Shown in pieces: positions 1 to 64,000 of a stretch of DNA of 64,000 nt. The notes beneath the pieces were generated by a model that was not told where the DNA came from, searched no databases, and saw nothing but the letters and a program-made list of their open reading frames with translations. The DNA comes from Candidatus Rifleibacteriota bacterium (lineage in GTDB: Bacteria > Muiribacteriota > Ozemobacteria > Ozemobacterales > Ozemobacteraceae): the NCBI GenBank assembly GCA_018818125.1, contig JAHISQ010000115.1, positions 62,001 through 126,000 of the forward strand. The letters are read 5' to 3'. Position 1 is the stretch's first letter. Every line of letters starts with the position of its first letter. The position numbers and the translations under genes were made by a program.

Positions 1-1832
1 GCTTCAATCGGAAAACGGTGGTGAATTTCTCTTAGATACTCGGTGGTTTTGGCAGGTGCGTAAAACACCAGTTTAGATCCGGTATTGCGGCCAATGTTCC
101 AGATTTTTGTCATCCAGAAAGGAAACCCGATCTCGCGTTCTGCGTTTTCAGGTACTATGATGATATCGCGCTTGACCGTAGACAGAGGCTGAACAGGGCG
201 ATAAATGAGGGTCGTGGTGTTACAGCGGGCGAGAACTCCTTCTGCTATGTTGCCGAGAAAAGACTCGGAGATGTTCGTGTTCTGCTGATGAAGACCGAGT
301 ATCAGATCAGTAATTTTGTGTTGCCTGACAATGCCGGCAATCGCGTTGACAATATTAAGATCGTAGCGTAACAGTCTCTTGAGAATGGTATCGGTCGCTG
401 CCGCCGCTTTTTTTGCAAGATCGAGAATTTTGTTGGCTTCCCGCTCACCGAGTTCATCTGAACTGGTCTGGTCAATAACAGTAAGCGCGTATAGACCCTC
501 GGTATTAGACTTTGACTTGACGGTGACGCTTAGGCTGACCAGTTCTTCTGCAGTTTTCTGATAACCAATCGGGATTAGAATGCGTTCTTCGCTGGTTGTG
601 CGGTTTGATTTGTCTTCGAGGCTTTCATTAAGAGCGATGTTTTCGGCACCTTTCTGCGCGACAAACGAAGCGATTGTACAGGTGACGAGAATCATCAAAA
701 TTGTACCGTCGAGTATGCTTTCACTGAGTAGACGTATTGGCTCGCCGGCTGGAGTCTGGCCGAGAATGACATTGTAACCGACCATTACCGCTGCAAGAGT
801 TGCAGCCGCCTGAGCGTTGCTCAAACCAAAAATCAGTCGACGCTCATCGGCGCTGAAACCAAACGTTTTCTGAGCGAGCCAGGCTGCAATGTACTTAGAC
901 ATGGTGGCTACCAGGGTCATGGTCAAAGCAGCGTTGATGGTATCAAAGTCTTTAAAAAAGACGCGATAGTCGATGAGCATGCCAACGCCGATCAGAAAAA
1001 AAGGTATGAACAAAGCATTACCAACGAATTCTATCCGGTTCATTAATGCGGAAGTTCTTGGAATAAGACGATTCAGAGCCAGACCAGCAAGAAATGCACC
1101 GATAATTGCTTCGACACCAGCCAGTTCGACTAGAAAACCCGCCAGAAAAACCATGGCCAGAACGAAATTATACTGTGAGATGTGGTTGCTGTAACGCTTG
1201 AAAAACCAGCGACCAATAACAGGAAACACCAGCACTATTGCCAAAGCAATGGCAGTAAATGACAACCCCATCTTCAGCCAGAAGCCTTCAGTAATATTGC
1301 CGGTTTTTATAGCTACAATAGCTGCCAGCACGAGCAAAGCCAAAGTATCTGTGATCATCGTGCCACCAATAGTCATGGTTACAGCACGGTTTTTGGCAAC
1401 TCCAATGCTGCTTATCATCGGGTAGGCAATCAAAGTATGAGAAGCAAACATGCTCGCTAAAAGCACCGAAGTTACCACCGAGAAGCCGAGGTAGTAAAAA
1501 CCGGCGAGAATACCAAGCACCATGGGGATGGAAAATGTATAAAGCCCAAATATTATGCTGCGTTTACTGTTTTTCTTAAAGTCGGCAATGTCAATTTCGA
1601 GGCCAGCCAGAAATATTATATAAAGCAGCCCAACTGTGCCAAACAGCACAATTGAACTGTCGCGCAGCATCAGATTAAGTCCGTGTGGCCCAATAATCGC
1701 GCCGGCTATGATCATGCCAATCAGGTGCGGGATCTTGAGACGATTGAGTAAAATCGGGGTGGCCAGAATTATAAACAACAACACCGAAAAAATCAGTACC
1801 GGGTTTTTCAGTGGCAGCGCAAATTCATTCAT
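1..1832 (-). CDS. Cation:proton antiporter (Kef/CPA2 type) with C-terminal USP-like domain, partial
   Basis: The reading frame runs off the left edge, so only about the first 611 residues are visible. From the ATG at 1832 (AGGA about 10 bases upstream) the translation shows ten or more hydrophobic helices over roughly residues 1-410, including LIGMIIAGAIIGPHGL and FLAGLEIDIADF, which are typical of CPA2 sodium/potassium:proton antiporters. From about residue 430 the protein becomes soluble. The stretches ERILIPIGYQ, DLILGLH and FLGNIAEGVLARCNTTTLI match the nucleotide-loop pattern of universal stress protein domains. Antiporter-USP fusions are a known arrangement and are thought to link ion exchange to cell state. 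Ion specificity cannot be read from the sequence. A strong terminator separates this gene from the secreted-protein gene upstream. Confidence 0.88.
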   Translation of the reverse strand, partial: MNEFALPLKNPVLIFSVLLFIILATPILLNRLKIPHLIGMIIAGAIIGPHGLNLMLRDSSIVLFGTVGLLYIIFLAGLEIDIADFKKNSKRSIIFGLYTFSIPMVLGILAGFYYLGFSVVTSVLLASMFASHTLIAYPMISSIGVAKNRAVTMTIGGTMITDTLALLVLAAIVAIKTGNITEGFWLKMGLSFTAIALAIVLVFPVIGRWFFKRYSNHISQYNFVLAMVFLAGFLVELAGVEAIIGAFLAGLALNRLIPRTSALMNRIEFVGNALFIPFFLIGVGMLIDYRVFFKDFDTINAALTMTLVATMSKYIAAWLAQKTFGFSADERRLIFGLSNAQAAATLAAVMVGYNVILGQTPAGEPIRLLSESILDGTILMILVTCTIASFVAQKGAENIALNESLEDKSNRTTSEERILIPIGYQKTAEELVSLSVTVKSKSNTEGLYALTVIDQTSSDELGEREANKILDLAKKAAAATDTILKRLLRYDLNIVNAIAGIVRQHKITDLILGLHQQNTNISESFLGNIAEGVLARCNTTTLIYRPVQPLSTVKRDIIIVPENAEREIGFPFWMTKIWNIGRNTGSKLVFYAPAKTTEYLREIHHRFPIE

Positions 1833-2050
1833 GATTCGTCTATCCTGTTCAATCTTCTCTAATGCTGTATCTCTTGAGCCAAAGCTTGTTTTGGGCTTTT
1901 TTTCCATCCCAATAACAGAACATGGTTCTTTCTAGACTAACAGGATAGGGTACATTTTTCCAGCTGCTTTCTTTAGCGTGAGTTCGTTGCTGTTGCATTG
2001 CTTTAAAACAGTCTGTATTCGAAAAGCCATGCCGAGTTGTTCGAGTTGCA

Positions 2051-2080
2051 AAAAAAAAGTTGCTGCGCAAGCAGCAACTT
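2051..2080 (-). terminator. Intrinsic terminator after the gene at 2101-2751
   Basis: A perfect 10-bp stem (2057-2066 with 2071-2080) closes a four-base loop and is followed on the minus strand by a run of T (2051-2056). It lies 20 bases after the stop codon of the upstream secreted-protein gene. Confidence 0.85.
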
Positions 2081-2100
2081 AAAAGTTTTTGCAAAGTCTG

Positions 2101-2751
2101 TCAATCAGGTATGGCGATGACAACGCCGTTTTGTTCTTCGATTCTGAATCCTGCCATGACTTCAGGTGAGTATCGGCCGTTTACTTCGCTGACCTTTACA
2201 GCCCAGCGATAACGGTGATCCTTCTTAAGCCAGCCTTCATCAAAACCGATATAACCGCAAGTTGTTGAAACTCTTTCCCAGACAGTATTCTGTTCTGTCA
2301 GGTCATAGAGGGTTATTGCCGCATATCTAGCCGGAGTTTTCCAGGTAAATATCGGCTTAAGTGTGGCGCCGTATTCGGAAAGAGCAAGCTGAGAAGCTGC
2401 CTGAGGCGCTACGTTCGAAAGAACATCGCCAATTTTAAGTTCCACCGTGAGATTGCCGGCCATAGGCACCTCTGGGTGCTTGGGCAGGCGCACTTTTACG
2501 TAGTAAAAAGTCGGAGTGAAAAGTTCGCTTTCAATAACAAGTTTGCCCATACGCAGATCAAGGCTGCGTGCGACAAAAACGCGGCCCTGCATCGCTGCTT
2601 CTTCTGGCAGGTCAATGCGGTGCTCCCAACTCTGTGGCTGTTCGCCAACCTTGAGCTGATGAAAAAAAGTCTTCTCGATAGTCTGAGCCTGAGCTGTCAG
2701 GCAGGTAAGAGCAAAACAAAGCACCAGAAACAGAGCTAATTTGGTTCGCAT
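2101..2751 (-). CDS. Secreted protein of unknown function
   Basis: The 216-residue protein begins with a clear Sec signal peptide (MRTKLALFLVLCFALTC, cleavage probably after AQA near residue 22). The frame is open farther upstream to 2880, but the ATG at 2751 has AGGAGAG at correct spacing and starts exactly at the signal peptide, so it is the preferred start. The mature part looks all-beta. Its second half (WERVSTTCGYIGFDEGWL then HRYRWAVKVSEVNGRYSPEV) resembles fibronectin-type or Ig-like strands that describe an 'input' value, but no family is recognised. It is a single-gene unit ended by a terminator at 2051-2080. Confidence 0.75.
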   Translation of the reverse strand: MRTKLALFLVLCFALTCLTAQAQTIEKTFFHQLKVGEQPQSWEHRIDLPEEAAMQGRVFVARSLDLRMGKLVIESELFTPTFYYVKVRLPKHPEVPMAGNLTVELKIGDVLSNVAPQAASQLALSEYGATLKPIFTWKTPARYAAITLYDLTEQNTVWERVSTTCGYIGFDEGWLKKDHRYRWAVKVSEVNGRYSPEVMAGFRIEEQNGVVIAIPD

Positions 2752-3111
2752 GATTATCTCTCCTTGATCCGCAATATCACTGTTATAATTTACGGTGTTA
2801 CGGCGTCTGCCGACAAGGTACAGATGCTCCCTCGTTAAAAACAATGCTGCCGCGGCCTTAACACCTGTCAACCCGACCAAATGTTACATAAGATATGCAT
2901 TGATATCTTCAGTCGCAATACAAATTTGCTGATTGCTTGTCTGAAGTTGATTAAGACGACCAGGATGGCTGGCTACCTTCCAAAAATTGCTGTCAGATTA
3001 CTCGACTACGCTTAATCTTCAAGAAAGCTGCAATCAACTAGCAAATAAAAACTTTTTTTGCATCTCAAAGTATTATAAACTGAAGACTGAATTTTATGAC
3101 AGGAGAAAGTC
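2752..3111. other. Divergent intergenic region
   Basis: This 360-base non-coding stretch separates a minus-strand secreted-protein gene from the plus-strand peptidase gene. A TATAAC box on the minus strand near 2785 and an AT-rich TATTATAAAC near 3070-3080 on the plus strand could be -10 elements, but neither has a convincing -35. No RNA gene or repeat is seen. Confidence 0.4.
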
Positions 3112-4179
3112 ATGAAGAGGATATTTTTAATTGCTTTATCCGGATTGATTCTACTGGCATCGCCAGGTGTGACTGCTACCAACCCTTTTGCCGAAACCAC
3201 AGTTATTTTTAGTCCGACTGATGCCAAAGCGGTCAGCTTAGCTGAAAATACGGCAACCAGCGATGCTATTGCGAAGGCTGCGGCAAGCCTTGCGCAGGCT
3301 AGCGAAAACTATTCCAAACTGATAAAACAGTTTGTCGCTGATCCAGCTAAGTACGGTAATGAAAAGGGCGATTACACAGAGTATGTTAAGCTGCTACAGT
3401 CTTTGGCCAAGCAGCTGGGAGAGCTTTCCGACAAACTAAAAAAAGTCTCTGCAAACGCCAAAACTCAAGAAACAGAGAAAAAGACAGAAACTAAGCCTGC
3501 GAATCCCCCCCAAACTACTGCTGGAACTGTCAAAGTTGGTTCAAGCCTGAACATCAGAACCAGTCCGTGGGGCAAAATTATCGGAAGTCTTTCGAATAAC
3601 GACAAGGTAACGATAACCGGCAAAAGCGGCGACTGGTACAAAATTTCATATAATGGCAAAACCGCTTATATACATGCAAACTACGTAGAAACAGCTGATA
3701 AAAAAGCCGGAACCACTCCGGTGAAATCTAATCAACCAGCACCTGCTAGTAACACTCCTGTCTCTAAGGGTGGCGGACTTACTTCTGCTCCATGTTCACC
3801 GATGCCATCGCGAGCTTCCAGTGAGTATGGCTGGAGAATTCACCCAACTCTTCATACCAGAAAATTTCACGATGGTATCGATCTGCCAATTCCCAGCGGA
3901 ACAAGACTCAACGCACTCGGCAACGGAGTAGTTGTAGCTGCTGGTTTCGAATCAGGCGGCGGCAACTATATCAAGGTTCGCTATGACAACGGTTATGAAT
4001 CTTTTTATTGCCATCTTAAGAGCAGTTCTGCTAAAAAGGGTGCAAGAGTTTCGGCCGGGCAAGAAATTGCGAGATCAGACAACACCGGGCAATACACAAC
4101 TGGCGCACATCTGCATTTTGCCCTAAAGAAGGACGGAAAAAGCGTTAACCCACGCTCAGCAGGGATACCTCTGCCATGA
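3112..4179 (+). CDS. Secreted SH3b-domain M23 family metallopeptidase
   Basis: The protein has 355 residues and is probably a periplasmic or extracellular peptidoglycan endopeptidase. A signal peptide (MKRIFLIALSGLILLASPG) is followed by a helical region rich in Ala, Lys and Gln (about 50-110). A bacterial SH3 domain follows at about 138-197 (GSSLNIRTSPWGK, GDWYKISYNGKTAYIHANYV), then a T/P-rich linker. The M23/LytM domain occupies about 225-345. The zinc-binding residues are present: HDGID (His-x3-Asp) near 252 and HLHF near 333, so it should be active. The start has AGGAGA eight bases upstream. The stop codon overlaps the next start (ATGA), which implies translational coupling with the propeller protein. 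Confidence 0.92.
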   Translation: MKRIFLIALSGLILLASPGVTATNPFAETTVIFSPTDAKAVSLAENTATSDAIAKAAASLAQASENYSKLIKQFVADPAKYGNEKGDYTEYVKLLQSLAKQLGELSDKLKKVSANAKTQETEKKTETKPANPPQTTAGTVKVGSSLNIRTSPWGKIIGSLSNNDKVTITGKSGDWYKISYNGKTAYIHANYVETADKKAGTTPVKSNQPAPASNTPVSKGGGLTSAPCSPMPSRASSEYGWRIHPTLHTRKFHDGIDLPIPSGTRLNALGNGVVVAAGFESGGGNYIKVRYDNGYESFYCHLKSSSAKKGARVSAGQEIARSDNTGQYTTGAHLHFALKKDGKSVNPRSAGIPLP

Positions 4180-5207
4180 CACGAATGATGGTGAAATCTA
4201 TGATAAAAAAAGTTCTGTTTTCTGTATTTGTATTAATAGTAGTAGTTTCGTCGGTGGCTACTGCTGCTGAAGAATCTGATTTCAAGCTTATTAATGCATT
4301 GAACTATCACAAAAGTATGTTTAATGCGGTTACATCAGAGGTCTTTCTGAAAATTCCCCTCGGAAGCGGATCAGAAGATGTCGGAGGCGACGAACAGGAC
4401 CCTGAACACTACACTCCAGGAGTTCCCTTCGCTTTCAGACCGGATGCGGAAGGCAATGTCTGGATACTTGATTCTGCCAACAAAGCTTTGAAGCTTTTTG
4501 CCAGCAACGGCTCCGTGCTGAAGAATATTTCTCTGGAACAATATGGCACCGTCGTCAGAGATTTCGCTTTTGACAAAAAGGGAGGGTTCTGGCTGTTGAG
4601 CCCGGTCAATGGCTTTATTTACCGCATCGATGCAGCCGGCAAACTGTTAAGTGAGATTGAGGGCTTTAATGCCGCGCGCGCCATTGAAACCGGTATGCTT
4701 GGCGAATTGCTGGTTGACATGCCAACCATGGCCTCTGTTCTTAGATTTAGTGATGATGAGACACTGAAAGAGCAGTATCCATGTGACGAAAGCCTGACCA
4801 TGATTGAAGGGGTTGGTGGCAAGCTGCTTGTTCTTGAGAAAAGCGATAAAATGGCGAGCCTACTGCTGAGAAGCCTTGCATCTCCTGCTCAAAACATTTC
4901 TCTTACCGAATTTCCTCTGGACATAGCTGACCCGGCAGTAACTTATGCCGGGGCGAGCGTCATAGGCCACGACAAAGAAGGCAACCTGTATCTAAATCTC
5001 ATCGCCTGCCATGAGAACGGAGCAATATATCGCGACAGAATTTACCGATGCACAGCCACTGGCAAGATTCTTGCTCAGAAGGATGTCATTATGATGCCAT
5101 GCCTGTCGCTTGATTTGCCACGTGAGCGCGTTGTCACCGCCGATGGAAAGGTCATGACCTATTATATCGATGGTGACAATTATGTTCTGGCCGTATATAG
5201 CCTTTAA
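4176..5207 (+). CDS. Secreted beta-propeller-like protein, coupled to the M23 peptidase
   Basis: The protein has 343 residues and overlaps the upstream peptidase gene by four bases. In-frame ATGs at codons 1, 4, 5 and 9 are all possible starts; the signal-peptide core begins at codon 9 (MIKKVLFSVFVLIVVVSSVA). The mature part has repeated blades of the type 'D..GN.WILDSANKALKLFASNGSV' and 'DKKGGFWLLSPVNGFIYRIDAAGKLL', which is the pattern of NHL/SMP-30-like six-bladed propellers. Function is unknown. Coupling to a cell-wall hydrolase suggests a scaffold or regulator in the periplasm, but this is inference. A strong terminator follows. Confidence 0.78.
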   Translation: MTRMMVKSMIKKVLFSVFVLIVVVSSVATAAEESDFKLINALNYHKSMFNAVTSEVFLKIPLGSGSEDVGGDEQDPEHYTPGVPFAFRPDAEGNVWILDSANKALKLFASNGSVLKNISLEQYGTVVRDFAFDKKGGFWLLSPVNGFIYRIDAAGKLLSEIEGFNAARAIETGMLGELLVDMPTMASVLRFSDDETLKEQYPCDESLTMIEGVGGKLLVLEKSDKMASLLLRSLASPAQNISLTEFPLDIADPAVTYAGASVIGHDKEGNLYLNLIACHENGAIYRDRIYRCTATGKILAQKDVIMMPCLSLDLPRERVVTADGKVMTYYIDGDNYVLAVYSL

Positions 5208-5260
5208 CGGCTGCTTTTCTAAACCAGCCTTTTAAAAGGCTTTGCGAGCTTTACAAAGCA

Positions 5261-5292
5261 AAAGCACTGGCATACCCGCCAGTGCTTTTTTG
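5261..5292 (+). terminator. Intrinsic terminator after the peptidase-propeller pair
   Basis: An 11-bp perfect stem (5261-5271 with 5278-5288) with a six-base loop is followed by more T residues on the plus strand. Confidence 0.88.
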
Positions 5293-5378
5293 TCTGAAAA
5301 AAAATGTGTTGTATTGCTTTTTAAAGTCAGCATGTTAGTCTTACTATTCCTGATATATTAGTTGCAGAAAGGATGCTA

Positions 5379-6668
5379 ATGGATACTTCTGATTTTCGTA
5401 AACCTGAGCTGATGGCACCAGCTGGCGATATGATCAGCCTGCGTGCCGCACTCAACGCCGGTGCCGATGCAGTCTATTTTGGCGTGGTTTCGATGAATAT
5501 GCGTGCCAGCGCGAAAAATTTTACTGCCGACGAAATGCCTGGGATTGCGCAGCTTTGCCATGAATATGGTGCCAAAGCTTATCTGGCGATGAACACAATT
5601 ATTTATGATAAAGAACTGGCTCTGGCCGAAGAATTAGTAAAAGAAGCAGCTGCCGCCGGTATTGATGCAGTTATCTGCTGGGACTTCGCCATTCTCGATC
5701 TGACGATGCGTCATGGTATCAAGGCTTTTATTTCGACTCAGATGTCGATTGCCAACTCGGCGGCGCTGGTTTTTCTCTATCGCAATTTTGGCGTAAAACG
5801 CTTTGTTCTGGCTCGCGAATGCACTCTCGAAGAGATTATCTCAATTCGTGGCAACCTGACAACACAGCTTGGTGAAGAGGCCGCCCGGATCGAACTCGAA
5901 GTGTTTGCGCACGGCGCCATGTGTGTTTCGGTAAGCGGGCGCTGTTTCATGTCGCAGATTGCATTTAATCAGTCAGCCAATCGCGGCGAGTGCCGCCAGC
6001 CATGCCGCCGCGAGTATGAGATTCGTGACGTCCGGGATGGCAAAGAATTTTTGCTGGGTCAGGATTACGTAATGAGTCCTCGCGACCTTTGTACCCTACC
6101 TTTCCTTGAAAAACTACTCGATGCCGGGATCGACAGTCTCAAGATTGAAGGGCGCGGGCGCAGTCCTGAGTATGTAAGCACAGCTACCGCCTGCTATCGT
6201 GAATTGATCGACTTTTATGTTGAACATAAAGCTCAATCAGATTTTACAGCGCAGCTTGATTTGCTCAAAGAAAGGCTGATGAAGCGATTAGATGCGGTTT
6301 TTCACCGTGGTTTTTCAGAAGGTTTCTATTTTGGTCGTCAGATCGGTGAGTGGACCGGCGGCAATGGCTCCAAAGCAACTCATCGCAAGGTTTATATCGG
6401 ACTGGTTACCAATTTTTTCAAAAAAGTCATGGTTGCCGAAATCAAGGTTGAAGGCGCAGGTTTTGCGCAGGGCGACGAACTGATGTTTCAGGGTTCAACT
6501 ACCGGAGTTCTTTCGCAAAGAGCAGAGACAATAGAAGAGGCTTTCAAGCCGGTTCTTATGGCCGAGAAGAACAGCCTTGTCGGCGTAAAGCTTGAGCATG
6601 TAGTCAGAGAAAACGATCAGGTTTATATCATGGTTCCAGTTGATCAAATTGAAAATGCGAGGCAGTAA
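5379..6668 (+). CDS. Peptidase U32 family protein
   Basis: The protein has 429 residues. The N-terminus KPELMAPAGDMISLRAAL and the segment ADAVYFG are the classic opening of U32 proteins, which fold as a TIM barrel. The central signature lies in HGAMCVSVSGRCFMSQ, followed by NRGECRQPCRREYE. Its four cysteines match the iron-sulfur-type cysteines of tRNA hydroxylation factors TrhP/YegQ and RlhA rather than a proven protease. A likely role is therefore tRNA uridine hydroxylation or another prephenate-linked modification; this is family inference. ATG occurs at 5373 and 5379; the SD AGAAAGG ends at 5372, so 5379 has the proper spacing. It is the first gene of a tight four-gene operon. Confidence 0.9.
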   Translation: MDTSDFRKPELMAPAGDMISLRAALNAGADAVYFGVVSMNMRASAKNFTADEMPGIAQLCHEYGAKAYLAMNTIIYDKELALAEELVKEAAAAGIDAVICWDFAILDLTMRHGIKAFISTQMSIANSAALVFLYRNFGVKRFVLARECTLEEIISIRGNLTTQLGEEAARIELEVFAHGAMCVSVSGRCFMSQIAFNQSANRGECRQPCRREYEIRDVRDGKEFLLGQDYVMSPRDLCTLPFLEKLLDAGIDSLKIEGRGRSPEYVSTATACYRELIDFYVEHKAQSDFTAQLDLLKERLMKRLDAVFHRGFSEGFYFGRQIGEWTGGNGSKATHRKVYIGLVTNFFKKVMVAEIKVEGAGFAQGDELMFQGSTTGVLSQRAETIEEAFKPVLMAEKNSLVGVKLEHVVRENDQVYIMVPVDQIENARQ

Positions 6669-7112
6669 ATGAGCGAAAATTTGCAGGTGCGTTGTCCAGA
6701 AACAGAAGATGAATGGCAGCAATATTATCACCTGCGATGGTCTGAACTTAGACAGCCATGGGGAGAACCTGAGGGCAGCGAGCGTGACGAGCGAGACAAC
6801 GCAACTGAGCACTGCGCCATTATTTCCGAAAATAAGGTTATTGGCGTTGGCCGAATGCAGATGAACGATCATGAAGAGGCTCAGATCAGATACATGGCGG
6901 TAGCGTCAGAGCATCATGGCCGTGGCCTCGGGCGCAGAATTGTCGAATATCTTGAGGCGCGGGCACGAGAACAGGGCGCAGTAAGAGTGATTCTCGATGC
7001 CCGTCAGAATGCGGTGGGTTTTTATCTGATTCTGGGCTATAATGTAGTCGCTGACAGCTATCTGTTGTTTGGCGAGATTCAGCATTATCTGATGCAAAGA
7101 GATCTTTACTGA
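6669..7112 (+). CDS. GNAT family N-acetyltransferase
   Basis: The 147-residue protein spans one GNAT fold. The acetyl-CoA pyrophosphate-binding motif is HHGRGLGRRI at residues 82-91, preceded by the beta-4 strand AQIRYMAV and followed by LDARQNAVGFYLILGY. The N-terminal part (YYHLRWSELRQPWGEPEGSE) resembles the ElaA-like/YjcF-like subgroup. The substrate is unknown. The start codon directly follows the stop of the U32 gene with no gap, so the two are co-translated. Association with the U32 protein may mean a shared modification pathway, but nothing in the sequence proves it. Confidence 0.9.
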   Translation: MSENLQVRCPETEDEWQQYYHLRWSELRQPWGEPEGSERDERDNATEHCAIISENKVIGVGRMQMNDHEEAQIRYMAVASEHHGRGLGRRIVEYLEARAREQGAVRVILDARQNAVGFYLILGYNVVADSYLLFGEIQHYLMQRDLY

Positions 7113-7123
7113 GGGAATATGTA

Positions 7124-7831
7124 ATGAACAAAAAAACCTGTTGCGGCTGTTTTGGCGGCGGATGCTTTCTGGTGGTGATAGCTTTAGTAGTTGGCAGCTA
7201 TTTTGGCTATAGCTTCGTTCACGAAAAAGGCGTCGAGTTTGCAGCCAGCGGTCTCACGGATACCGTTGACAAGCTCACAGAAGTAGCCTTTGCCGAGGCG
7301 GATCGCGAGGAATTAAACCGCATCGCCGCTGAAGTTGCCAATGACATCAGATCCGGCAAAATTGGCCTGGTTGAAGTTGTAAAAGAAACCGCACAGCAGC
7401 TAAATAGTAATTTGCACAGTAAGGCTATGTTGCTGGCCTTTTACCGGAAGAATTTCGAACAGGGTGAGCTGCCGGAGTCGACTGAACCGGTGGCCTCGGC
7501 TCCAAAAGAGCTGGTCGACCGATTGATATTGGGAATGATAAAAAAGGCCGTATCTTCTGAGCAGACGGCATCGCTAACTGCCATGCTGGTTGAGCGTAGT
7601 ACCGAAACAATTGAAAGCAATGATGGCAAAAGCCGCATAACCCACAGTTCAAGGCGATTAAAGAAAAGTCTGACACCAGAAGACATCGCTGCAACTCTCG
7701 ATATCATGCGTAAAATATGCGATGACAACCAATTGCCGCTTCCTGAAGCTGATTTTAATGCTTCTGATGCGGTAAAAAATGAAATTGTAAGTTTCTTTAA
7801 CAAGCTTAAACAGTTGGGAACAAAAGAATGA
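7124..7831 (+). CDS. Single-pass membrane protein of unknown function
   Basis: The 235-residue protein starts with a short Cys/Gly-rich segment (KKTCCGCFGGGCF) running into one transmembrane helix (VVIALVVGSYFGYSF), then a soluble alpha-helical region. The GAGGGA element eight bases upstream supports the start. The CCGCFGGGCF opening is shared by many small bacterial membrane-anchored proteins and may carry acylation or metal-binding cysteines. No family is recognised for the helical remainder. It sits between the GNAT gene (11-base gap) and the methyltransferase gene (4-base overlap), so it belongs to the same operon. Confidence 0.75.
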   Translation: MNKKTCCGCFGGGCFLVVIALVVGSYFGYSFVHEKGVEFAASGLTDTVDKLTEVAFAEADREELNRIAAEVANDIRSGKIGLVEVVKETAQQLNSNLHSKAMLLAFYRKNFEQGELPESTEPVASAPKELVDRLILGMIKKAVSSEQTASLTAMLVERSTETIESNDGKSRITHSSRRLKKSLTPEDIAATLDIMRKICDDNQLPLPEADFNASDAVKNEIVSFFNKLKQLGTKE

Positions 7832-8583
7832 ACGGAATTTGGAAAGGTTTTTTTGACTGCATTGCTGATCGTTATGAAGACGAAGTCTTTACTCTCAATA
7901 CCGTGCCAGAAGTCGACTTTATTGTCGAAGAAATGAAACTGGCCGCTGGCGACAGTGTTCTCGATATAGGTTGTGGAACGGGGCGACATTCGATCGAGCT
8001 GGCGCGGCGAGGTTTTAAGGTGACCGGTGTCGATATTTCGTCGGGCATGCTTGCCGTTGCGCGTAAAAAGGCGACTGAAGCCGGAGTACAGATCGAATTT
8101 GTCGAATGTGCGGCTCAGGATTTTGTAACAGAAAAGCGCTATGATGCTGTTCTCTCTCTATGCGAAGGCGCGCTTTGTCTGATCGATGACGATGATGACA
8201 TCTGGAGCCGCGATATGGCTGTTTTTGCCAATATGGCTGATGCTCTTAAAGAGAATGGCCGCTTTCTGGTTACAGTTCTCAACGCATTCAGGCTGGTTCG
8301 TTCGATCAGCGATGTCGATATTGCCGCCGGCATGGTTGATCTGTTCACTCTGAGCAGCCGCTTTGAAAACGAAGTAAACTGTAAAGAAAACGAAGAGCCG
8401 GTTAAGGTCAAGGGCATAGAACGCTATTACACTCCATCTGAGCTGATTCGCATGGTTAATCGAATTGGGCTTAAAGTCGACCATATTTATGGCGGAACAG
8501 CTGGTGCCTGGCTGCGAGAGCCGCTCAAGCTTGACGAGATCGAATTTATGGCAACAGGTCATAAAAAATCGGCCAAACCATAG
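7828..8583 (+). CDS. Class I SAM-dependent methyltransferase
   Basis: The 251-residue protein has the Rossmann-like methyltransferase motif I, VLDIGCGTGRHS, at about residues 44-55, motif post-I (VTGVDISSGMLAVARKKA) and a motif IV-like strand (YDAVLSLCEGALCLIDDD). The Asp-rich DDDD loop after motif IV is unusual. C-terminal features (GIERYYTPSELIRMVNRIGLKV) match the ubiquinone/methyltransferase-11/25 type. The substrate is not identifiable; small molecules are more likely than nucleic acid. It overlaps the membrane-protein gene by four bases and ends the operon. No terminator is seen directly after it. Confidence 0.9.
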   Translation: MNGIWKGFFDCIADRYEDEVFTLNTVPEVDFIVEEMKLAAGDSVLDIGCGTGRHSIELARRGFKVTGVDISSGMLAVARKKATEAGVQIEFVECAAQDFVTEKRYDAVLSLCEGALCLIDDDDDIWSRDMAVFANMADALKENGRFLVTVLNAFRLVRSISDVDIAAGMVDLFTLSSRFENEVNCKENEEPVKVKGIERYYTPSELIRMVNRIGLKVDHIYGGTAGAWLREPLKLDEIEFMATGHKKSAKP

Positions 8584-9006
8584 TTTAATAGAAGTCTAAT
8601 ACCAACCCCATAAAAGAACTTACTCGCACGAAGCATTTTTTTTTGCATGACCGCTAATGGTCTGACGTCGCGCAAGCCAGGATGGCGGCTGCGATTGCGA
8701 AATCTTAGGACTGGTATAACATCCTGAGCTGAACTCCCGGCAACGACCAAGCACTGTACATGGCAAAATTATCGCCTATCGGTGTTTCAACAAGATTGAG
8801 GATTGGTAAATTTCTGGCAGGGGTTGCTGAAAAACTGACAAAGCTGAAAATTCAACACTGTACCCGGCCTCGCAAAAACCATCTCCTGGAGCCAATCTCA
8901 CCGCTCCACAAAAAAGTGGCATGCAATTTGCGTTGTTGTAGACATCAAGTTTGGTCGATAATAATTTAAAATAAGTTTATATAAGTTTATCAGGAGGGTG
9001 TTTATT
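8584..9006. other. Intergenic region with a partial repeat arm
   Basis: This 423-base stretch has no convincing gene. Small open frames on both strands lack ribosome sites and family resemblance. It holds a 12-base match (8623-8634, CTCGCACGAAGC) to the repeat arm seen complete at 41391 and 44212. Between 8600 and 8725 there is an imperfect inverted pair, TAATACCAA against ACTGGTATAA, suggesting a decayed palindromic element. The promoter and ribosome site of the next gene occupy the right end. Confidence 0.45.
8936..8964 (+). promoter_or_regulatory. Possible sigma70 promoter for the small secreted protein
   Basis: TTGTAG (8936-8941) and TAATAA (8959-8964) are separated by 17 bases. A start of transcription near 8971 would give a leader of about 36 bases ending in a perfect AGGAGG (8992-8997). 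Confidence 0.4.
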
Positions 9007-9408
9007 ATGCGTAAAGTAATCATGAGTTCTGTTCTGGCTTTTGCTCTTATGGCTGTTCCGTCATTTGCTGGTAACCCAGGTCAGTCAGGTCAGTCTTCAC
9101 AGGCCGGTCAGTGTGGCCAGGCTGGTCAGTCTTCACAGGCTGAACAATCTAATCATGGTGGTTGCCATAACAAACCAGGCTTTTTCCAGAATATCAAAAA
9201 AGCTGCTGTAAAGGGTTTCAAAGCTGGCAAAAAAGCTGGAACCAAAGCTGTTGACGCAGTCCAGAACAAAGTTATGGATGCCGGCGTATCAGTTAAAAAA
9301 GCTGTAACTGGCAAAAAATGCGAAACCTTCGTAAAAGGTCACTATGACAAAAATGGCACTCATACCAAAGGTCACTTCAGAAAAGTCTGCAAACCCTGCA
9401 AAAAATAA
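9007..9408 (+). CDS. Small secreted Q/G/S- and lysine-rich cysteine-containing protein
   Basis: The protein has 133 residues. A GTG at 8998 is in frame but touches the AGGAGG at 8992-8997; the ATG at 9007 lies nine bases from it and begins the signal peptide MRKVIMSSVLAFALMAVPSFAG. The mature protein has a short repetitive stretch of Gly-Gln-Ser/Ala units (GQSGQSSQAGQCGQAGQ), then a basic helix rich in KKA (FFQNIKKAAVKGFKAGKKAG). It ends with a Cys/His/Lys tail (GHYDKNGTHTKGHFRKVCKPC). A strong ribosome site and an own terminator suggest abundant expression. A structural or envelope-associated role is possible, but no family is recognised. Confidence 0.8.
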   Translation: MRKVIMSSVLAFALMAVPSFAGNPGQSGQSSQAGQCGQAGQSSQAEQSNHGGCHNKPGFFQNIKKAAVKGFKAGKKAGTKAVDAVQNKVMDAGVSVKKAVTGKKCETFVKGHYDKNGTHTKGHFRKVCKPCKK

Positions 9409-9458
9409 TTAGACAAAGTTGACGAATCAGGGCTAAAATCCTGACACAATAAACACCT

Positions 9459-9500
9459 TTGGGCTCCGGTCGATCAGACTGGAGCCCAAGGGCGTTTTAG
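9459..9500 (+). terminator. Terminator-like hairpin after the small secreted protein
   Basis: TTGGGCTCC (9459-9467) pairs with GGAGCCCAA (9481-9489), and the inner bases extend the stem to about 16 bp with one G-T pair. The T run is short (GTTTTAG). Confidence 0.6.
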
Positions 9501-9585
9501 CGTGTCAAAATAAACTGTTATACATTCAGCCCATGCTGTTGTAAAATCAGCTTATGCAATGATTGCCAGAGGAGGAAACCTGAAA

Positions 9586-10332
9586 TTGGTCGAGATTATT
9601 CTGGCTATGAGCCTGATTGAAAAAATATTCTTAACCAGTGCGCTTTGCGGCACAGTAATATTTACAATCAGAATGGTTTTGATGTTTTCTGGAATGATAT
9701 CAGCTGATGCTCACGGTGAAATTGGCCACGACGCCCCAGATTCAGGCGGCGAAATTGCCCATGATTTCCATGATGACATCTCGCATGACATTGTTGCTGA
9801 TCATGGTGACATCTCGCATGACATTGTTGCTGATCATGGTGACAGTGATATGGTCGATTCTTCTGATCATGGTCATTCTCCCAGCAGCTCCGATGTCAGC
9901 TTTCATTTTATCTCGATTCAGGGGCTCACTGCATTTTTTATGATGTTTGGCTGGGTCGGACTGGCTCTGGTCCGCGACAGTATGATGCCCGGCTGGGTAG
10001 CAACCATCGGTGGTGCTACTGCAGGTTGTCTGATGGTATGGGTTTTAGCAAAGATGTTCAGATTTGCTGTCAGTCTTCAATCTAACGGCACCGCCAGAAT
10101 TAGAACCGCTCTGGGAGCAGGTGGCACAGTATATCTTCGCATCCCGGCAGAGGGCTGCGGGCAGGTTCAGGTCGAGGTAGATGGCAGACTGCGTGTTTGC
10201 GATGCAGTTTCCTCAAAAAAAGAGGAAATTAAAACAGGGGAACAGATAACTGTTGTCTGGGTACAGGATAATGGTATTCTGGTAGTGGAAAAAGACACAA
10301 GGGAAGAAGGAGGAAAATTATGTGGCCTATAG
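9586..10332 (+). CDS. NfeD-like membrane protein with a His/Asp-rich loop
   Basis: The protein has about 248 residues. An ATG at 9559 is in frame but lies upstream of the strong AGGAGG (9570-9575); TTG at 9586, ten bases after it, is preferred, with ATG 9607 as alternative. Domains: one N-terminal transmembrane helix (IFLTSALCGTVIFTIRMVLMF), a roughly 60-residue loop full of His, Asp and Ser, a second helical membrane region (FHFISIQGLTAFFMMFGWVG; GGATAGCLMVWVLA), and a C-terminal OB-fold-like domain (GTARIRTALGAGGTVYLRIP...ITVVWVQDNGILVVEK) typical of NfeD/YuaF. The loop includes a perfect 33-base tandem duplication. It overlaps the flotillin gene by 13 bases. NfeD-flotillin pairs are known to work together in membrane microdomains. 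Confidence 0.85.
   Translation: MVEIILAMSLIEKIFLTSALCGTVIFTIRMVLMFSGMISADAHGEIGHDAPDSGGEIAHDFHDDISHDIVADHGDISHDIVADHGDSDMVDSSDHGHSPSSSDVSFHFISIQGLTAFFMMFGWVGLALVRDSMMPGWVATIGGATAGCLMVWVLAKMFRFAVSLQSNGTARIRTALGAGGTVYLRIPAEGCGQVQVEVDGRLRVCDAVSSKKEEIKTGEQITVVWVQDNGILVVEKDTREEGGKLCGL
9775..9840 (+). repeat. 33-base perfect tandem duplication
   Basis: Two adjacent identical 33-base units (9775-9807 and 9808-9840) encode DISHDIVADHG twice inside the His/Asp-rich loop of the NfeD-like protein. Confidence 0.95.
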
Positions 10333-11906
10333 TTGCAGCTGTAATTGCAGCATTACTGTTTTCGATGTTTGTTTTTCTGGCAACCAGGTTTAAGCGCTGC
10401 CCATCAGACAAAATTCTGGTTATTTACGGTAAGGTGGCTGAGAATAGATCGGCACAGTGTTTGCATGGCGGTGGAACTCTGGTATGGCCGCTCATTCAGG
10501 ATTACGCCTACCTCAGCCTTACACCTATGACCATTAGCATTCCATTGCAGAATGCTTTGTCACTGCAGAATATTCGCATTAACGTGCCCTCTACGTTTAC
10601 TGTAGGTGTCAGCACTGACCCCAAAATCATGAACAATGCGGCAGAGCGCCTGCTCATGCTGTCGTCATCAGCCATGGAAGATATGGCCAAGGAAATTATT
10701 TTTGGTCAGCTACGCTTGACCGTTGCATCGCTCACCATCGAGCAGATCAACCAGGATCGCGAAAGTTTTCTTGAGTCAGTACGCAAGAATGTGGAGCCGG
10801 AACTTAACAAGATCGGTCTGTATCTGATCAACGTTAATATCACCGACATCACTGACACTTCTGAATACATCGAAAGCATTGGTAAAAAAGCTTCTTCTGA
10901 AGCCATTAACAAGGCTAATATTGATGTTGCCCAGCAAAAACAGCTTGGTGATATCGGTGTTTCTGCTGCTAACCGCGAACGCGCCATCCAGGTTGCCCAG
11001 AACCTTTCTGAAGCAGACAAGGGTGAGAAAGCCGCCGAATCAGACCGTCGTATTTACGTGCAGCGTAAAGAGGCTGAAGCGGTAATTGGTGAAGCCCAGG
11101 CGAACAGCGAAAAAACGATTCAGGTTGCCAAAAATCTTGCTGCAGCCGAAATGGGTGAAAAAGAAGCCGAATCCGGACGCCGTATCTACGTGCAACAACG
11201 CGAAGCTGAAGCTATTGAAGGCGAAAACAAATCGAAGGCGTCGATTGTTATATCAAATTCACAGCTGGTAGTTAAAGAAGCTGAAGCTCGAAAAACGGCT
11301 GAAATTGCGGTGCGCGATGCGCAGGCCGAAATTCAGAAGTCACAGTACAAGGCTGAACTAGAACGTTTGACTGCCGAAGAAATCGTTCAGAAAGAAATCA
11401 ACAAGCGAAAGATTGAACTCGATGCTCAGGCTGAAGCCAGTAAAATCAGTATCGAAGCCAAGGGTAATGCTGACGCGCTGTCGCTTCACTACCAGGCTGA
11501 GGCTGATGGTGTCAGAAAAGTTCTTGAAGGCAAGGCGCTTGGTTATGCAGAATTGCTTAGAAGCGTAAATAACGATCCAAGAGCACTGGCAACCCTGCTA
11601 ATGGTCGAAAAAATTGAGTCTATTGTCGAAAAGCAGGTTGAAGCAATCAAGAACCTCAAGATCGACAAGATCACCGTCTGGGATTCAGGCGAAGGTGGCA
11701 ATTCATCGACTTCGAACTTTGTTTCGAGCTTTGTCAAGGCTCTGCCGCCGCTGCAGGACATCGCCAGCATGGCCGGCGTTGAACTGCCGGCTTATCTTGG
11801 CAAAATGAAACCAGAAGAAGACTCAGAGCCCGCTGTTTACAAGCAGAGTGCACCTCAGGTCGAACGCAAGGTTTCCCGCCCAGCAGGACCCGCGCCAGCG
11901 AAATAA
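10320..11906 (+). CDS. Flotillin-like SPFH-domain protein
   Basis: The protein has 528 residues. An N-terminal membrane anchor (WPIVAAVIAALLFSMFVFLA) is followed by an SPFH/band-7 domain (about 30-200; ILVIYGKVAENRSAQ, MEDMAKEIIFGQLR). A long Ala/Glu-rich coiled coil follows (about 210-430), and then the conserved flotillin end (RALATLLMVEKIESIVEKQVEAIKNLKIDKITVWD). The coiled coil contains a roughly 43-residue tandem repeat: IQVAQNLSEADKGEK at about 224 recurs as IQVAKNLAAAEMGEK at about 266, each followed by RRIYVQ. GGAGG upstream supports the start. With the overlapping NfeD-like gene it matches the known NfeD-flotillin pair (B. subtilis yuaF-yuaG/floT), which organises membrane microdomains. 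Confidence 0.95.
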   Translation: MWPIVAAVIAALLFSMFVFLATRFKRCPSDKILVIYGKVAENRSAQCLHGGGTLVWPLIQDYAYLSLTPMTISIPLQNALSLQNIRINVPSTFTVGVSTDPKIMNNAAERLLMLSSSAMEDMAKEIIFGQLRLTVASLTIEQINQDRESFLESVRKNVEPELNKIGLYLINVNITDITDTSEYIESIGKKASSEAINKANIDVAQQKQLGDIGVSAANRERAIQVAQNLSEADKGEKAAESDRRIYVQRKEAEAVIGEAQANSEKTIQVAKNLAAAEMGEKEAESGRRIYVQQREAEAIEGENKSKASIVISNSQLVVKEAEARKTAEIAVRDAQAEIQKSQYKAELERLTAEEIVQKEINKRKIELDAQAEASKISIEAKGNADALSLHYQAEADGVRKVLEGKALGYAELLRSVNNDPRALATLLMVEKIESIVEKQVEAIKNLKIDKITVWDSGEGGNSSTSNFVSSFVKALPPLQDIASMAGVELPAYLGKMKPEEDSEPAVYKQSAPQVERKVSRPAGPAPAK

Positions 11907-11914
11907 AGAAATCC

Positions 11915-11966
11915 AGAAACAAAGAACCCGCCGTTAAGCTCTCTTAACAGCGGGTTCTTTGTTTCT
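11915..11966. terminator. Bidirectional terminator between flotillin and the hybrid kinase
   Basis: A near-perfect 52-base palindrome. AGAAACAAAGAACCCGC (11915-11931) pairs with its complement ending at 11966, and an inner GTTAAG/CTTAAC stem continues after one mismatch. T-rich flanks occur on both strands. It sits between two convergent genes. Confidence 0.9.
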
Positions 11967-11986
11967 ACTCTAACTGTTCCGGTAGT

Positions 11987-14900
11987 TTAGCTACTATGAC
12001 CGACAATCTCAGCTTCGAGCTTTTCAAGCTGGGCAAAAAATTCGTTGAATTCGTTATTCAGCTGGTCTTTTAATTTTTCAGCACGTTTGCCGTCATTGTT
12101 TTTCAATGCCTGCTCCAGTTGGGCTGCGAGATCCGCCGCACGATTGCCACCGAGATTGCCGAGAGAACCCTTGATTGTATGCACATCCCTGGAAGCTGCT
12201 GATAGATCGTCTTTGCTGATCAGCTTGTCAATTTCTATGCTTAGTCTGGTAAAGTTTTCGAATGCAGCCTTGACTAGTCGACTGAGCGATTGCGGCTTTT
12301 TGCAAAAGATTCTCCTGATGCGTTCACTGTCGAACACAATATCATTGGCGGAACTTTCGCTATTTTCATCAGTATTTGTCATATTTTTCTGGATTTGAGC
12401 CAGTTCTGTTGAACCTGATTTAATGACGCGAAAAGCATCCATCAGCATTCTGGCTTCGATTGGCTTGGAAATGTAGTCGTTCATACCAGAATTCAAACAC
12501 TTCTCGCGGTCGCCTGGCATTGAGTGCGCCGTCATTGCGATAACCGGCAGATTTTTGTGTTTTGGCTCGCTACGAAGGCGTTTTACTACTTCGAAGCCAT
12601 CCATTTCAGGCATCTGACAGTCAAGCATTACCACATCAAAATCGACCTGGTTGAGATATTCAAGAGCAATTGCGCCGGAACCAGCCAAAGTGACTTTGCA
12701 GCCGAGCATTTCAAGCATGCCTTTGGCGACTTCCTGGTTAATATCATTATCTTCAACCACCAGCACGCTAAAATCAAATTGCTCGGATACGATTTCCGGT
12801 TTGATAGAGTTGTATCTGCCTGACTTTTTCATCTCATAAAGTCTGCGTTCAGGCCTCTGAAGGATTTCCAGCATGGCGTTATAAAGTTTTGAAGTTGTTA
12901 CCGGTTTGCTGAGCAGAAAGGTTGAAGAAAAATCATAGTCGTCGTGACTGAGAGAAGCTAGTTGTCGGGGTGTCATCAAAAATATGCAGCCCGTAGCATT
13001 TTCTGGTTTCTGATAACCAATATCCTCTGCCAGCTGTTTTCCGGGCGGAAAATCGACAATAACCACTACTGGGTGTTCTGAATCTGAATCAGTAATGCCT
13101 TTAACTTTAAGCTCATCGAAGCTGACTTTTCTGCAATTGACATTCCACGAACTGACTATTTCGCAGACTGCATTGACGATAGGGTCGTTTATGCCAGCGA
13201 CAAAAGTCTTGAGCTGTTTTGGAAATTCAGTCTGGGTAGGCTGATCATTTTGACAGAGATCAAACTTAAGGCTGAAACGTATTTGGGTGCCAAGTCCCTG
13301 CGCACTTTCGAGCTTGATTTCTCCACCCATGATTTTGATAAGTTCCTGACAGATGGTCAAGCCCAGGCCAGTACCACCAAAGCGGCGGGTAATCGACGAG
13401 TCGGCCTGGCTGAATTTCTCGAAGACCAATGCCTGCTGCTCTGAGCTCATGCCTATTCCGGTATCTTTTACTGAGAATTTGAACACCGCAGAGTTGCTGT
13501 TTTCAAGGTTCTTATTCGAAACCCCGACACTGATAAATCCTTCTTCGGTGAATTTGACTGCATTGCTAAGCAGATTGATCATTACCTGGCGCAGACGACC
13601 GCCATCAGTTATTACCTGTTCTGGCACCGCTGGAGGATATTTAAGAATAATTTCAATTTTTTTCTTTTCGGCAAGAGGTTGCATAAGTCCGACTACTTCT
13701 TCGAGCAATCGGCGCAGGTTGATGCTCTCTTTTTCAAGCACGATTTTGCCAGCTTCGATTTTTGAGAGGTCAAGCACTGCATTCAGAATACCAAGAAGAG
13801 ACTGCGAAGAGCGGTAAATGAGTCCGGCAAACTCACGCTGCCGATGATCTAGACTTGTTGCCATCAAAAGCTCAAGCATGCCAAGAATGCCGTTCATAGG
13901 AGTTCTGATCTCGTGCGACATATTGGCAAGAAACTCACTTTTTGCCTGGTTGGCCTGTTGGGCTCGCAAAGCCATTTCTTCGGCGCGGTTACGCGCTTCC
14001 AGCAGATTCAGCTGAAGTGCGCGGGTTTCGGAAATGTCGATAATAATACCAAAATACCTGTAATCAGCAAGTTCCGGGTCTTCGACCTGAGTACCGATGT
14101 TGACGAACCAGGAGTAGGTGCCATCAAACCGGCGCAGGCGGCAGTCAAAACGCAATTCTTTGCCGGAAACGAGAAACTTGCGCACCGCATCTTCGGCTCC
14201 TGGTAAGTCTTCCGGGTGAATTATCTGATAGACAGACTGAATGTTAGGCGAAAAAATCTCGGGGTTGTAGCCAAGGAGTTTTTTGATGTGGCTTGACCAG
14301 TAAAATCGGCGTTCCTCTGGCACATACTCCCAACTGGCAGCGTGTGCTGCCGTAAGCGCATGGACATTGCGGCCTTCTTCCATGCGCAGTGCCATTTCGC
14401 GAGCGTGTCCAAGGCTGGTATTTCTGAAAAAACCGATAAGACGCAGCTGAGAATGGCTTGCATCGAAGTAGTTTCGGCCGATAAAAAAGTGCCAGACGTA
14501 TTTTCCTGTCTGGCTTTTGAGCCGGACTTCGAACTGACAATTTTCAGAATCAGCAATGTTTCTTATCAGATGACGGTCGTCGTCGTGAAGTATGTTAAAT
14601 CCGAGCAAACGTTGTTCTTCAATCTGCTCACGGCCCAGGTAGCCGAGATTGAGATAAAGATCGTCAGGAGTTTTGTTCTCAGCAGCTTCAAAGTCGTATT
14701 CCCAAAGGTAAAGGCCGGCGGAATCGAGAGCAAGTTTGAGACGGTCACGGTAGTTTACCAATTGAACAAAATCGCTGCTGCGCTCAAGCATAGAACCGAA
14801 AATTTCGGCAGCGAGTTCAAGAGCTGACAGCTCGAAGTCAAGCCAGGTGTGACTACCGCCCAGCATTTGTACACTAAGACAGCCCCATAAATTTTTGTGC

Positions 14901-16714
14901 ACAAATAAAGGAATTATCAGCAACGATTTAATCTTAAGCTCACTCAAGATTGTTTTTATAGGTGAAGAATATTCCGAGTTAGTGCGGCCAACTCCGTGCC
15001 CGGCCACCAGGCGCGAGTAATTTTCGCCGATAATGGACTCGATCAGATTTGCAATTTCTGGGCGACACTGATGCTGTTTCCGGCAGTAACATGAAAAACA
15101 GCGAAATGTTCTACTGTCAGTTGCTGTGCTCTCCAGATTTTCAACTAGTCTTATCAGTCCGATGCGATCAGCGCCAACTGCTTTAGCAATAGCGTCAAGA
15201 GCAGTTGGCATGGATTCTTCAACCGATGATTCTGAGGCGACAATGAGATGAGCAGCCTCGGCTATGCCGGATATCAGCCTTTCGCGATGTTCCTGCAGTT
15301 GGCGAGCGCGGTGACTGACCGAGATATCTCTAACTATACCTAGCATTATAGGCTCTCTGGAGCCATGCATTGGGCATGGAACCTTGATTATCTCGCCAAA
15401 AATGGTAACTGAATTTGCCAGCTCGATTTCTTTGATAAATTTCTGGGTTACATTCTTATCATAAATAGCAAAAGTATCTTCAAGAGGTGGTGGATGGTCG
15501 GCAAAAATCTCGTAGTCTGTCTTGCCAGTCATCAGATCAGCATCGCAATTGAAGTTACTGGCAAATGACTGGTTGCACATGAGATAGTAGCCCTGCATGT
15601 CTTTCACAAAAATCATGTCAGGCAGAGAATCGATCAGGTGTTTTAAGAAGCTTTTCTGACTGGCTACCTCCTGAGTTACGTTGCGCAACTTGCGGTTAAG
15701 TCTGAGAAGATAAAAAATAATCGAACCTAGTCCCAGCATAGTTATAATCAGGACAACCAGCCATCGCCGCATGCGATTTATCAGGAGATTAATCAGCGAG
15801 TTTTCGCTTTTGAAAGGCTCCATATTGAGAGTCTGCATGAGTTGGTGAACCTGCGAATAATTGGCAGAAATGCCCCATGTTATTTTTTTGGGTTCGTCAT
15901 TATTCGACATGCGCAACAAAACAAGCGTGACCTTTTCTACCAGATTGGCTGGGGTATGCTGGACACGCGCAAAAGACCACTCAGGGTAGAGCCGTGTAGA
16001 ACAGACAAAAGGCAGATGTTCTGTGTGCAGATAAAGTTCCCGACTACAGGTCAGATCAGAAAGGTTGATTTTTCCCTGTGCGACCAGCATTTCCAGACTC
16101 GAAGTGCGACAGATGCCAAAATCAACCTTCTTGTTGAGCACTTCTTCAACTATTTTCAGAGAGTCGGTGTAATGAAAAACTTCTCGCGCAGCATTGCGAA
16201 GATCTATGCCTCTCTCAGCAAATTCACGTGCAGCAGCCAGCCAGCCTCCTATGGACAAAGGCGGCCCGGCGGCGACTGTTTTGTTTCTGATGTCCCACAG
16301 CGATTTGATTTCAGTATTGTCTGCCCGCCAGAAAATTACCGAACCCAAAAGATTATCGAACGCATCGATCTTTTCGTGTTCACGCCGCAGTGTTGCAATA
16401 ACTGTAAGCTGCCCTTCCATGCCAAGTTCGACATTAAAAACCGGGCCGGCTATGACAAAATCGACGTTGTTTTCGATGACCGCCTGCTTGAGCTCCAGCC
16501 ATGACAGCATAACCATCTTGAATTCATAGTCTTTAACCTGACTGTTGAGATAATCGACGGTTTCCTGCCATTCGTAGTCCCAGCCGCCGAGGCTCTCTTT
16601 ATTGAGAACACCGATTTTTATAGTCTGTTTAATCGGGTTGGCAAAGCCAGCTTCAATTAATAAAAAAGTGCTCAGAATCAGCAAAAGCAAAAAAATTGTT
16701 TTATTTTTATACAT
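11987..16714 (-). CDS. Hybrid sensor histidine kinase with fused periplasmic binding domain and full phosphorelay
   Basis: The protein has 1575 residues. In order: signal peptide (1-25); a PhnD/ABC-type periplasmic binding domain (about 30-290; KIGVLNKESLGGWDYEWQET, FVIAGPVFNVELG); a transmembrane helix (about 318-338); PAS (355-468); GAF (475-645); two more PAS (650-770, 785-895). Then come HisKA with H-box SHEIRTPMNG (His934), HATPase (N-box QVMINLLSNAVKF, DTGIGMSS, FGGTGLGL), a degenerate receiver (about 1175-1290) lacking the usual acidic pocket, a canonical receiver with LVVEDN and Asp1365 in MLDCQMPEMDG, and an Hpt domain with HTIKGS (His1512). The His-Asp-His chain is complete, so it can phosphorylate a separate regulator. 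No partner lies nearby. The ligand is unknown. Confidence 0.95.
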   Translation of the reverse strand: MYKNKTIFLLLLILSTFLLIEAGFANPIKQTIKIGVLNKESLGGWDYEWQETVDYLNSQVKDYEFKMVMLSWLELKQAVIENNVDFVIAGPVFNVELGMEGQLTVIATLRREHEKIDAFDNLLGSVIFWRADNTEIKSLWDIRNKTVAAGPPLSIGGWLAAAREFAERGIDLRNAAREVFHYTDSLKIVEEVLNKKVDFGICRTSSLEMLVAQGKINLSDLTCSRELYLHTEHLPFVCSTRLYPEWSFARVQHTPANLVEKVTLVLLRMSNNDEPKKITWGISANYSQVHQLMQTLNMEPFKSENSLINLLINRMRRWLVVLIITMLGLGSIIFYLLRLNRKLRNVTQEVASQKSFLKHLIDSLPDMIFVKDMQGYYLMCNQSFASNFNCDADLMTGKTDYEIFADHPPPLEDTFAIYDKNVTQKFIKEIELANSVTIFGEIIKVPCPMHGSREPIMLGIVRDISVSHRARQLQEHRERLISGIAEAAHLIVASESSVEESMPTALDAIAKAVGADRIGLIRLVENLESTATDSRTFRCFSCYCRKQHQCRPEIANLIESIIGENYSRLVAGHGVGRTNSEYSSPIKTILSELKIKSLLIIPLFVHKNLWGCLSVQMLGGSHTWLDFELSALELAAEIFGSMLERSSDFVQLVNYRDRLKLALDSAGLYLWEYDFEAAENKTPDDLYLNLGYLGREQIEEQRLLGFNILHDDDRHLIRNIADSENCQFEVRLKSQTGKYVWHFFIGRNYFDASHSQLRLIGFFRNTSLGHAREMALRMEEGRNVHALTAAHAASWEYVPEERRFYWSSHIKKLLGYNPEIFSPNIQSVYQIIHPEDLPGAEDAVRKFLVSGKELRFDCRLRRFDGTYSWFVNIGTQVEDPELADYRYFGIIIDISETRALQLNLLEARNRAEEMALRAQQANQAKSEFLANMSHEIRTPMNGILGMLELLMATSLDHRQREFAGLIYRSSQSLLGILNAVLDLSKIEAGKIVLEKESINLRRLLEEVVGLMQPLAEKKKIEIILKYPPAVPEQVITDGGRLRQVMINLLSNAVKFTEEGFISVGVSNKNLENSNSAVFKFSVKDTGIGMSSEQQALVFEKFSQADSSITRRFGGTGLGLTICQELIKIMGGEIKLESAQGLGTQIRFSLKFDLCQNDQPTQTEFPKQLKTFVAGINDPIVNAVCEIVSSWNVNCRKVSFDELKVKGITDSDSEHPVVVIVDFPPGKQLAEDIGYQKPENATGCIFLMTPRQLASLSHDDYDFSSTFLLSKPVTTSKLYNAMLEILQRPERRLYEMKKSGRYNSIKPEIVSEQFDFSVLVVEDNDINQEVAKGMLEMLGCKVTLAGSGAIALEYLNQVDFDVVMLDCQMPEMDGFEVVKRLRSEPKHKNLPVIAMTAHSMPGDREKCLNSGMNDYISKPIEARMLMDAFRVIKSGSTELAQIQKNMTNTDENSESSANDIVFDSERIRRIFCKKPQSLSRLVKAAFENFTRLSIEIDKLISKDDLSAASRDVHTIKGSLGNLGGNRAADLAAQLEQALKNNDGKRAEKLKDQLNNEFNEFFAQLEKLEAEIVGHSS

Positions 16715-16770
16715 TTTACCTTACTTTCTGGAACCTTTTTTAGAATACCACAGTCAAATAGTCTGGAAAA

Positions 16771-16796
16771 AGAAAAAACCCGCCAGCTGGCGAGTT
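16771..16796 (-). terminator. Intrinsic terminator upstream of the hybrid kinase gene
   Basis: The minus strand reads AACTCGCCAGCTGGCGGGTT, a self-complementary hairpin with core CGCCAGCTGGCG (16781-16792), followed by six T then C and more T. It should end transcription coming from the HEAT-repeat gene at 16908. Confidence 0.8.
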
Positions 16797-16858
16797 GATT
16801 CAATAGTTTTTGTATGCACTCTCTGAACTTTTCTCTAACTAATCTCTAATCCCCTTTT

Positions 16859-16884
16859 GTGGTCGCGCTGCAAGGCGCGGCCAC
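16859..16884 (-). terminator. GC-rich hairpin 24 bases after the HEAT-repeat gene
   Basis: GTGGTCGCGC (16859-16868) pairs with GCGCGGCCAC (16875-16884) around a six-base loop. No T run follows on the minus strand, so it may act with the terminator at 16771-16796 or only stabilise the 3' end. Confidence 0.45.
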
Positions 16885-16907
16885 TCTGTTTTGAGATCTG
16901 GGAAAAG

Positions 16908-18221
16908 TTAAACAGGTGTTCCGCAGTCCGGGCAACCCTTCCATTTTGAGTCAATGGCACGGCCACAATTACGACATGAGTGCCTGAGATGACCGATACA
17001 GAAAGGGCAAAATGTAAAGTTGCGCCCTACCATCTTGCCACAATGAACGCAGGCCATCATGTTTTCCTGCCGAACATGAGCAGGCAAAGCCGATTTCGCC
17101 GGACTTTCGTCGCGTTCACCAATCTGACTGAGCGCAAGAATAGCAACTGTTCTGACTTCTTCCGCCTCATCATTTAACAGAGTCATGAGTGGAGCCAAAG
17201 CACGTTTGTCGCCCAATGCGCCCAAAGCCTGACAAGAGGCTGAACGCACCGCAGCCTGCGGATCATGCAGACATTTGAGGATTTCTTCGAAGATGCGTGG
17301 TTCCTTTGACTGGCCAAGCAGCTTAACTGACCAGTAACGGGCATCAACGTTCGAACCGCTGATTGCCGAGATCAGCTCTTCCGAGGCACCCAGCCCCTGA
17401 GAATAAATGGCGTCGGCAGCAGTTTTTCTGATAATCCAGGATTTATCTGCCAGGTATCCGACCAGAATTCGGTGTGCTTCGGCATTTTCGATCATACTCA
17501 AGGCCTTTATTGCTTCGAGTTTTGATTCCATCGGCCCAGTCTCGACGATTTTGGAAAATTTCGAGGTTAACTCAGGATTGGCCTGTTGAGCCAACAGCTT
17601 GATGATCCAGAATCTGGCTTCTTCTGAACTGCTGTCGAGCGCCTCAACAACAGCCTGCTGGTTGATGGAGTATATGCGCTCAAGACTGTCATAAGCAGCT
17701 TTACGAATAGGCCAGTTTTGTTCTTCCAATAGATGCAAAAGCGCGACAACCATGCGCGGGTCTTTAACGCCCTGCGCCGCCCTGACGGCAGCCAGACGGA
17801 TTTTCTGGTTCGAATGTTTGAAAACCCTCACCAGATACTGAACTGCTTCGCCGCCCATATTGCCGAGCGTCTGTACCATCCAGTAATCAACATCCTCTTC
17901 GTTCTGCGGAATCATCTCCATCAGCTTCTTGAGCGAACTTGCGCCAAGCCTGCCAAGAATCAACGAGGCAGCGCGTCGCATTGCCCAGTTGTCTGAGGTC
18001 AGCGCCTTAACCAGGTATGGCAGCGCTTCATCTTTGAACGAAAGCATGGTCTTGCTTATATCGAGCAACACGTCATCGTTCTTGCGGTCGATGTTTTCGG
18101 CCAGCAGGGGAAGCGCCTCTGCCGGCGCCCAGTTTTTGATTTCGGCGAGCGCGGTCTTGCGCACATCTGACTTTTCGCTGGCGATATCACGGCGAATTCT
18201 GGCGAGATCTTGTCGGCTCAT
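16908..18221 (-). CDS. HEAT-repeat protein with C-terminal double zinc ribbon
   Basis: The protein has 437 residues and no signal peptide. Residues about 10-380 are HEAT/PBS-lyase-like repeats with the recurring pattern 'DD..R..A...LG.LG' (AMRRAASLILGRLGASSLKK, AAVRSASCQALGALGDKRA, EEVRTVAILALSQIGERDE). The C-terminus has four CxxC pairs (CVHCGK, CPFC, CRNCGR, CPDCGTPV) forming two zinc ribbons. It is probably a cytoplasmic adaptor. It starts 17 bases after dnaN in the same operon, suggesting shared expression with replication and translation genes, but no role is established. Confidence 0.88.
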   Translation of the reverse strand: MSRQDLARIRRDIASEKSDVRKTALAEIKNWAPAEALPLLAENIDRKNDDVLLDISKTMLSFKDEALPYLVKALTSDNWAMRRAASLILGRLGASSLKKLMEMIPQNEEDVDYWMVQTLGNMGGEAVQYLVRVFKHSNQKIRLAAVRAAQGVKDPRMVVALLHLLEEQNWPIRKAAYDSLERIYSINQQAVVEALDSSSEEARFWIIKLLAQQANPELTSKFSKIVETGPMESKLEAIKALSMIENAEAHRILVGYLADKSWIIRKTAADAIYSQGLGASEELISAISGSNVDARYWSVKLLGQSKEPRIFEEILKCLHDPQAAVRSASCQALGALGDKRALAPLMTLLNDEAEEVRTVAILALSQIGERDESPAKSALPAHVRQENMMACVHCGKMVGRNFTFCPFCIGHLRHSCRNCGRAIDSKWKGCPDCGTPV

Positions 18222-18238
18222 TTTATCCTGCTCCCTTG

Positions 18239-19366
18239 TCAGTAAGACATTGGCATTATTACGTATTTGAATTCAGATTCGGGGTTACCGGTCTTGAGCA
18301 GCCCAGGGTAATTCGGAGTTGTCATATCAAGAATGACCTGGGCATCGGTAACATTGTTTACAAAGTCGAGCACAAAGTTAATGTTAAAGGAAATATTAAT
18401 CGGTTCACCAGACAATTCAGAGTTGATGAACATTTCTGCAGTGCCTTTTTCAGCGGCTTTTGCCCAGATACGTGTCTCATTGGGACCGACATCGAAGTTA
18501 ACCAGATCACTGTTAGCACGTGCTATAGGCGCAACCGCCTTGAGAGCCTGGGTAAAATCTTTGCGGTCGATTTTAAGACTGCGACTGGACTCTTTCGGCA
18601 AAACCCTGTTATAGTCGGGAAACTTGCCATCAACAAGCCTGGTAAGAAGCTGAAAGTGCTCAGAACACATCACCAACTGTTCTTTATAAAGCCCGATTCT
18701 GATGCTGTCATTAGCGTCGAGCAGCTTGATCAACTCAGGCACTGCTCTTGACGGCACAATTAAAGTCTTTTTAAGTGCATCGGGAACTTCGACGCCATGC
18801 AAAGTCGTTACCGCCAAACGCTTACTGTCAGTAGAAGCAAGCGTCGGCATGCCGGTTGCTGCAAAATCCAGGCAAACGCTCTTCTGTACCGGGTTGCCGT
18901 CTTCGGTGTTCATGGCAACTCCGGCTTCTTTGAGGCCCTGCTTGAGAATCGCTGAATTTATGTTGAAAGACACAAATTCTTCGTTATCTATAACCGGAAT
19001 CGGCGGAAAATCATCGGCAGGTTGTACCTGCAGGTAAAATCTGCTTCTTCCAGAGGTGATTGTGACTTCTCTGGTATCTTCGTTATTGAGTTCGAAAAGA
19101 ACTCGGCCGTCTTCTTCATCCGGAATACTTGCGACAATCTCCTGTATCAGCTTGGCAGGAATCGTAAAATGCCCCTGTTCTTCAATCTCAGCTGCCTGTG
19201 TCGAGATCATCATAATCTCAAGGTCGGTACCGACGAAGCGCAGAGTGTTATCATGGGCTGTCATCAACAGGTTCAGTAAAATCGGTCGAGAAGTTTTGGC
19301 GGCAACTGCACGACTTACAATGTTTACTGCGTCATGCAGTGTCTTTTTGTCGATCCTGAATTTCAT
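18239..19366 (-). CDS. dnaN: DNA polymerase III subunit beta (sliding clamp)
   Basis: The 375-residue protein has the standard length and three-domain clamp architecture: start MKFRIDKKTLHDAVNIVSRA, the domain-1 segment RPILLNLLMTA..LRFVGTDLEIMM, the domain-2 segment LASTDSKRLAV, and the C-terminal PNYPGLLKTGNPESEFKYVIMPMSY. The clamp encircles DNA and tethers polymerase III and other partners; the last segment ending in MPM corresponds to the clamp's partner-binding C-terminus. Its start overlaps the ileS stop by four bases (ATGA). In most bacteria dnaN follows dnaA; here it lies behind ileS with no dnaA in the window. It could be the only copy or a second one. Confidence 0.96.
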   Translation of the reverse strand: MKFRIDKKTLHDAVNIVSRAVAAKTSRPILLNLLMTAHDNTLRFVGTDLEIMMISTQAAEIEEQGHFTIPAKLIQEIVASIPDEEDGRVLFELNNEDTREVTITSGRSRFYLQVQPADDFPPIPVIDNEEFVSFNINSAILKQGLKEAGVAMNTEDGNPVQKSVCLDFAATGMPTLASTDSKRLAVTTLHGVEVPDALKKTLIVPSRAVPELIKLLDANDSIRIGLYKEQLVMCSEHFQLLTRLVDGKFPDYNRVLPKESSRSLKIDRKDFTQALKAVAPIARANSDLVNFDVGPNETRIWAKAAEKGTAEMFINSELSGEPINISFNINFVLDFVNNVTDAQVILDMTTPNYPGLLKTGNPESEFKYVIMPMSY

Positions 19367-22300
19367 GCCGAAAGCTCCTTTGTAACGACCAGTTTAACCC
19401 TGATGCCATTTATGTTCCACTCAGTGCTCTCACCGTTGTTCTGACTATCAATGCTTTTAGCCAGAGTTTCCTGCGCTATATAGCTGCCAAACTGACTGAT
19501 CGTGTCGTCTATTTCGCTTTTCTGGTCAGCATCGAGTACTTCATAGCCAACCTTGATCCGGTCAATTATATCAAAACCTAGTTCTTTGCGCATGAACTGA
19601 ATTTTATTGACCAACTCACGAGCCAACCCCTCAAGAATAAGTTCGCGCGACAGCACTTTTTTAAGTGCGATGCTGAGCTTGCCCTCGGTCTGCAACGAAT
19701 ATTCTTCACTGGCAAGAGCCTGAAGCTCAACCTCTTCTGGTTTGAGAGTTACCGGCTTGCCGTCGAGAGTAAATTCATAGCCACCGCTTTCGAGTTGCTT
19801 CCTGACTTTGTTGCCATCTACAGACTCAAGATGAGCCTTGATCTGCGGTATCATACCCTTGAGCGGTCCCTGACCAAGTGTCCGGAAATTCGGTTTGGCA
19901 ACGTATTTAACCAGGCTGGTAGAATCGCTGATCGAGCAGACATTTTTAATGTTAAGCTCTTCCTGCAGCAGGTGCTCCATGACTTTGAGAGCGTCTCGCT
20001 CAAAGTCGTCAGCAACTACCACCTTCATTTCGGCGAGCGGCTGTCTGACCTTGAGATTGGCTTCGTTGCGGGCAGCGCGGCCAAGCTGCACTACCTTCAT
20101 GATAAATTCCATCCTGCGCTCAAGCTGCTCGTCGATCAAAGCAACATCAGCTACCGGGAAGTCAGTCAGATGAACGCTTTCTGGCGCTAGCTCATCTGCG
20201 CGAGCAACCAGATTGCGGTATATATCTTCGGAAATAAAGGGTGTGAACGGTGCTGTCAATCTGGCCATACCGGTTAACACTTCATAGAGCGTGATAAAGG
20301 CACTGCGCTGATCGACGCTTTTTTCACTACTCCAGAAGCGGCGGCGACTGCGCCGAACATACCAGTTCGAGAGATCATCAACGAATTTTTCCATGTAACC
20401 GGTGGCCCAAACGACCTCATAGCGGTCCATAGCTTTTCTGACTTCTTCGACGGTGTGATTGTAACGTGAGATGATCCAGCGGTCGATTTCACTGCGCTCA
20501 GAAATCGGCACTGAGGCCTGTTTTGGATCAAAATTTTCAATATTCGCATAAAGCACGAAAAAACTATAGACATTCTGGAGAGTTCCAAGATAGCGCTTTT
20601 GCGCTTCCGAAATAGCCTCTTCGTAGAATCTGCGGGTATTCCATGGCGCAGTGCCGCTGTAAAGCGACCATCTAACTGCGTCAGCGCCGTATTTATCAAA
20701 CAGCGACATGCAGTCGAGCACGTTGCCCTTGGATTTACTCATCTTGACGCCGTTTTTATCGCAGATCAGGCCGAGCACAACAACATTTTTATAGGGCGGC
20801 GCCTTGTGCAGAAAGGTACTGGTCACCAGCAGGCTGTAGAACCAGCCACGGGTCTGGTCAACAGCTTCACAAATGAAGTCTGCCGGAAAATTCTCTTCAA
20901 AAACTTCTTTGTTTTCGAACGGGTAATGCCACTGCGCAGTATGCATGGCGCCTGAATCAAACCAGCAGTCGATGACCTCTGGCACACGCTTCATCATGCC
21001 TTGACACTTCGGGCAACTCAGTTCGAGCTGGTCCACATATGGTTTGTGCAATTCAATATCGTCAGGAACATTGCGGCCAAGCTCCTTGAGATTAGCAATA
21101 CTGTCAACAAGATGATGATGTTTGCAGTCTTTGCAAACCCATATTGGCAACGGAGTGCCCCAGTAGCGATCCCGCGAAATAGCCCAGTCAATCATATTCT
21201 CCAGGAAATTAAGAAAGCGGCCCTCTTTGATGTGAGCAGGAAACCAGTTAATCAACTCATTATTGCGCAAAACCTCGTCCTTGAACGCGGTAGTTCTGAT
21301 GAACCAGCTGTGGCGCGCGTAGTAAAGCAACGGGCTTTCACAGCGCCAGCAGAATGGGTATGTATGTTTGATTCTGCCGGATGCAAACAGTTTGCCGTTC
21401 TCTTTAAGATCTTTGATAATGGCCGGATCAGCGGTCTTAACAAACTGCCCTTTCCAGGGTTCTACTTCGTCTCTGAACTTGCCGTCAAGCCCAACTGGCT
21501 GGATAACCGGCAGATTATTTTCCTTGCCGACGCGGTAGTCGTCTTCGCCGAACGCTGGTGCAATGTGAACTATACCGGAACCGTCTCCGGTTGTCACAAA
21601 GTCACCGGCAATAACGTAATGCGCACGTTTGTCAGGTTTAACAAAGGTAAACAGCTGATGATATTCTACATTGAGCAGCTGTTCGCCTTTAAAGGTTTCA
21701 ATTACCTCACCCTCACCCTTGAGCACTTCGAGACGGGCTTTGGCGAGAATCAAAAATTCATCGTTGAGCTTAACCTTTACATAGTCAATCTCTTTGCCGA
21801 CAGCCAGGGCAACATTCGAAATCAGTGTCCAGGGCGTGGTTGTCCACACAAGAAAGCTTGTATTGGCCTGGTCTTTAATGGCAAAACGCACATAGACCGA
21901 AGGATCTTCGACTTCGCGATAACCCTGCGCCACTTCATGCGAAGAAAGCGTAGTGCCACAGCGTGTGCAGTAAGGAACGACCTTGTGCCCTTCATAGAGC
22001 ATGTCTTCTTTCCAGAACTGTCCGAGCATCCACCAGATCGACTCAATGTAATTGTTGGAGCAGGTTACGTATGGTTCTTCCATGTCGACCCAGAAGCCGC
22101 CACGAGTAACCATTTCGCGCCACTGCGTTTCATATTTGAACACGCTCTCACGGCATTTCTTGATAAAATTTTCAATGCCGTATTTTTCGATATCCAGTTT
22201 GTTTTCGATACCCAGCTGTTTTTCTACTTCGAGTTCGACCGGAAGTCCGTGCGTATCCCAACCGGCTTTGCGCCCCACATGATAGCCGCACATGGTTTTG

Positions 22301-22512
22301 TAGCGAGGAATCAGATCTTTCATGGCCTTGGTGAGGACGTGACCTGGGTGTGGCGTGCCATTTGCAGTCGGTGGACCTTCGAAGAATACAAACTTTTTAG
22401 CGCCAGCGCGGTTGGTCATAGACTTTTTGAAGATGTTTTCCTGTTCCCAGTATTTCAGGATTTCTTCTTCGCGCTTTGCAGATACGGCATTTTCTGGTTT
22501 TTCGAAAAGCAT
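19363..22512 (-). CDS. ileS: Isoleucyl-tRNA synthetase (long type)
   Basis: The protein has 1049 residues and charges tRNA-Ile with isoleucine in the cytoplasm. The class I signatures are HPGH (residues 55-58; a variant of HIGH) and KMSKS (590-594). The editing domain lies between them, and the anticodon-binding domain is at the C-terminal end. The length of about 1050 and the segments GWDTHGLPVELEVEKQLG and DVDTRGWFYSLL-like VDQTRGWFYSLL match the IleS2 clade, which is related to eukaryotic cytosolic enzymes and includes mupirocin-resistant forms. GTG at 22515 and ATG at 22512 are adjacent; AAGGA is eight bases from the ATG, which is preferred. It follows the aldolase gene by 11 bases. Confidence 0.96.
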   Translation of the reverse strand: MLFEKPENAVSAKREEEILKYWEQENIFKKSMTNRAGAKKFVFFEGPPTANGTPHPGHVLTKAMKDLIPRYKTMCGYHVGRKAGWDTHGLPVELEVEKQLGIENKLDIEKYGIENFIKKCRESVFKYETQWREMVTRGGFWVDMEEPYVTCSNNYIESIWWMLGQFWKEDMLYEGHKVVPYCTRCGTTLSSHEVAQGYREVEDPSVYVRFAIKDQANTSFLVWTTTPWTLISNVALAVGKEIDYVKVKLNDEFLILAKARLEVLKGEGEVIETFKGEQLLNVEYHQLFTFVKPDKRAHYVIAGDFVTTGDGSGIVHIAPAFGEDDYRVGKENNLPVIQPVGLDGKFRDEVEPWKGQFVKTADPAIIKDLKENGKLFASGRIKHTYPFCWRCESPLLYYARHSWFIRTTAFKDEVLRNNELINWFPAHIKEGRFLNFLENMIDWAISRDRYWGTPLPIWVCKDCKHHHLVDSIANLKELGRNVPDDIELHKPYVDQLELSCPKCQGMMKRVPEVIDCWFDSGAMHTAQWHYPFENKEVFEENFPADFICEAVDQTRGWFYSLLVTSTFLHKAPPYKNVVVLGLICDKNGVKMSKSKGNVLDCMSLFDKYGADAVRWSLYSGTAPWNTRRFYEEAISEAQKRYLGTLQNVYSFFVLYANIENFDPKQASVPISERSEIDRWIISRYNHTVEEVRKAMDRYEVVWATGYMEKFVDDLSNWYVRRSRRRFWSSEKSVDQRSAFITLYEVLTGMARLTAPFTPFISEDIYRNLVARADELAPESVHLTDFPVADVALIDEQLERRMEFIMKVVQLGRAARNEANLKVRQPLAEMKVVVADDFERDALKVMEHLLQEELNIKNVCSISDSTSLVKYVAKPNFRTLGQGPLKGMIPQIKAHLESVDGNKVRKQLESGGYEFTLDGKPVTLKPEEVELQALASEEYSLQTEGKLSIALKKVLSRELILEGLARELVNKIQFMRKELGFDIIDRIKVGYEVLDADQKSEIDDTISQFGSYIAQETLAKSIDSQNNGESTEWNINGIRVKLVVTKELSA

Positions 22513-22523
22513 CACTGTTGTCC

Positions 22524-23093
22524 TTATGTGGAAGTTTTTGAAAGTTGATTATTGATGAAAGCAATCCTGGCACTGTGTTCCAGACTGCTGGTGTAGTGAA
22601 AACCATCTTCGAGACTGCTGCCAATAGCAAAAGTGCCATGCCCGCGCACAATCACAATCGGAAATTCTCGCAGAACCGGCACGACCTTCGCGGCGACCTC
22701 GTCCGAGGCAATCGCGTTGACTACATCAATCACCGGCACGCCGCGGGCAAAAAAGTAACGGCCCTCTGCATCAATCGGCATAAAACTCTGGCAGTGCATG
22801 GAAAGCGCTATCAGATGGGGTGGATGTGCGTGAACGACTGCGCCGGCACCGGTATGCAGATAGATAGCACGATGAACTGGTCGCTCACGCGAAGCCAGCT
22901 CTGACTGCGAATCTTCGCCGTCAATTAGAGTGTCGATAATGTCTGAATACTCAAGTCGATGCAGCATTGAGCCACTGCGGGTTATCGCCATCATCCGGTT
23001 GCAGCGTATGCTCATATTTCCGGAATGCGAGTTATTTAGGCCGCCGATGAAGAGATCATGACCGGTCAGTTGAAAATCACGCAGGATGTTCAT
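22524..23093 (-). CDS. Class II aldolase/adducin family protein, likely in methylthioribose-phosphate metabolism
   Basis: The 189-residue protein has the family's metal site: HAHPPH (zinc-binding histidines) with a downstream His in VRGHGTFAIG, the phosphate-binding start NNSHSGNMSIR, and a Glu in SRERPVHRAIY. The frame continues upstream to a GTG at 23108, but the ATG at 23093 gives a four-base overlap with mtnA, which is the usual coupling. Directly after mtnA, two roles fit. One is MtnB (methylthioribulose-1-phosphate dehydratase) of methionine salvage. The other is the aldolase of the DHAP shunt, which splits methylthioribulose-1-phosphate to DHAP and methylthioacetaldehyde. No other mtn gene is in the window, which slightly favours the shunt. 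Confidence 0.88.
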   Translation of the reverse strand: MNILRDFQLTGHDLFIGGLNNSHSGNMSIRCNRMMAITRSGSMLHRLEYSDIIDTLIDGEDSQSELASRERPVHRAIYLHTGAGAVVHAHPPHLIALSMHCQSFMPIDAEGRYFFARGVPVIDVVNAIASDEVAAKVVPVLREFPIVIVRGHGTFAIGSSLEDGFHYTSSLEHSARIAFINNQLSKTST

Positions 23094-24151
23094 TTCGCTT
23101 CTCTGCACTGATCAGGTTTGATAAATTCTGGTATGGTATCACGATAAATCGGTCTGATAATGCCTTTGTTAGTGATTATCGCTGTTATCAGTTCAGGCGG
23201 TGTTACATCGAAAGCCGGATTGTAAACCGGAATATCTTTGGGTGCGATCTGCTGACCGCCGATATATCTGACTTCGTCCTGGTCTCGTTCTTCAATTTTG
23301 ATTTCGTCACCATATTTGATGCTCATATCAAAGGTAGAATCAGGCGCGGCAACATAAAACGGAACGCCATTATACTTGGCCAGCACCGCCAGCGGGTAGG
23401 TGCCAATTTTGTTGGCTACGAAGCCATGCGCGGTGATACGGTCGGCACCAACAACTATCCCCTGAACCCTGTCGTCGCGAATCAGGCTTCCTGCCATGTT
23501 GTCGCAGATCAGAGTCGCGTCGATCTTTTCCTGCATCAGCTCCCAGGCGGTCAGGCGGGAACCCTGCAGAAGGGGGCGGGTTTCGTCAACAAACACCTTG
23601 AATTTCTTGCCCTGTTCCTGGGCAGCTCTGAACACTCCCAGTGCGGTGCCGTAGCCAGCAGTCGCAAGCGCTCCAGCATTGCAGTGGGTGAGCCAGGTGT
23701 CGCCATCCTTGAGCAGACTCGCGCCGTAGCGACCGATGGTGCGGCACATTTCGATATCTTCTGCTCTGATTTCGTCGGCCTTGTGCAGTGCAACTGCTGC
23801 GGCGCTGGCAAAGTCAGAAGATCCGGCGCAGGCGACCGCTTCTTTAATGCGGGCAATTGCCCAGAACAGGTTGACCGCAGTCGGTCTGGTTGCGGCCAGC
23901 AGGTCACAAATGGACTCAAAGGCGCTGGCAAAAATTTTCTCGTGGTTTTGCGGATTATTCAAACCGAGCACTATGCCATAAGCTGCCGCAACGCCAATGG
24001 CTGGCGCACCGCGCACCTGCATGCCAACTATGGCCATTGCAGTATCATGTTCGGTCTGACAGTTAACAATGCAGGTTTCAACCGGCAGCCGTGTCTGATC
24101 GAGCAGTTCCAGTCTGCCTTTTTCTTTGTTGAACACCACGGATTCGATCAT
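23090..24151 (-). CDS. mtnA: S-methyl-5-thioribose-1-phosphate isomerase
   Basis: The 353-residue protein has the family's usual length. It shows MQVRGAPAIGVAAAYG near the N-terminus, WLTHCNAGALATAGYGTALG with the catalytic Cys, and VGADRITAHGFVANKIGTYPLAVLA with the catalytic Asp. The end TPPELITAIITNKGIIRP is also diagnostic. It isomerises methylthioribose-1-phosphate to methylthioribulose-1-phosphate in recycling of methylthioadenosine. It is the first gene of the operon mtnA - aldolase - ileS - dnaN - HEAT protein. In some bacteria MtnA homologues also act on 5-deoxyribose-1-phosphate. Confidence 0.95.
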   Translation of the reverse strand: MIESVVFNKEKGRLELLDQTRLPVETCIVNCQTEHDTAMAIVGMQVRGAPAIGVAAAYGIVLGLNNPQNHEKIFASAFESICDLLAATRPTAVNLFWAIARIKEAVACAGSSDFASAAAVALHKADEIRAEDIEMCRTIGRYGASLLKDGDTWLTHCNAGALATAGYGTALGVFRAAQEQGKKFKVFVDETRPLLQGSRLTAWELMQEKIDATLICDNMAGSLIRDDRVQGIVVGADRITAHGFVANKIGTYPLAVLAKYNGVPFYVAAPDSTFDMSIKYGDEIKIEERDQDEVRYIGGQQIAPKDIPVYNPAFDVTPPELITAIITNKGIIRPIYRDTIPEFIKPDQCREAK

Positions 24152-24319
24152 TCAGCACCACCTTGGTTAAAGAATTCAATAATCCTGAATTTTAAAATAT
24201 AGAGATCAATACCTCGACGCCGATAATAACAGACCTTCTCTGTATGGTCAAGAAGAAGCCGGAAGCAATCAGCAAAGTTGCTGGCAGCAGGGCGGGTTTT
24301 CTGATATTCTGTGCAATAC

Positions 24320-25618
24320 ATGAACAGATTGCGAATATATATTGCGCCGGGTTCGACGGGCTGGCGACTGACACTGCTGACAATTCTGCTGATTTTGTTT
24401 CAGCAGGTGGCGTTGGCTGAGTCGGACATTTTTTTCAAGCTGTCGACTGCTTATTCCACCATGGGCCACGAAAAGGGACTCTTCAACCGGCCCGAGGGCA
24501 TGGCCTTTTCGCCGGATGGCAAGCATCTGGCGGTCAGCGATACTCACAGTAACCGCATACAACTTTTTTCGGTCGACCCGACGCCTTTTGCTTCGGCACC
24601 TCTAACCCTTGAAAGAGTTTATGGTGACTTATGGCCGTGGGATGACCGCACGCAGCCAGTTGACTCGCCCGATGCCTACCGCGAAAAGGATTATTTATAT
24701 GGCAGGAACCCGGATTATCTGGTGGGACGCGCCTATCAACACGGACAAAGCCGCATAAGACCGGGAGAAAATGTGCCGATGGATCATTTCAACCTGCCGG
24801 TCGGCATAGCCTGGATTGGCACGTCGACCTTGTTAATAGCTGACACTGGAAATCATCGCGTGATGGCGCTTGCACTCAACGGTGAAGTGCGCTGGATTCT
24901 CGGTCAGGAAGGTTGGAAAGACGGCTATTTCCATCACCCGCTCGGCATCGACGTTGACTGCAGTGGCCAAATTTATGTGACCGAGCCTCGCAGCAATTAC
25001 ATCAGGGGACTGGGTCTCGATTTCATGCAGCGGCAGCGCGTGCAGGGAAACCGCCTGCAGATATTCGGACGCGATCTGAAACCGGCAAAGCGGCTAGGTC
25101 ACATGCATCACATGTCTGGGCTTGATTACCGACAGTTTAAAGATCTGACGCGTGTCTGGGTCGGTGTTGATGGTAACATCTATCTCACCGATAACGGCAA
25201 TCACCGCATCATGGTCTTTGACAGCACGCTCAAAAAGAAAGCCGAGCTGATAGAATGGGAAAAATACCGCCTGCGCTACCCGAACGGCGTCGATGTTTCG
25301 CTCGATGGCAGACTGGCAATAGCTGATACCGGCAATCACAAAGTGCTGATACTCGACAGCAATTATAAAATCATTCAGGTGATCGGCAGGTTTGGGGCAG
25401 CAAAAGGGCGCTTTGTCAGGCCACATGAAGCACGCTTTGGCCCAAACGGCGATTTGTATGTTCTCGATACCGGAAACTCGCGTATTCAGATTTTTAGAGG
25501 CGCGCAGATCCGGCAATTTCCGCGTTGCCCGGCGCCTGAGCCTGAGCCTCCTCCACCGCCGCCACAGGAACTGGAAAAGTTGCTGCCCCCTCCTTCCCCG
25601 CCCCAGGACTCGTTCTAA
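24320..25618 (+). CDS. Secreted NHL-repeat (beta-propeller) protein
   Basis: The protein has 432 residues from ATG 24320 (GTG 24311 is also open; neither has a strong SD). A basic N-terminus and hydrophobic core (WRLTLLTILLILFQQVALA) form the signal peptide. NHL repeats follow: RPEGMAFSPDGKHLAVSDTH, LLIADTGNHRVMALAL, GNIYLTDNGNHRIMVFD, LAIADTGNHKVLILD and DLYVLDTGNSRIQIF. It probably folds as a six-bladed propeller used in protein or ligand binding outside the cytoplasm. The C-terminal tail is proline-rich (PEPEPPPPPPQELEK). It is divergent from mtnA across about 170 bases. Confidence 0.85.
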   Translation: MNRLRIYIAPGSTGWRLTLLTILLILFQQVALAESDIFFKLSTAYSTMGHEKGLFNRPEGMAFSPDGKHLAVSDTHSNRIQLFSVDPTPFASAPLTLERVYGDLWPWDDRTQPVDSPDAYREKDYLYGRNPDYLVGRAYQHGQSRIRPGENVPMDHFNLPVGIAWIGTSTLLIADTGNHRVMALALNGEVRWILGQEGWKDGYFHHPLGIDVDCSGQIYVTEPRSNYIRGLGLDFMQRQRVQGNRLQIFGRDLKPAKRLGHMHHMSGLDYRQFKDLTRVWVGVDGNIYLTDNGNHRIMVFDSTLKKKAELIEWEKYRLRYPNGVDVSLDGRLAIADTGNHKVLILDSNYKIIQVIGRFGAAKGRFVRPHEARFGPNGDLYVLDTGNSRIQIFRGAQIRQFPRCPAPEPEPPPPPPQELEKLLPPPSPPQDSF

Positions 25619-25637
25619 TCGCCCCGCAATAAAGAGT

Positions 25638-25664
25638 CTCGCACTGAGCCGCAAAGCCACAAAA
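25638..25664 (+). repeat. Single degenerate arm of a dispersed repeat
   Basis: The sequence begins CTCGCACTGAGCCGCAAAG and continues in roughly 8-base units of the type (C/A)CACAAAG, matching the arms at 41391 and 44212. It is followed at about 25689 by ACCGCAGATTTCACAGATGG, which resembles another common intergenic repeat, so the whole 25625-25730 segment looks like accumulated repeat debris. Confidence 0.6.
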
Positions 25665-25894
25665 CACAAGTAAAGAAAAGACGAACCGAACCGCAGATTT
25701 CACAGATGGTCTTATGCAGCTGTGATTACATGAATCCCTTTTGGAACTGGTATGGCTGCAAAAAAAAGTAGGAAAACTCGCAGATTTTGTGCTATAACTT
25801 GGGCTAGAGGATTCCAATAAAAATCAAGTGCTTTGCGGTTGTATGGCTGAACCTGTGCGCCTATAAATGCATTTGAAATATCGAGGAGTATGTA

Positions 25895-27052
25895 GTGGAA
25901 GACAAAAAAAAACTTGACAGTGATTCTGACGAGATTCGAGTAATTGAGGAAATAGTAGAAGGATACTGGATCTGCCCGAATTGTAACGCCAAAAATCGTG
26001 GTGCTGAACAGAAATGTAATGCTTGCGGAGCAGTTCGCAGCGAGAATGTTCAGTTTCACTGCGACGATAATGCGTCAGCAATAACTGACGAAGAAGAACT
26101 CAAAAAAGCCAAGGACGGCCCGGACTGGATCTGCCCATTTTGCAGCAACACCAGCCCTAATTCATCACCGAAATGCACGGGCTGCGGGTCTGCCAGAGAT
26201 TCTGGCAAAAAGCGCGCAGTAAAAGAAATACCGGCGGGGGGCGCCCCTGAGCAGAAAGGCCCGGCTCAACCAAAAGCGCCAGCCCAGCCAATGCCAACCG
26301 GATTCAAAATTGGCTGCGGCATTATCGCGCTTCTGCTTTTGATTGTCTCGTTTTTAAGCTGCCGCGAAACGGCAGACAAGGTTGAAATTCTCGACAATCA
26401 ATGGACAAGGGTCATCGAACGCTCTGAATATAAAACAGTAGAAGAGCAGGCCTGGGAAAACGAAGTTCCCAAGTCAGCTGTAAGACTTTCGAGCAGCCGC
26501 GAAATTCGTGATTACAAACAGATTCCAGACGGTTTTGAAGAAGTTGATGAAAGCTATACCGAGCGCGTAAAAATTGGCGAAGAGAAGGTCGAAGACGGTA
26601 AGACAGACTTGGGCAACGGGCGCTTTAAGGTCAAATACAAGATGGTGCCCAAATACAAAGAAGAGCAGCGCACTCGCAGAGTTAAGAAGCAGAAATATCG
26701 CAAAGAGCCAATTTATGACGAAAAGATTACCTTCAACATAGATCGCTGGATTGATATTGCTCCGGTCGAACTCAAAGGCAGTCAGGATGAACCCAAATGG
26801 CCGGATGCCGGGATAATTAAAAACACACCACCACGCGTTGGTGATATTTCAGAAAAGACCCGCAAAGAAACCTATGTGGTCAAGTTAAAGCGACTCAGTG
26901 ACAACAAAGGGTTTGAGGTTAAGAAGTTGCGCGACAAAGAACTGACTTTTGAGCAGTTTATGAAACTGCGCAAGGGATCCCAGTGGGAAGCTCTCTTCAG
27001 CGGCCTCGGCGATCTGCGTGAGATTAAGTTCGACGATCCCAAGAATAACTGA
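25895..27052 (+). CDS. Zinc-finger/zinc-ribbon single-pass membrane protein
   Basis: The protein has 385 residues; GTG start with GAGGAG seven bases upstream. Two RanBP2/double-zinc-ribbon fingers occur at about 28-50 (WICPNCNAKNRG..KCNACGA) and 77-100 (WICPFCSNTSPN..KCTGCGS), then a Pro/Ala-rich linker. One transmembrane helix follows (about 135-155, CGIIALLLLIVSFLSC). The C-terminal domain (160-385) shows the pattern W...IE...YKTVEEQAWENEVP and YDEKITFNIDRWIDIAPVE, shared by a family of zinc-ribbon membrane proteins whose role is unknown to me. An own promoter and terminator make it a single-gene unit. Confidence 0.82.
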   Translation: MEDKKKLDSDSDEIRVIEEIVEGYWICPNCNAKNRGAEQKCNACGAVRSENVQFHCDDNASAITDEEELKKAKDGPDWICPFCSNTSPNSSPKCTGCGSARDSGKKRAVKEIPAGGAPEQKGPAQPKAPAQPMPTGFKIGCGIIALLLLIVSFLSCRETADKVEILDNQWTRVIERSEYKTVEEQAWENEVPKSAVRLSSSREIRDYKQIPDGFEEVDESYTERVKIGEEKVEDGKTDLGNGRFKVKYKMVPKYKEEQRTRRVKKQKYRKEPIYDEKITFNIDRWIDIAPVELKGSQDEPKWPDAGIIKNTPPRVGDISEKTRKETYVVKLKRLSDNKGFEVKKLRDKELTFEQFMKLRKGSQWEALFSGLGDLREIKFDDPKNN

Positions 27053-27074
27053 GCAATCGACAGCAAAGTTTAGC

Positions 27075-27110
27075 AGCAATCCCCCACAGAAATGTGGGGG
27101 ATTGCTTTTT
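27075..27110 (+). terminator. Intrinsic terminator after the zinc-finger membrane protein
   Basis: A perfect 14-bp stem (27075-27088 with 27093-27106) closes a GAAA tetraloop and is followed by T5. Confidence 0.95.
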
Positions 27111-27148
27111 GACTGAATTTTGTCACAGCTGCGCGTTGCATTTATTTG

Positions 27149-27157
27149 TGCTATAAT
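27149..27157 (+). promoter_or_regulatory. Extended -10 promoter for the small lipoprotein
   Basis: TGCTATAAT at 27149-27157 is a perfect extended -10 box without a clear -35. TTTGTGCTATAAC near 25787-25798, upstream of the zinc-finger gene, is almost the same sequence, so this may be the preferred promoter form in this genome. Confidence 0.6.
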
Positions 27158-27248
27158 CTGATTCGCGTCAGAGTGCTTCTGCCGCATAAAATTTGTTCAT
27201 AACTGGCGTCAGCAAGCATTTGCGACAACGCCAAAACAGGAGATAACT

Positions 27249-27782
27249 ATGAATATTTTGAAACTGACACTCGTAATGATTCTTTCAATCGCCATGTTAA
27301 CCGGCTGTGGCGGTGGCGGTGGAAGCAGCAGCAACCCGGTTGCTACTCCGACTGATGACCAGTTACTCAAAGCAGATTACCCGGAGATTTACAACTCTTA
27401 CGCAAGTGTTCAGGCTGCTTTAGAAAACAATGTTGCAACCCCGGCGGAGAGAGTAGATGACTTTACAAGTTATGTCGCTAATGACTTTAAAGACATAGAC
27501 GGTAACCTCAACAAAAAAACCGAACTTTACAACACCACAAAAAGCCGTTTGGAAAGATACTACGTAAACAGTTATAAATTCGTTCCACTGAGCCATGAAG
27601 TTGCCAGTACAACAGAAATTACTGTTAAAACCTATATGTACATCAATGTATCAAAATTGGAGACCCCTGGTGTTGTTTTCGCAGATATCCCAATAACCCA
27701 GGATATCACTTGGAGAAAAAATGGCGCTTTATGGCAGATTTACCAAGGGCTGCCATATAAATCCAGCGAACTTTCATTCTGA
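27249..27782 (+). CDS. Small lipoprotein of unknown function
   Basis: The 177-residue protein starts with MNILKLTLVMILSIAMLTGC, a lipobox LTGC with the lipidated Cys at position 20, followed by a Gly/Ser linker (GGGGGSSS). The rest is an alpha+beta domain ending in ITWRKNGALWQIYQGLPY. This end, together with the helical start, resembles the NTF2/SnoaL-like 'WrivDg' pattern; this is a weak resemblance only. AGGAGA precedes the ATG. An own promoter and terminator surround it. Confidence 0.78.
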   Translation: MNILKLTLVMILSIAMLTGCGGGGGSSSNPVATPTDDQLLKADYPEIYNSYASVQAALENNVATPAERVDDFTSYVANDFKDIDGNLNKKTELYNTTKSRLERYYVNSYKFVPLSHEVASTTEITVKTYMYINVSKLETPGVVFADIPITQDITWRKNGALWQIYQGLPYKSSELSF

Positions 27783-27809
27783 ACTATGAATTTGTTTCGA
27801 GAAACAATC

Positions 27810-27844
27810 GCCGGGGCTCAAGATTTTGAGCCCCGGCTTTTTTT
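27810..27844 (+). terminator. Intrinsic terminator after the small lipoprotein
   Basis: A 12-bp perfect GC-rich stem (27810-27821 with 27826-27837) with four-base loop is followed by T7. Confidence 0.95.
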
Positions 27845-27943
27845 ACCTGCAGCTGTTACTGGGTGAATCATTTTTAAAAACGATATCGCCAAGATCGATA
27901 CGTTCGTTATGTAAAGCCGGGCTTCGACAGAAGCTAATGTGAC

Positions 27944-27984
27944 TAAAAACACTGGAGCTGTCCCGTATTATGGAACAGCTCCAG
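27944..27984 (-). terminator. Intrinsic terminator for the 28047-30425 gene pair
   Basis: CTGGAGCTGT (27952-27961) pairs with ACAGCTCCAG (27975-27984). On the minus strand the stem is followed by TGTTTTTAG. Confidence 0.75.
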
Positions 27985-28046
27985 CAAGAAAGTCTTCTTT
28001 TGAAAACCCTGACCGCACCTGAATGACACCGAAATCAGGACATATC

Positions 28047-29069
28047 CTACTTAATTTTCAGTGGCACGAAAAGAACCTGCCGATTGCCGGCCAGATCAGT
28101 GGCGTCAACATACAAATATGGGTTATCAGGCATCTTCAAATCAGATAGCTTTATTTCAGCCGAGTTGATCGCGCTGATCGGAGTTGGTTCACCGCCGGCG
28201 CCACTACAGATACCGTATTTCAGCTTGCCGGTGTCAAGCTTGTAGTTGTCTTCACCATTTACTTTTATATTCAACACAGCATCAGCAGGGACACTGATAG
28301 CAGCACGTTCCGGAGTAACAACCATGCCAAGTCCGAGCTGCAGTCCCTGAACGGCAAGTATTTCGTCTACAGCCAATTCATTTACCAGTGCACCGCTGAA
28401 GTAAACATCTGCAAGCTTTGGCAGCGGGTATTTGTTTGGCGGATTCTCCGCCACCCAGAAAGTGCCAGAACGGCCGCCTTTAACCGAGATTTCGAGACCA
28501 CAGGTCGGAGGCGTGATATCAAGAACTCGCACATCCTGACCCACACTCGAATTGGCAAAAGTCCCTTTGGTTTTGCCGGGCTCAGAAAGATCATAACGCA
28601 TCTTGCGACCAATATGACAGGTTATTGCGCCCTTCCCGGTCGGTCTAACTGGTGTTACCACCATCTGGTTCAAGGCCAGCTGCTGAGTTGATGATGCGCT
28701 GGTGTTTTTGTTGGTTTCCCAGTCGATGAAAAACCATGAAACAGCAGCGTTACGCACCCATAAAGGGTTTGGAATTTCCACACCATTGTATTCGACAGGC
28801 GGAGCGGGGTCAAAGATAGCAGTGTCGGCTACCAAAGTTATCGGAACATCTTCGGTCAACGTGGCTGGAATAGCCTCACCATTCTCCAGATATATCTTCA
28901 TCGGGAGGACCGGACTGAGTTCCGTCGGATGCTCCCCTATGGTTACACCCTCAAGCCAGGGAGTCCCTTTTGAAGATCCTGTATTTGCGGCATCCTGAGC
29001 AAACAATGTGGCTGAACCCGCCGAAACAACGATTACTGCGATTAATAGTAACGAACACTTAATCTTCAT
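28047..29069 (-). CDS. Secreted protein of unknown function (Ig-like type)
   Basis: The 340-residue protein has a Sec signal peptide (MKIKCSLLLIAVIVVSAGSA, cleavage after LFA near 24). It is rich in beta strands. The segment RVLDITPPTCGLEI is the usual lead-in to an Ig-like domain, and the C-terminus YVDATDLAGNRQVLFVPLKI is an Ig-type last strand. The same layout, a D.T(P/S)P lead-in and an 'ATD..GN' end, appears in the next gene upstream (29097) and in the large protein at 59453, so these are probably distant relatives. It lies 27 bases after the 29097 gene and is probably co-transcribed. Confidence 0.75.
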   Translation of the reverse strand: MKIKCSLLLIAVIVVSAGSATLFAQDAANTGSSKGTPWLEGVTIGEHPTELSPVLPMKIYLENGEAIPATLTEDVPITLVADTAIFDPAPPVEYNGVEIPNPLWVRNAAVSWFFIDWETNKNTSASSTQQLALNQMVVTPVRPTGKGAITCHIGRKMRYDLSEPGKTKGTFANSSVGQDVRVLDITPPTCGLEISVKGGRSGTFWVAENPPNKYPLPKLADVYFSGALVNELAVDEILAVQGLQLGLGMVVTPERAAISVPADAVLNIKVNGEDNYKLDTGKLKYGICSGAGGEPTPISAINSAEIKLSDLKMPDNPYLYVDATDLAGNRQVLFVPLKIK

Positions 29070-29096
29070 GCTTTTATTTTATCTCCAGAAACTCAA

Positions 29097-30425
29097 TTAT
29101 CGGTTTTTGCCGCCTTCAAAAGCAGCCTGAGTATTAACAACATACAAAGGCATCCTGATTGTTGTCAAATTGCCGTCTTTGTCAGTGGCGATTGTGCTGA
29201 AATAGTAGTCTGGCTGTTCCTGATACTCTTCACGAGGATAATTGGGAACACGAAACAGATAGCTGGCACCAACTTTTGCAATTTCATCGCCATCAGCATT
29301 TTCGATTCTTGCAGTCACCTGACCGGCAGTGGCTCGCTTATTTCCGTTGTCAGTAGATACTGCAGCAAAAATAAAGGGAACATTGCGACGCACATAAACA
29401 CCCTTTAAGCTTTTTTCTTCGCCGCCAACAACGTTTACATGGTTGTTATAGCTCTCCTGGTCGATTTTTGCAGTCAACTTGCCGCTTTCAAATTTGGGTG
29501 AGCCACGTTCGTTGAAAAGAGTGCCAGCAATTGAAAGGCGGGCAGTTTTTTCCCATGGGATACGATTTCGTTCGCCTTCCTGGCCTTCTTCGAGGAAGAT
29601 ATAGCTTGCGGCTTCATAATCTTTCACATCGGTAGAAAACGGTTGGCCAAAGTTTTCCAGAATTTTGCTGGCCATCTGTGCTTTCAGCACTTCTTCTGTT
29701 GCCGCCATATCAATACTTCCGGCGCCTTCCTGGAAAGCTACCCAGATATCGGGAGATGTACAGTCGTGAACCTGGATACCGATACGCTGTTGGGCAGTCA
29801 CAGTCTTTTCTTCGCCCGCAGCGCCGGCGCCGTCGTCTTCTCCGTCAGTACCAGTGCCGGTGCCAGTGCTTGTGCTTGTGCTTGTAGTTGCAGAGCCTTC
29901 ACTGCCTGCAGTCGAATCTTCTTCGCCACCAGAATCGCCCACATCATCTTCTTCGGCGCCGCCAGCAGTTGAAACCAGTCTGGCACCACCATTATGAACC
30001 TGGTAATAGCCGGGATCGGTGATATTACTGCTATTTGTAGCCGCATTGGTGTTCTCTGAGCTTTGGGTGACCAAATTGCCAGAGTCATCTTCTTTTTTTA
30101 CTTCCCAGTTGATATTGGGTTCACTTTCGAACTTAGCACTTTCCGCAATAGCAGCGGCATCCACATTATACAGATTAGAGTTCTCCTGCATAAGATAACC
30201 AACGTCTTCAAGCCATTGGAGGTCGCCATCTCCAGATTCCTTGCCTCTGAATCCTTCGGGCATGACATACTTGTCATCTTTAACACCCAGCGTCATGTCA
30301 GTACTGCCAGGAATAGCAGATTCTTCTTCGGTTGTTGCCTCATCAGTCTGTCCAAAAACCGGCCATACTGACACACAAACAAAAACAACTGCAATTGTTA
30401 ACCAGAACCTGTAGCTGAATTTCAT
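29097..30425 (-). CDS. Secreted acidic protein with low-complexity linker
   Basis: The 442-residue protein has a signal peptide (WLTIAVVFVCVSVWPVFG) and a GGAGGAG ribosome site. Residues about 40-150 are acidic and Ser/Asn-rich. A linker of alternating Ser/Thr/Gly (TSTSTSTGTGTGTDGEDDG, about 175-200) derives from short GGTGCC/AGCACA-type repeats. The second half contains IGIQVHDCTSPDIWVAF and ends near DYYFSTIATDKDGNLTTI, the same lead-in and end pattern as the 28047 protein. The linker suggests two domains held apart, as in envelope or extracellular proteins. No family is recognised. Confidence 0.75.
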   Translation of the reverse strand: MKFSYRFWLTIAVVFVCVSVWPVFGQTDEATTEEESAIPGSTDMTLGVKDDKYVMPEGFRGKESGDGDLQWLEDVGYLMQENSNLYNVDAAAIAESAKFESEPNINWEVKKEDDSGNLVTQSSENTNAATNSSNITDPGYYQVHNGGARLVSTAGGAEEDDVGDSGGEEDSTAGSEGSATTSTSTSTGTGTGTDGEDDGAGAAGEEKTVTAQQRIGIQVHDCTSPDIWVAFQEGAGSIDMAATEEVLKAQMASKILENFGQPFSTDVKDYEAASYIFLEEGQEGERNRIPWEKTARLSIAGTLFNERGSPKFESGKLTAKIDQESYNNHVNVVGGEEKSLKGVYVRRNVPFIFAAVSTDNGNKRATAGQVTARIENADGDEIAKVGASYLFRVPNYPREEYQEQPDYYFSTIATDKDGNLTTIRMPLYVVNTQAAFEGGKNR

Positions 30426-30802
30426 AAGCTCTCCTCCATTTTTTTGCGGCTATATTTAATGCTCAAGGCGACATGATAGATTTTGAAAAAAGGTAAAAGA
30501 ATCCTTTCTTAGCCTCACTATAGCTTGCTTTTCTTAAAATCTGGCCTCATCTACTGAAGCATTAATATTTCCATGTACAAACCCATTCTATAATGAGTTA
30601 CGAAAAATCACCAAATGATGTTTCAAAAAATAAATGTATTTTTTCTGCCCTGAAAAAGAATGATCTCCAAATTTCCTATGCTTTGATTGGAGCTAAAACA
30701 CGAAAGCTCGCTATTTAAGCAGATTTCTTACTAGGCAAAAACGAACTAACCTGACATCACACTAAGGATGTAACTAAGTCTGGATTTGAACTACGATTTT
30801 TT
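30426..30802. other. AT-rich non-coding stretch
   Basis: These 377 bases between two minus-strand genes contain no convincing gene or strong terminator. TTTTTTT on the plus strand near 30798 and several A/T tracts occur. The right end follows the stop of the 30803 gene and the left end must hold the promoter of the 29097 gene; a TAAATAT near 30450 on the minus strand could be its -10. Confidence 0.4.
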
Positions 30803-31621
30803 TCAAGAGGCAGGGCGGAGTTTAATTCTTACCCGACAGGCACCGCTGCCGCATCGGCCGCCATTAACAACTCTGTTGATTCCTACGTATATATCGTAGT
30901 TTGATTTTCCTTCTTTGTCTTCCTGGCCGTTGAGACTAAAAATATATGGGGACTTCAATGCCCCATCCAGCCCAAGGTTATTCTGCCAGGTCAAACGATT
31001 ATCACTGACTTCAAAAATCACTGTGCTGCCTGGCACTGCCAGTGCTTTAGCAGAAGCCAACACTTTGCCGGTTTGGGGATCGGCTTCCATGAAGTCATCC
31101 CCATAAACACCAAGATTGCCCTCAAGTATCTGAACTTCGCCGTCACGGCTCTGATGGCCGCTGTCCCCAGAATAGCCGTTATTGGAAGGCGAATCTCCGA
31201 TGTTCAAGGTCCAGCCAGTCATTTTTTCACCGTAAAGCACCTCGATGCGGGCTCTTGTCATCTCTGTGGTTTTTGGGTCCAGAACCAGCTTTACTACTGC
31301 CTGACCTTCTGTCGGACCGGAAAACGCACTAATAGCCTGAGTGTTTCGGATACCAATGCGATTATTTACCAGATCAACTTCACAATCCACATCGGCAGGA
31401 AACTCCGAAAGTGGAATTTTCTCAGGTTCAGAAATGCCCGCATCTTTGTAATCCCAGCAATTGCGGCCGGGTGGGAGAAACTGGGGACCTTCAGGTGATT
31501 GATTTATTATCTCGGTTTCCTGAGCAGCAATACGATCGGAAGTTTCTGCATTTAATGCCCCGGCCAGAAAAATCGAAAAAGGAAGAACAGCTGGCAAAAG
31601 CCTGCGAATGAACATTTTCAA
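30803..31621 (-). CDS. Secreted protein of unknown function
   Basis: The protein has 272 residues. TTG at 31621 lies eight bases after AGGAG; the ATG two codons later (31615) is an alternative. A signal peptide (FIRRLLPAVLPFSIFLAGAL, cleavage after LNA) precedes a beta-rich mature part with an acidic N-terminal region. Paired cysteines near the end (GGRCGSGACRVRIKL) probably form a disulfide. The segment AVVKLVLDPKTTEMTRARIEVLYGEKMTGW suggests a carbohydrate-binding-like or jelly-roll sheet, but no family is recognised. It forms its own unit downstream of the DUF805 terminator. Confidence 0.72.
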   Translation of the reverse strand: MKMFIRRLLPAVLPFSIFLAGALNAETSDRIAAQETEIINQSPEGPQFLPPGRNCWDYKDAGISEPEKIPLSEFPADVDCEVDLVNNRIGIRNTQAISAFSGPTEGQAVVKLVLDPKTTEMTRARIEVLYGEKMTGWTLNIGDSPSNNGYSGDSGHQSRDGEVQILEGNLGVYGDDFMEADPQTGKVLASAKALAVPGSTVIFEVSDNRLTWQNNLGLDGALKSPYIFSLNGQEDKEGKSNYDIYVGINRVVNGGRCGSGACRVRIKLRPAS

Positions 31622-31736
31622 AGCTTTTTCTCCTGACGGATTGAATCATGCGTCTTTATTATAAACCGGAAAAAGAAATAAAATCAAAAAACCTGGTTTG
31701 CAGCAGCAATTCTCGATCAGATTTGTTCTTTGTTGA

Positions 31737-31783
31737 CGACAAAAGGCTGTCTTCATTGTGCTTTGCAATGAAGACAGCCTTTT
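31737..31783 (-). terminator. Terminator after the DUF805 gene
   Basis: An 18-bp perfect stem (31741-31758 with 31766-31783) is followed on the minus strand by TTTT. It lies 14 bases after the DUF805 stop codon. Confidence 0.85.
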
Positions 31784-31797
31784 AAGAAATGCTTAAA

Positions 31798-32136
31798 TCA
31801 GTCTGGTGCCGAACCGTATTCGTTGGCACCGGAGCTTTCCTGGAGCATGAAAACCAGCATAGCCAGCCAACCAAGCACTGGAATGAAGCCAAGAAGCAGA
31901 TACCATCCACTTTTTCCGGTATCATGCAAGCGCCGGACACCGACCGTGATGCTTGGTATCAGTGTAGCAAGAGCAAAGAGTCCGCCCAGTATGCCAATCA
32001 AACCAATTTGTTTGGCCATAATGCTAAGAACAATATTAACAGCAAAGTTTATTAAGACAAAAGTCCAGTATTCACGCTTACCAGCGCGCCCTTCAAATGT
32101 CGCAAATTTCATCCAGGGCTGCACATATATTTCCAT
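31798..32136 (-). CDS. DUF805 family membrane protein
   Basis: The 112-residue protein has the DUF805 hallmarks: an N-terminal FEGRAGKREYWTFVL, helices NFAVNIVLSIMAK and IGILGGLFALATLIPSITV, and the conserved VRRLHDTGKSGWYLLLGFIPVLGW. It is an inner-membrane protein with probably four helices. The family is widespread but has no assigned biochemical role. AGGAGG five to six bases before the ATG confirms the start. It is divergent from the 32178 gene. Confidence 0.93.
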   Translation of the reverse strand: MEIYVQPWMKFATFEGRAGKREYWTFVLINFAVNIVLSIMAKQIGLIGILGGLFALATLIPSITVGVRRLHDTGKSGWYLLLGFIPVLGWLAMLVFMLQESSGANEYGSAPD

Positions 32137-32177
32137 AAAAGTCCTCCTAAAATAATATCGTCGTCAGAACTATCGAC

Positions 32178-33017
32178 ATGATCAATCCTTCTTTTCATAA
32201 TCTTGTCGAAATTTTGACGGGTATTGCTTTTGCTGCTGAAAAGGGATACACTGTTATGATCCACAAAGGAGTCGGGCCATATATGTCACCTCAGATCGAA
32301 ACGATTAAAAACCTTTTCAGTGAGCTTTTTGCCAAACTTATGGCCTTCTGCCTTGAGGAAGATTACCTTCAGGATCTCGGCGAGTCACTCGAAGTCTTCT
32401 ATAACCTACAGGAAGGCGAAGAATACGAATTCGACCCGACTGAGGAATTTCTTTTTCTAAGCTGGTTTCTGCTCGACGATTGTGACGCAGACGGCAACGG
32501 CCTGATCGACGAATTTGTCCGCACCTACACCGACGAACTGAGTCTGCAGGAAATGCAGGTATGCCACGCCCTTAAAGACACTCACCTGACGCTTTTACAG
32601 ATCAAAAGCTCAGTGCCCGGCGTCTCGATGCAACTTAAAGATGTTTTTCTCGGCGAAGAATTTCAGGTCACCGAATCTGTCGGTTCAGAAGACATTGCCG
32701 AAAATAGCCTGCTGTTCACCCGTGTGTTACGCCTGGGCGATGTGAGGTTTCTGGTTGGTGCCGGTATTTTCCTTGATCCATCGGTGCTCGAACCATTAAC
32801 CCAGTTTGTTACCGATCAATTCAAACAGGACTGTGAAGACGGTCATCACATGAGTTTTAAAGAATTTCTCAAACTCAACGGCGAACTTATAAACTGGTGG
32901 ATACGCGCCTTTGAAAAAGGTGAACTCTTCGAAGACGGCCCCGAAGACGAGCCAGAACCTGAACGCCCTGACAGCCCAGGTGGCGACAGTGACGACAAAC
33001 CACTGACCACCTGCTGA
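32178..33017 (+). CDS. Cytoplasmic protein resembling the core of SEC-C/YecA-type proteins
   Basis: The 279-residue acidic protein has no signal peptide. The central order FLFLSWFLLDD, then a helix with LIDEFVRTYTDELS, then 'TLLQIKSSVPGVSMQLKDVFLGEEFQVTES' and 'ENSLLFTRVLRLGDVRFLVGAGIFLDP' matches the domain that usually precedes a SEC-C zinc motif in YecA-like proteins. Here the C-terminus has no SEC-C motif but an acidic proline-rich tail (EDEPEPERPDSPGGDSDD). The segment DCDADGNGLIDEF looks like an EF-hand loop but lies where relatives have a plain loop. The role is unknown. The ribosome site is weak. Confidence 0.7.
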   Translation: MINPSFHNLVEILTGIAFAAEKGYTVMIHKGVGPYMSPQIETIKNLFSELFAKLMAFCLEEDYLQDLGESLEVFYNLQEGEEYEFDPTEEFLFLSWFLLDDCDADGNGLIDEFVRTYTDELSLQEMQVCHALKDTHLTLLQIKSSVPGVSMQLKDVFLGEEFQVTESVGSEDIAENSLLFTRVLRLGDVRFLVGAGIFLDPSVLEPLTQFVTDQFKQDCEDGHHMSFKEFLKLNGELINWWIRAFEKGELFEDGPEDEPEPERPDSPGGDSDDKPLTTC

Positions 33018-33036
33018 TAAAAGTTGCCTTTAAATT

Positions 33037-33075
33037 AATCGCCCCGGAGTCTGAAAGACACCGGGGCGATTTTAT
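33037..33075. terminator. Bidirectional terminator between convergent genes
   Basis: AATCGCCCCGG (33037-33047) pairs with CCGGGGCGATT (33061-33071), and an inner GTCT/AGAC continues the stem. TTTT flanks it on the plus strand and AATT-rich sequence on the other. Confidence 0.85.
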
Positions 33076-33090
33076 CTATATGATGACCAG

Positions 33091-34965
33091 TCAGGGCCCG
33101 TAGCGTCCCATCTGCACGCCATTTTCGCCAGCCGTCAAACAAGGAGAATCACTTGCATAGCCGGCCGCCACGGTCTGCAGCTGATAGTCATAAGGCACGC
33201 CACCAAGAAACAGCGGATCAACCTCAATATTTGAGGTGCCAGTGGCACTGGTGCCATTAAAGGCATAGGTGTAATTGTAAATGTCGTTAAAGCTCATGGT
33301 TGGCGTTGCCAGAGCCTGTGTCTGGTTGATTCCGTAAATAGCTTTAGTCGAGCCGGTATAAGAAATAATGTTGTTAGTGATGGTCGGGTTACCAAAATCA
33401 ACCTGCACACCAATCAGACAGTCAACGGTGTTTTGCTCGAAAAAATCATCGCCAAGCAACGCAATACCGGTCTGGTTATCAACGAACAAATTGTTTCGAA
33501 TATTCGAGTTAGACGAAATCATGCCGACGTCGCAGTCTCTGATCGTGTTATAGCGCACATTTAAAGCGGTCGACAACCCGATATTAAGCCCTACACCACA
33601 CAGACCAAATTCGCTGTTTTCGACCGACGGAGTCGAGCCTTCGCTCTTCACGCCTTCGTCAGCAAACATGACGGTAGAATAGCGCAACATATTCTCGGCC
33701 TGATTAGTGCCAAGAAAGGCTATGCCTCCCCAGTTGGCACGCTTGGGAAAAGACTCGGCGGAAGTAAACACTATACGCTTGTTCTCTGAGCCAACAGCCA
33801 TGAGACCGCCCTGAATGATCAGATCAGTCATACTGGCACCCTGCGGATCAGGCATTGAATCAATCTGGGTAAATTTAACTTCAACACCTGGTTCAATAGT
33901 CAATACCGCACCACCACGCACGCGGACATCACCCTTTACAATATACGGGCTTTCTGCCAGTGTCCAGGTCCTGTTTTCAGATAGTATGCCAGGCGTTAAC
34001 ATCTGAAGAGTCTGAGTCGAAGCACTCTCATTGCCTGCCACATCGACAGCTTTAAGCTGATAGTAATACTTGACGGCAATTTTAAGCCCTTCATCCACAT
34101 AGCTGAAAGTGCCTGAGGCATCTGCGCCTGAAGAAATCGGATCAGCGTTTACACGTGCAAAAGGCCCGGCAACTGCTTCGGAACGATAGAGATTGTAACC
34201 GGCCAGATCGCTTTCTGTATTGGCTGTCCAGGTTAAGGTCAGCTTTTCCATGACATTTGGTGAGCTTATCACAAAATTCTGGGGTATAACAGGCGCTGCA
34301 CCACTCGGAGTGGCGAACTGATATTCTGACGACACACCCTCGTTTCTCTCGAAGTCAAAAGACCTGACTCTGAAATGATAGGTTCTTCCCGGCAAAAGCC
34401 CACTTAACACAATTTTGTGGTCACTGACCATGGAAGTATCAGAGGCAGTATTAGTATAGGGGCTCAGGCCAACTGGCCCAAGCGCATAATCAACATAGGA
34501 ATCGCCCGGTTCATTGGTTTTCCAGACAATATCGGCAGTGTTTTCGGTCAGATTCTGGACAACTACATCAGTAATAACAGGTGGCAGACCATCTACAACT
34601 GAAAAAGTGATGTCGACATTTTCCAGAGTATCTCCGCGAGGCACAGTGACAATCTTTACTACAGACTGTTCTTCATAGGTTGCAACCAGCTTTTTCTCGC
34701 CAGGATCTATACCTATAAGCGAATATCGACCAAGCTCATCGGTTGAAGCGGCATGATTTCCACCATAAATCTCTACCTTGGCTTCAAAGAGAGCTTTACC
34801 ATTACTGTCGAATACCTTTCCGGTTACATTGCCCTTAACCGGAGCTGAAGTGTTTAAACAACCGGTAGCTCCGAAAAGCACCAAAATCGCCACAAAAATG
34901 GCGAAAAGTCTTGCCGAATTGATTATCTGAGGGCTTTTTCTGTTTTCGCCCGCTTTCCTTGTCAT
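33091..34965 (-). CDS. Lipoprotein with carboxypeptidase-regulatory-like, Fn3 and right-handed beta-helix regions
   Basis: The protein has 624 residues. A lipoprotein signal ends in GATGC (Cys near 36). Next is a carboxypeptidase regulatory-like (CnaB-type) domain (about 45-125; GKVFDSNGKALFEAKVEIYGG, DELGRYSLIGIDPGEKKL). Two fibronectin type III domains follow (about 130-225 and 230-325; DIVWKTNEPGDSYVDYALG, LTLTWTANTESDLAGYNLYR). The last 290 residues form a parallel beta-helix with PbH1-like turns (NIRNNLFVDNQTGIAL, TVDCLIGVQVDFGNPTITNN). It is likely an outer-membrane or surface carbohydrate-binding protein. It follows the TPR lipoprotein gene through a structured 98-base gap. Confidence 0.88.
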   Translation of the reverse strand: MTRKAGENRKSPQIINSARLFAIFVAILVLFGATGCLNTSAPVKGNVTGKVFDSNGKALFEAKVEIYGGNHAASTDELGRYSLIGIDPGEKKLVATYEEQSVVKIVTVPRGDTLENVDITFSVVDGLPPVITDVVVQNLTENTADIVWKTNEPGDSYVDYALGPVGLSPYTNTASDTSMVSDHKIVLSGLLPGRTYHFRVRSFDFERNEGVSSEYQFATPSGAAPVIPQNFVISSPNVMEKLTLTWTANTESDLAGYNLYRSEAVAGPFARVNADPISSGADASGTFSYVDEGLKIAVKYYYQLKAVDVAGNESASTQTLQMLTPGILSENRTWTLAESPYIVKGDVRVRGGAVLTIEPGVEVKFTQIDSMPDPQGASMTDLIIQGGLMAVGSENKRIVFTSAESFPKRANWGGIAFLGTNQAENMLRYSTVMFADEGVKSEGSTPSVENSEFGLCGVGLNIGLSTALNVRYNTIRDCDVGMISSNSNIRNNLFVDNQTGIALLGDDFFEQNTVDCLIGVQVDFGNPTITNNIISYTGSTKAIYGINQTQALATPTMSFNDIYNYTYAFNGTSATGTSNIEVDPLFLGGVPYDYQLQTVAAGYASDSPCLTAGENGVQMGRYGP

Positions 34966-35063
34966 AATGCCTCCGGGAAATCCACGTCTGATAGCTTATA
35001 CCGAAGCCGTCGGTCAGAATAGCCCGGCGTCGAGCCTTGACGGTCCGACTTCCGGGCAATTGT
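34966..35063 (-). promoter_or_regulatory. Structured leader or attenuator before the Fn3/beta-helix lipoprotein gene
   Basis: On the minus strand a hairpin begins seven bases after the preceding stop. GCCCGG (35057-35052) pairs with CCGGGC (35027-35022), and inside it GTCG pairs with CGAC. Further stems follow: ACCG with CGGT around 35014-35000, and CTGA with TCAG as an outer pair. No T run follows. It fits no riboswitch consensus that I recall, including c-di-GMP GEMM. It may stabilise or attenuate the downstream message. Confidence 0.4.
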
Positions 35064-35702
35064 TTACTGCAGCAGAAACTCGACAACCTTGCCAACCTGG
35101 TCAAGCGTTGTGCCAGTCCAAACCGGGCTGAGTTCTTTGGCGTAATCAAGCTGTTCTCGTGCCAGTTCGTCAGCACCAGTGGCAGCGTAAGCGTAAGACA
35201 GCATCACGTGCGCTTCGGCATCAGAAACTCCGGTGCTGCGCCTGGAGACATATTCGAAATGCGGGTTTTCTTTGCCCAGCTGCTTAAAGATCAGGTCGAT
35301 GACCATTTCCATGTCAGAGCGCGAGGCAAGCTGAATGTAGGCTCCAGCCAGACCGATTTTAGCATCGTCTGATATGTCTTTGGCTTTCTCAAACCAGGGC
35401 ATACCATCTTTAAGCTGACCAAGATGAGCCTTTGCCCAACCAATACCATTGTTGGCCTCAGCCTTTTCGTCAGCAGTCGGATTATCGTTGAGAACCTTGT
35501 TGAATTGAGCTATTGAGCTGTCGAACTGACCCTTTTCGATATAGGACCAGCCCTGGTCGTTATAGGTATTACCGCGAACGATCGGAGTGCCAATATCGTA
35601 AGAGTACTGACTATCGCCTTCGCCGTTTACGCCGCCGGAGCAGCCGGTAAGACCAAGAGTCAGAGACAGCGCCAGCAGAATTACACCCAGATGCTTTTTC
35701 AT
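35064..35702 (-). CDS. TPR-repeat lipoprotein
   Basis: The protein has 212 residues. ATG 35702 has GGGGAG at good spacing and begins MKKHLGVILLALSLTLGLTGC, with lipobox LTGC; codons upstream to 35720 are open but unlikely. TPR motifs follow: YNDQGWSYIEKGQFDSSIAQFNKVL, NNGIGWAKAHLGQLKDGMPWFEKA and AHVMLSYAYAATGADELAREQL. It sits between the giant surface protein (20 bases upstream) and the Fn3/beta-helix lipoprotein in one operon, so it may help to export or anchor these. TPR lipoproteins do this in several secretion systems, but here it is inference. Confidence 0.88.
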   Translation of the reverse strand: MKKHLGVILLALSLTLGLTGCSGGVNGEGDSQYSYDIGTPIVRGNTYNDQGWSYIEKGQFDSSIAQFNKVLNDNPTADEKAEANNGIGWAKAHLGQLKDGMPWFEKAKDISDDAKIGLAGAYIQLASRSDMEMVIDLIFKQLGKENPHFEYVSRRSTGVSDAEAHVMLSYAYAATGADELAREQLDYAKELSPVWTGTTLDQVGKVVEFLLQ

Positions 35703-35722
35703 AATTGCTCCCCTTTCCATTA

Positions 35723-38700
35723 CTAGCGCATTACCGCGATTTTGCCGCGTTTCTTGAATGTCTGCCCACCCTTGCTGATGTTCAGCTGATAGAAGTAGAC
35801 ACCGTTTGCAACTGCCTTGCCACTGTCGTTACGCATATCCCATCTGATACGGCCTTTAGTCGTGCTGACAAAGTCAGAGGTCTCGAAATCAGCCACCTTG
35901 TGGCCAGCCGTATCGTAGATGCGTAACCGCACGGTGTCGGCAGTCTGGTTGAAGTTGTAGTTAAAATACATCGCATTGCCGGTAGCCGGGTTTGGATAGG
36001 GCATGAATTCATCGAGAGCAAATGTTCCCGGGGCTGTTACCCAGAACGACTGACGCAGATTATTGCCGGCCAGATCATCGACTTCGAAACTGACCTCATG
36101 CTTGCCCTTCGGCAAAGCCTGCTTCACTTTGTAGCTGAAGTTGCCGGCAGCATCGAGAGCCACACCAGGCACCATCAAACCGTTGATAAACATTCTGAAG
36201 GTATCACGTCTCAGGCCTGAGCCTGAATCAGCCAGCAAACCCTTAATTTCCGGGAAGGAGTCTTCGAGATCCTGCATCGCGGCTGGGCTTTGCTCCCGCA
36301 GCGTCGGAGCTGTCATATCAGCCATCAGAGCCATACGCCCCAGACCGCTGATCTGTGCAGATACTTCGCCGTCCTTCACTTCGCCACCCTGGAACACCCA
36401 TTTACCATCAGAACCAAGTCGATAGAGATGAACCTTTTCTGAAGGTAGACTAATCTTTTCGGTGCCAAGCTTTGCAGTATAGAGCAGACGCTTTTTAAGA
36501 CGCAGGCTGATCGGACCGATTTCTTCAAGAGCCATTACCGGAATCAGTTCAGAACCGTTTTGAGCTACCACAGTCGGCATGACCGACGCCACACTGGCCC
36601 TGACACTGCTGGCTACGAATGGAGACTCAAGACTGTCGCGATCGAGCATATAGATCGCTGCTTCGCTGAGTCCTGATCCTTCGGCACCCTTAAGGCTCGC
36701 CAGACCAGAGATCGAGGTAACATCAAGCCTTTGTGATGACGAGAGGTCGGCTACCGTAAACTCAACTGAGCCATTGCCAACCATGCCATACAGGTCTGTA
36801 CCTGACAGATCGATATAGGCCTTGCCCGGGCTCAACAGGTCGATTTTGTAGGAACCGGCATAGAAACGCTCTTTCAGGAAGTTCATAGTTACCGGAGTTC
36901 TGGTTGAACTCTGCTGCACAGAACAGATTGGGGGACCCTGCAAAGCTTCAGAAGCCTTGGTAACAATCATGAGTTCGTATTCATTAGCCGGATTAGAGAA
37001 TAAACGTGTGGTAAATGCTGGACCAGTGTTGATTATCACACTTTTGGTGCTATCAACTGCCATTAAATTGCCTGCATAGTCAGTTCCGTTTTCAATAGTA
37101 ATGATCGCTGTGCCATCATATAGTGCACTGCTGTTTTTCGGGATAACAGTAGTGCCTATCCAGGTATCTTCCAGATAGCTGACTTTCTCGATAACCATCA
37201 TCTGGCCACCAGCTGTAGTAAGTTTAACCAGCGGTGAGATGGTAGTATCAACAAGTTCGCTAAACCTTATAGTAAAAGTAACCATACCGGTGGTGACCTT
37301 GTTACCCTGACTGGGTGATGGTTGAACATCTAGAGCCATGGGTTTAACCGTGTCAACAGTGAAGCTCCTGGTCTCTGAGAACGCACTAAGGAGGTAACCA
37401 TCAGTACAGTTCTCAAGCGAAGCAACATGCCAGTAGTAAGTGCCATCCTTGGGAACCGAGAAAGCACCTTCAGTCATCATCAAAACCTGACCAACCAGGC
37501 CGGGGTAACCGTCATTGGTCTGGCTGTTGAGAATATTATTGAAAGATCCATCATCAGAGATCTGCAACAGATAACGATCACTAGTGGCCTGAAGCGCCCA
37601 TTTAAACAACTGACCACGTTTATTGGTTATAATGCTGGGTAATGGCACGATCAATGACGGTCCAGGCCCAGGCGTACGGTCTATTGTATAGCTGACCGAT
37701 GTTTCTGACGAAGTATTGTCACCAAGGTCAGTTGCTCTTAAGCTGACAACATAATTACCATCTTCTTTGCCGGTAATATCAATATTACAACTGAAGCTGG
37801 CATTCTTGTTTGGCAAATCAACATTAGGCATAGACGTCCAGGTCGTACCATTATCTATTGAGTATTCTATGCTCTTAACCATTACTTCGCCAGAATTGCC
37901 TTGATCACGAACCGTTCCTTCTACGGTCAAAACATTTTTGCAGAATGTATTGTCAGTGGTGGTCGGTTTAGAGATGGTGATCTGCGGAGCAAGGTAGTCG
38001 AATTTGTAAACATAGGTGGCCACCATGCTGTTGGGTATAATATTACCGTCGTTAACCCGATCCAGCAGATTAACTCTCATGACAACATCTGCTACACCCT
38101 GACTAGTATCTGCTGGCAGGCTTGGCCGGGGTCGACTCATCAGCATTCCGGTGACGCTTAGAGTATTCGAAACCTCAGTGCCCATTGTCCAGGTAAACGA
38201 GCTGTTAGTGATATTTACACCAGAACCAGTGCCATTATACCAGCTGGCATCGCCAGGAGCCTGTAAATTGGAGAAAGAGAATCCGTTCAGCTGTGTTGGC
38301 ATATTTGGGCCATATTGTATGGCATCTTTTGGCGAATCCGAAACTGTAATACTCAAAGAGCTCTGGCCAAGACCAAACCAAACCGGAGTATCGCTGTTAA
38401 TAACTATAGAAGGCACTGTCTGAGTAACAACCGGCGGAACGCTGTCGTAACTAAAGAATGAACTAACTGCATTGCCAATATTGCCTGTAGTACTTCTGGG
38501 AACAACTGTGATATCGTAACGACCATCGTGACTCTGATCGTTGGCCAATCCACCATCACCGCTATAGAGGTCCCATACTAAAGCTGTAGTTGAAGCATTT
38601 ACTTTTTGACTACCAGCAATACCGCCATTATAACGAACTTCTATGGTTGAGTTCGTGTAATCAGGCCGGGCATCATTGATGGCAGCCCACACTTCATTCT

Positions 38701-41104
38701 GTGAAAGTGCAACATGTGTATTATTGGCGATGCGCTGACTAGCAGGATTAAAACTTACATTCTTAGGCGCTACATTGTCGAACGTAAATGAGCGGGTAGC
38801 TGTATCGCCTTTGTTTCCACCATTATCAACCGGAATCACGGTCACAGTATAAGTGCCGCTTACGGTCAGCACGGGAAAATCAAAGTAGACAGTGTCACTG
38901 GCATTGTTCGAATAGTTACCATTAATTGGAGTGTTAGTAGCGTCATGCTTGAGAGTAAATACAAAATCAGCGCTGCCAAAAGCAATACCAGTATCTCCGT
39001 CATCAGAAATGAGAGCGGTAAGACGAGTAACCGCACTGGCTGTCACCACCGGCTGAGGCACCATATCGTTGATGTCAACAGTCATATTATCAAGAGCAAT
39101 GCGGGTTACAACAGGCACATTCTTATCGACGATAACGATGCGATAAGGCTTGGCAGCATAGTCTTCCATATTAGGCGCCGGATTGGCCCGGTCAGCGGCA
39201 GCTGTCCAGAGCTTGTAGCGGCCTGCGGCCAAACCGGTTACATCCCAATTATAAGACCAGGGAGATGGTGATGCTGCCATGATTGGAACAGATTTTGAGG
39301 CGATGGCGCCATCGGCAAAATTCTGATAAATCATGTCGATATAACCAATACCGGAACCACCAACATCAGTTACCAACCCCTTCAAACTTACCGAAGTAAC
39401 CGTTTCAGACACATAAATGGCAGTGTCTACATCAAAACTAGAGTTTGGCGAGCTTGAGTCGATATAAAAAGCAGTATCTGGCTGACTAAAAACTTCAAGA
39501 TCATTGCCAAAGGCGTCTTTTGCCCCGGAAACAGTCAGAGTAGCAGCGCCGTTGTAAGATTCACCACCGTTTTTAGGTATTACAAAATCACCGATAAAAA
39601 TTCTCGATGTGTTCCAGGTGCCACCTGAACTGGTAATTGCTGCACCACCGGCCGCGGTGATATTAATAAGTGGTTTGGTTCCGGTAGCCATATCTTTGTC
39701 AAAAACAACCTTCATCTTATATACTCCGCCACCAACCATGTATGACTGTGCTACCGGCAATGGCATAACAAATGGAGATTCGAACGATACTGTTGTGTTT
39801 ACTGATGTAGATGAGCTGTTTTTGGTAATACTGATCGGATCAGACATTACCGAAACGTTGCCAGAGGCATCGGTTGCCTGAAATGTAATCGAGTTCATAC
39901 CATCGTCCAGAGCTACATTTATGCTGGCCGGACTGGCGCTGACGCTCTGGGGAGAACCGGCAGCTACGCCATTTTTAAATACCCGAATGCTGAGGGGCTT
40001 TGATACCTCTGTATCAATATTTGGGAAATCAACTGAAACATTCACCGAGGTCTGGTTGGTCGTAGCTGGCACAGAAGCCGGAACAACTGCAGGTTTTTCT
40101 GGAACAGCGCGGTCTATTATCACAGGAAAAGCGGCAGACCTTGAGATTTCCTGATTCAATGAGTCTTTGCTTACCGCAACGTAACTATGACTTCCGACAT
40201 CAGGACTGAGACCAATAGACCAATTTGTGGTGGTTATATTGCTGGATGTCACAGCGGTGTCATTATCAAGAATTTGTATGCTGGCAGCTCCGTTAGGGGC
40301 TGTTCCGCTGATAGTTATGCTTGTGGCGTTAGTCGGACTTGCAGGAGTGGTAGAAGTGATAACAGTGTTTCCGGTAACTGTAGTACCAACAGAGAAAGAA
40401 CCGGCAGCGCTACCAGTGTTAGCTCCTGAGAGCGGCTCTGATGTATCTTTTGCAGTGGCCGATATATTATAGCTGCCATTAGTAAAGGCTGCAGTGAGGG
40501 TCAGGTTAAAATAGAATACTTTGCCGAATGTATCGGTGCCCTCTTGCGCTGCACTGACTCCATTTATCGGTGCAATTGTCGGCTTGCGAATGTCTTCATT
40601 ACTGCTGACCCTGATGCGCACCACATTATTAGGCGCAGTATTTGAAAAATTAGTGCCATTGGTTACTTCAACATCAATCTGAGGAGCTTCCAGATCTACA
40701 CTTATTGCATTATTACCGTTTGCTTTTTGTGATTCCGCGTTAGGAACAGAAGATTCCAAAACTACAACTTCAAAGATTTTACTGTCGCCGTGCCCGAGTA
40801 CAGCTCCTGAAACTTGAAGTATCGCAGAATTACCCGAGGTAGATTCAGTACCAAGGGTGCTTCCGCCGGCTTTAAAAGTTGCCGAAAAAGGCGGAGTATC
40901 GCCGGTCCAGTTTGCTGTCAACTTCACAATGGCTGAACCATTTATTTTTGCGGGTGACACAGCTGGTGCTTCCACCTGCAAAGTAACCGCAGTAATGTCG
41001 GCAAACAACTCGACTGCATTGCCAAACAGTATCAGAACCATGCAGAGCATGATCCTGAAAATCAAAGCGTTACATTGTAGGACACCAGCATTTGTCTGCC
41101 TCAT
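35723..41104 (-). CDS. Giant Ig-like surface protein with FlgD-like C-terminal domain
   Basis: The protein has 1793 residues. A signal sequence (IFRIMLCMVLILFGNAVELFA) follows a short N-terminal extension; AGGAGA supports ATG 41104. The body is a chain of Ig-like/Big-type domains with Ser/Thr/Asn-rich strands. One domain type occurs twice: about 445-560 (KMKVVFDKDMATGTKPLINI, FVIPKNGGESYNGAATLTV) and about 1253-1365 (TIRFSELVDTTISPLVKLTT, TVIPKNSSALYDGTAIITI). Residues about 1698-1793 form a FlgD-Ig/Por-sorting-like end: YPNPATGNAMYFNYNF, RLRIYDTAGHKVADF, NGVYFYQLNI. In Bacteroidota such ends direct type IX export. It is the first gene of an operon with the TPR and Fn3 lipoproteins. Confidence 0.9.
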   Translation of the reverse strand: MRQTNAGVLQCNALIFRIMLCMVLILFGNAVELFADITAVTLQVEAPAVSPAKINGSAIVKLTANWTGDTPPFSATFKAGGSTLGTESTSGNSAILQVSGAVLGHGDSKIFEVVVLESSVPNAESQKANGNNAISVDLEAPQIDVEVTNGTNFSNTAPNNVVRIRVSSNEDIRKPTIAPINGVSAAQEGTDTFGKVFYFNLTLTAAFTNGSYNISATAKDTSEPLSGANTGSAAGSFSVGTTVTGNTVITSTTPASPTNATSITISGTAPNGAASIQILDNDTAVTSSNITTTNWSIGLSPDVGSHSYVAVSKDSLNQEISRSAAFPVIIDRAVPEKPAVVPASVPATTNQTSVNVSVDFPNIDTEVSKPLSIRVFKNGVAAGSPQSVSASPASINVALDDGMNSITFQATDASGNVSVMSDPISITKNSSSTSVNTTVSFESPFVMPLPVAQSYMVGGGVYKMKVVFDKDMATGTKPLINITAAGGAAITSSGGTWNTSRIFIGDFVIPKNGGESYNGAATLTVSGAKDAFGNDLEVFSQPDTAFYIDSSSPNSSFDVDTAIYVSETVTSVSLKGLVTDVGGSGIGYIDMIYQNFADGAIASKSVPIMAASPSPWSYNWDVTGLAAGRYKLWTAAADRANPAPNMEDYAAKPYRIVIVDKNVPVVTRIALDNMTVDINDMVPQPVVTASAVTRLTALISDDGDTGIAFGSADFVFTLKHDATNTPINGNYSNNASDTVYFDFPVLTVSGTYTVTVIPVDNGGNKGDTATRSFTFDNVAPKNVSFNPASQRIANNTHVALSQNEVWAAINDARPDYTNSTIEVRYNGGIAGSQKVNASTTALVWDLYSGDGGLANDQSHDGRYDITVVPRSTTGNIGNAVSSFFSYDSVPPVVTQTVPSIVINSDTPVWFGLGQSSLSITVSDSPKDAIQYGPNMPTQLNGFSFSNLQAPGDASWYNGTGSGVNITNSSFTWTMGTEVSNTLSVTGMLMSRPRPSLPADTSQGVADVVMRVNLLDRVNDGNIIPNSMVATYVYKFDYLAPQITISKPTTTDNTFCKNVLTVEGTVRDQGNSGEVMVKSIEYSIDNGTTWTSMPNVDLPNKNASFSCNIDITGKEDGNYVVSLRATDLGDNTSSETSVSYTIDRTPGPGPSLIVPLPSIITNKRGQLFKWALQATSDRYLLQISDDGSFNNILNSQTNDGYPGLVGQVLMMTEGAFSVPKDGTYYWHVASLENCTDGYLLSAFSETRSFTVDTVKPMALDVQPSPSQGNKVTTGMVTFTIRFSELVDTTISPLVKLTTAGGQMMVIEKVSYLEDTWIGTTVIPKNSSALYDGTAIITIENGTDYAGNLMAVDSTKSVIINTGPAFTTRLFSNPANEYELMIVTKASEALQGPPICSVQQSSTRTPVTMNFLKERFYAGSYKIDLLSPGKAYIDLSGTDLYGMVGNGSVEFTVADLSSSQRLDVTSISGLASLKGAEGSGLSEAAIYMLDRDSLESPFVASSVRASVASVMPTVVAQNGSELIPVMALEEIGPISLRLKKRLLYTAKLGTEKISLPSEKVHLYRLGSDGKWVFQGGEVKDGEVSAQISGLGRMALMADMTAPTLREQSPAAMQDLEDSFPEIKGLLADSGSGLRRDTFRMFINGLMVPGVALDAAGNFSYKVKQALPKGKHEVSFEVDDLAGNNLRQSFWVTAPGTFALDEFMPYPNPATGNAMYFNYNFNQTADTVRLRIYDTAGHKVADFETSDFVSTTKGRIRWDMRNDSGKAVANGVYFYQLNISKGGQTFKKRGKIAVMR

Positions 41105-41508
41105 ATTTGTCTCCTGTTATTTTCTGCAAACCGGGCACGGTCTTACAGTATTTCTCACCTTTCTTTTCGGCAAATTAGTTGATAAACTTGACACGTAAAA
41201 AAGCTTTTGGCAGAATTCTTCATGACTATTGCCAATCTTTCTGCGATCGATACTACAAAAAGAAGAAAAAAATAAATATTATGCACAACAAGTCTGCACG
41301 TCCGGACTGTCTGACAAATTCAAAATTGTCTCTTTGCGCCTACAACGACAAATCATTGAGGACTGCAAAAGAAAAGCCTGAGGAATCATACTCGCACGAA
41401 GCCACAAAGCCACGAAGGGTGTCATCTCGACCGAAGGGAGAGATCTCAAACTTCCTATTCTCTGCGTCTTTGTGCCCTTTGTGCGAAATCCCGTTAGCCC
41501 TGAGACCG
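41105..41508. other. Divergent intergenic region invaded by repeats
   Basis: These 404 bases lie between the giant surface protein gene and the IPT-domain lipoprotein gene. The left part should hold promoters of both. The right part (41391-41487) is an inverted-repeat element. An open frame continues through the whole stretch from 41179, in frame with the lipoprotein, but its translation there has no signal-peptide or domain features. Confidence 0.6.
41391..41487. repeat. Inverted-repeat element with nested palindrome
   Basis: The left arm (41391-41417) begins CTCGCACGAAGCCACAAAG. The right arm (41459-41487) is its approximate inverted copy (reverse complement begins TTCGCACAAAGGGCACAAAG). 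Between them, GTCATCTCGACCGAAGGG (from 41420) followed by AGAGATCTC is a second repeat type with its own ATCTC/GAGAT stem, like the 'TCATTTCGACCGAAGGGAGA' repeats scattered through many environmental genomes. The arms match those around the GxxExxY gene. Confidence 0.8.
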
Positions 41509-44202
41509 ATGTTTTTCTATAAGCAATCCATTCGATCAATAAAACTGTTTATCATGGCAATTTCAATACTCACCGTTCTGTTTATCACCGGCTGCGGGGG
41601 TATCTCAAAAAGCAACACACTCAGCGACGGGCCAAGTCAGACTTATGACGATCTTGAAGCTGGCCAGATCCAGGGAACCATACTGGCATACGCCAATGGC
41701 AACCCATTAAAAGGCGCAGTAATAGAAACTTTCGAGAAACAGGCCGTAGCTGACGAAACCGGACAATACCTGCTTGGGCCGGTTCCGGCAGGCGACTACC
41801 GCGTTATTGCACGCGCCAGCGGCTATGCGCTTGGTGTTAAAGATGACGTAAGAGTGCTGAGCGGTCGCATCACCGAGAGCGTAAACTTCAACCTCGCGGC
41901 ACAAACGGCCGAACATTCCCCTGATTTTTCGGTAATGGCGCTCGTCCCTTCCTTTGGCACTGATGGCGAACTGATAACGGTTTATTGCCGGGGTTGTGGC
42001 AGCGATAAGGGACAGGTAACCTTTAACGGCAAAGATGCAGCTATAATTGACTGGAACTCACAACGCGACGACCGCATAGTCGTGCAGGCTCCCGCCGAAG
42101 TCGAAACTGGCCCGGTTCGCGTCATCATCAACGGTGAAACTTCTAAAGAAACACAGCCACTCCAGTTTGTCGGCAAACCGGTCATTTTGAACGCAGAACC
42201 ATCAATTGCTCAAGGCGGCCAGCTGATAACCGTATCCGGGCGCAATTTTAATCCTATCGACCGTTTTAATCGAGTTAAACTGAAAGACATCGACTGTATG
42301 GTAACAGCAGTAATTGACGAAAAAACACTGCAAGTGCAGCTACCGGTTAACGCTAAAACTGGTCTGCTGTCAATACGCATCGAAAGTAACGAATATCAGC
42401 TTGATGGCATATCGAGCCAGATCGTGACGATAAAGCCAATCCTCGTGCACATTTCACCGAAGCGGGCAATTCCCGGTGTGCCTCTGACTCTGTATGGCTA
42501 CAATTTTGGCGACAATAGAGCCAATGTTAAAGTTCTGTTTGGCACCTACGAAATTTCAATTACCAGCAACGACACTTTTACCGACAACAAGATTATCATT
42601 AAGGTGCCTGACAATACCATTCTGGCACCTGGTGCGACCATCGCAGTCAAGGTAAAGGTTAACTCTGCCACCAGCAACGCTCTGAACTTTACCGCATACA
42701 ATACAACCAACGTTACACTGTCAGCTTATGGCATCTATGATTTCAGTCTCCCGACAGTTTCCAGCGGCGGCACACTGCGTATTAAATCACTGGCACCTAC
42801 CGACCGCATAGCTTTCTTAAATGTTCTCTCCGGAGATGGTATACAGGATCTTGACGGCACATTTTACTATAGTTTTACCGGTTATCTTGGCGGAAATTTT
42901 GATCTGATACCTGTTCTGCCCGGCAACATCAGAGCCTCAACCAGTCTGGCGCGCCAGCCATTAAAAATAAGCAATTCTGTTAAAGTTGGTCCAAATATCA
43001 GAGCAGCTGCAAATTTGCGGACGGCTTTAATTGAGCCAGCTTCAGAGACCATATTGATCTATCTTCGCAACTTTGCCAGCGCCGATCCATGGGATTATAA
43101 CAATGACCAGATCGCAACTGCTACTCTCAAAGCCACAGGCACAAGCACTCTTGTCTATGTAGACATCACCACAACCGGCTTTGCCGACACAGATGCAACA
43201 GCCATTGCAGAAGAATTTGACAGACTTTACGCCAATCTGGCAACCGCGTGCTGGGACGGCCTGGAAAGCTCACGTCAACACCCTGAAGGCAATGTTGACG
43301 GTCAGCCGCGCATTGCCATACTCATTTCACCAACACTTGATGCAATCAGAACCGCGCAAGGCGAAATGCTGGTATGTTACTATGATCCACGCGACAAGGA
43401 TCCGACATTGCCTAATTCAGCGGGCACCGAAATGATTTATGCCAATCCGACCGCATATACCCAGGGGCGCAGCAATTTCTACGGTTCTCTGGCCCAAACC
43501 CTGTCTTCAATGATCTATGACAACCAGAAAAATCCCGAAACGACCGCATGGCAAAGCGCCGGGCTTGGTCTCTTCGCCCGGCAGGTAGTAGATTATGGTT
43601 TCAAACAGAGTGACCAGCGCGTAGTCAGCTATGTTTCACAGTATCTGCAATACCCAGAAACTGTTTCGCTCAACCACTGGCCAGATGAGCCCACAAATGC
43701 CGATTATGGCATGCAGTATCTGTTCACTCAGTATCTTTTCGATCACTGCGGCGGCTACAACGCTATTCGACTGCTCGAACAAAGACGCAACGGTCCTTCT
43801 GGCCTTCAGGATGTCGACAACTTTATTGTTCGAACCATTTATAACGACATAGGCATCAGAGATTTCTTTCATAATTTCTGCAAAGCCCTTTACTGCGACG
43901 ATCTTGGGCTTATCGACGGCTTTCCCAATTACGACAAAACCAGGCACCAGTTTCCCGGCATCAACCTGCGCGGCAAAATTTCTGGCATAGAAGGACTGCG
44001 CGGCACACTCATGAGCGAAACTCCGGCTACCAGCCGGTCTATACCGGTAAAGGGCTATGGCTGCAGCATTATCGAATACAGTCAGGGTAATTGGGGCGAT
44101 CTCGAAGTAACCATCGACGCCACACCCTCGGCCGGAGCCTTTAAAACCTGGGTTATCTACTATTCAGCCGAACAGATCGCCAGCTCCACCATCGGCCAGT
44201 AA
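41509..44202 (+). CDS. Lipoprotein with CnaB-like, IPT/TIG and degenerate M30-like protease domains
   Basis: From ATG 41509 the protein has 897 residues. The lipobox FITGC lies about 30 residues in; ATG 41554 is the alternative, and the longer frame from 41179 reads through repeat DNA. Next come a carboxypeptidase regulatory-like domain (QIQGTILAYANGNPLKGAVIE, VPAGDYRVIARASGYALG) and three IPT/TIG domains (AEPSIAQGGQLITVSGRNFN; SPKRAIPGVPLTLYGYNFG). A C-terminal region of about 350 residues resembles peptidase M30/hyicolysin: DNVDGQPRIAILISP-like NVDGQPRIAILISP, GTEMIYANP, SLAQTLSSMIYDNQKN, WQSAGLGLFAR. The positions expected to carry HExxH and the following Glu are QTLSS and A/G, so catalysis is unlikely. 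A surface binding role is inferred. Confidence 0.82.
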   Translation: MFFYKQSIRSIKLFIMAISILTVLFITGCGGISKSNTLSDGPSQTYDDLEAGQIQGTILAYANGNPLKGAVIETFEKQAVADETGQYLLGPVPAGDYRVIARASGYALGVKDDVRVLSGRITESVNFNLAAQTAEHSPDFSVMALVPSFGTDGELITVYCRGCGSDKGQVTFNGKDAAIIDWNSQRDDRIVVQAPAEVETGPVRVIINGETSKETQPLQFVGKPVILNAEPSIAQGGQLITVSGRNFNPIDRFNRVKLKDIDCMVTAVIDEKTLQVQLPVNAKTGLLSIRIESNEYQLDGISSQIVTIKPILVHISPKRAIPGVPLTLYGYNFGDNRANVKVLFGTYEISITSNDTFTDNKIIIKVPDNTILAPGATIAVKVKVNSATSNALNFTAYNTTNVTLSAYGIYDFSLPTVSSGGTLRIKSLAPTDRIAFLNVLSGDGIQDLDGTFYYSFTGYLGGNFDLIPVLPGNIRASTSLARQPLKISNSVKVGPNIRAAANLRTALIEPASETILIYLRNFASADPWDYNNDQIATATLKATGTSTLVYVDITTTGFADTDATAIAEEFDRLYANLATACWDGLESSRQHPEGNVDGQPRIAILISPTLDAIRTAQGEMLVCYYDPRDKDPTLPNSAGTEMIYANPTAYTQGRSNFYGSLAQTLSSMIYDNQKNPETTAWQSAGLGLFARQVVDYGFKQSDQRVVSYVSQYLQYPETVSLNHWPDEPTNADYGMQYLFTQYLFDHCGGYNAIRLLEQRRNGPSGLQDVDNFIVRTIYNDIGIRDFFHNFCKALYCDDLGLIDGFPNYDKTRHQFPGINLRGKISGIEGLRGTLMSETPATSRSIPVKGYGCSIIEYSQGNWGDLEVTIDATPSAGAFKTWVIYYSAEQIASSTIGQ

Positions 44203-44211
44203 CCAATATTC

Positions 44212-44241
44212 CTCGCACGGAGCCACAAAGACACGGAGAAG
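44212..44241 (+). repeat. Left inverted repeat of the GxxExxY cassette
   Basis: The arm starts CTCGCACGGAGCCACAAAG and continues ACACGGAGAAG, built from roughly 8-base units. It begins nine bases after the stop of the lipoprotein gene and ends three bases before the GxxExxY stop codon. It is the inverted partner of 44626-44652 (21 of 27 positions match). Confidence 0.82.
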
Positions 44242-44244
44242 ACC

Positions 44245-44625
44245 TTAAAGTTGGCCGTTGATAAGTCTGGTAATACCGTCCTTCATCAGAGCTTCTCCAA
44301 AATTAATCAACAAACCCAACTTCAGACCGGCGAGTTTGAGATAAGTTAAAACCTGCTTTTTATGAGCTTTTGAGGCAGACTCGACAGATTTTAGTTCAAG
44401 AATAACCTTATCTTCAACCAGCATGTCAATCCTGAAACCTTCGTCAAAAACAATGCCTTTGTAAGAGATCTTAACAGGAACCTGACGGACAACATTTAGC
44501 CCGCATGACTCAAGCTCATGCGCAAGCAGCACCTCGTATACGCTCTCAAGCAATCCTGGACCAAGCTCTTTGTGTATGCGCAGAGCACAATCAACTACAA
44601 TCTTACTGATTTCGTTCTCATTCAT
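44245..44625 (-). CDS. GxxExxY family protein (PD-(D/E)XK nuclease-like)
   Basis: The 126-residue protein carries the family motif GPGLLESVYE at about residues 22-31. It also has the nuclease-like core DMLVEDKVILELKSVE, which is the D...ExK arrangement of PD-(D/E)XK folds, and the typical end LGLLINFGEALMKDGITRLI. The function is unknown; the fold suggests a nuclease. Members are scattered irregularly among bacteria and often occur inside repeats. Here the gene is framed exactly by inverted repeats (44212-44241 and 44626-44652), so gene plus arms behaves like a small mobile cassette without a transposase. Confidence 0.92.
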   Translation of the reverse strand: MNENEISKIVVDCALRIHKELGPGLLESVYEVLLAHELESCGLNVVRQVPVKISYKGIVFDEGFRIDMLVEDKVILELKSVESASKAHKKQVLTYLKLAGLKLGLLINFGEALMKDGITRLINGQL

Positions 44626-44652
44626 CTTTGTGCCTCTGTGGCTTTGTGCGAG
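44626..44652 (-). repeat. Right inverted repeat of the GxxExxY cassette
   Basis: The reverse complement starts CTCGCACAAAGCCACAGAG and continues GCACAAAG. It touches the start codon of the GxxExxY gene, so it also forms the leader of that gene, and it reaches to within 13 bases of the stop of the sigma54 regulator gene. Confidence 0.82.
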
Positions 44653-44664
44653 ACTTTCCTGTTT

Positions 44665-46059
44665 TCAGGCGAGATCGTAGGTTTTTATTTTGTATTGCAG
44701 AGTACCGCGTTTAATCCCGAGCATCTGAGCTGCCTTTGACTGGTTGCCGTCGGCGAGACGCAAGGTGCGACTGACCATTTCCTTCTCAATCTGCGCGACC
44801 ATTTCGTCGAGAGTTTTGCCCTGATCGATCTGCTCGGCGATCCAGTCGAACATGCCGCTCGAACTCTCTGGCGCAAAGCCCAGCTTGACTTCTTCCGGCA
44901 GATTTTCGATGTCGATCATGTTGGTTCTGGTAAAGACTGAAGCCCCCTCAATAATGTTCTGCAACTGCCTTACGTTGCCCGGCCACTTGAAGTTCTTGAG
45001 CGCAGTCATCGCCTTGGGCGTAACCCCTTTGAGCTCTCTACTTGACTTTCCAGCAGCAATTTTCACAAAATGCTCAACCAGCGGCGGAATATCTTCGATT
45101 CGCTCACGCAGCGGTGCCAGCTGTATGTTAACCACGTTAATACGGTAAAACAGGTCTTCTCTAAATTCCCGTCTTTCGATGAGTTCTTTGAGATCCTTGT
45201 GGGTAGCGGCAATTATGCGCACATCGACCTTGATCGGTTTTACTCCGCCAAGGCGCTCAACTTCGCGTTCCTGCAATACTCTAAGCACCTTGGCCTGGGT
45301 ATTTAAAGCCATATCACCAATTTCATCGAGAAAAATTGTGCCACCATGAGCGATTTCAAATTTACCGCGTTTCCGGGCGCCAGCGCCAGTAAACGCACCT
45401 TTTTCGTAGCCAAACAGCTCGCTCTCAATAAGATTTTCCGGCAATGCTGCACAGTTAAGGGTTACAAAAGGCCCGCTGGCGCGGTTGCTCTTGCGCTGAA
45501 TCGCTTCGGCGACCAGTTCCTTGCCAGTGCCTGATTCGCCCTGAATCAATACAGTAATATCACTTTTGGCGACCTGTTCAATCTTTTCCTTGACCAGGCT
45601 GGTTGGCTGAGATTCGCCGATAATACGATCAGCCGCCGGCTCAACCAGAAAACGTTCTTCGAGACTCTTCTTTTCATAAGCCAGGCTGAAACGTTCGCAT
45701 GCCTTGGCAACAATAACTCTCATCTCATCAATGTCAAAAGGCTTGGAAAAGTAATCGTATGCTCCCTGCTTCATTGCTTCAATCGCAAGCTTTTCAGAGC
45801 CATAAGCCGTCATCAGAATAAAGACAGCTTCGGGGTCAATCTGCTTTACCTGCTTCAAAAATTCCATACCACTCATACCTGGCATATTGTAGTCAGAAAT
45901 AATTACCTGAAAAGCGCCAGGTTCAAAAAACTTGAGTGCTTCACTCGGGTTCTCAGCCGACTTGACCTGATAACCTTCTTTGCTCAGAGCAGCTTTAAGA
46001 CTGAACAGAATGGATTTTTCGTCATCAACTATCAGAATGTTATGTGATTTGAACAGCAT
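44665..46059 (-). CDS. Sigma54-dependent response regulator, NtrC family
   Basis: The 464-residue protein has the full NtrC layout. The receiver (1-120) has acidic pair DD at 12-13, phospho-acceptor Asp56 (ISDYNMPGM) and Lys in SKPFD. The AAA+ domain (about 145-380) has Walker A GESGTGKE, the sigma54-contact loop GAFTGA, Walker B GGTIFLDEIGD and the R-finger region REFREDLFYR. A Fis-type helix-turn-helix closes it (NQSKAAQMLGIKRGTLQYKI). It activates sigma54 promoters when phosphorylated, most likely by the kinase encoded seven bases upstream. Confidence 0.96.
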   Translation of the reverse strand: MLFKSHNILIVDDEKSILFSLKAALSKEGYQVKSAENPSEALKFFEPGAFQVIISDYNMPGMSGMEFLKQVKQIDPEAVFILMTAYGSEKLAIEAMKQGAYDYFSKPFDIDEMRVIVAKACERFSLAYEKKSLEERFLVEPAADRIIGESQPTSLVKEKIEQVAKSDITVLIQGESGTGKELVAEAIQRKSNRASGPFVTLNCAALPENLIESELFGYEKGAFTGAGARKRGKFEIAHGGTIFLDEIGDMALNTQAKVLRVLQEREVERLGGVKPIKVDVRIIAATHKDLKELIERREFREDLFYRINVVNIQLAPLRERIEDIPPLVEHFVKIAAGKSSRELKGVTPKAMTALKNFKWPGNVRQLQNIIEGASVFTRTNMIDIENLPEEVKLGFAPESSSGMFDWIAEQIDQGKTLDEMVAQIEKEMVSRTLRLADGNQSKAAQMLGIKRGTLQYKIKTYDLA

Positions 46060-46066
46060 CTATGCA

Positions 46067-48190
46067 TCATCCTTCCTGCCGGCCCGGCAAGTAAAACTTG
46101 AATTTCGTACCTCTGCCAGCTGCACTAGTGACTTCAATTTTTCCTCCGTGCAGATCTACTATCTTTTTAACTATTGCCAGACCCAGCCCGGTGCCACGCT
46201 GGCGCGTGGTGAAAAAAGGCTCAAAAATTCTGCCGGTTGTCTCTTCTGGCATTCCACAACCGTTATCTTCGACTTCGAAAACAGTCCAGAGACTGTCCTC
46301 TTCTTTGAACGCCCGGATAAATACTTTGCCGCCCTTTTCCATGGACTGAATAGCATTAACGATAAGGTTCAAGAATACCTGTTTGATCTTTTCCGGGTCA
46401 ACAAATACCTTGAGTTCATCCTGATAATCAGACTCAAGCGCAACTTGATGCCGGTCTGATTCATGGCGAACCAACGCCAGCACTGGCTTGATCACCTCTG
46501 CAAATGCTATTTCGCAAAAGCTTGATCCTTCAGGCCTGGCATACTTAAGCAGCTGCTCAACCACTCCATTCAAGCGGTTTACCTCGCTGACGATAACGTC
46601 GATATACTCGCGGCGGCTGTCGTCAATTTCGGTTTCTTCCTGCAGAAGCTGACCAAGAGTCTTGATCGATGCGAGCGGATTCTTGATTTCATGCGCGACG
46701 CTGGCAGCGAGTTGCCCGATCGAACTGAGCTTATCAGCATGATAAAGCTGCTGCTCAATGATTTTGCGCTGAGTGATGTTGGTAAGAGTCAAAATAATAC
46801 CGTATGGCTTTTTGTCATTACCGAGCAAAGTCGAAAAGCTACCCTGCAAAACCTTTGTGCCGGCATATTCACCCTGTTCGAACTCAATGTCGAACTGGCG
46901 ATCGTATTCCGGGTCGCCAACACGTCGCAAAGCAGCCAGCATATCGAGCCGCGATTGCGGCTTTAGCTTTTTAACAAAGCTGCGTAACGACAGGCCCTCA
47001 AGCTCGGGGTAAAACTCACTAAGTTCCTGTGTGGCCGCATTATTGGCGGTTTCGATATGACCCCGCAAATTCCAGGTGATAACACAGGTACGCAGACTGC
47101 CAAGTATGTTCTGAATGTAGTTGGCAAGCTTTTCTATGCGCTCTATATAGTGCTGCAGACGGTCCTGATTCTGCTTAAGGTTGCTGGCCATGCGATTGAA
47201 TGAACGTGCCAGATTGCCAAGCTCATCACTGCTGACCGACGAAATCTGAAAACTTAAATCACCTTCAGCAATAATATTGGCGCCATCACGAATCTGCCTG
47301 ATTCGTGAAATAAGAACTTTCTCTGAAAAAATTATCGACAACAACAGAGTCGCAATCAAAATCCAGGCAGTTACACTGAAATTCTGCCATTGCGCCTCTT
47401 CAACCAAAGACAGCATTTTTTCCTGCGACACCGCCAGATAGATCAGTACCGGATCATTTTCAACGGTTTTTTCGATAATCACACGGCCAATAGAAAAAAC
47501 TGTCATACCTAATTTCAGGGTAAAAATGTCTTCCTTGCGGTCATTATTGCGAAAGTGCTCAAGTGCGAGCTCCTGGCGACTGCTCCCAGGCAGAGAAGAA
47601 GCGAGCAGCTTCTCCTTAACCGCCATTGAAACTTCAGCCTGCAGATTACGCGCCATGCGTTTGAGGCGAGTATCATCAATTTTGCGCCGCAACGCCAGAC
47701 GGCCAATAAATTCGCCAAGTTTATGAACAGGCACCTCTGATCTCACAAACAACGCACCATCAACTTCCTGCAGCGTTACCCACGATAGATTTTGCAGGGT
47801 ATCGTGACGGTTGATTGGTGGCCCCCGCCGACTTGCATATTGATTGCTCGACACTATCTGGCCGCTGACCAGAGTCATCTCAAGGTCGTAAAAACCGGTT
47901 TTCGAGATCAGGCGCTCCACCTCATGCTGCAACATGTTATTGAGACCATAGGTTGAATAGTTGATGATCTTTTCAGACTCGGAGTAAAGAATTGCGTTGT
48001 TGAGCAGCAGATTCTTTTCTGAGTCCCAATATGATTTTATCGAGGCAAGCAACAATTCGATACGCTGTTGAAATATCTCACGAGTCTTTTCCTGGATCAG
48101 TCTGGTCGAGCTTTCATTGATAATCAGCGCGAGACTGCTGATCAAAATAAACAACAGTGAAATTACTTTGATGCGCAAGGATATATACAT
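46067..48190 (-). CDS. Membrane sensor histidine kinase (HAMP-PAS-HisKA)
   Basis: The 707-residue protein has an N-terminal transmembrane helix (KVISLLFILISSLALII), an extracytoplasmic sensor region of about 240 residues, a second helix (FSVTAWILIATLLLSIIF), and HAMP (IRQIRDGANIIAEGDLSFQI). A PAS domain (about 350-470) is followed by HisKA with His500 in VAHEIKNPLAS and HATPase (NLIVNAIQSMEKGG, EDNGCGMPEET, RGTGLGLAIV). It resembles NtrB/AtoS-type partners of NtrC regulators. It overlaps the upstream gene by one base (TAATG) and is followed after seven bases by the regulator gene, so the three form an operon. Confidence 0.96.
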   Translation of the reverse strand: MYISLRIKVISLLFILISSLALIINESSTRLIQEKTREIFQQRIELLLASIKSYWDSEKNLLLNNAILYSESEKIINYSTYGLNNMLQHEVERLISKTGFYDLEMTLVSGQIVSSNQYASRRGPPINRHDTLQNLSWVTLQEVDGALFVRSEVPVHKLGEFIGRLALRRKIDDTRLKRMARNLQAEVSMAVKEKLLASSLPGSSRQELALEHFRNNDRKEDIFTLKLGMTVFSIGRVIIEKTVENDPVLIYLAVSQEKMLSLVEEAQWQNFSVTAWILIATLLLSIIFSEKVLISRIRQIRDGANIIAEGDLSFQISSVSSDELGNLARSFNRMASNLKQNQDRLQHYIERIEKLANYIQNILGSLRTCVITWNLRGHIETANNAATQELSEFYPELEGLSLRSFVKKLKPQSRLDMLAALRRVGDPEYDRQFDIEFEQGEYAGTKVLQGSFSTLLGNDKKPYGIILTLTNITQRKIIEQQLYHADKLSSIGQLAASVAHEIKNPLASIKTLGQLLQEETEIDDSRREYIDVIVSEVNRLNGVVEQLLKYARPEGSSFCEIAFAEVIKPVLALVRHESDRHQVALESDYQDELKVFVDPEKIKQVFLNLIVNAIQSMEKGGKVFIRAFKEEDSLWTVFEVEDNGCGMPEETTGRIFEPFFTTRQRGTGLGLAIVKKIVDLHGGKIEVTSAAGRGTKFKFYLPGRQEG

Positions 48191-49152
48191 TATAAATCAC
48201 CCATTATCAGCGCATCATACTTATCGTTCGACTTTTTCTCAATCCATTCAATGTCGGCAGGGTAGTCAAGATCGATAAAACGCTCATCTGCAGAATGGCA
48301 ATCGTTGTCTGCCGGGGTAAAACCAGCAGCAGCTGGAACATACAAACAGAGTCTTATCCGCAAATATCTTTTATTATCAAAGGCCGGAAACGGCAAAAGA
48401 CGAACCTTGCCCATATTCTGCCGGCACAGTCTCTCATCATCAATATATTCGGCGGGAACCCAGTGTGAAACAAACATGGAGTCAGCGGCAGCAAAAACGT
48501 CCATGGCAAGCCCCAGATCGGCCTCCAGCGAAAAAGGGTTCAAGAAATGTTCTTCGATGGCACGGTAAAGGAATGCGATAGAATCGCGTCGGCGCCAGAA
48601 GGTCAATGTCGGTGAATTGGTTGCATGAATCGATGAACTGGCCACTTCTGCGAAGAGTATGTCAAAATTTCGCAGGGTAACCCTCGAACTCAGCGATTCA
48701 AACCAGGGAAAACTATCAGGCGACTGCTTCTTAAGACCCTGCAATAATGTTGCAAACTGCTCTCCGCTAAGAGTTCCTGTTATCGGGAGATCGGGCACCC
48801 TGAGATTGGCAGCTAGAACCCACACAAGATCCAGATGGGTATTGGCCTCCACATAATTTTCCGGTATTAATGATTTATCCATCCCATGTTCCTGTAAGAT
48901 AAAACTACCAGAGGCTTCTTTGCCAATAATCCTGTTATCGTCAACAGGTTGCAAAATTATAGTGCCATGAGCTTCAAGTTTTTGCATCAGTGTGCGCCTT
49001 AACATATCGAGTAAAGCTGGCGTAAATTCAAGGCGAGAGCTTAAAAACACTCGAGTTGCGGCTGGCAGCGTTGTTGCTGCCAACTGCAGCAATAGAAGCA
49101 GCAGCGCTACAGCTGATTTGTTGATCAGCACCTTATTATTAATCTCTTTCAT
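48190..49152 (-). CDS. Periplasmic binding-protein-like component of the two-component operon
   Basis: The 320-residue protein has a Sec signal peptide (SAVALLLLLLQLAATTLPAA). The mature part alternates alpha and beta. The segments RVFLSSRLEFTPALLDMLRRTL, LDLVWVLAANLRV, LGLAMDVFAAADSMFVSHW and LLPFPAF suggest a two-lobed substrate-binding fold of the extracellular solute-binding type, but no exact family is recognised. Its position as first gene in an operon with a membrane sensor kinase and an NtrC regulator suggests that it detects a ligand and signals through the kinase. No transporter genes are nearby. Confidence 0.75.
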   Translation of the reverse strand: MKEINNKVLINKSAVALLLLLLQLAATTLPAATRVFLSSRLEFTPALLDMLRRTLMQKLEAHGTIILQPVDDNRIIGKEASGSFILQEHGMDKSLIPENYVEANTHLDLVWVLAANLRVPDLPITGTLSGEQFATLLQGLKKQSPDSFPWFESLSSRVTLRNFDILFAEVASSSIHATNSPTLTFWRRRDSIAFLYRAIEEHFLNPFSLEADLGLAMDVFAAADSMFVSHWVPAEYIDDERLCRQNMGKVRLLPFPAFDNKRYLRIRLCLYVPAAAGFTPADNDCHSADERFIDLDYPADIEWIEKKSNDKYDALIMGDL

Positions 49153-49251
49153 GTTTGCAGCATCTTAGCATCAGCCTGTGCCATATTTTAACCATCATCC
49201 AAAAACACACAATCATACCAGATATAAGAAAAACATGAATCACTAACTTCA

Positions 49252-49261
49252 TGTATATAAT
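49252..49261 (+). promoter_or_regulatory. Extended -10 promoter for the deacetylase gene
   Basis: TGTATATAAT gives a consensus TATAAT (49256-49261) with an upstream TG. Transcription from about 49268 would start downstream of the ATGs at 49251 and 49260, which supports ATG 49293 as the translation start. Confidence 0.5.
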
Positions 49262-49292
49262 GACTTGTATTTATTTTGTCGATAGCAGAGGC

Positions 49293-50318
49293 ATGAGAAC
49301 TAAACTTATCGCTATTTGCAAATATGCATGCCTCGTGCTCTTTATGTTCACAGCGTTGCAGCTGCCAGCCAGCAACCTTATGAGCAAAGACACCGAAGCG
49401 GTCAGCGAATATTACGAAGCCGATCGCAACGCCCTTGCAAAACAGCTTAACCCGGAAGAAGAGCTGGTCAACGACACTATAAGCAACTTTGACAATTATT
49501 ATGGGCGACCACAGCTGGTAAAAATGCTCAGCAACACCCGTCAGATAGTGCTCACCTTCGATGATGGTCCACACCCGCGAACCACCCCCAAAGTACTTGA
49601 AATTCTGCGCCGGCGCCATGTAAAGGCAATTTTTTTTGTACTCGGACTTCAGGCTGCAAAATATCCTGCGCTGGTCAAACAGATTCATGACGAAGGCCAT
49701 CTGATCGGCAACCACTCATACGGCCACAAAAATCTCGCCCAGCTTAGCGACGAAAAGTTGCGCGAAGAACTTACGCGCACCAGTCGCCTTATCGAAAGCA
49801 TAACCGGACAAAAACCAGTGTATCTAAGGCCTCCCTACGGCGCCATGAACCGCAAGGTCATAAAAGTCGCACAGCAGGAAGGCATGAATATTATGCTCTG
49901 GACAGTTGACCCCAAAGACTGGTTACAGAAAAATGAAGCCAGCATATTGCACAACACCGAGCGTCAGCTCGGTATGACCAGCGGCAAGTTACACGGCGGC
50001 GCCCTGCTGTTGCACGACATTTATCCCTCGACCGTCAGAGCGCTCGAACCTCTGCTTGATCGTCTGGCAGCACATGAATTCAGAATCACCAGTATTGACA
50101 ATCTCAATACTGACTCCAATAAATTCTGGGCGGCAGCTCAGCCCCGGATTCTAAGAAGCGCCAGATTTCATCACCACTTCGATCCAGATCTCTCCGGCAA
50201 CAATGCGTTGATAAGTCTTTTAAAGCCGCAGCAGAAAAACAGCAGGTCGGCAATAGCCATGCTCAAAGCACACAAAAACGGTGCTCTTCTTGCTTACCTG
50301 CTCAACACCGCCAGCTGA
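49293..50318 (+). CDS. Polysaccharide deacetylase (NodB homology domain)
   Basis: The protein has 341 residues from ATG 49293. A signal peptide (KLIAICKYACLVLFMFTAL) is followed by a linker, then the CE4 domain at about 85-280. It carries the catalytic and metal motifs TFDDGPHPRT (Asp-Asp), HSYGH (two His), RPPYGAMN, and late strands IMLWTVDPKDW and GGALLLHDIYPST. It removes N-acetyl groups from peptidoglycan, chitin-like or exopolysaccharide chains outside the cytoplasmic membrane. ATG 49251 and 49260 are open but lie at the predicted -10 box. The C-terminal 60 residues are basic and unassigned. Confidence 0.93.
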   Translation: MRTKLIAICKYACLVLFMFTALQLPASNLMSKDTEAVSEYYEADRNALAKQLNPEEELVNDTISNFDNYYGRPQLVKMLSNTRQIVLTFDDGPHPRTTPKVLEILRRRHVKAIFFVLGLQAAKYPALVKQIHDEGHLIGNHSYGHKNLAQLSDEKLREELTRTSRLIESITGQKPVYLRPPYGAMNRKVIKVAQQEGMNIMLWTVDPKDWLQKNEASILHNTERQLGMTSGKLHGGALLLHDIYPSTVRALEPLLDRLAAHEFRITSIDNLNTDSNKFWAAAQPRILRSARFHHHFDPDLSGNNALISLLKPQQKNSRSAIAMLKAHKNGALLAYLLNTAS

Positions 50319-50425
50319 CAAGCCTTCCGCACCAATAATCCGATTTTTCAGGTGTTGTCGTAAAGTTAAGCTTCTCATGTTAATCTGAAATATGGTCATG
50401 GGTTTTAACTTAACGGGAGGCACTT

Positions 50426-51721
50426 ATGCTGTTACTCGCCCGGTTGAACAAGAATTTAACATTTGTGTTGTTGCTGATCATTTTAATCCTTGCAACATCA
50501 TCTGCCCAACTGGATGCCAAGGTCTGGACAATTGAAGACTTTTTTCAACACCGCCCGGATGTTCGCGACAATATCAAGAGCTGGTCAGGTAAAACTGACC
50601 CGGAATGGATATTGCGCGAATGGATTAAGATTACAACCGAACGTGGTGAAGACTATCAGCTGGCGCTGGCAATTCTTAATGGAACCCAACCGTCTGAGTC
50701 GGTGACCCCACCAGCAGATTCCAGTCCTCAACCTTCTGATGGTTTTGGCGAAAACACTCCGGTTTCAGGCTTTGTACGCCCGGCCGATGATAATGGCTGG
50801 GGAGTTCACTGGTTTCCCACAGTGTCGCAGTCCAGGGAAGAAGTCGACCGCTTTGTGAAAATAATCGATGAGTTACATATTAAATGGGTTCTGTTTCTCA
50901 ACCCGGGAACTGATTTAAACGCTAATGAATATCTGGTTGACAAGCTGGTTGCGAAGGGAATTATGCCGGTTATGCGCCTGTATTACAGCACAATCTACAC
51001 TCCCTCGGGAGAAGAGATCGAGCAGACTGGAAACCTGGTCGAGCATTTTGTCAGAAGAGGTGTGCATTATTACCAGATTTACAACGAACCCAATTTACCA
51101 TGCGAATGGGAAGGAAACGTTCTTCCGGAGAACTCAGTATCGCGCTGGGCAGACGCTTTTATTCCTCGCGCCCAGGCCGTAGTCAAGGCTGGTGGAATAC
51201 CAGGAATCGGTGGTCCGGCTTTTGGTTACATCAAAACTGATGGTTCTTACGGCAATGGTTCAGATTACTTCAGACAGATGGTTGAAAAACTGGTAAGCCT
51301 CAACCAGAAAGATCTGCTCGCACGCTCTGTCGTGGTAATCCATAACTACACCACCGACTCGCCACCCAGCGATAAAAATCAACGGGAAAAATATTGGCAG
51401 TTTGAAACCTACCAGACGATTCTCGGTGAGCATGACCTGTTTCTGCCGATGATTGGCGGAGAGGGCGGAACCCGACCTGAAGATGTTGGCGGCAATATGA
51501 ACAAGCTCGCTGATAACGTCACCTGGTGTTATGAACACATGGCATCGGCACCGGATTACTATATGTCTTTCGCGCACTGGTTGCTGGCAGCTCCCGAGGG
51601 AAATGAGTGGCGCAAACATGCGATGTTCGACAACAACGGATCTCCTTTGCAGAAAGAGTTGATTGACAGGATGCGAGCGGCGCGTCCTCCGGCAAGAAGC
51701 AGCGGTCAGGGGAATGATTGA
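50426..51721 (+). CDS. Secreted clan GH-A-like glycoside hydrolase
   Basis: The protein has 431 residues. A signal peptide (NLTFVLLLIILILATSSAQ) is followed by a segment of about 45 residues (RPDVRDNI..GKTDPEWILREWIKI) that recurs in the protein at 54406. After a Ser/Pro-rich linker comes a TIM-barrel domain (about 110-420): WGVHWFP, VLFLNPG, IYNEPN with candidate acid/base Glu221, and IGGEGG with candidate nucleophile Glu346. This is the two-glutamate pattern of clan GH-A (GH5/39/53-like). Substrate unknown. GGGAGG precedes the ATG. It heads the plus-strand arm of the pseudopilin region, 43 bases before the next gene. Confidence 0.85.
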   Translation: MLLLARLNKNLTFVLLLIILILATSSAQLDAKVWTIEDFFQHRPDVRDNIKSWSGKTDPEWILREWIKITTERGEDYQLALAILNGTQPSESVTPPADSSPQPSDGFGENTPVSGFVRPADDNGWGVHWFPTVSQSREEVDRFVKIIDELHIKWVLFLNPGTDLNANEYLVDKLVAKGIMPVMRLYYSTIYTPSGEEIEQTGNLVEHFVRRGVHYYQIYNEPNLPCEWEGNVLPENSVSRWADAFIPRAQAVVKAGGIPGIGGPAFGYIKTDGSYGNGSDYFRQMVEKLVSLNQKDLLARSVVVIHNYTTDSPPSDKNQREKYWQFETYQTILGEHDLFLPMIGGEGGTRPEDVGGNMNKLADNVTWCYEHMASAPDYYMSFAHWLLAAPEGNEWRKHAMFDNNGSPLQKELIDRMRAARPPARSSGQGND

Positions 51722-51764
51722 AGCTACTGATGGTTTTGACAATCGTCTGAACTAGAGGATAAGT

Positions 51765-54002
51765 ATGCTGTTGCCCCTTCGCAAAAAAGCCATGGCCTTA
51801 CCGGTAATTCTTGTTGTAATGCTTGTCGTTGCAATCTTCTTTATCACGGCGGCTTTTATGACTCGAAACCAGCAGCATCTGGCCAGCTTTTACCTGGACT
51901 CGGAAAACGCCATGAATCTGGCTGAGAGCGCAGCACAGGAAACAATATGCGCACTAAGAACCCTGGTGTTTCCTGATTCAAACAGACCCGGCCTGAAGAA
52001 ATTATTTGAGCAACTTCTCGATGTTGAGGCCGGCAAAGAGCAGAACAAAATCAGCCTGGAGCCTGGTCCTGAGATCATAAAATTCATGACCGACAATGAA
52101 ATAGCCGGCACCAGTCCCTTGTCGGTTAAAATCACTGCATATTTATCGCAATTCAATGCTATTTCGATGCCGGATTCAGCCGTTGGCATTGTTGAAGATC
52201 CCAAAGAAAAAGAAGGTTTGATAAAAATCGAGGTAAGGGTGGAATACGGCAAGGCAGTCAAGGCTCTCAACATTATTCATAAAGTAAAAGTAGCCAGAAT
52301 TGTTCACCCGGTCTTATCAAGATTCAGTCTTTTTTTAAAAAACGCACCGGCCGGATCGGGCTGGCTGGACCAGATCAACCCGTTACATCAAGACTCCGCC
52401 AGCCTGCAGAGTGACCCACACGCCTATTTTCAAAAAAATAATCGAAGACTTGCCGCTCCGATTATTTTGAATCATGGCAAAACGGTTGATCTTGCTCCCG
52501 ATGGCTCTTATGATTTTGTTTCGAGCAAACCTCAGATAGAGAAATTAGTTTCTGAAAATGCGCCAGTCTTTCTAGGTGGAAAATGGCGTTTAGGAATGGC
52601 AGAAGGAACCCCCCAAAGCCAGTTTTCAGAAAGATTTCTGGTCAGACTGGCGAGTTATGACATCATGGAATCAGTCGAAGCTTTTGACCGCAAGGCCAGG
52701 CAGACGGGCAATTTGAGTCCATATCCGCGAGCCAGCATCCAGGCTGCTTATGTTCAGATGTTCGGCATGAACAATGACTGGTTGATGGATACCCGGGCAA
52801 TACCGCTTGAAAACACTCAGGGTTTTCAGTTTTACCGTCACTACCAGGACAACACTCCGATTCTCGATATGAAAGGCAGTAGTGCCCTGCGCCTTTTCGG
52901 ATCTTATAAAGAATTCAGTCCAACTATGGTTCTTGGCGATGTTGAGAGATATTATCAGCGACTGGTAACCATGGATTGCGTTTTCAAAAACCGGCTTTTT
53001 AACGCGGTAACCATGCCCTTTCTTGATCATACGAATTTTCAGCGCCTCAGATATCCGAATCAGCTGGGCTTGTATTTTCGCGATTCTCGTACGCTCAACA
53101 CTCTTCAGGGCGTGTCAGCAGTCATGGGCATACGTATGGGCAATGATGACGATGTAGCGTTAGCCTGGGAGTTTTATCCGAAACAACTAAGCTGTACGCT
53201 GATTTCCGAGCATTTTATGCGCGGCCTTGATTTTATTCTCACCAACCGGGAAACTGGTGCCGTTGGCGTCGACATCACCAAAAACAATGGCACAACCCCA
53301 ATGCCGGCAAACGGCGAGATTTTCAGCATGCTTAGTTCACAGGCACTGGAAACCTCAAAGGTCGGCGCTACTGAACCGGAAACACCCTTAAAAGGCCGCG
53401 AGGTGACAGTTAAAGACAAAAATGGCAACCTGCTGTTTAAGGGCGATTTGATGGGCCTGGACGGATATAACGATGTTCTGGTCAGAACTGCATTCAAGTT
53501 TAACTCGAAAATGGAGCTCTTTGAAAAATGCGCATGGAAAAAGGGCAGCATCTTTCATCTGGCACTTCCGGGCAACGTTATCCTCGGTGGCGACAGCAAT
53601 TCTGAAATAATTTTTGACGAGCCTGTAGAAATAGATCGCGGAGGCATGATTGTTGTGCCGGGTTCGGTGATAATTAAAGCGCCGATCAGATCTTTGAACG
53701 GAGAGACACTGACCATTGTAGCCCGTGATCAGATCGTAATAGCAACGTCTCAGCCAATTGAAGCGTCTTTAATTGCCATGAAAAAGATCAGCAAAGATTT
53801 TTCCGTAGATGGTTTTGCAATTAAAGGACCGGTAACTTCTGGCGAACTGGATCTACAAAATCTCGTCACTGGCGGGAATTCAAAGAGCATCAGTTATTCA
53901 GAAAACTTCAATGAACTCAATTTTTCTCTTGGAGATCAGAGGTTTCCCAGAAGATTATCACTGTCTGACGAATTCAGGCAATATTACGGAAAGGCTTTTT
54001 AG
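51765..54002 (+). CDS. Large PilX/GspK-like pseudopilin
   Basis: The 745-residue protein starts like a prepilin: basic leader RKKA, then MALPVILVVMLVVAIFFITAA, without Glu at position +5, as is typical of GspK/PilX-type minor pilins. The N-terminal helix continues to SFYLDSENAMNLAESAAQE, again GspK/PilX-like. At 745 residues it is far longer than GspK (about 320) or PilX (about 200). The last 250 residues look like a right-handed beta-solenoid (NVILGGDSNSEIIFDEPVEI, GSVIIKAPIRSLNGETLTIV, IVIATSQPIEASLIAM). It could be a pilus-tip protein carrying a large binding domain. Confidence 0.8.
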   Translation: MLLPLRKKAMALPVILVVMLVVAIFFITAAFMTRNQQHLASFYLDSENAMNLAESAAQETICALRTLVFPDSNRPGLKKLFEQLLDVEAGKEQNKISLEPGPEIIKFMTDNEIAGTSPLSVKITAYLSQFNAISMPDSAVGIVEDPKEKEGLIKIEVRVEYGKAVKALNIIHKVKVARIVHPVLSRFSLFLKNAPAGSGWLDQINPLHQDSASLQSDPHAYFQKNNRRLAAPIILNHGKTVDLAPDGSYDFVSSKPQIEKLVSENAPVFLGGKWRLGMAEGTPQSQFSERFLVRLASYDIMESVEAFDRKARQTGNLSPYPRASIQAAYVQMFGMNNDWLMDTRAIPLENTQGFQFYRHYQDNTPILDMKGSSALRLFGSYKEFSPTMVLGDVERYYQRLVTMDCVFKNRLFNAVTMPFLDHTNFQRLRYPNQLGLYFRDSRTLNTLQGVSAVMGIRMGNDDDVALAWEFYPKQLSCTLISEHFMRGLDFILTNRETGAVGVDITKNNGTTPMPANGEIFSMLSSQALETSKVGATEPETPLKGREVTVKDKNGNLLFKGDLMGLDGYNDVLVRTAFKFNSKMELFEKCAWKKGSIFHLALPGNVILGGDSNSEIIFDEPVEIDRGGMIVVPGSVIIKAPIRSLNGETLTIVARDQIVIATSQPIEASLIAMKKISKDFSVDGFAIKGPVTSGELDLQNLVTGGNSKSISYSENFNELNFSLGDQRFPRRLSLSDEFRQYYGKAF

Positions 54003-54401
54003 ATGTTCAGAAATAATCCGCTAAAAGGTATGACATACATTGAATTGACAGTCGCTATCTTCATTACCGTAATTATTACCGGGATCGCGATCCGTATTAT
54101 GACGCAGATGAATCAGGGTTCTGAAAAGATATCGAAGGATTCAATGTATTATCAGACAATAGGAAGATTTTTGGGTCAGGTCAGGGCAGATTTACGAAGT
54201 GCGACAAAAATCGAACAGCTTGATAATACTATTGTTCTGACCATTGCCACCGATGATGAGGGCAGGTTCGATACCATAAGTTTTGTAATCGATGAGGAAA
54301 AAAACAGCATAATCAGAAATGCTGACCAGCAGCGAAGCACCTATGATTTTGGCGAGCCTCCTGAGAATGCTGGTAAATTTGTTTTCAAAATCGAAAGGTA
54401 G
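54003..54401 (+). CDS. GspJ/PilW-like pseudopilin
   Basis: The 132-residue protein has a prepilin leader ending in PLKG followed by MTYIELTVAIFITVIITG, with the expected Glu at +5 and a class III signal helix. The globular part (FLGQVRADLRSATKIEQL, DTISFVIDEEKNSIIRN) matches the GspJ/PilW pattern 'l..dlr.a..i....', where a short strand ends with an R-rich turn. It starts one base after the stop of the large PilX/GspK-like gene, so the two are translated together. Confidence 0.87.
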   Translation: MFRNNPLKGMTYIELTVAIFITVIITGIAIRIMTQMNQGSEKISKDSMYYQTIGRFLGQVRADLRSATKIEQLDNTIVLTIATDDEGRFDTISFVIDEEKNSIIRNADQQRSTYDFGEPPENAGKFVFKIER

Positions 54402-54405
54402 CTAC

Positions 54406-54939
54406 ATGAAAAAACAAGAACGGAGCTGTTTTTTTACCTTGTTACTGGTGAGCATTCATTTGCTGACTTGCACAAGCGCTGTTCAAGCTCAGAATGCCAG
54501 CGAAACCCGGCGGCTTTCGATCGGCTTTGAAAACCAGCTGATCGAGCTTAAAATACCAACCCCAATGCTAAAAAACTCAGAAGCCAGCTGGGTCAGTTCA
54601 GCAACCCCGGAAATTGCCGGAGCCTATCTGGCACCGATTCCAGAACCTGCTCAATGGATAGAAAATGAATATCGACCAGAGAAGCTGGCCGAAAAACCGG
54701 GACAAATGGATAATATTCCCCAGAAACGCCAATTTCCGGATCCGTTTGACGAGGCGATGAGTCGGCGCCAGGCGGCAATCGATTTTTTAAAGCGCCGACC
54801 AGATATCCTTGTCTTTGTCCGTGACAATCTGGGGGAAACAGATCCGATAAAGGTGCTTGAGCGCTGGGTATACGAGATTATGCAGTCGAGCGACTCAGAT
54901 TGGCCCGAAGCAAAAAAAATCCTGGAAGAAATGAACTAG
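54406..54939 (+). CDS. Secreted protein sharing a motif with the glycosidase
   Basis: The 177-residue protein (ATG 54406, AAAGG eight bases upstream; an open frame from 54319 overlaps the pseudopilin and is not used) has a signal peptide (CFFTLLLVSIHLLTCTSAV). The middle is Pro/Glu-rich. The last 55 residues (FLKRRPDILVFVRDNLG, ETDPIKVLERWVYEIM, DWPEAKKIL) align with the segment after the signal peptide of the glycosidase at 50426. This suggests a small shared docking or binding module. It is the last gene of the plus-strand arm; three bases separate it from the stop codon of the convergent pseudopilin gene. Confidence 0.78.
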   Translation: MKKQERSCFFTLLLVSIHLLTCTSAVQAQNASETRRLSIGFENQLIELKIPTPMLKNSEASWVSSATPEIAGAYLAPIPEPAQWIENEYRPEKLAEKPGQMDNIPQKRQFPDPFDEAMSRRQAAIDFLKRRPDILVFVRDNLGETDPIKVLERWVYEIMQSSDSDWPEAKKILEEMN

Positions 54940-54942
54940 ACT

Positions 54943-55518
54943 CTAATCTTTCCAGATAAGCGCTTCGCCTACGGCCTCTGAAAGCCGGGATTTTCTGGTA
55001 ACTCTGAAGCTGAAATTTTCTGTTTTACCGGTGTTTGCAGCAATTATTACAAGAGTCACTTCAACAAATGATGCCTTATCAGCCGCTACTTGTTCTTTTC
55101 CTGATGAATCAAAAAAGTTGAGGGTAAATTGAAAGATTGAGTAACCCTGTGTCAGCTGCGAAAAGGACCATTTTTTTTCAGCAGAGCCCGCCCGGCGAAC
55201 TATTTCTCTTTTATCATCTGAAAATTCGTATTCCACATTCTCGAGATTTCGACCATCTTCTTGTAATACGCCATATAGGCTTAATGACGAATCCTTTTCA
55301 CACCCCATATTACTAACCGAAGCCATGTCGTGACGAAGTTGTTCTTCAACCAGCGCAATCAGAGAGGAACAACCCGTTTGAGCTGTTCTCTCGGATTCAT
55401 CCTGGCGAAATATCAGAAACAGGTTGAATGTGATTACGAGTATCATTACAAAGATTACAATCGCCAGCGAGATTTCTACAAAAGTAACCCCGAGCCGGGT
55501 AGTTTTACAGAAATTCAT
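54943..55518 (-). CDS. GspJ/PilW-like pseudopilin
   Basis: The 191-residue protein has a prepilin cleavage site in TTRLG followed by VTFVEISLAIVIFVMILV, with Glu at +5. The globular part (LVEEQLRHDMASVSNMG, YEFSDDKREIVRRAG) has the GspJ/PilW pattern of a strand followed by 'IVRRA'. It overlaps the preceding gene by four bases (ATGA). It is the last gene of the minus-strand arm and meets the plus-strand arm with a three-base gap. Confidence 0.88.
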   Translation of the reverse strand: MNFCKTTRLGVTFVEISLAIVIFVMILVITFNLFLIFRQDESERTAQTGCSSLIALVEEQLRHDMASVSNMGCEKDSSLSLYGVLQEDGRNLENVEYEFSDDKREIVRRAGSAEKKWSFSQLTQGYSIFQFTLNFFDSSGKEQVAADKASFVEVTLVIIAANTGKTENFSFRVTRKSRLSEAVGEALIWKD

Positions 55519-55934
55519 AGCATTCTGTCTCTAAATACAATCGCTGGCAATGAAAAATCCTGATCGAAATCTTTAATACCTGGTCTTGCCCATTTCACAC
55601 GCACTTTAAATTTATAGGCAAAAACTTTTGGCAGGGCTCGATCAAACCCGGAAACTGGATCAATCAATTCACTTGATGGAATTATTTCGAAATCTATGCC
55701 GTGCACATTGCGAACTTCTGGCTGCAGAATTTCCTGAGAAATTGAATCAGCCAGCTTCATTTCTTCGAGTTTATTAGAAGCCAGCGAGCCTGCTATTACA
55801 AGACGTTTTGCATCAACACTCTGCCTTCTGATTTCGCTGAACTTAGGAATCATAGGCACCAGAAAAAGCCCGAAGATCAGCATTGCCGCCATTATCTCGA
55901 CAAAACTGAAGCCTTTGGGCAAAATACTTTTCAA
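55515..55934 (-). CDS. GspI/PilV-like pseudopilin
   Basis: The 139-residue protein has the leader LPKG followed by FSFVEIMAAMLIFGLFLVP. The next segment, ASNKLEEMKLADS, is the 'a..kleemk' helix end characteristic of GspI/PilV. The C-terminus (YKFKVRVKWARPGIKDF) is a beta strand typical of the globular head. It is coupled to the GspJ-like gene at 54943 by an ATGA overlap. It starts 30 bases after the adenylate cyclase stop codon. Confidence 0.9.
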   Translation of the reverse strand: MKSILPKGFSFVEIMAAMLIFGLFLVPMIPKFSEIRRQSVDAKRLVIAGSLASNKLEEMKLADSISQEILQPEVRNVHGIDFEIIPSSELIDPVSGFDRALPKVFAYKFKVRVKWARPGIKDFDQDFSLPAIVFRDRML

Positions 55935-55964
55935 TTGGATTACCCCATTGAACCTGACTGACAG

Positions 55965-57629
55965 CTAAGCATCTGGCTTTGCAATACCTGGAGCAGAAGT
56001 GTTTTCTGGTCTAGCAGAGTCGCTTACAATATGATTGGTGCGGCTGGCAACCTGGTCCAGTTTTGTCTGAATTGAAACGACCTTGGCACTTCTTACCTGT
56101 TCAAGAATTTCGTAAACGGTTATTGGCACATCAAGGCCTCTTATTCTTACGTTTTCGCGCTTAACATGTTTAACTGTACGCGGCAGTTGCGCAAAAGTGG
56201 CTTCATCAACAAGCATGCGCGTTCCTAAATCCTTGTTCAATGACTCTAGGCGCGAGGCAAGATTGACGATAGAGCCCATGACCGTGAATTCCTGACGACG
56301 CGACGAACCGATGTTACCGGCAAGGACTTCACCAGTAGCAATACCAACCCTGATATTAAATCCCTCTATGCCGCGAGAAGCCCAGTCAGCGCTGAGTCGA
56401 TCGAGCTCACAGAGCATGGCACAGGCTGCTTCCACTGCATTTTTAGCGGGATAAGCCAGATCACTCAGAACTCCAAAGCGAGCCATAATGGCATCACCAA
56501 TAAATTTGTCGATTTCGCCCTGATAATCAAAAATCACTTCAGTCATACATGACAGATACTCGTTCATCAGAGAAACAACTTCTTTAGGGCTCATGCGCGA
56601 ACTGAGCGCAGTAAATCCCGCTATATCAGTAAACAAAATTGCAGCATTCTTGTTAACGCCGCCAAGATCAATCTTTTCGGGATTTTTGAGAAGATTTTCG
56701 ATCAACGCAGGAGATGTGTAACGCGAAAAAATTTCTTGCAGACGGCGCTTTTCAGCAATTTCCTGTTCAGAAACGAGTTTTGCAGAAGTTAACTCTTCAC
56801 GGGTCTGCACAAAAATATCAGCGTTGGCGAGTGCACCCCCGATAAAAGTTGGAAGCGATGACAAGAACCTGATCTCATTCTCATCAAGCTCGGTGTGGCC
56901 GTCAGAAAACGATTCAACGTGAACAACACCGTAACTCTTGTTCTGACTGAAAAGTGGAATCGCCACCAGCGTGTTCATCATCGGCTCACGATCAAGCAAT
57001 TTACGCAGCTCAATATCACTGGCAGCAATTCCGCGGTAGACGGTCTGCTTTCTTTTGAGTGCATAGGTCAGCACATGTGCGTGATCGGCCTGCATCGCAA
57101 ATTTTTCTACCGTTGTGTCTGGATAGCCCGCCCAGCGAAACGGGTAAAGCTCATTGCGAACTGGATCGACCAGAAAAACAATATACCTGCTGGCACCTAA
57201 ATCGGCCTCAATAAGCGAAGAAATGGATTTAAACAGTTCGTCAGGATCTAGTGTGTCGAGCAGGTTCTTAACCTTCATCATGACCATCGAAAATCTCTGT
57301 CGCACCTGCTCGATTTTCTTATCGAGCAGAGCCTGCTTCGCCTGATAATCAGTTCTGATCTTTCTAGCGTAAGAAGCCTCTATCGCCTTTTTTACGCCAG
57401 CTTCGATGGTGACTTCCTTGCCAATAGCCTTGTTTATTATTCCAAGTAAAATGCCAAGTAAAATCACTATAACCACAACCAGCGCTGCTACTACTGTCCA
57501 GGCAAAGGGCGAGGGTTCAACCACAAGAGCCACAGGTTCCTGGGCAGCAGCAATCTTCGCAACAAACACCAACATGGCGGCTACGTAAAAGAAGCGATAG
57601 CGCGGCTTGTAGATCAATCTGAAAAACAT
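55965..57629 (-). CDS. Membrane-bound GAF-domain class III adenylate/guanylate cyclase
   Basis: The protein has 554 residues. A frame open to 57680 overlaps the pseudopilin gene; ATG 57629 is preferred. An N-terminal hydrophobic segment and a second helix (WTVVAALVVVIVILLGILLG) are followed by a short coiled coil, a GAF domain (about 110-275; YIVFLVDPVRNELYPFRWAG, VVHVESF) and the cyclase domain (about 320-500). Metal-binding Asp residues occur in LFTDIAGFTALS and GEIDKFIGDAIMARFG, and the Asn/Arg pair in VNLASRLESLN. The Lys of DKFIGD and the Thr of EFTVMG at the base-recognition positions suit ATP (class IIIb), so cAMP is the likely product. It sits inside the pseudopilin operon. Confidence 0.92.
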   Translation of the reverse strand: MFFRLIYKPRYRFFYVAAMLVFVAKIAAAQEPVALVVEPSPFAWTVVAALVVVIVILLGILLGIINKAIGKEVTIEAGVKKAIEASYARKIRTDYQAKQALLDKKIEQVRQRFSMVMMKVKNLLDTLDPDELFKSISSLIEADLGASRYIVFLVDPVRNELYPFRWAGYPDTTVEKFAMQADHAHVLTYALKRKQTVYRGIAASDIELRKLLDREPMMNTLVAIPLFSQNKSYGVVHVESFSDGHTELDENEIRFLSSLPTFIGGALANADIFVQTREELTSAKLVSEQEIAEKRRLQEIFSRYTSPALIENLLKNPEKIDLGGVNKNAAILFTDIAGFTALSSRMSPKEVVSLMNEYLSCMTEVIFDYQGEIDKFIGDAIMARFGVLSDLAYPAKNAVEAACAMLCELDRLSADWASRGIEGFNIRVGIATGEVLAGNIGSSRRQEFTVMGSIVNLASRLESLNKDLGTRMLVDEATFAQLPRTVKHVKRENVRIRGLDVPITVYEILEQVRSAKVVSIQTKLDQVASRTNHIVSDSARPENTSAPGIAKPDA

Positions 57630-57642
57630 TTCTTGAGGCCTA

Positions 57643-58329
57643 TCAGTAAGTCGGCGCTGAATCCGAAAAAGGCGCCACATTTAAGCGAAATTTATGATTC
57701 ATCGGAACTCTCAAATCACCAGCAATATAACCATCAGGAGGAGCCATAATCAGCGATATTTCAAGAAAAGTACCGATGGCGGCGGGATTGGCACCATCTT
57801 TAGTTTCTTCGGTATTATTTGGAGTTTTAATAACCGAAGAAATCTTGAATTCAATTCTTACCACGTCATCAATAAAAATCGGACGCGCACCGCCGACAAG
57901 AGTGAGACGATGGCCACTTTTGACCAGGGCAAAAATATTGTGAACACTGGTGTGATTGGATGTCATCATATCAATGTTGGTCTTGCTGACATTCCAGGTC
58001 ATAATGTTGCCATCGGGAGCTCCGGTTGGGTCTGGATGGAACTTAAAAGGCCTTGGCATTTCATTCAGCATCATCTCTGGAACCCCACCGGGACCAGGCT
58101 TGAATTCAAACTCAAGTCTATTAGTAGCTTCTTCAAGCGCTTTGCGCATGTATGTCCAGAAAATATCGGCCTGCGCGGTTCGCTCCTGCTTCCATGCCGT
58201 AATTTTAAAGGAACTGTTGCTTCGACTGTACAGATACATTACGGCTGTGATGAAACCAGCCATTACCAATATTGAAGTAACAATTTCAATTATGGTAAAA
58301 GCCTTTTTACTCTGTAATTTTAACTTCAA
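57643..58329 (-). CDS. GspJ/PilW-like pseudopilin
   Basis: The 228-residue protein has the leader LQSKKA followed by FTIIEIVTSILVMAGFITAV with Glu at +5; cleavage after Ala rather than Gly is less common but known. The following TAVMYLYSRSNSSFKITAWKQ and the region FWTYMRKALEEATNRLEFEF fit GspJ/PilW. The start lies 23 bases inside the preceding gene (58307), indicating tight coupling. It precedes the adenylate cyclase gene by 13 bases. Confidence 0.88.
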   Translation of the reverse strand: MKLKLQSKKAFTIIEIVTSILVMAGFITAVMYLYSRSNSSFKITAWKQERTAQADIFWTYMRKALEEATNRLEFEFKPGPGGVPEMMLNEMPRPFKFHPDPTGAPDGNIMTWNVSKTNIDMMTSNHTSVHNIFALVKSGHRLTLVGGARPIFIDDVVRIEFKISSVIKTPNNTEETKDGANPAAIGTFLEISLIMAPPDGYIAGDLRVPMNHKFRLNVAPFSDSAPTY

Positions 58330-58861
58330 TCAGCTCCTCCATGGTTTTGCGTGTCCCGTTAAAACTGCCCCAGGCCCTTATTCTAAGAAAATCCTGAGTA
58401 TAACCATGCAGGCTGCGCGATACCAGATCAAACTCTTCGACGCCAAATTCAAATGACACCGCAGGAACTTTGTCGGGAGCGCCGCCAGCAAGAGCACTGG
58501 ACTCAAGGTGGGCTTTTATCTTTGCAGCCGGCGTACCCCGATTTTTGCTCTGAAAATCATACAACCAGATCATTCTTGTCAAATTGAATTCATCTGAACT
58601 TCCGGTGCCGGCATTTATGTCGAGTGCCATCTGATGAATACGATAATACTCGGAAGGCAAAACCCGGTATTTATAAATAGCCAGTTGAATTGCTGATCTT
58701 ACCGCCATTAAAGCACGAGTCTGCTCATATTGCATGCTTTGCGCGCCGCGACGATGTCTTGTGTTCATCATCAGAACTGTTAACAGCCCCAGAATAGCTG
58801 TGCAAAACACCAGTACTATCGCAATAGCTACACCTCGCCGCTGCATTAATCTGTTCATCAT
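58307..58861 (-). CDS. GspK/PilX-like pseudopilin
   Basis: The 184-residue protein has a prepilin-type start MQRRG followed by VAIAIVLVFCTAILGLLTVL, which lacks Glu at +5. It is followed by YEQTRALMAVRSAIQLAIYK, where 'a..a...a' matches the N-terminal helix of GspK/PilX. Its length is close to PilX. It overlaps the GspI-like gene upstream by ATGA and the GspJ-like gene downstream by 23 bases, giving the order I-K-J in one coupled set. Confidence 0.86.
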   Translation of the reverse strand: MMNRLMQRRGVAIAIVLVFCTAILGLLTVLMMNTRHRRGAQSMQYEQTRALMAVRSAIQLAIYKYRVLPSEYYRIHQMALDINAGTGSSDEFNLTRMIWLYDFQSKNRGTPAAKIKAHLESSALAGGAPDKVPAVSFEFGVEEFDLVSRSLHGYTQDFLRIRAWGSFNGTRKTMEELIEVKITE

Positions 58862-59469
58862 TGGCTCATATCCGCCCTGAAGGTTTCAAGTTCAATCGCT
58901 TCGCGATGCCCATAATCAACACGCACCTTTAAACAGACAAGATTGTCAAAGCATGAATATGTAGCCACGAGACCTGGTGGTAAGGGATCTGGCGGAGGGA
59001 ACGGCACAGGTGGGCCAGGCGGCAATTCGAAATTTCTAAAACTGAACACCAGTGCATCGTCATGCTGTATCTCAATGTTTTGCGCGCGAAAAAGCGTGGA
59101 AACAGCAACACTCACCGAATAAGAGGCACGGCCAATGACCACTGCACTGGAACTTGCAGTCATACCGGTAAAGTTGAGAGCGCCGCTGAAATCACCGTCT
59201 GGCGTCTGAATATTGAGAGGCAGCGTGCCAAGGGTGCCAGAAATAAGTTGATCGTAATTGGCGGTGAGCAAAACACTCACTACCGATTCGCCAAGTTTGA
59301 GGGCAATTTCCTCCTCAAGTTGGCGAGTTGCAGTACCATAGGAGCTTGTAAAAGCGCCAATTGCCGGCAAAATGGCCAGAGCCATAATAACCAACGCAAT
59401 CAGTATTTCTACAAGAGTTACACCATGGCGACAGCTTCCTGCAGTCATTTCTCTATCTGTTTTGCTCAT
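58858..59469 (-). CDS. GspI/PilV-like pseudopilin
   Basis: From ATG 59469 the protein has 203 residues; ATG 59448 is an equally possible start, while an open frame to 59505 lies deeper in the upstream gene. The leader ends in SCRHG, followed by VTLVEILIALVIMALAILPA with Glu at +5, and then KLGESVVSVLLTANYDQL, which is PilV/GspI-like. A proline-rich insert (ELPPGPPVPFPPPDPLPPG) in the head domain is unusual. The end (VDYGHREAIELETFRADM) is the expected beta strand. Confidence 0.85.
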   Translation of the reverse strand: MSKTDREMTAGSCRHGVTLVEILIALVIMALAILPAIGAFTSSYGTATRQLEEEIALKLGESVVSVLLTANYDQLISGTLGTLPLNIQTPDGDFSGALNFTGMTASSSAVVIGRASYSVSVAVSTLFRAQNIEIQHDDALVFSFRNFELPPGPPVPFPPPDPLPPGLVATYSCFDNLVCLKVRVDYGHREAIELETFRADMSQ

Positions 59470-61741
59470 GCTTACGATCCAGAACCCGAATATTCGGATT
59501 TTCATTGGTAATTCTGATAAAGAGCTTCATACTGCGTTCAAGGCCAGCATAATCAGTAGCCTTGACTTCTATATACGGAAAATGTTTGTCCATAAGTTCT
59601 TTTTCATCTGAACCCGCTACGGGAAGTGTCGGTTCGCGAAATACTACACGCAATTTGCCATTAACGCTTTCCTGACGGTCGAATGGCACATGATAACTTG
59701 CGCGCGGGTACTGATTCGGTATTTCGACTGTCATTTCACCATTTTGTACGCCAGTAGGTATATTGATAATGTTATCGAGTTTCTGGCCAGAACCGTCGAT
59801 AGTTGCCCACTTGATGTTGTCATCTGCCCAGACATCGATCAGATATTCAACGTCTTCCTGTATCATGGCTTTTTTGCCCGGCAACTCAAGCAATGCTACC
59901 ACTCTTTTACCAAAACTGTTGCGCTTGCCAAAAGTTAATGGATCAAGCTCTGGCGCACCGTCAATTTGACGGGTATCTGATTTTTCAAAATCTTCAAGTC
60001 TGAAATGCTTTTTAATGAAATCCAGGTCGGGCTGAATAATGTATTTATTAATCATGAGATCCTTTTCGGAGGGCCGCATGCCATCGCTTGGAATAATATC
60101 AACAATGCGAAAATACATCTCCTGACTGCCGTCAGCAATGCTACTGCTCGATGCTATGATGGCCCCCCCCTTGGACGGCGCAATGAAGTCAACGTAATCG
60201 CCTACGTTCAAATCGGCCGGCGCCGCGCCGGACTTGTATTTAGTCGAGTGAACTATACTGAAGTCAGGGTCACCATACGGAATGATCGGTGGAAAAAAGA
60301 TTCGGCTGCCATCTTTTACTGATTCGATTCTGATTACAATGTTGGGCAAATCATTATCTCTTATATTTATAAAGCCCTGACCGCGCCTGAAATCAGCATT
60401 AAGCTTGGCCTTTAGTTCTTCTACATAAGTATCATCAAAGTCTTCTTCCTTGCGAAACTCAACCTTTATCGGCCATTCTCTGGCCTTATCAGGCTCATCT
60501 GATAAATCAAGGTCAATATTGCTGCCGGTAAAATCGACATTGCCAGCACCAGTTACCGTAGGTCCGAGACCGTAACACTTTAACGGATCGTCTTCATAAA
60601 TATTGGGATCACCAGGATTGAGATTGCCGTTTCTATCCCAGGCATATAGGGTATAGCGCATGAAACCATGGCACGAATTGGGCATTACAATTTGATCTGC
60701 GTTGCTACCTGATTCGATAACGGTCGGCTTCTCAAGAATCCAACTTTCATCACTGCTCCAACTAACCCGCGGGGAATCATCGATTTTGCCCATCAACAAA
60801 GCAGTTCCAATTTTTCCGCCCGAATTGTCGTTTATTCTAAGACCCTCAACTTTATACCAGTCGCCAGTTGTTGCCGGTTGATTCGCGCCCAGCTCAGGGA
60901 AATCACCGTTAACACAACCATCAATTCTCGGCGGCGTACGATCTTTAAATTTCATCGTAAACTCAATACCACTCTGCTTCTCGACTATCGGACTGGCATC
61001 GACGCAGTTGTCCATAATAGTCTTAGCTAGTTCTTTGTATATATTATTAGGGGGAGCAGGATCAGTGTCTTTTATGTGTGAAGCCCAGGTTGGAACCATC
61101 TTGCTAGGGTCGTCGGGATCCTCTTCTTCCCCATCTTTCTCACAGGGAGGGTCTGTGCAAAAACGCCGGTAGTCGTCACAAGAAAGACTATTCGGAAGGG
61201 GTTGCGTAAAAAATTTAATGTATTTATAACTTGCGTCGAGACATAGAAAATACTTTTTCTCGTGTGGATTGCGGGTTGTCTTGTAGTCTTCAAATACAAG
61301 TTCGTTAGATGAGGGGTGGGACTGTTTGGAGACCCATGTTTTTTCTCCAGTTATTTTATCTTCGACCAGAGAACCATATTCGAGGTAGAGGTTGGCAAGA
61401 AGAAAACTGACAAAATCCAGATTGCCGGTTTCCAAGATAAGGCCACCACTATTTTTCAATCTGGTAAAAAATTTATCGGCAGTGCTTTTTTCAGCAAATC
61501 CCTGAAAATCACTGCTAATCTCGCCCTGTTTTATCAGTGGGCCGTCGCCTGCAAAAGTTGCCCTGATTCCGGTAATCGGCTTAACATCTTCGAAAGTATC
61601 GACCGGGCAAATAAAGTCGCAGACCATCTGAATCGAGCTCAAGATGCTCATGGTGATCGCGACTGAATCGTCGTCAGCACGCAATTGCTGTGAAGTTACA
61701 GAAAAAACAAGTATGAGACACAACAACATCAGTCTTTTCAT
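59453..61741 (-). CDS. Large secreted protein of the pseudopilin operon
   Basis: The 762-residue protein has a signal peptide (LMLLCLILVFSVTSQQLRA). It lacks a prepilin leader. The mature part is beta-rich, with cysteines in MVCDFICPVDTFED and DPPCEKDG-like DPPCEKDGEEEDPDD. The lead-in KFKDRTPPRIDGC and the end EVKATDYAGLERSMKLFI repeat the pattern of the two secreted proteins at 28047 and 29097, which points to a shared Ig-like family. It overlaps the TPR-protein gene upstream by ATGA. In this operon it may be the substrate or tip partner of the pseudopilins; no family is recognised. Confidence 0.78.
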   Translation of the reverse strand: MKRLMLLCLILVFSVTSQQLRADDDSVAITMSILSSIQMVCDFICPVDTFEDVKPITGIRATFAGDGPLIKQGEISSDFQGFAEKSTADKFFTRLKNSGGLILETGNLDFVSFLLANLYLEYGSLVEDKITGEKTWVSKQSHPSSNELVFEDYKTTRNPHEKKYFLCLDASYKYIKFFTQPLPNSLSCDDYRRFCTDPPCEKDGEEEDPDDPSKMVPTWASHIKDTDPAPPNNIYKELAKTIMDNCVDASPIVEKQSGIEFTMKFKDRTPPRIDGCVNGDFPELGANQPATTGDWYKVEGLRINDNSGGKIGTALLMGKIDDSPRVSWSSDESWILEKPTVIESGSNADQIVMPNSCHGFMRYTLYAWDRNGNLNPGDPNIYEDDPLKCYGLGPTVTGAGNVDFTGSNIDLDLSDEPDKAREWPIKVEFRKEEDFDDTYVEELKAKLNADFRRGQGFINIRDNDLPNIVIRIESVKDGSRIFFPPIIPYGDPDFSIVHSTKYKSGAAPADLNVGDYVDFIAPSKGGAIIASSSSIADGSQEMYFRIVDIIPSDGMRPSEKDLMINKYIIQPDLDFIKKHFRLEDFEKSDTRQIDGAPELDPLTFGKRNSFGKRVVALLELPGKKAMIQEDVEYLIDVWADDNIKWATIDGSGQKLDNIINIPTGVQNGEMTVEIPNQYPRASYHVPFDRQESVNGKLRVVFREPTLPVAGSDEKELMDKHFPYIEVKATDYAGLERSMKLFIRITNENPNIRVLDRKHEQNR

Positions 61742-63237
61742 GGTTTACTCCCTGTCAGGGCATCTACTAATAAATATGCCATTCCTTCAAAAGTTTCATC
61801 ACTCTTATCTTTACTATAGCCTATTAACAGTTCACGCTCAATATCTTTCATGAACTTGGGATGCCATCCGGTAGCCGGACGACCAAGACCAGTTAGAACA
61901 GCCTCTTCGAAGTCTGATTCATAGATCTGATATTTTAGATTTTTGCGCGCCAAACCCACAAAATAACAGGCTCTGGTCCTTACCGATTCTCCGGTGATGC
62001 TATAGCTCAGAAAACGCTGAGCACCATCTATCTGACCAATTTTAAAAAGACAGATCCCTACCAGATAATTTAACCAGGGCACATTAAGATCACGCGCCAC
62101 TTCTATCAGGCCACCAAGGCAATCAACAGGCGACTTCGTCATGGTTATGAACATGCACTTTACAAATATCCAGGCAGAACCTATAGAAAACCTCATCAAC
62201 AAATCGTCGCAGGCTTTCCAGGAGTAATAAAACACGACCGGGATTGCTCCGATCAGCAACAGAAGAGTGAGATAGTAAACAAAGTGCAACCTGACGTGGC
62301 ATTCAGCACGATAGCCAAAAGTCTGATAAACCTTGCCCGTTTTTTTACTACGACTGAACCCCAACGCCATCAGATAATTGCTTTGACCGTAGTAACCAAC
62401 CGAGAACAACGGAAATAAAGTGTCTTCATCAGGATTCTGTCGAAAGTATTTCCAGAAATCGGCCAGTGCCTGATCATAATTTTTCAGCTTCAGATAGGCC
62501 TTGCCCCGCAAAAGCAAATATTCTATTCGATCCGGCGAATCTGCGATAAGAATATTCAGCGAATCTACGGTCTCCATCATGCGACCCTCCAGAAATGCCG
62601 TCTCAGCTTTATCGACAAAAGACTCCAGCTGATTTACCTGATCTATTCTGGCTTTAAGTTCTAGAGCGGGCTTGTAATTAGGCTCGCGCCCCAGTATTAC
62701 TTCAAGCATTTCCATCGCTTTAATTCTATCGCCCTGTGCAAAAAAACCACGAGCTCGATTCATGTATGAAATCGCCGAGTAAAAATCGACATCATGCGAC
62801 CGACCGCTGGAAGCTGATACTTCTATTCCCTGTGATTTGTATTCATCGATTTGCCGATAAATTTCGCTGACCTGCTTCATCTTTTCCTGGGCAAATACGC
62901 TTTCTGGAGATAATGACAGCAACTCATTCAAGACCTTTTTGGCATCAGGAATATTCTTGGCAGACAGGTAAAATTCAGCCTGCTGCTGCAGCTTTTCGGA
63001 GCGTTCAGTGATTGCTTTTTTCAGTTTACCTGCAAAATCGTTGATTTTTGTATCTTCAGGATCGATTCTATCAGCCCGCTGTAATAAATTGCGGGCCTGG
63101 ACAAGATTGCCGTTTTCAAAAAACACCTCTGCACGGCGCAGGTATTCCCGTGCCTGCGAGCTGTAAGCCAACAGCGGAGCTGCCAGCAACACACACAGCA
63201 ACAACCAGCCCATCTTCATATTTGGATTGAAAGCCAT
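61738..63237 (-). CDS. TPR-repeat membrane protein
   Basis: The 499-residue protein has a signal or anchor segment (WLLLCVLLAAPLLAYSSQA), then TPR repeats (EYLRRAEVFFENGNLVQARNLL-type unit near 30; LLLRGKAYLKLKNYDQALADF near 235). A transmembrane helix follows (about 320-345; LHFVYYLTLLLLIGAIPVVF), then a further soluble region with TPR-like helices (YLVGICLFKIGQIDGAQRFL). ATG 63237 lacks a clear SD; ATGs six and eight codons later are alternatives. It heads the minus-strand arm and could be the scaffold for assembly of the pseudopilins, as TPR proteins are in other pilus systems (inference). Confidence 0.82.
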   Translation of the reverse strand: MAFNPNMKMGWLLLCVLLAAPLLAYSSQAREYLRRAEVFFENGNLVQARNLLQRADRIDPEDTKINDFAGKLKKAITERSEKLQQQAEFYLSAKNIPDAKKVLNELLSLSPESVFAQEKMKQVSEIYRQIDEYKSQGIEVSASSGRSHDVDFYSAISYMNRARGFFAQGDRIKAMEMLEVILGREPNYKPALELKARIDQVNQLESFVDKAETAFLEGRMMETVDSLNILIADSPDRIEYLLLRGKAYLKLKNYDQALADFWKYFRQNPDEDTLFPLFSVGYYGQSNYLMALGFSRSKKTGKVYQTFGYRAECHVRLHFVYYLTLLLLIGAIPVVFYYSWKACDDLLMRFSIGSAWIFVKCMFITMTKSPVDCLGGLIEVARDLNVPWLNYLVGICLFKIGQIDGAQRFLSYSITGESVRTRACYFVGLARKNLKYQIYESDFEEAVLTGLGRPATGWHPKFMKDIERELLIGYSKDKSDETFEGMAYLLVDALTGSKP

Positions 63238-63339
63238 ATCACTATATTACCAGAAAACCATATTAACGGTACCCTTATCGGAGTGTATTGTGTAAAGCCT
63301 GACCCTTGTATATATTGGAAACGAAGATTCTAACTGTAA

Positions 63340-64000
<661 letters not shown>

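Follow-up and report, generated by a model that had tools for sequence, protein, structure and literature searches.

We describe two gene cassettes for minor pilins of the GspI/J/K (PilV/W/X) type in a window of 64,000 nucleotides (the whole stretch of DNA analysed, C22:62001-126000) from a 6.06-Mb MAG of Candidatus Riflebacteria. We suggest, with somewhat better than even confidence, that these are two independent orphan cassettes, the products of which serve as initiating and tip complexes of a type IV filament (pilus or pseudopilus), with the genes of the assembly machines lying elsewhere in the genome. An earlier note on this DNA had described seven prepilin-like ORFs of these types, divided into three partial sets (I-K-J, I-J and K-J). 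All seven are present at the coordinates given there, and the classes assigned (I at 58858 and 55515; J at 57643, 54943 and 54003; K at 58307 and 51765) agree with profile comparison and homologues. The grouping had to be revised to two cassettes, one with I1-K1-J1 and one with K2-J2b plus J2-I2, while the idea of several I/J/K sets with different accessory proteins or candidate cargo is borne out by the gene content of these cassettes.

Cassette 1 (63237-55965, minus strand) contains the following genes:
61738..63237, minus strand: TPR membrane protein of 499 aa, the operon's first gene (TPR families in Pfam; conserved first position; alignment)
59453..61741, minus strand: secreted protein of 762 aa, a predicted beta-sandwich (Ig/FnIII-like) chain (AlphaFold model; family-wide conservation)
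58858..59469, minus strand: I1, GspI/PilV-type minor pilin (N_methyl over cut-off; GspI by hhalign; Glu5 invariant); the ORF opens at 59505, with ATG 59469 as the likely start
58307..58861, minus strand: K1, putative small GspK/PilX-type minor pilin without Glu5 (motif scan; homologues; hhalign)
57643..58329, minus strand: J1, GspJ/PilW-type minor pilin (motif scan; homologues; hhalign)
55965..57680, minus strand: membrane protein with GAF and class III nucleotide cyclase domains, its start overlapping the J1 end (Pfam; follows J1 in the family)
Cassette 2 (50426-55934) contains:
50426..51721, plus strand: secreted glycosidase with an RPDI module after the signal peptide (NEPN/EGG motifs; weak GH39 PDB match; module)
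51765..54002, plus strand: K2, putative large GspK/PilX-type minor pilin of 745 aa (motif scan; K1 by hhalign, 92%)
54003..54401, plus strand: J2b, second GspJ-type minor pilin (GspJ by hhalign, 94%)
54406..54939, plus strand: small secreted protein of 177 aa with a C-terminal RPDI module (module alignment; homologues in L160 and L184); the ORF at 54319 overlaps 54003-54401, and ATG 54406 is the likely start
54943..55518, minus strand: J2, GspJ-type minor pilin (hhalign, GspJ 76% and J2b 98%)
55515..55934, minus strand: I2, GspI-type minor pilin (N_methyl at cut-off; I1 by hhalign, 97%)

In a motif scan, each of the seven pilin ORFs showed a leader of positive charge, a G/A cleavage site and a stretch of hydrophobic residues; Glu5 was seen in the five I/J-type proteins and, as expected, in neither of the two K-type proteins. 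The Glu5 pattern matched one further ORF of the window, encoding a membrane protein of 257 aa at 9559, a match that is probably due to chance. The Pfam N_methyl cut-off was reached by only two of the seven (55515 and 58858), so the class calls lean on homologues and on profile comparison (hhalign) with GspG-K of E. coli K-12. GspI was the best match of I1 (85%), to which I2 is related in turn. J1 matched GspJ (81%, tied with GspG at 81% mostly through the N-terminal helix) as well as J2 (91% over about 105 columns). J2b matched GspJ over 100 columns, and a GspH/FimU type for this protein was rejected for that reason. The K assignment is the weakest of the class calls: GspK was the best E. coli match of K1, yet only at 28%, hhalign returned no match between K2 and GspK, and neither K protein matched PilX or T2SSK in Pfam. 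Glu5 is invariant in the alignment of I1 (12 homologues) and in that of J1, as is the Gly of the cleavage site in that of K1; a model of K1 from the single sequence was poor (pLDDT 52).

The earlier note had found no ATPase, platform protein, secretin or prepilin peptidase in the window and had placed the filament machine elsewhere. Indeed, a profile search for T2SSE, T2SSF, secretin and prepilin peptidase gave no match on the whole 143-kb contig C22, and no complete GspC-M operon with these pseudopilins was found there. Genome-wide, the same kinds of gene were recovered as 24 T2SSE (ATPase) matches over the cut-off, nine secretins, seven two-domain GspF/PilC platform proteins along with apparently Tad-type ones, and two prepilin peptidases, all of them off C22. 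From the lack of machinery in the window it follows only that these genes lie elsewhere in the genome.

The genes of cassette 1 overlap or abut, and the order TPR-762-aa protein-I-K-J-cyclase is kept in congeners and other genera of the host's family; tblastn recovers the genes in high-GC genomes where simple ORF calling misses them. (The named relatives are Candidatus Riflebacteria, including Candidatus Rifleibacterium amylolyticum CH46 and Ozemobacteraceae.) Two rumen genomes retain TPR-SEC-I-K or SEC-I-K, in which SEC is the 762-aa protein, without J and cyclase. The cyclase gene matches Guanylate_cyc (3e-26) and GAF_2 (2.5e-9) in Pfam, and its catalytic motifs look intact by eye. The 762-aa protein gave no sequence match in Pfam or the PDB; its AlphaFold model, built from 17 sequences (pLDDT 81.6), found only weak multi-domain Ig-like matches with Foldseek (TM up to about 0.13), and the protein is predicted to be a chain of beta-sandwich domains. 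An identity with PilY1 found no support in Pfam, PDB sequence search or the Foldseek matches; the PilY1 family PF05567 had zero matches in the host genome, but equally zero in all control genomes. In some rumen relatives (L060, L061, L062 and other loci of G018, G021, G022 and G023), the 762-aa protein is represented by two to five paralogues, several with no recognised pilins alongside. A conserved gene group at 44665-50318 of the window, encoding an NtrC-type response regulator, a histidine kinase, a 320-aa protein and a polysaccharide deacetylase, adjoins cassette 1 in four relatives.

In cassette 2, the order glycosidase-K2-J2b-small secreted protein runs on the plus strand, with J2-I2 converging from the other strand. 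The glycosidase gene ends 43 bases upstream of K2; its NEPN and EGG motifs are conserved in five homologues, and its weak PDB match to GH39 beta-xylosidases lies around the catalytic motif. Congeners have the deacetylase (at 49251 here) immediately next to the cyclase, 207 bases away in G002; cassette 2 is absent between them, so it was either gained here or lost there. The earlier view of the region as one specialised system was rejected because the deacetylase directly follows cassette 1 in congeners, and the two cassettes have separate histories. Cassette 1 is kept family-wide, whereas cassette 2 is missing at the corresponding congener site.

By K2, the nearest relatives of cassette 2 are found in G015 (50%) and G020 (49%), both of another genus. 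These genomes share this convergent layout, plus a module-bearing secreted enzyme beyond I2, and an inversion of J2-I2 private to the host genome was therefore rejected. Recent import of cassette 2 from these high-GC genomes is not supported by G+C content (cassette 2, 45.6%; window, 46.9%; G015 and G020, 66-70%), and searches around the cassette for insertion-site repeats and promoters gave nothing above chance. More distant relatives, L069 in the host genome and L163, L164 and L166 in congeners, follow the order K-J-secreted-I-J in a single direction with an SH3/M23 peptidase downstream. Upstream of the L163 cassette are an ECF sigma factor and a FecR-like protein (Pfam), and similar genes were seen by eye in L069, L164 and L166. 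Elsewhere in the window, an SH3 and M23 peptidase gene and the gene next to it (3112-5207) look, by eye, paralogous to the two genes found after the K-J-secreted-I-J cassette at these four loci.

The host region is not unusual within its own genome, which has at least 29 comparable I/J/K clusters under a strict definition (at least two adjacent Glu5 pilins and a K-like gene) and 45 with at least two adjacent Glu5 pilins; the scan covered selected stretches of the genome and counted in some machine-linked clusters. Two layouts recur, I-K-J with a K of 150-290 aa and a large K (650-1000 aa) with I-J. Genomes of the phylum have 25-100 N_methyl matches each, versus 1-57 (mostly below 20) in 17 genomes of other phyla. 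In a profile search, the large-K family was found in 39 of 40 Riflebacteria genomes versus none of those 17, with up to at least 20 per genome among the matches listed. Several I/J/K clusters of the host and its relatives adjoin pairs of an ECF sigma factor and a FecR-like or zf-HC2 anti-sigma-like protein (L163 12891-13418 and 11810-12916, L113 6035-7733, L074 3579-5043, L093 13427-14881, L162 13790-15348), which suggests cassette-specific regulation. About 9 kb past the window end is a third large-K gene, of 703 aa, close to a Glu5 pilin (L064 8539-11657; C22:134539-137657). The window also encodes a secreted protein at 28047-29069 that matches the Tt1219-like type IV pilin family below threshold (E 0.0011), and a 1793-aa secreted protein at 35723-41104, the C-terminus of which (YPNPATG...GVYFYQL...) looks, by eye, like FlgD-Ig or type IX sorting domains.

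A segment of about 50 aa, RPDI...G.TD...IL..W, is common to the glycosidase, where it follows the signal peptide, and the small secreted protein, where it lies at the C-terminus; it has no match in Pfam, PHROGs or the PDB. This module was found in seven of the 40 genomes of the phylum, all in the host's family, at nine loci. Eight of these adjoin large-K minor-pilin genes (the exception being L188 in G008), a linkage that is not independent because the loci are partly related by descent. Three different kinds of domain follow the module: one glycosidase type (G000, G002, G008, G010 and G020), another, PF11790-like glycosidase type (G011, G015 and G020) and a non-glycosidase (G010); one homologue carries LysM. 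At five loci, two modules are split between the cargo and the small protein, or between two proteins; at four, the cargo has two modules in tandem, except in G010 C50, where one was found. These counts hint at pairing, with the second tandem copy not assignable to the small-protein type, and the module could equally be a carbohydrate-binding, peptidoglycan-binding or dimerisation domain. In G011, a 960-aa ORF (L161 718-3600) joins a signal peptide, the RPDI module and an Ig-like region to a K2 without its N-terminal helix; this may be a real fusion or a chimeric artefact of assembly.

Enzymes that directly adjoin large-K genes would also suit secretion rather than display. On this view, a type II secretion-like machine would release both the glycosidase and the 762-aa protein to the medium by means of pseudopilus tips that are each specific to their cargo; in T2SS, tips of the GspK type are in contact with substrates (PMC7541494). 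Cassette 1, however, has a cyclase and a surface-type protein of predicted beta-sandwich structure, not an enzyme, and we regard secretion as a possible but unlikely account. The pilin-like proteins could instead be no filament tip at all, forming a membrane-anchored envelope or surface scaffold independent of pilus machines, in keeping with the absence of co-encoded machinery and with pilin-like genes that outnumber machines many times over in the phylum. This we consider improbable, as filament machines are present in the genome and the three classes I, J and K, complete and with starts of prepilin type, repeatedly occur side by side, in the manner of known tip complexes.

The many, highly divergent copies might also reflect ordinary paralogy, with a minor-pilin operon present in copies that are redundant or decaying, have accidental neighbours and show no specialisation. 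Against this stand intact ORFs throughout, genes that overlap or abut as in operons, and six cassette 1 genes that stay in order across the whole family. Moreover, the enzyme and a protein of its own cassette have a module in common, and purifying selection and conserved co-occurrence have already been seen; we consider such an origin improbable.

Several minor-pilin clusters for one machine have precedents in Myxococcus: a single type IVa pilus machine is shared by three minor pilin/PilY1 clusters (PMC7541494), regulated PilY1 paralogues have been proposed to accessorise pilus tips (PMC9109919), and four Tip complexes of the Kil pilus are interchangeable (PMC12075869). As in clusters 1-3 of Myxococcus xanthus (Treuner-Lange 2020, PMC7541494), there are several minor-pilin clusters, each of which includes a large secreted protein and a K/PilX type without Glu5, and the machine is encoded elsewhere; the gene numbers here fit several clusters per machine. 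In contrast to those clusters, PilY1 has no match here (with PF05567 silent in the controls as well), the large protein being a predicted beta-sandwich chain, and no FimU/GspH-type protein was recognised; clusters run to tens, with a very large K type and with cyclase and glycosidase partners. The KilLMN Tip complexes of the Kil Tad pilus, four interchangeable minor-pilin tips with variable end domains, are a parallel to the tips proposed here, but Kil pilins are Tad-type (TadEFG-like) (PMC12075869) whereas the host pilins match GspI/J/K, the K type weakly so. Profile comparison points to the three pilin classes of the GspI-J-K minor pseudopilin complex of T2SS, with a low score for K; from that complex the host differs in the orphan location of its genes outside a gsp operon, in the duplicated J of cassette 2 and in the length of K2 (745 aa versus 327 aa for GspK in E. 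coli K-12). By analogy with the minor-pilin tips of Myxococcus, the host cassettes are best read as interchangeable filament tips with different cargo.

We infer that the observed gene sets would act through complex formation, choice of a machine, tip position, cargo docking and cyclase coupling. I1-K1-J1 would prime the filament and either present the 762-aa protein or set its position; the TPR protein would be a putative envelope assembly factor, and the GAF/cyclase protein might translate tip state into cyclic-nucleotide signalling. For cassette 2, the outermost tip would be formed by the large K2 together with J2b, J2 and I2, and the approximately 50-aa module may hold the glycosidase at the tip or load it for secretion. 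A broader reading, to which we give tentative credence well short of an even chance, is a phylum-wide quick-change system in Riflebacteria, with dozens of orphan tip cassettes built around the phylum-specific large K and partly under their own ECF sigma factors. A few machines would be refitted with different cargo, with the module serving as a new docking tag for the loading of enzymes onto the tip.

In the literature covered, subscription papers lying outside its scope, we found no description of Riflebacteria pilins. The principle of alternative tips is already known; the scale, the clade-specific large K, the cyclase- and glycosidase-linked forms and the module appear to be new. Cargo selection in type IV filaments and type II secretion is as yet poorly understood, and a phylum with tens of natural I/J/K cassettes and a clade-specific large K offers many natural experiments. 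The short module common to an enzyme and a protein of its cassette is a small, directly testable docking-tag candidate, and cassette 1, which unites a tip set and a nucleotide cyclase in one conserved operon, is a candidate surface-sensing unit.
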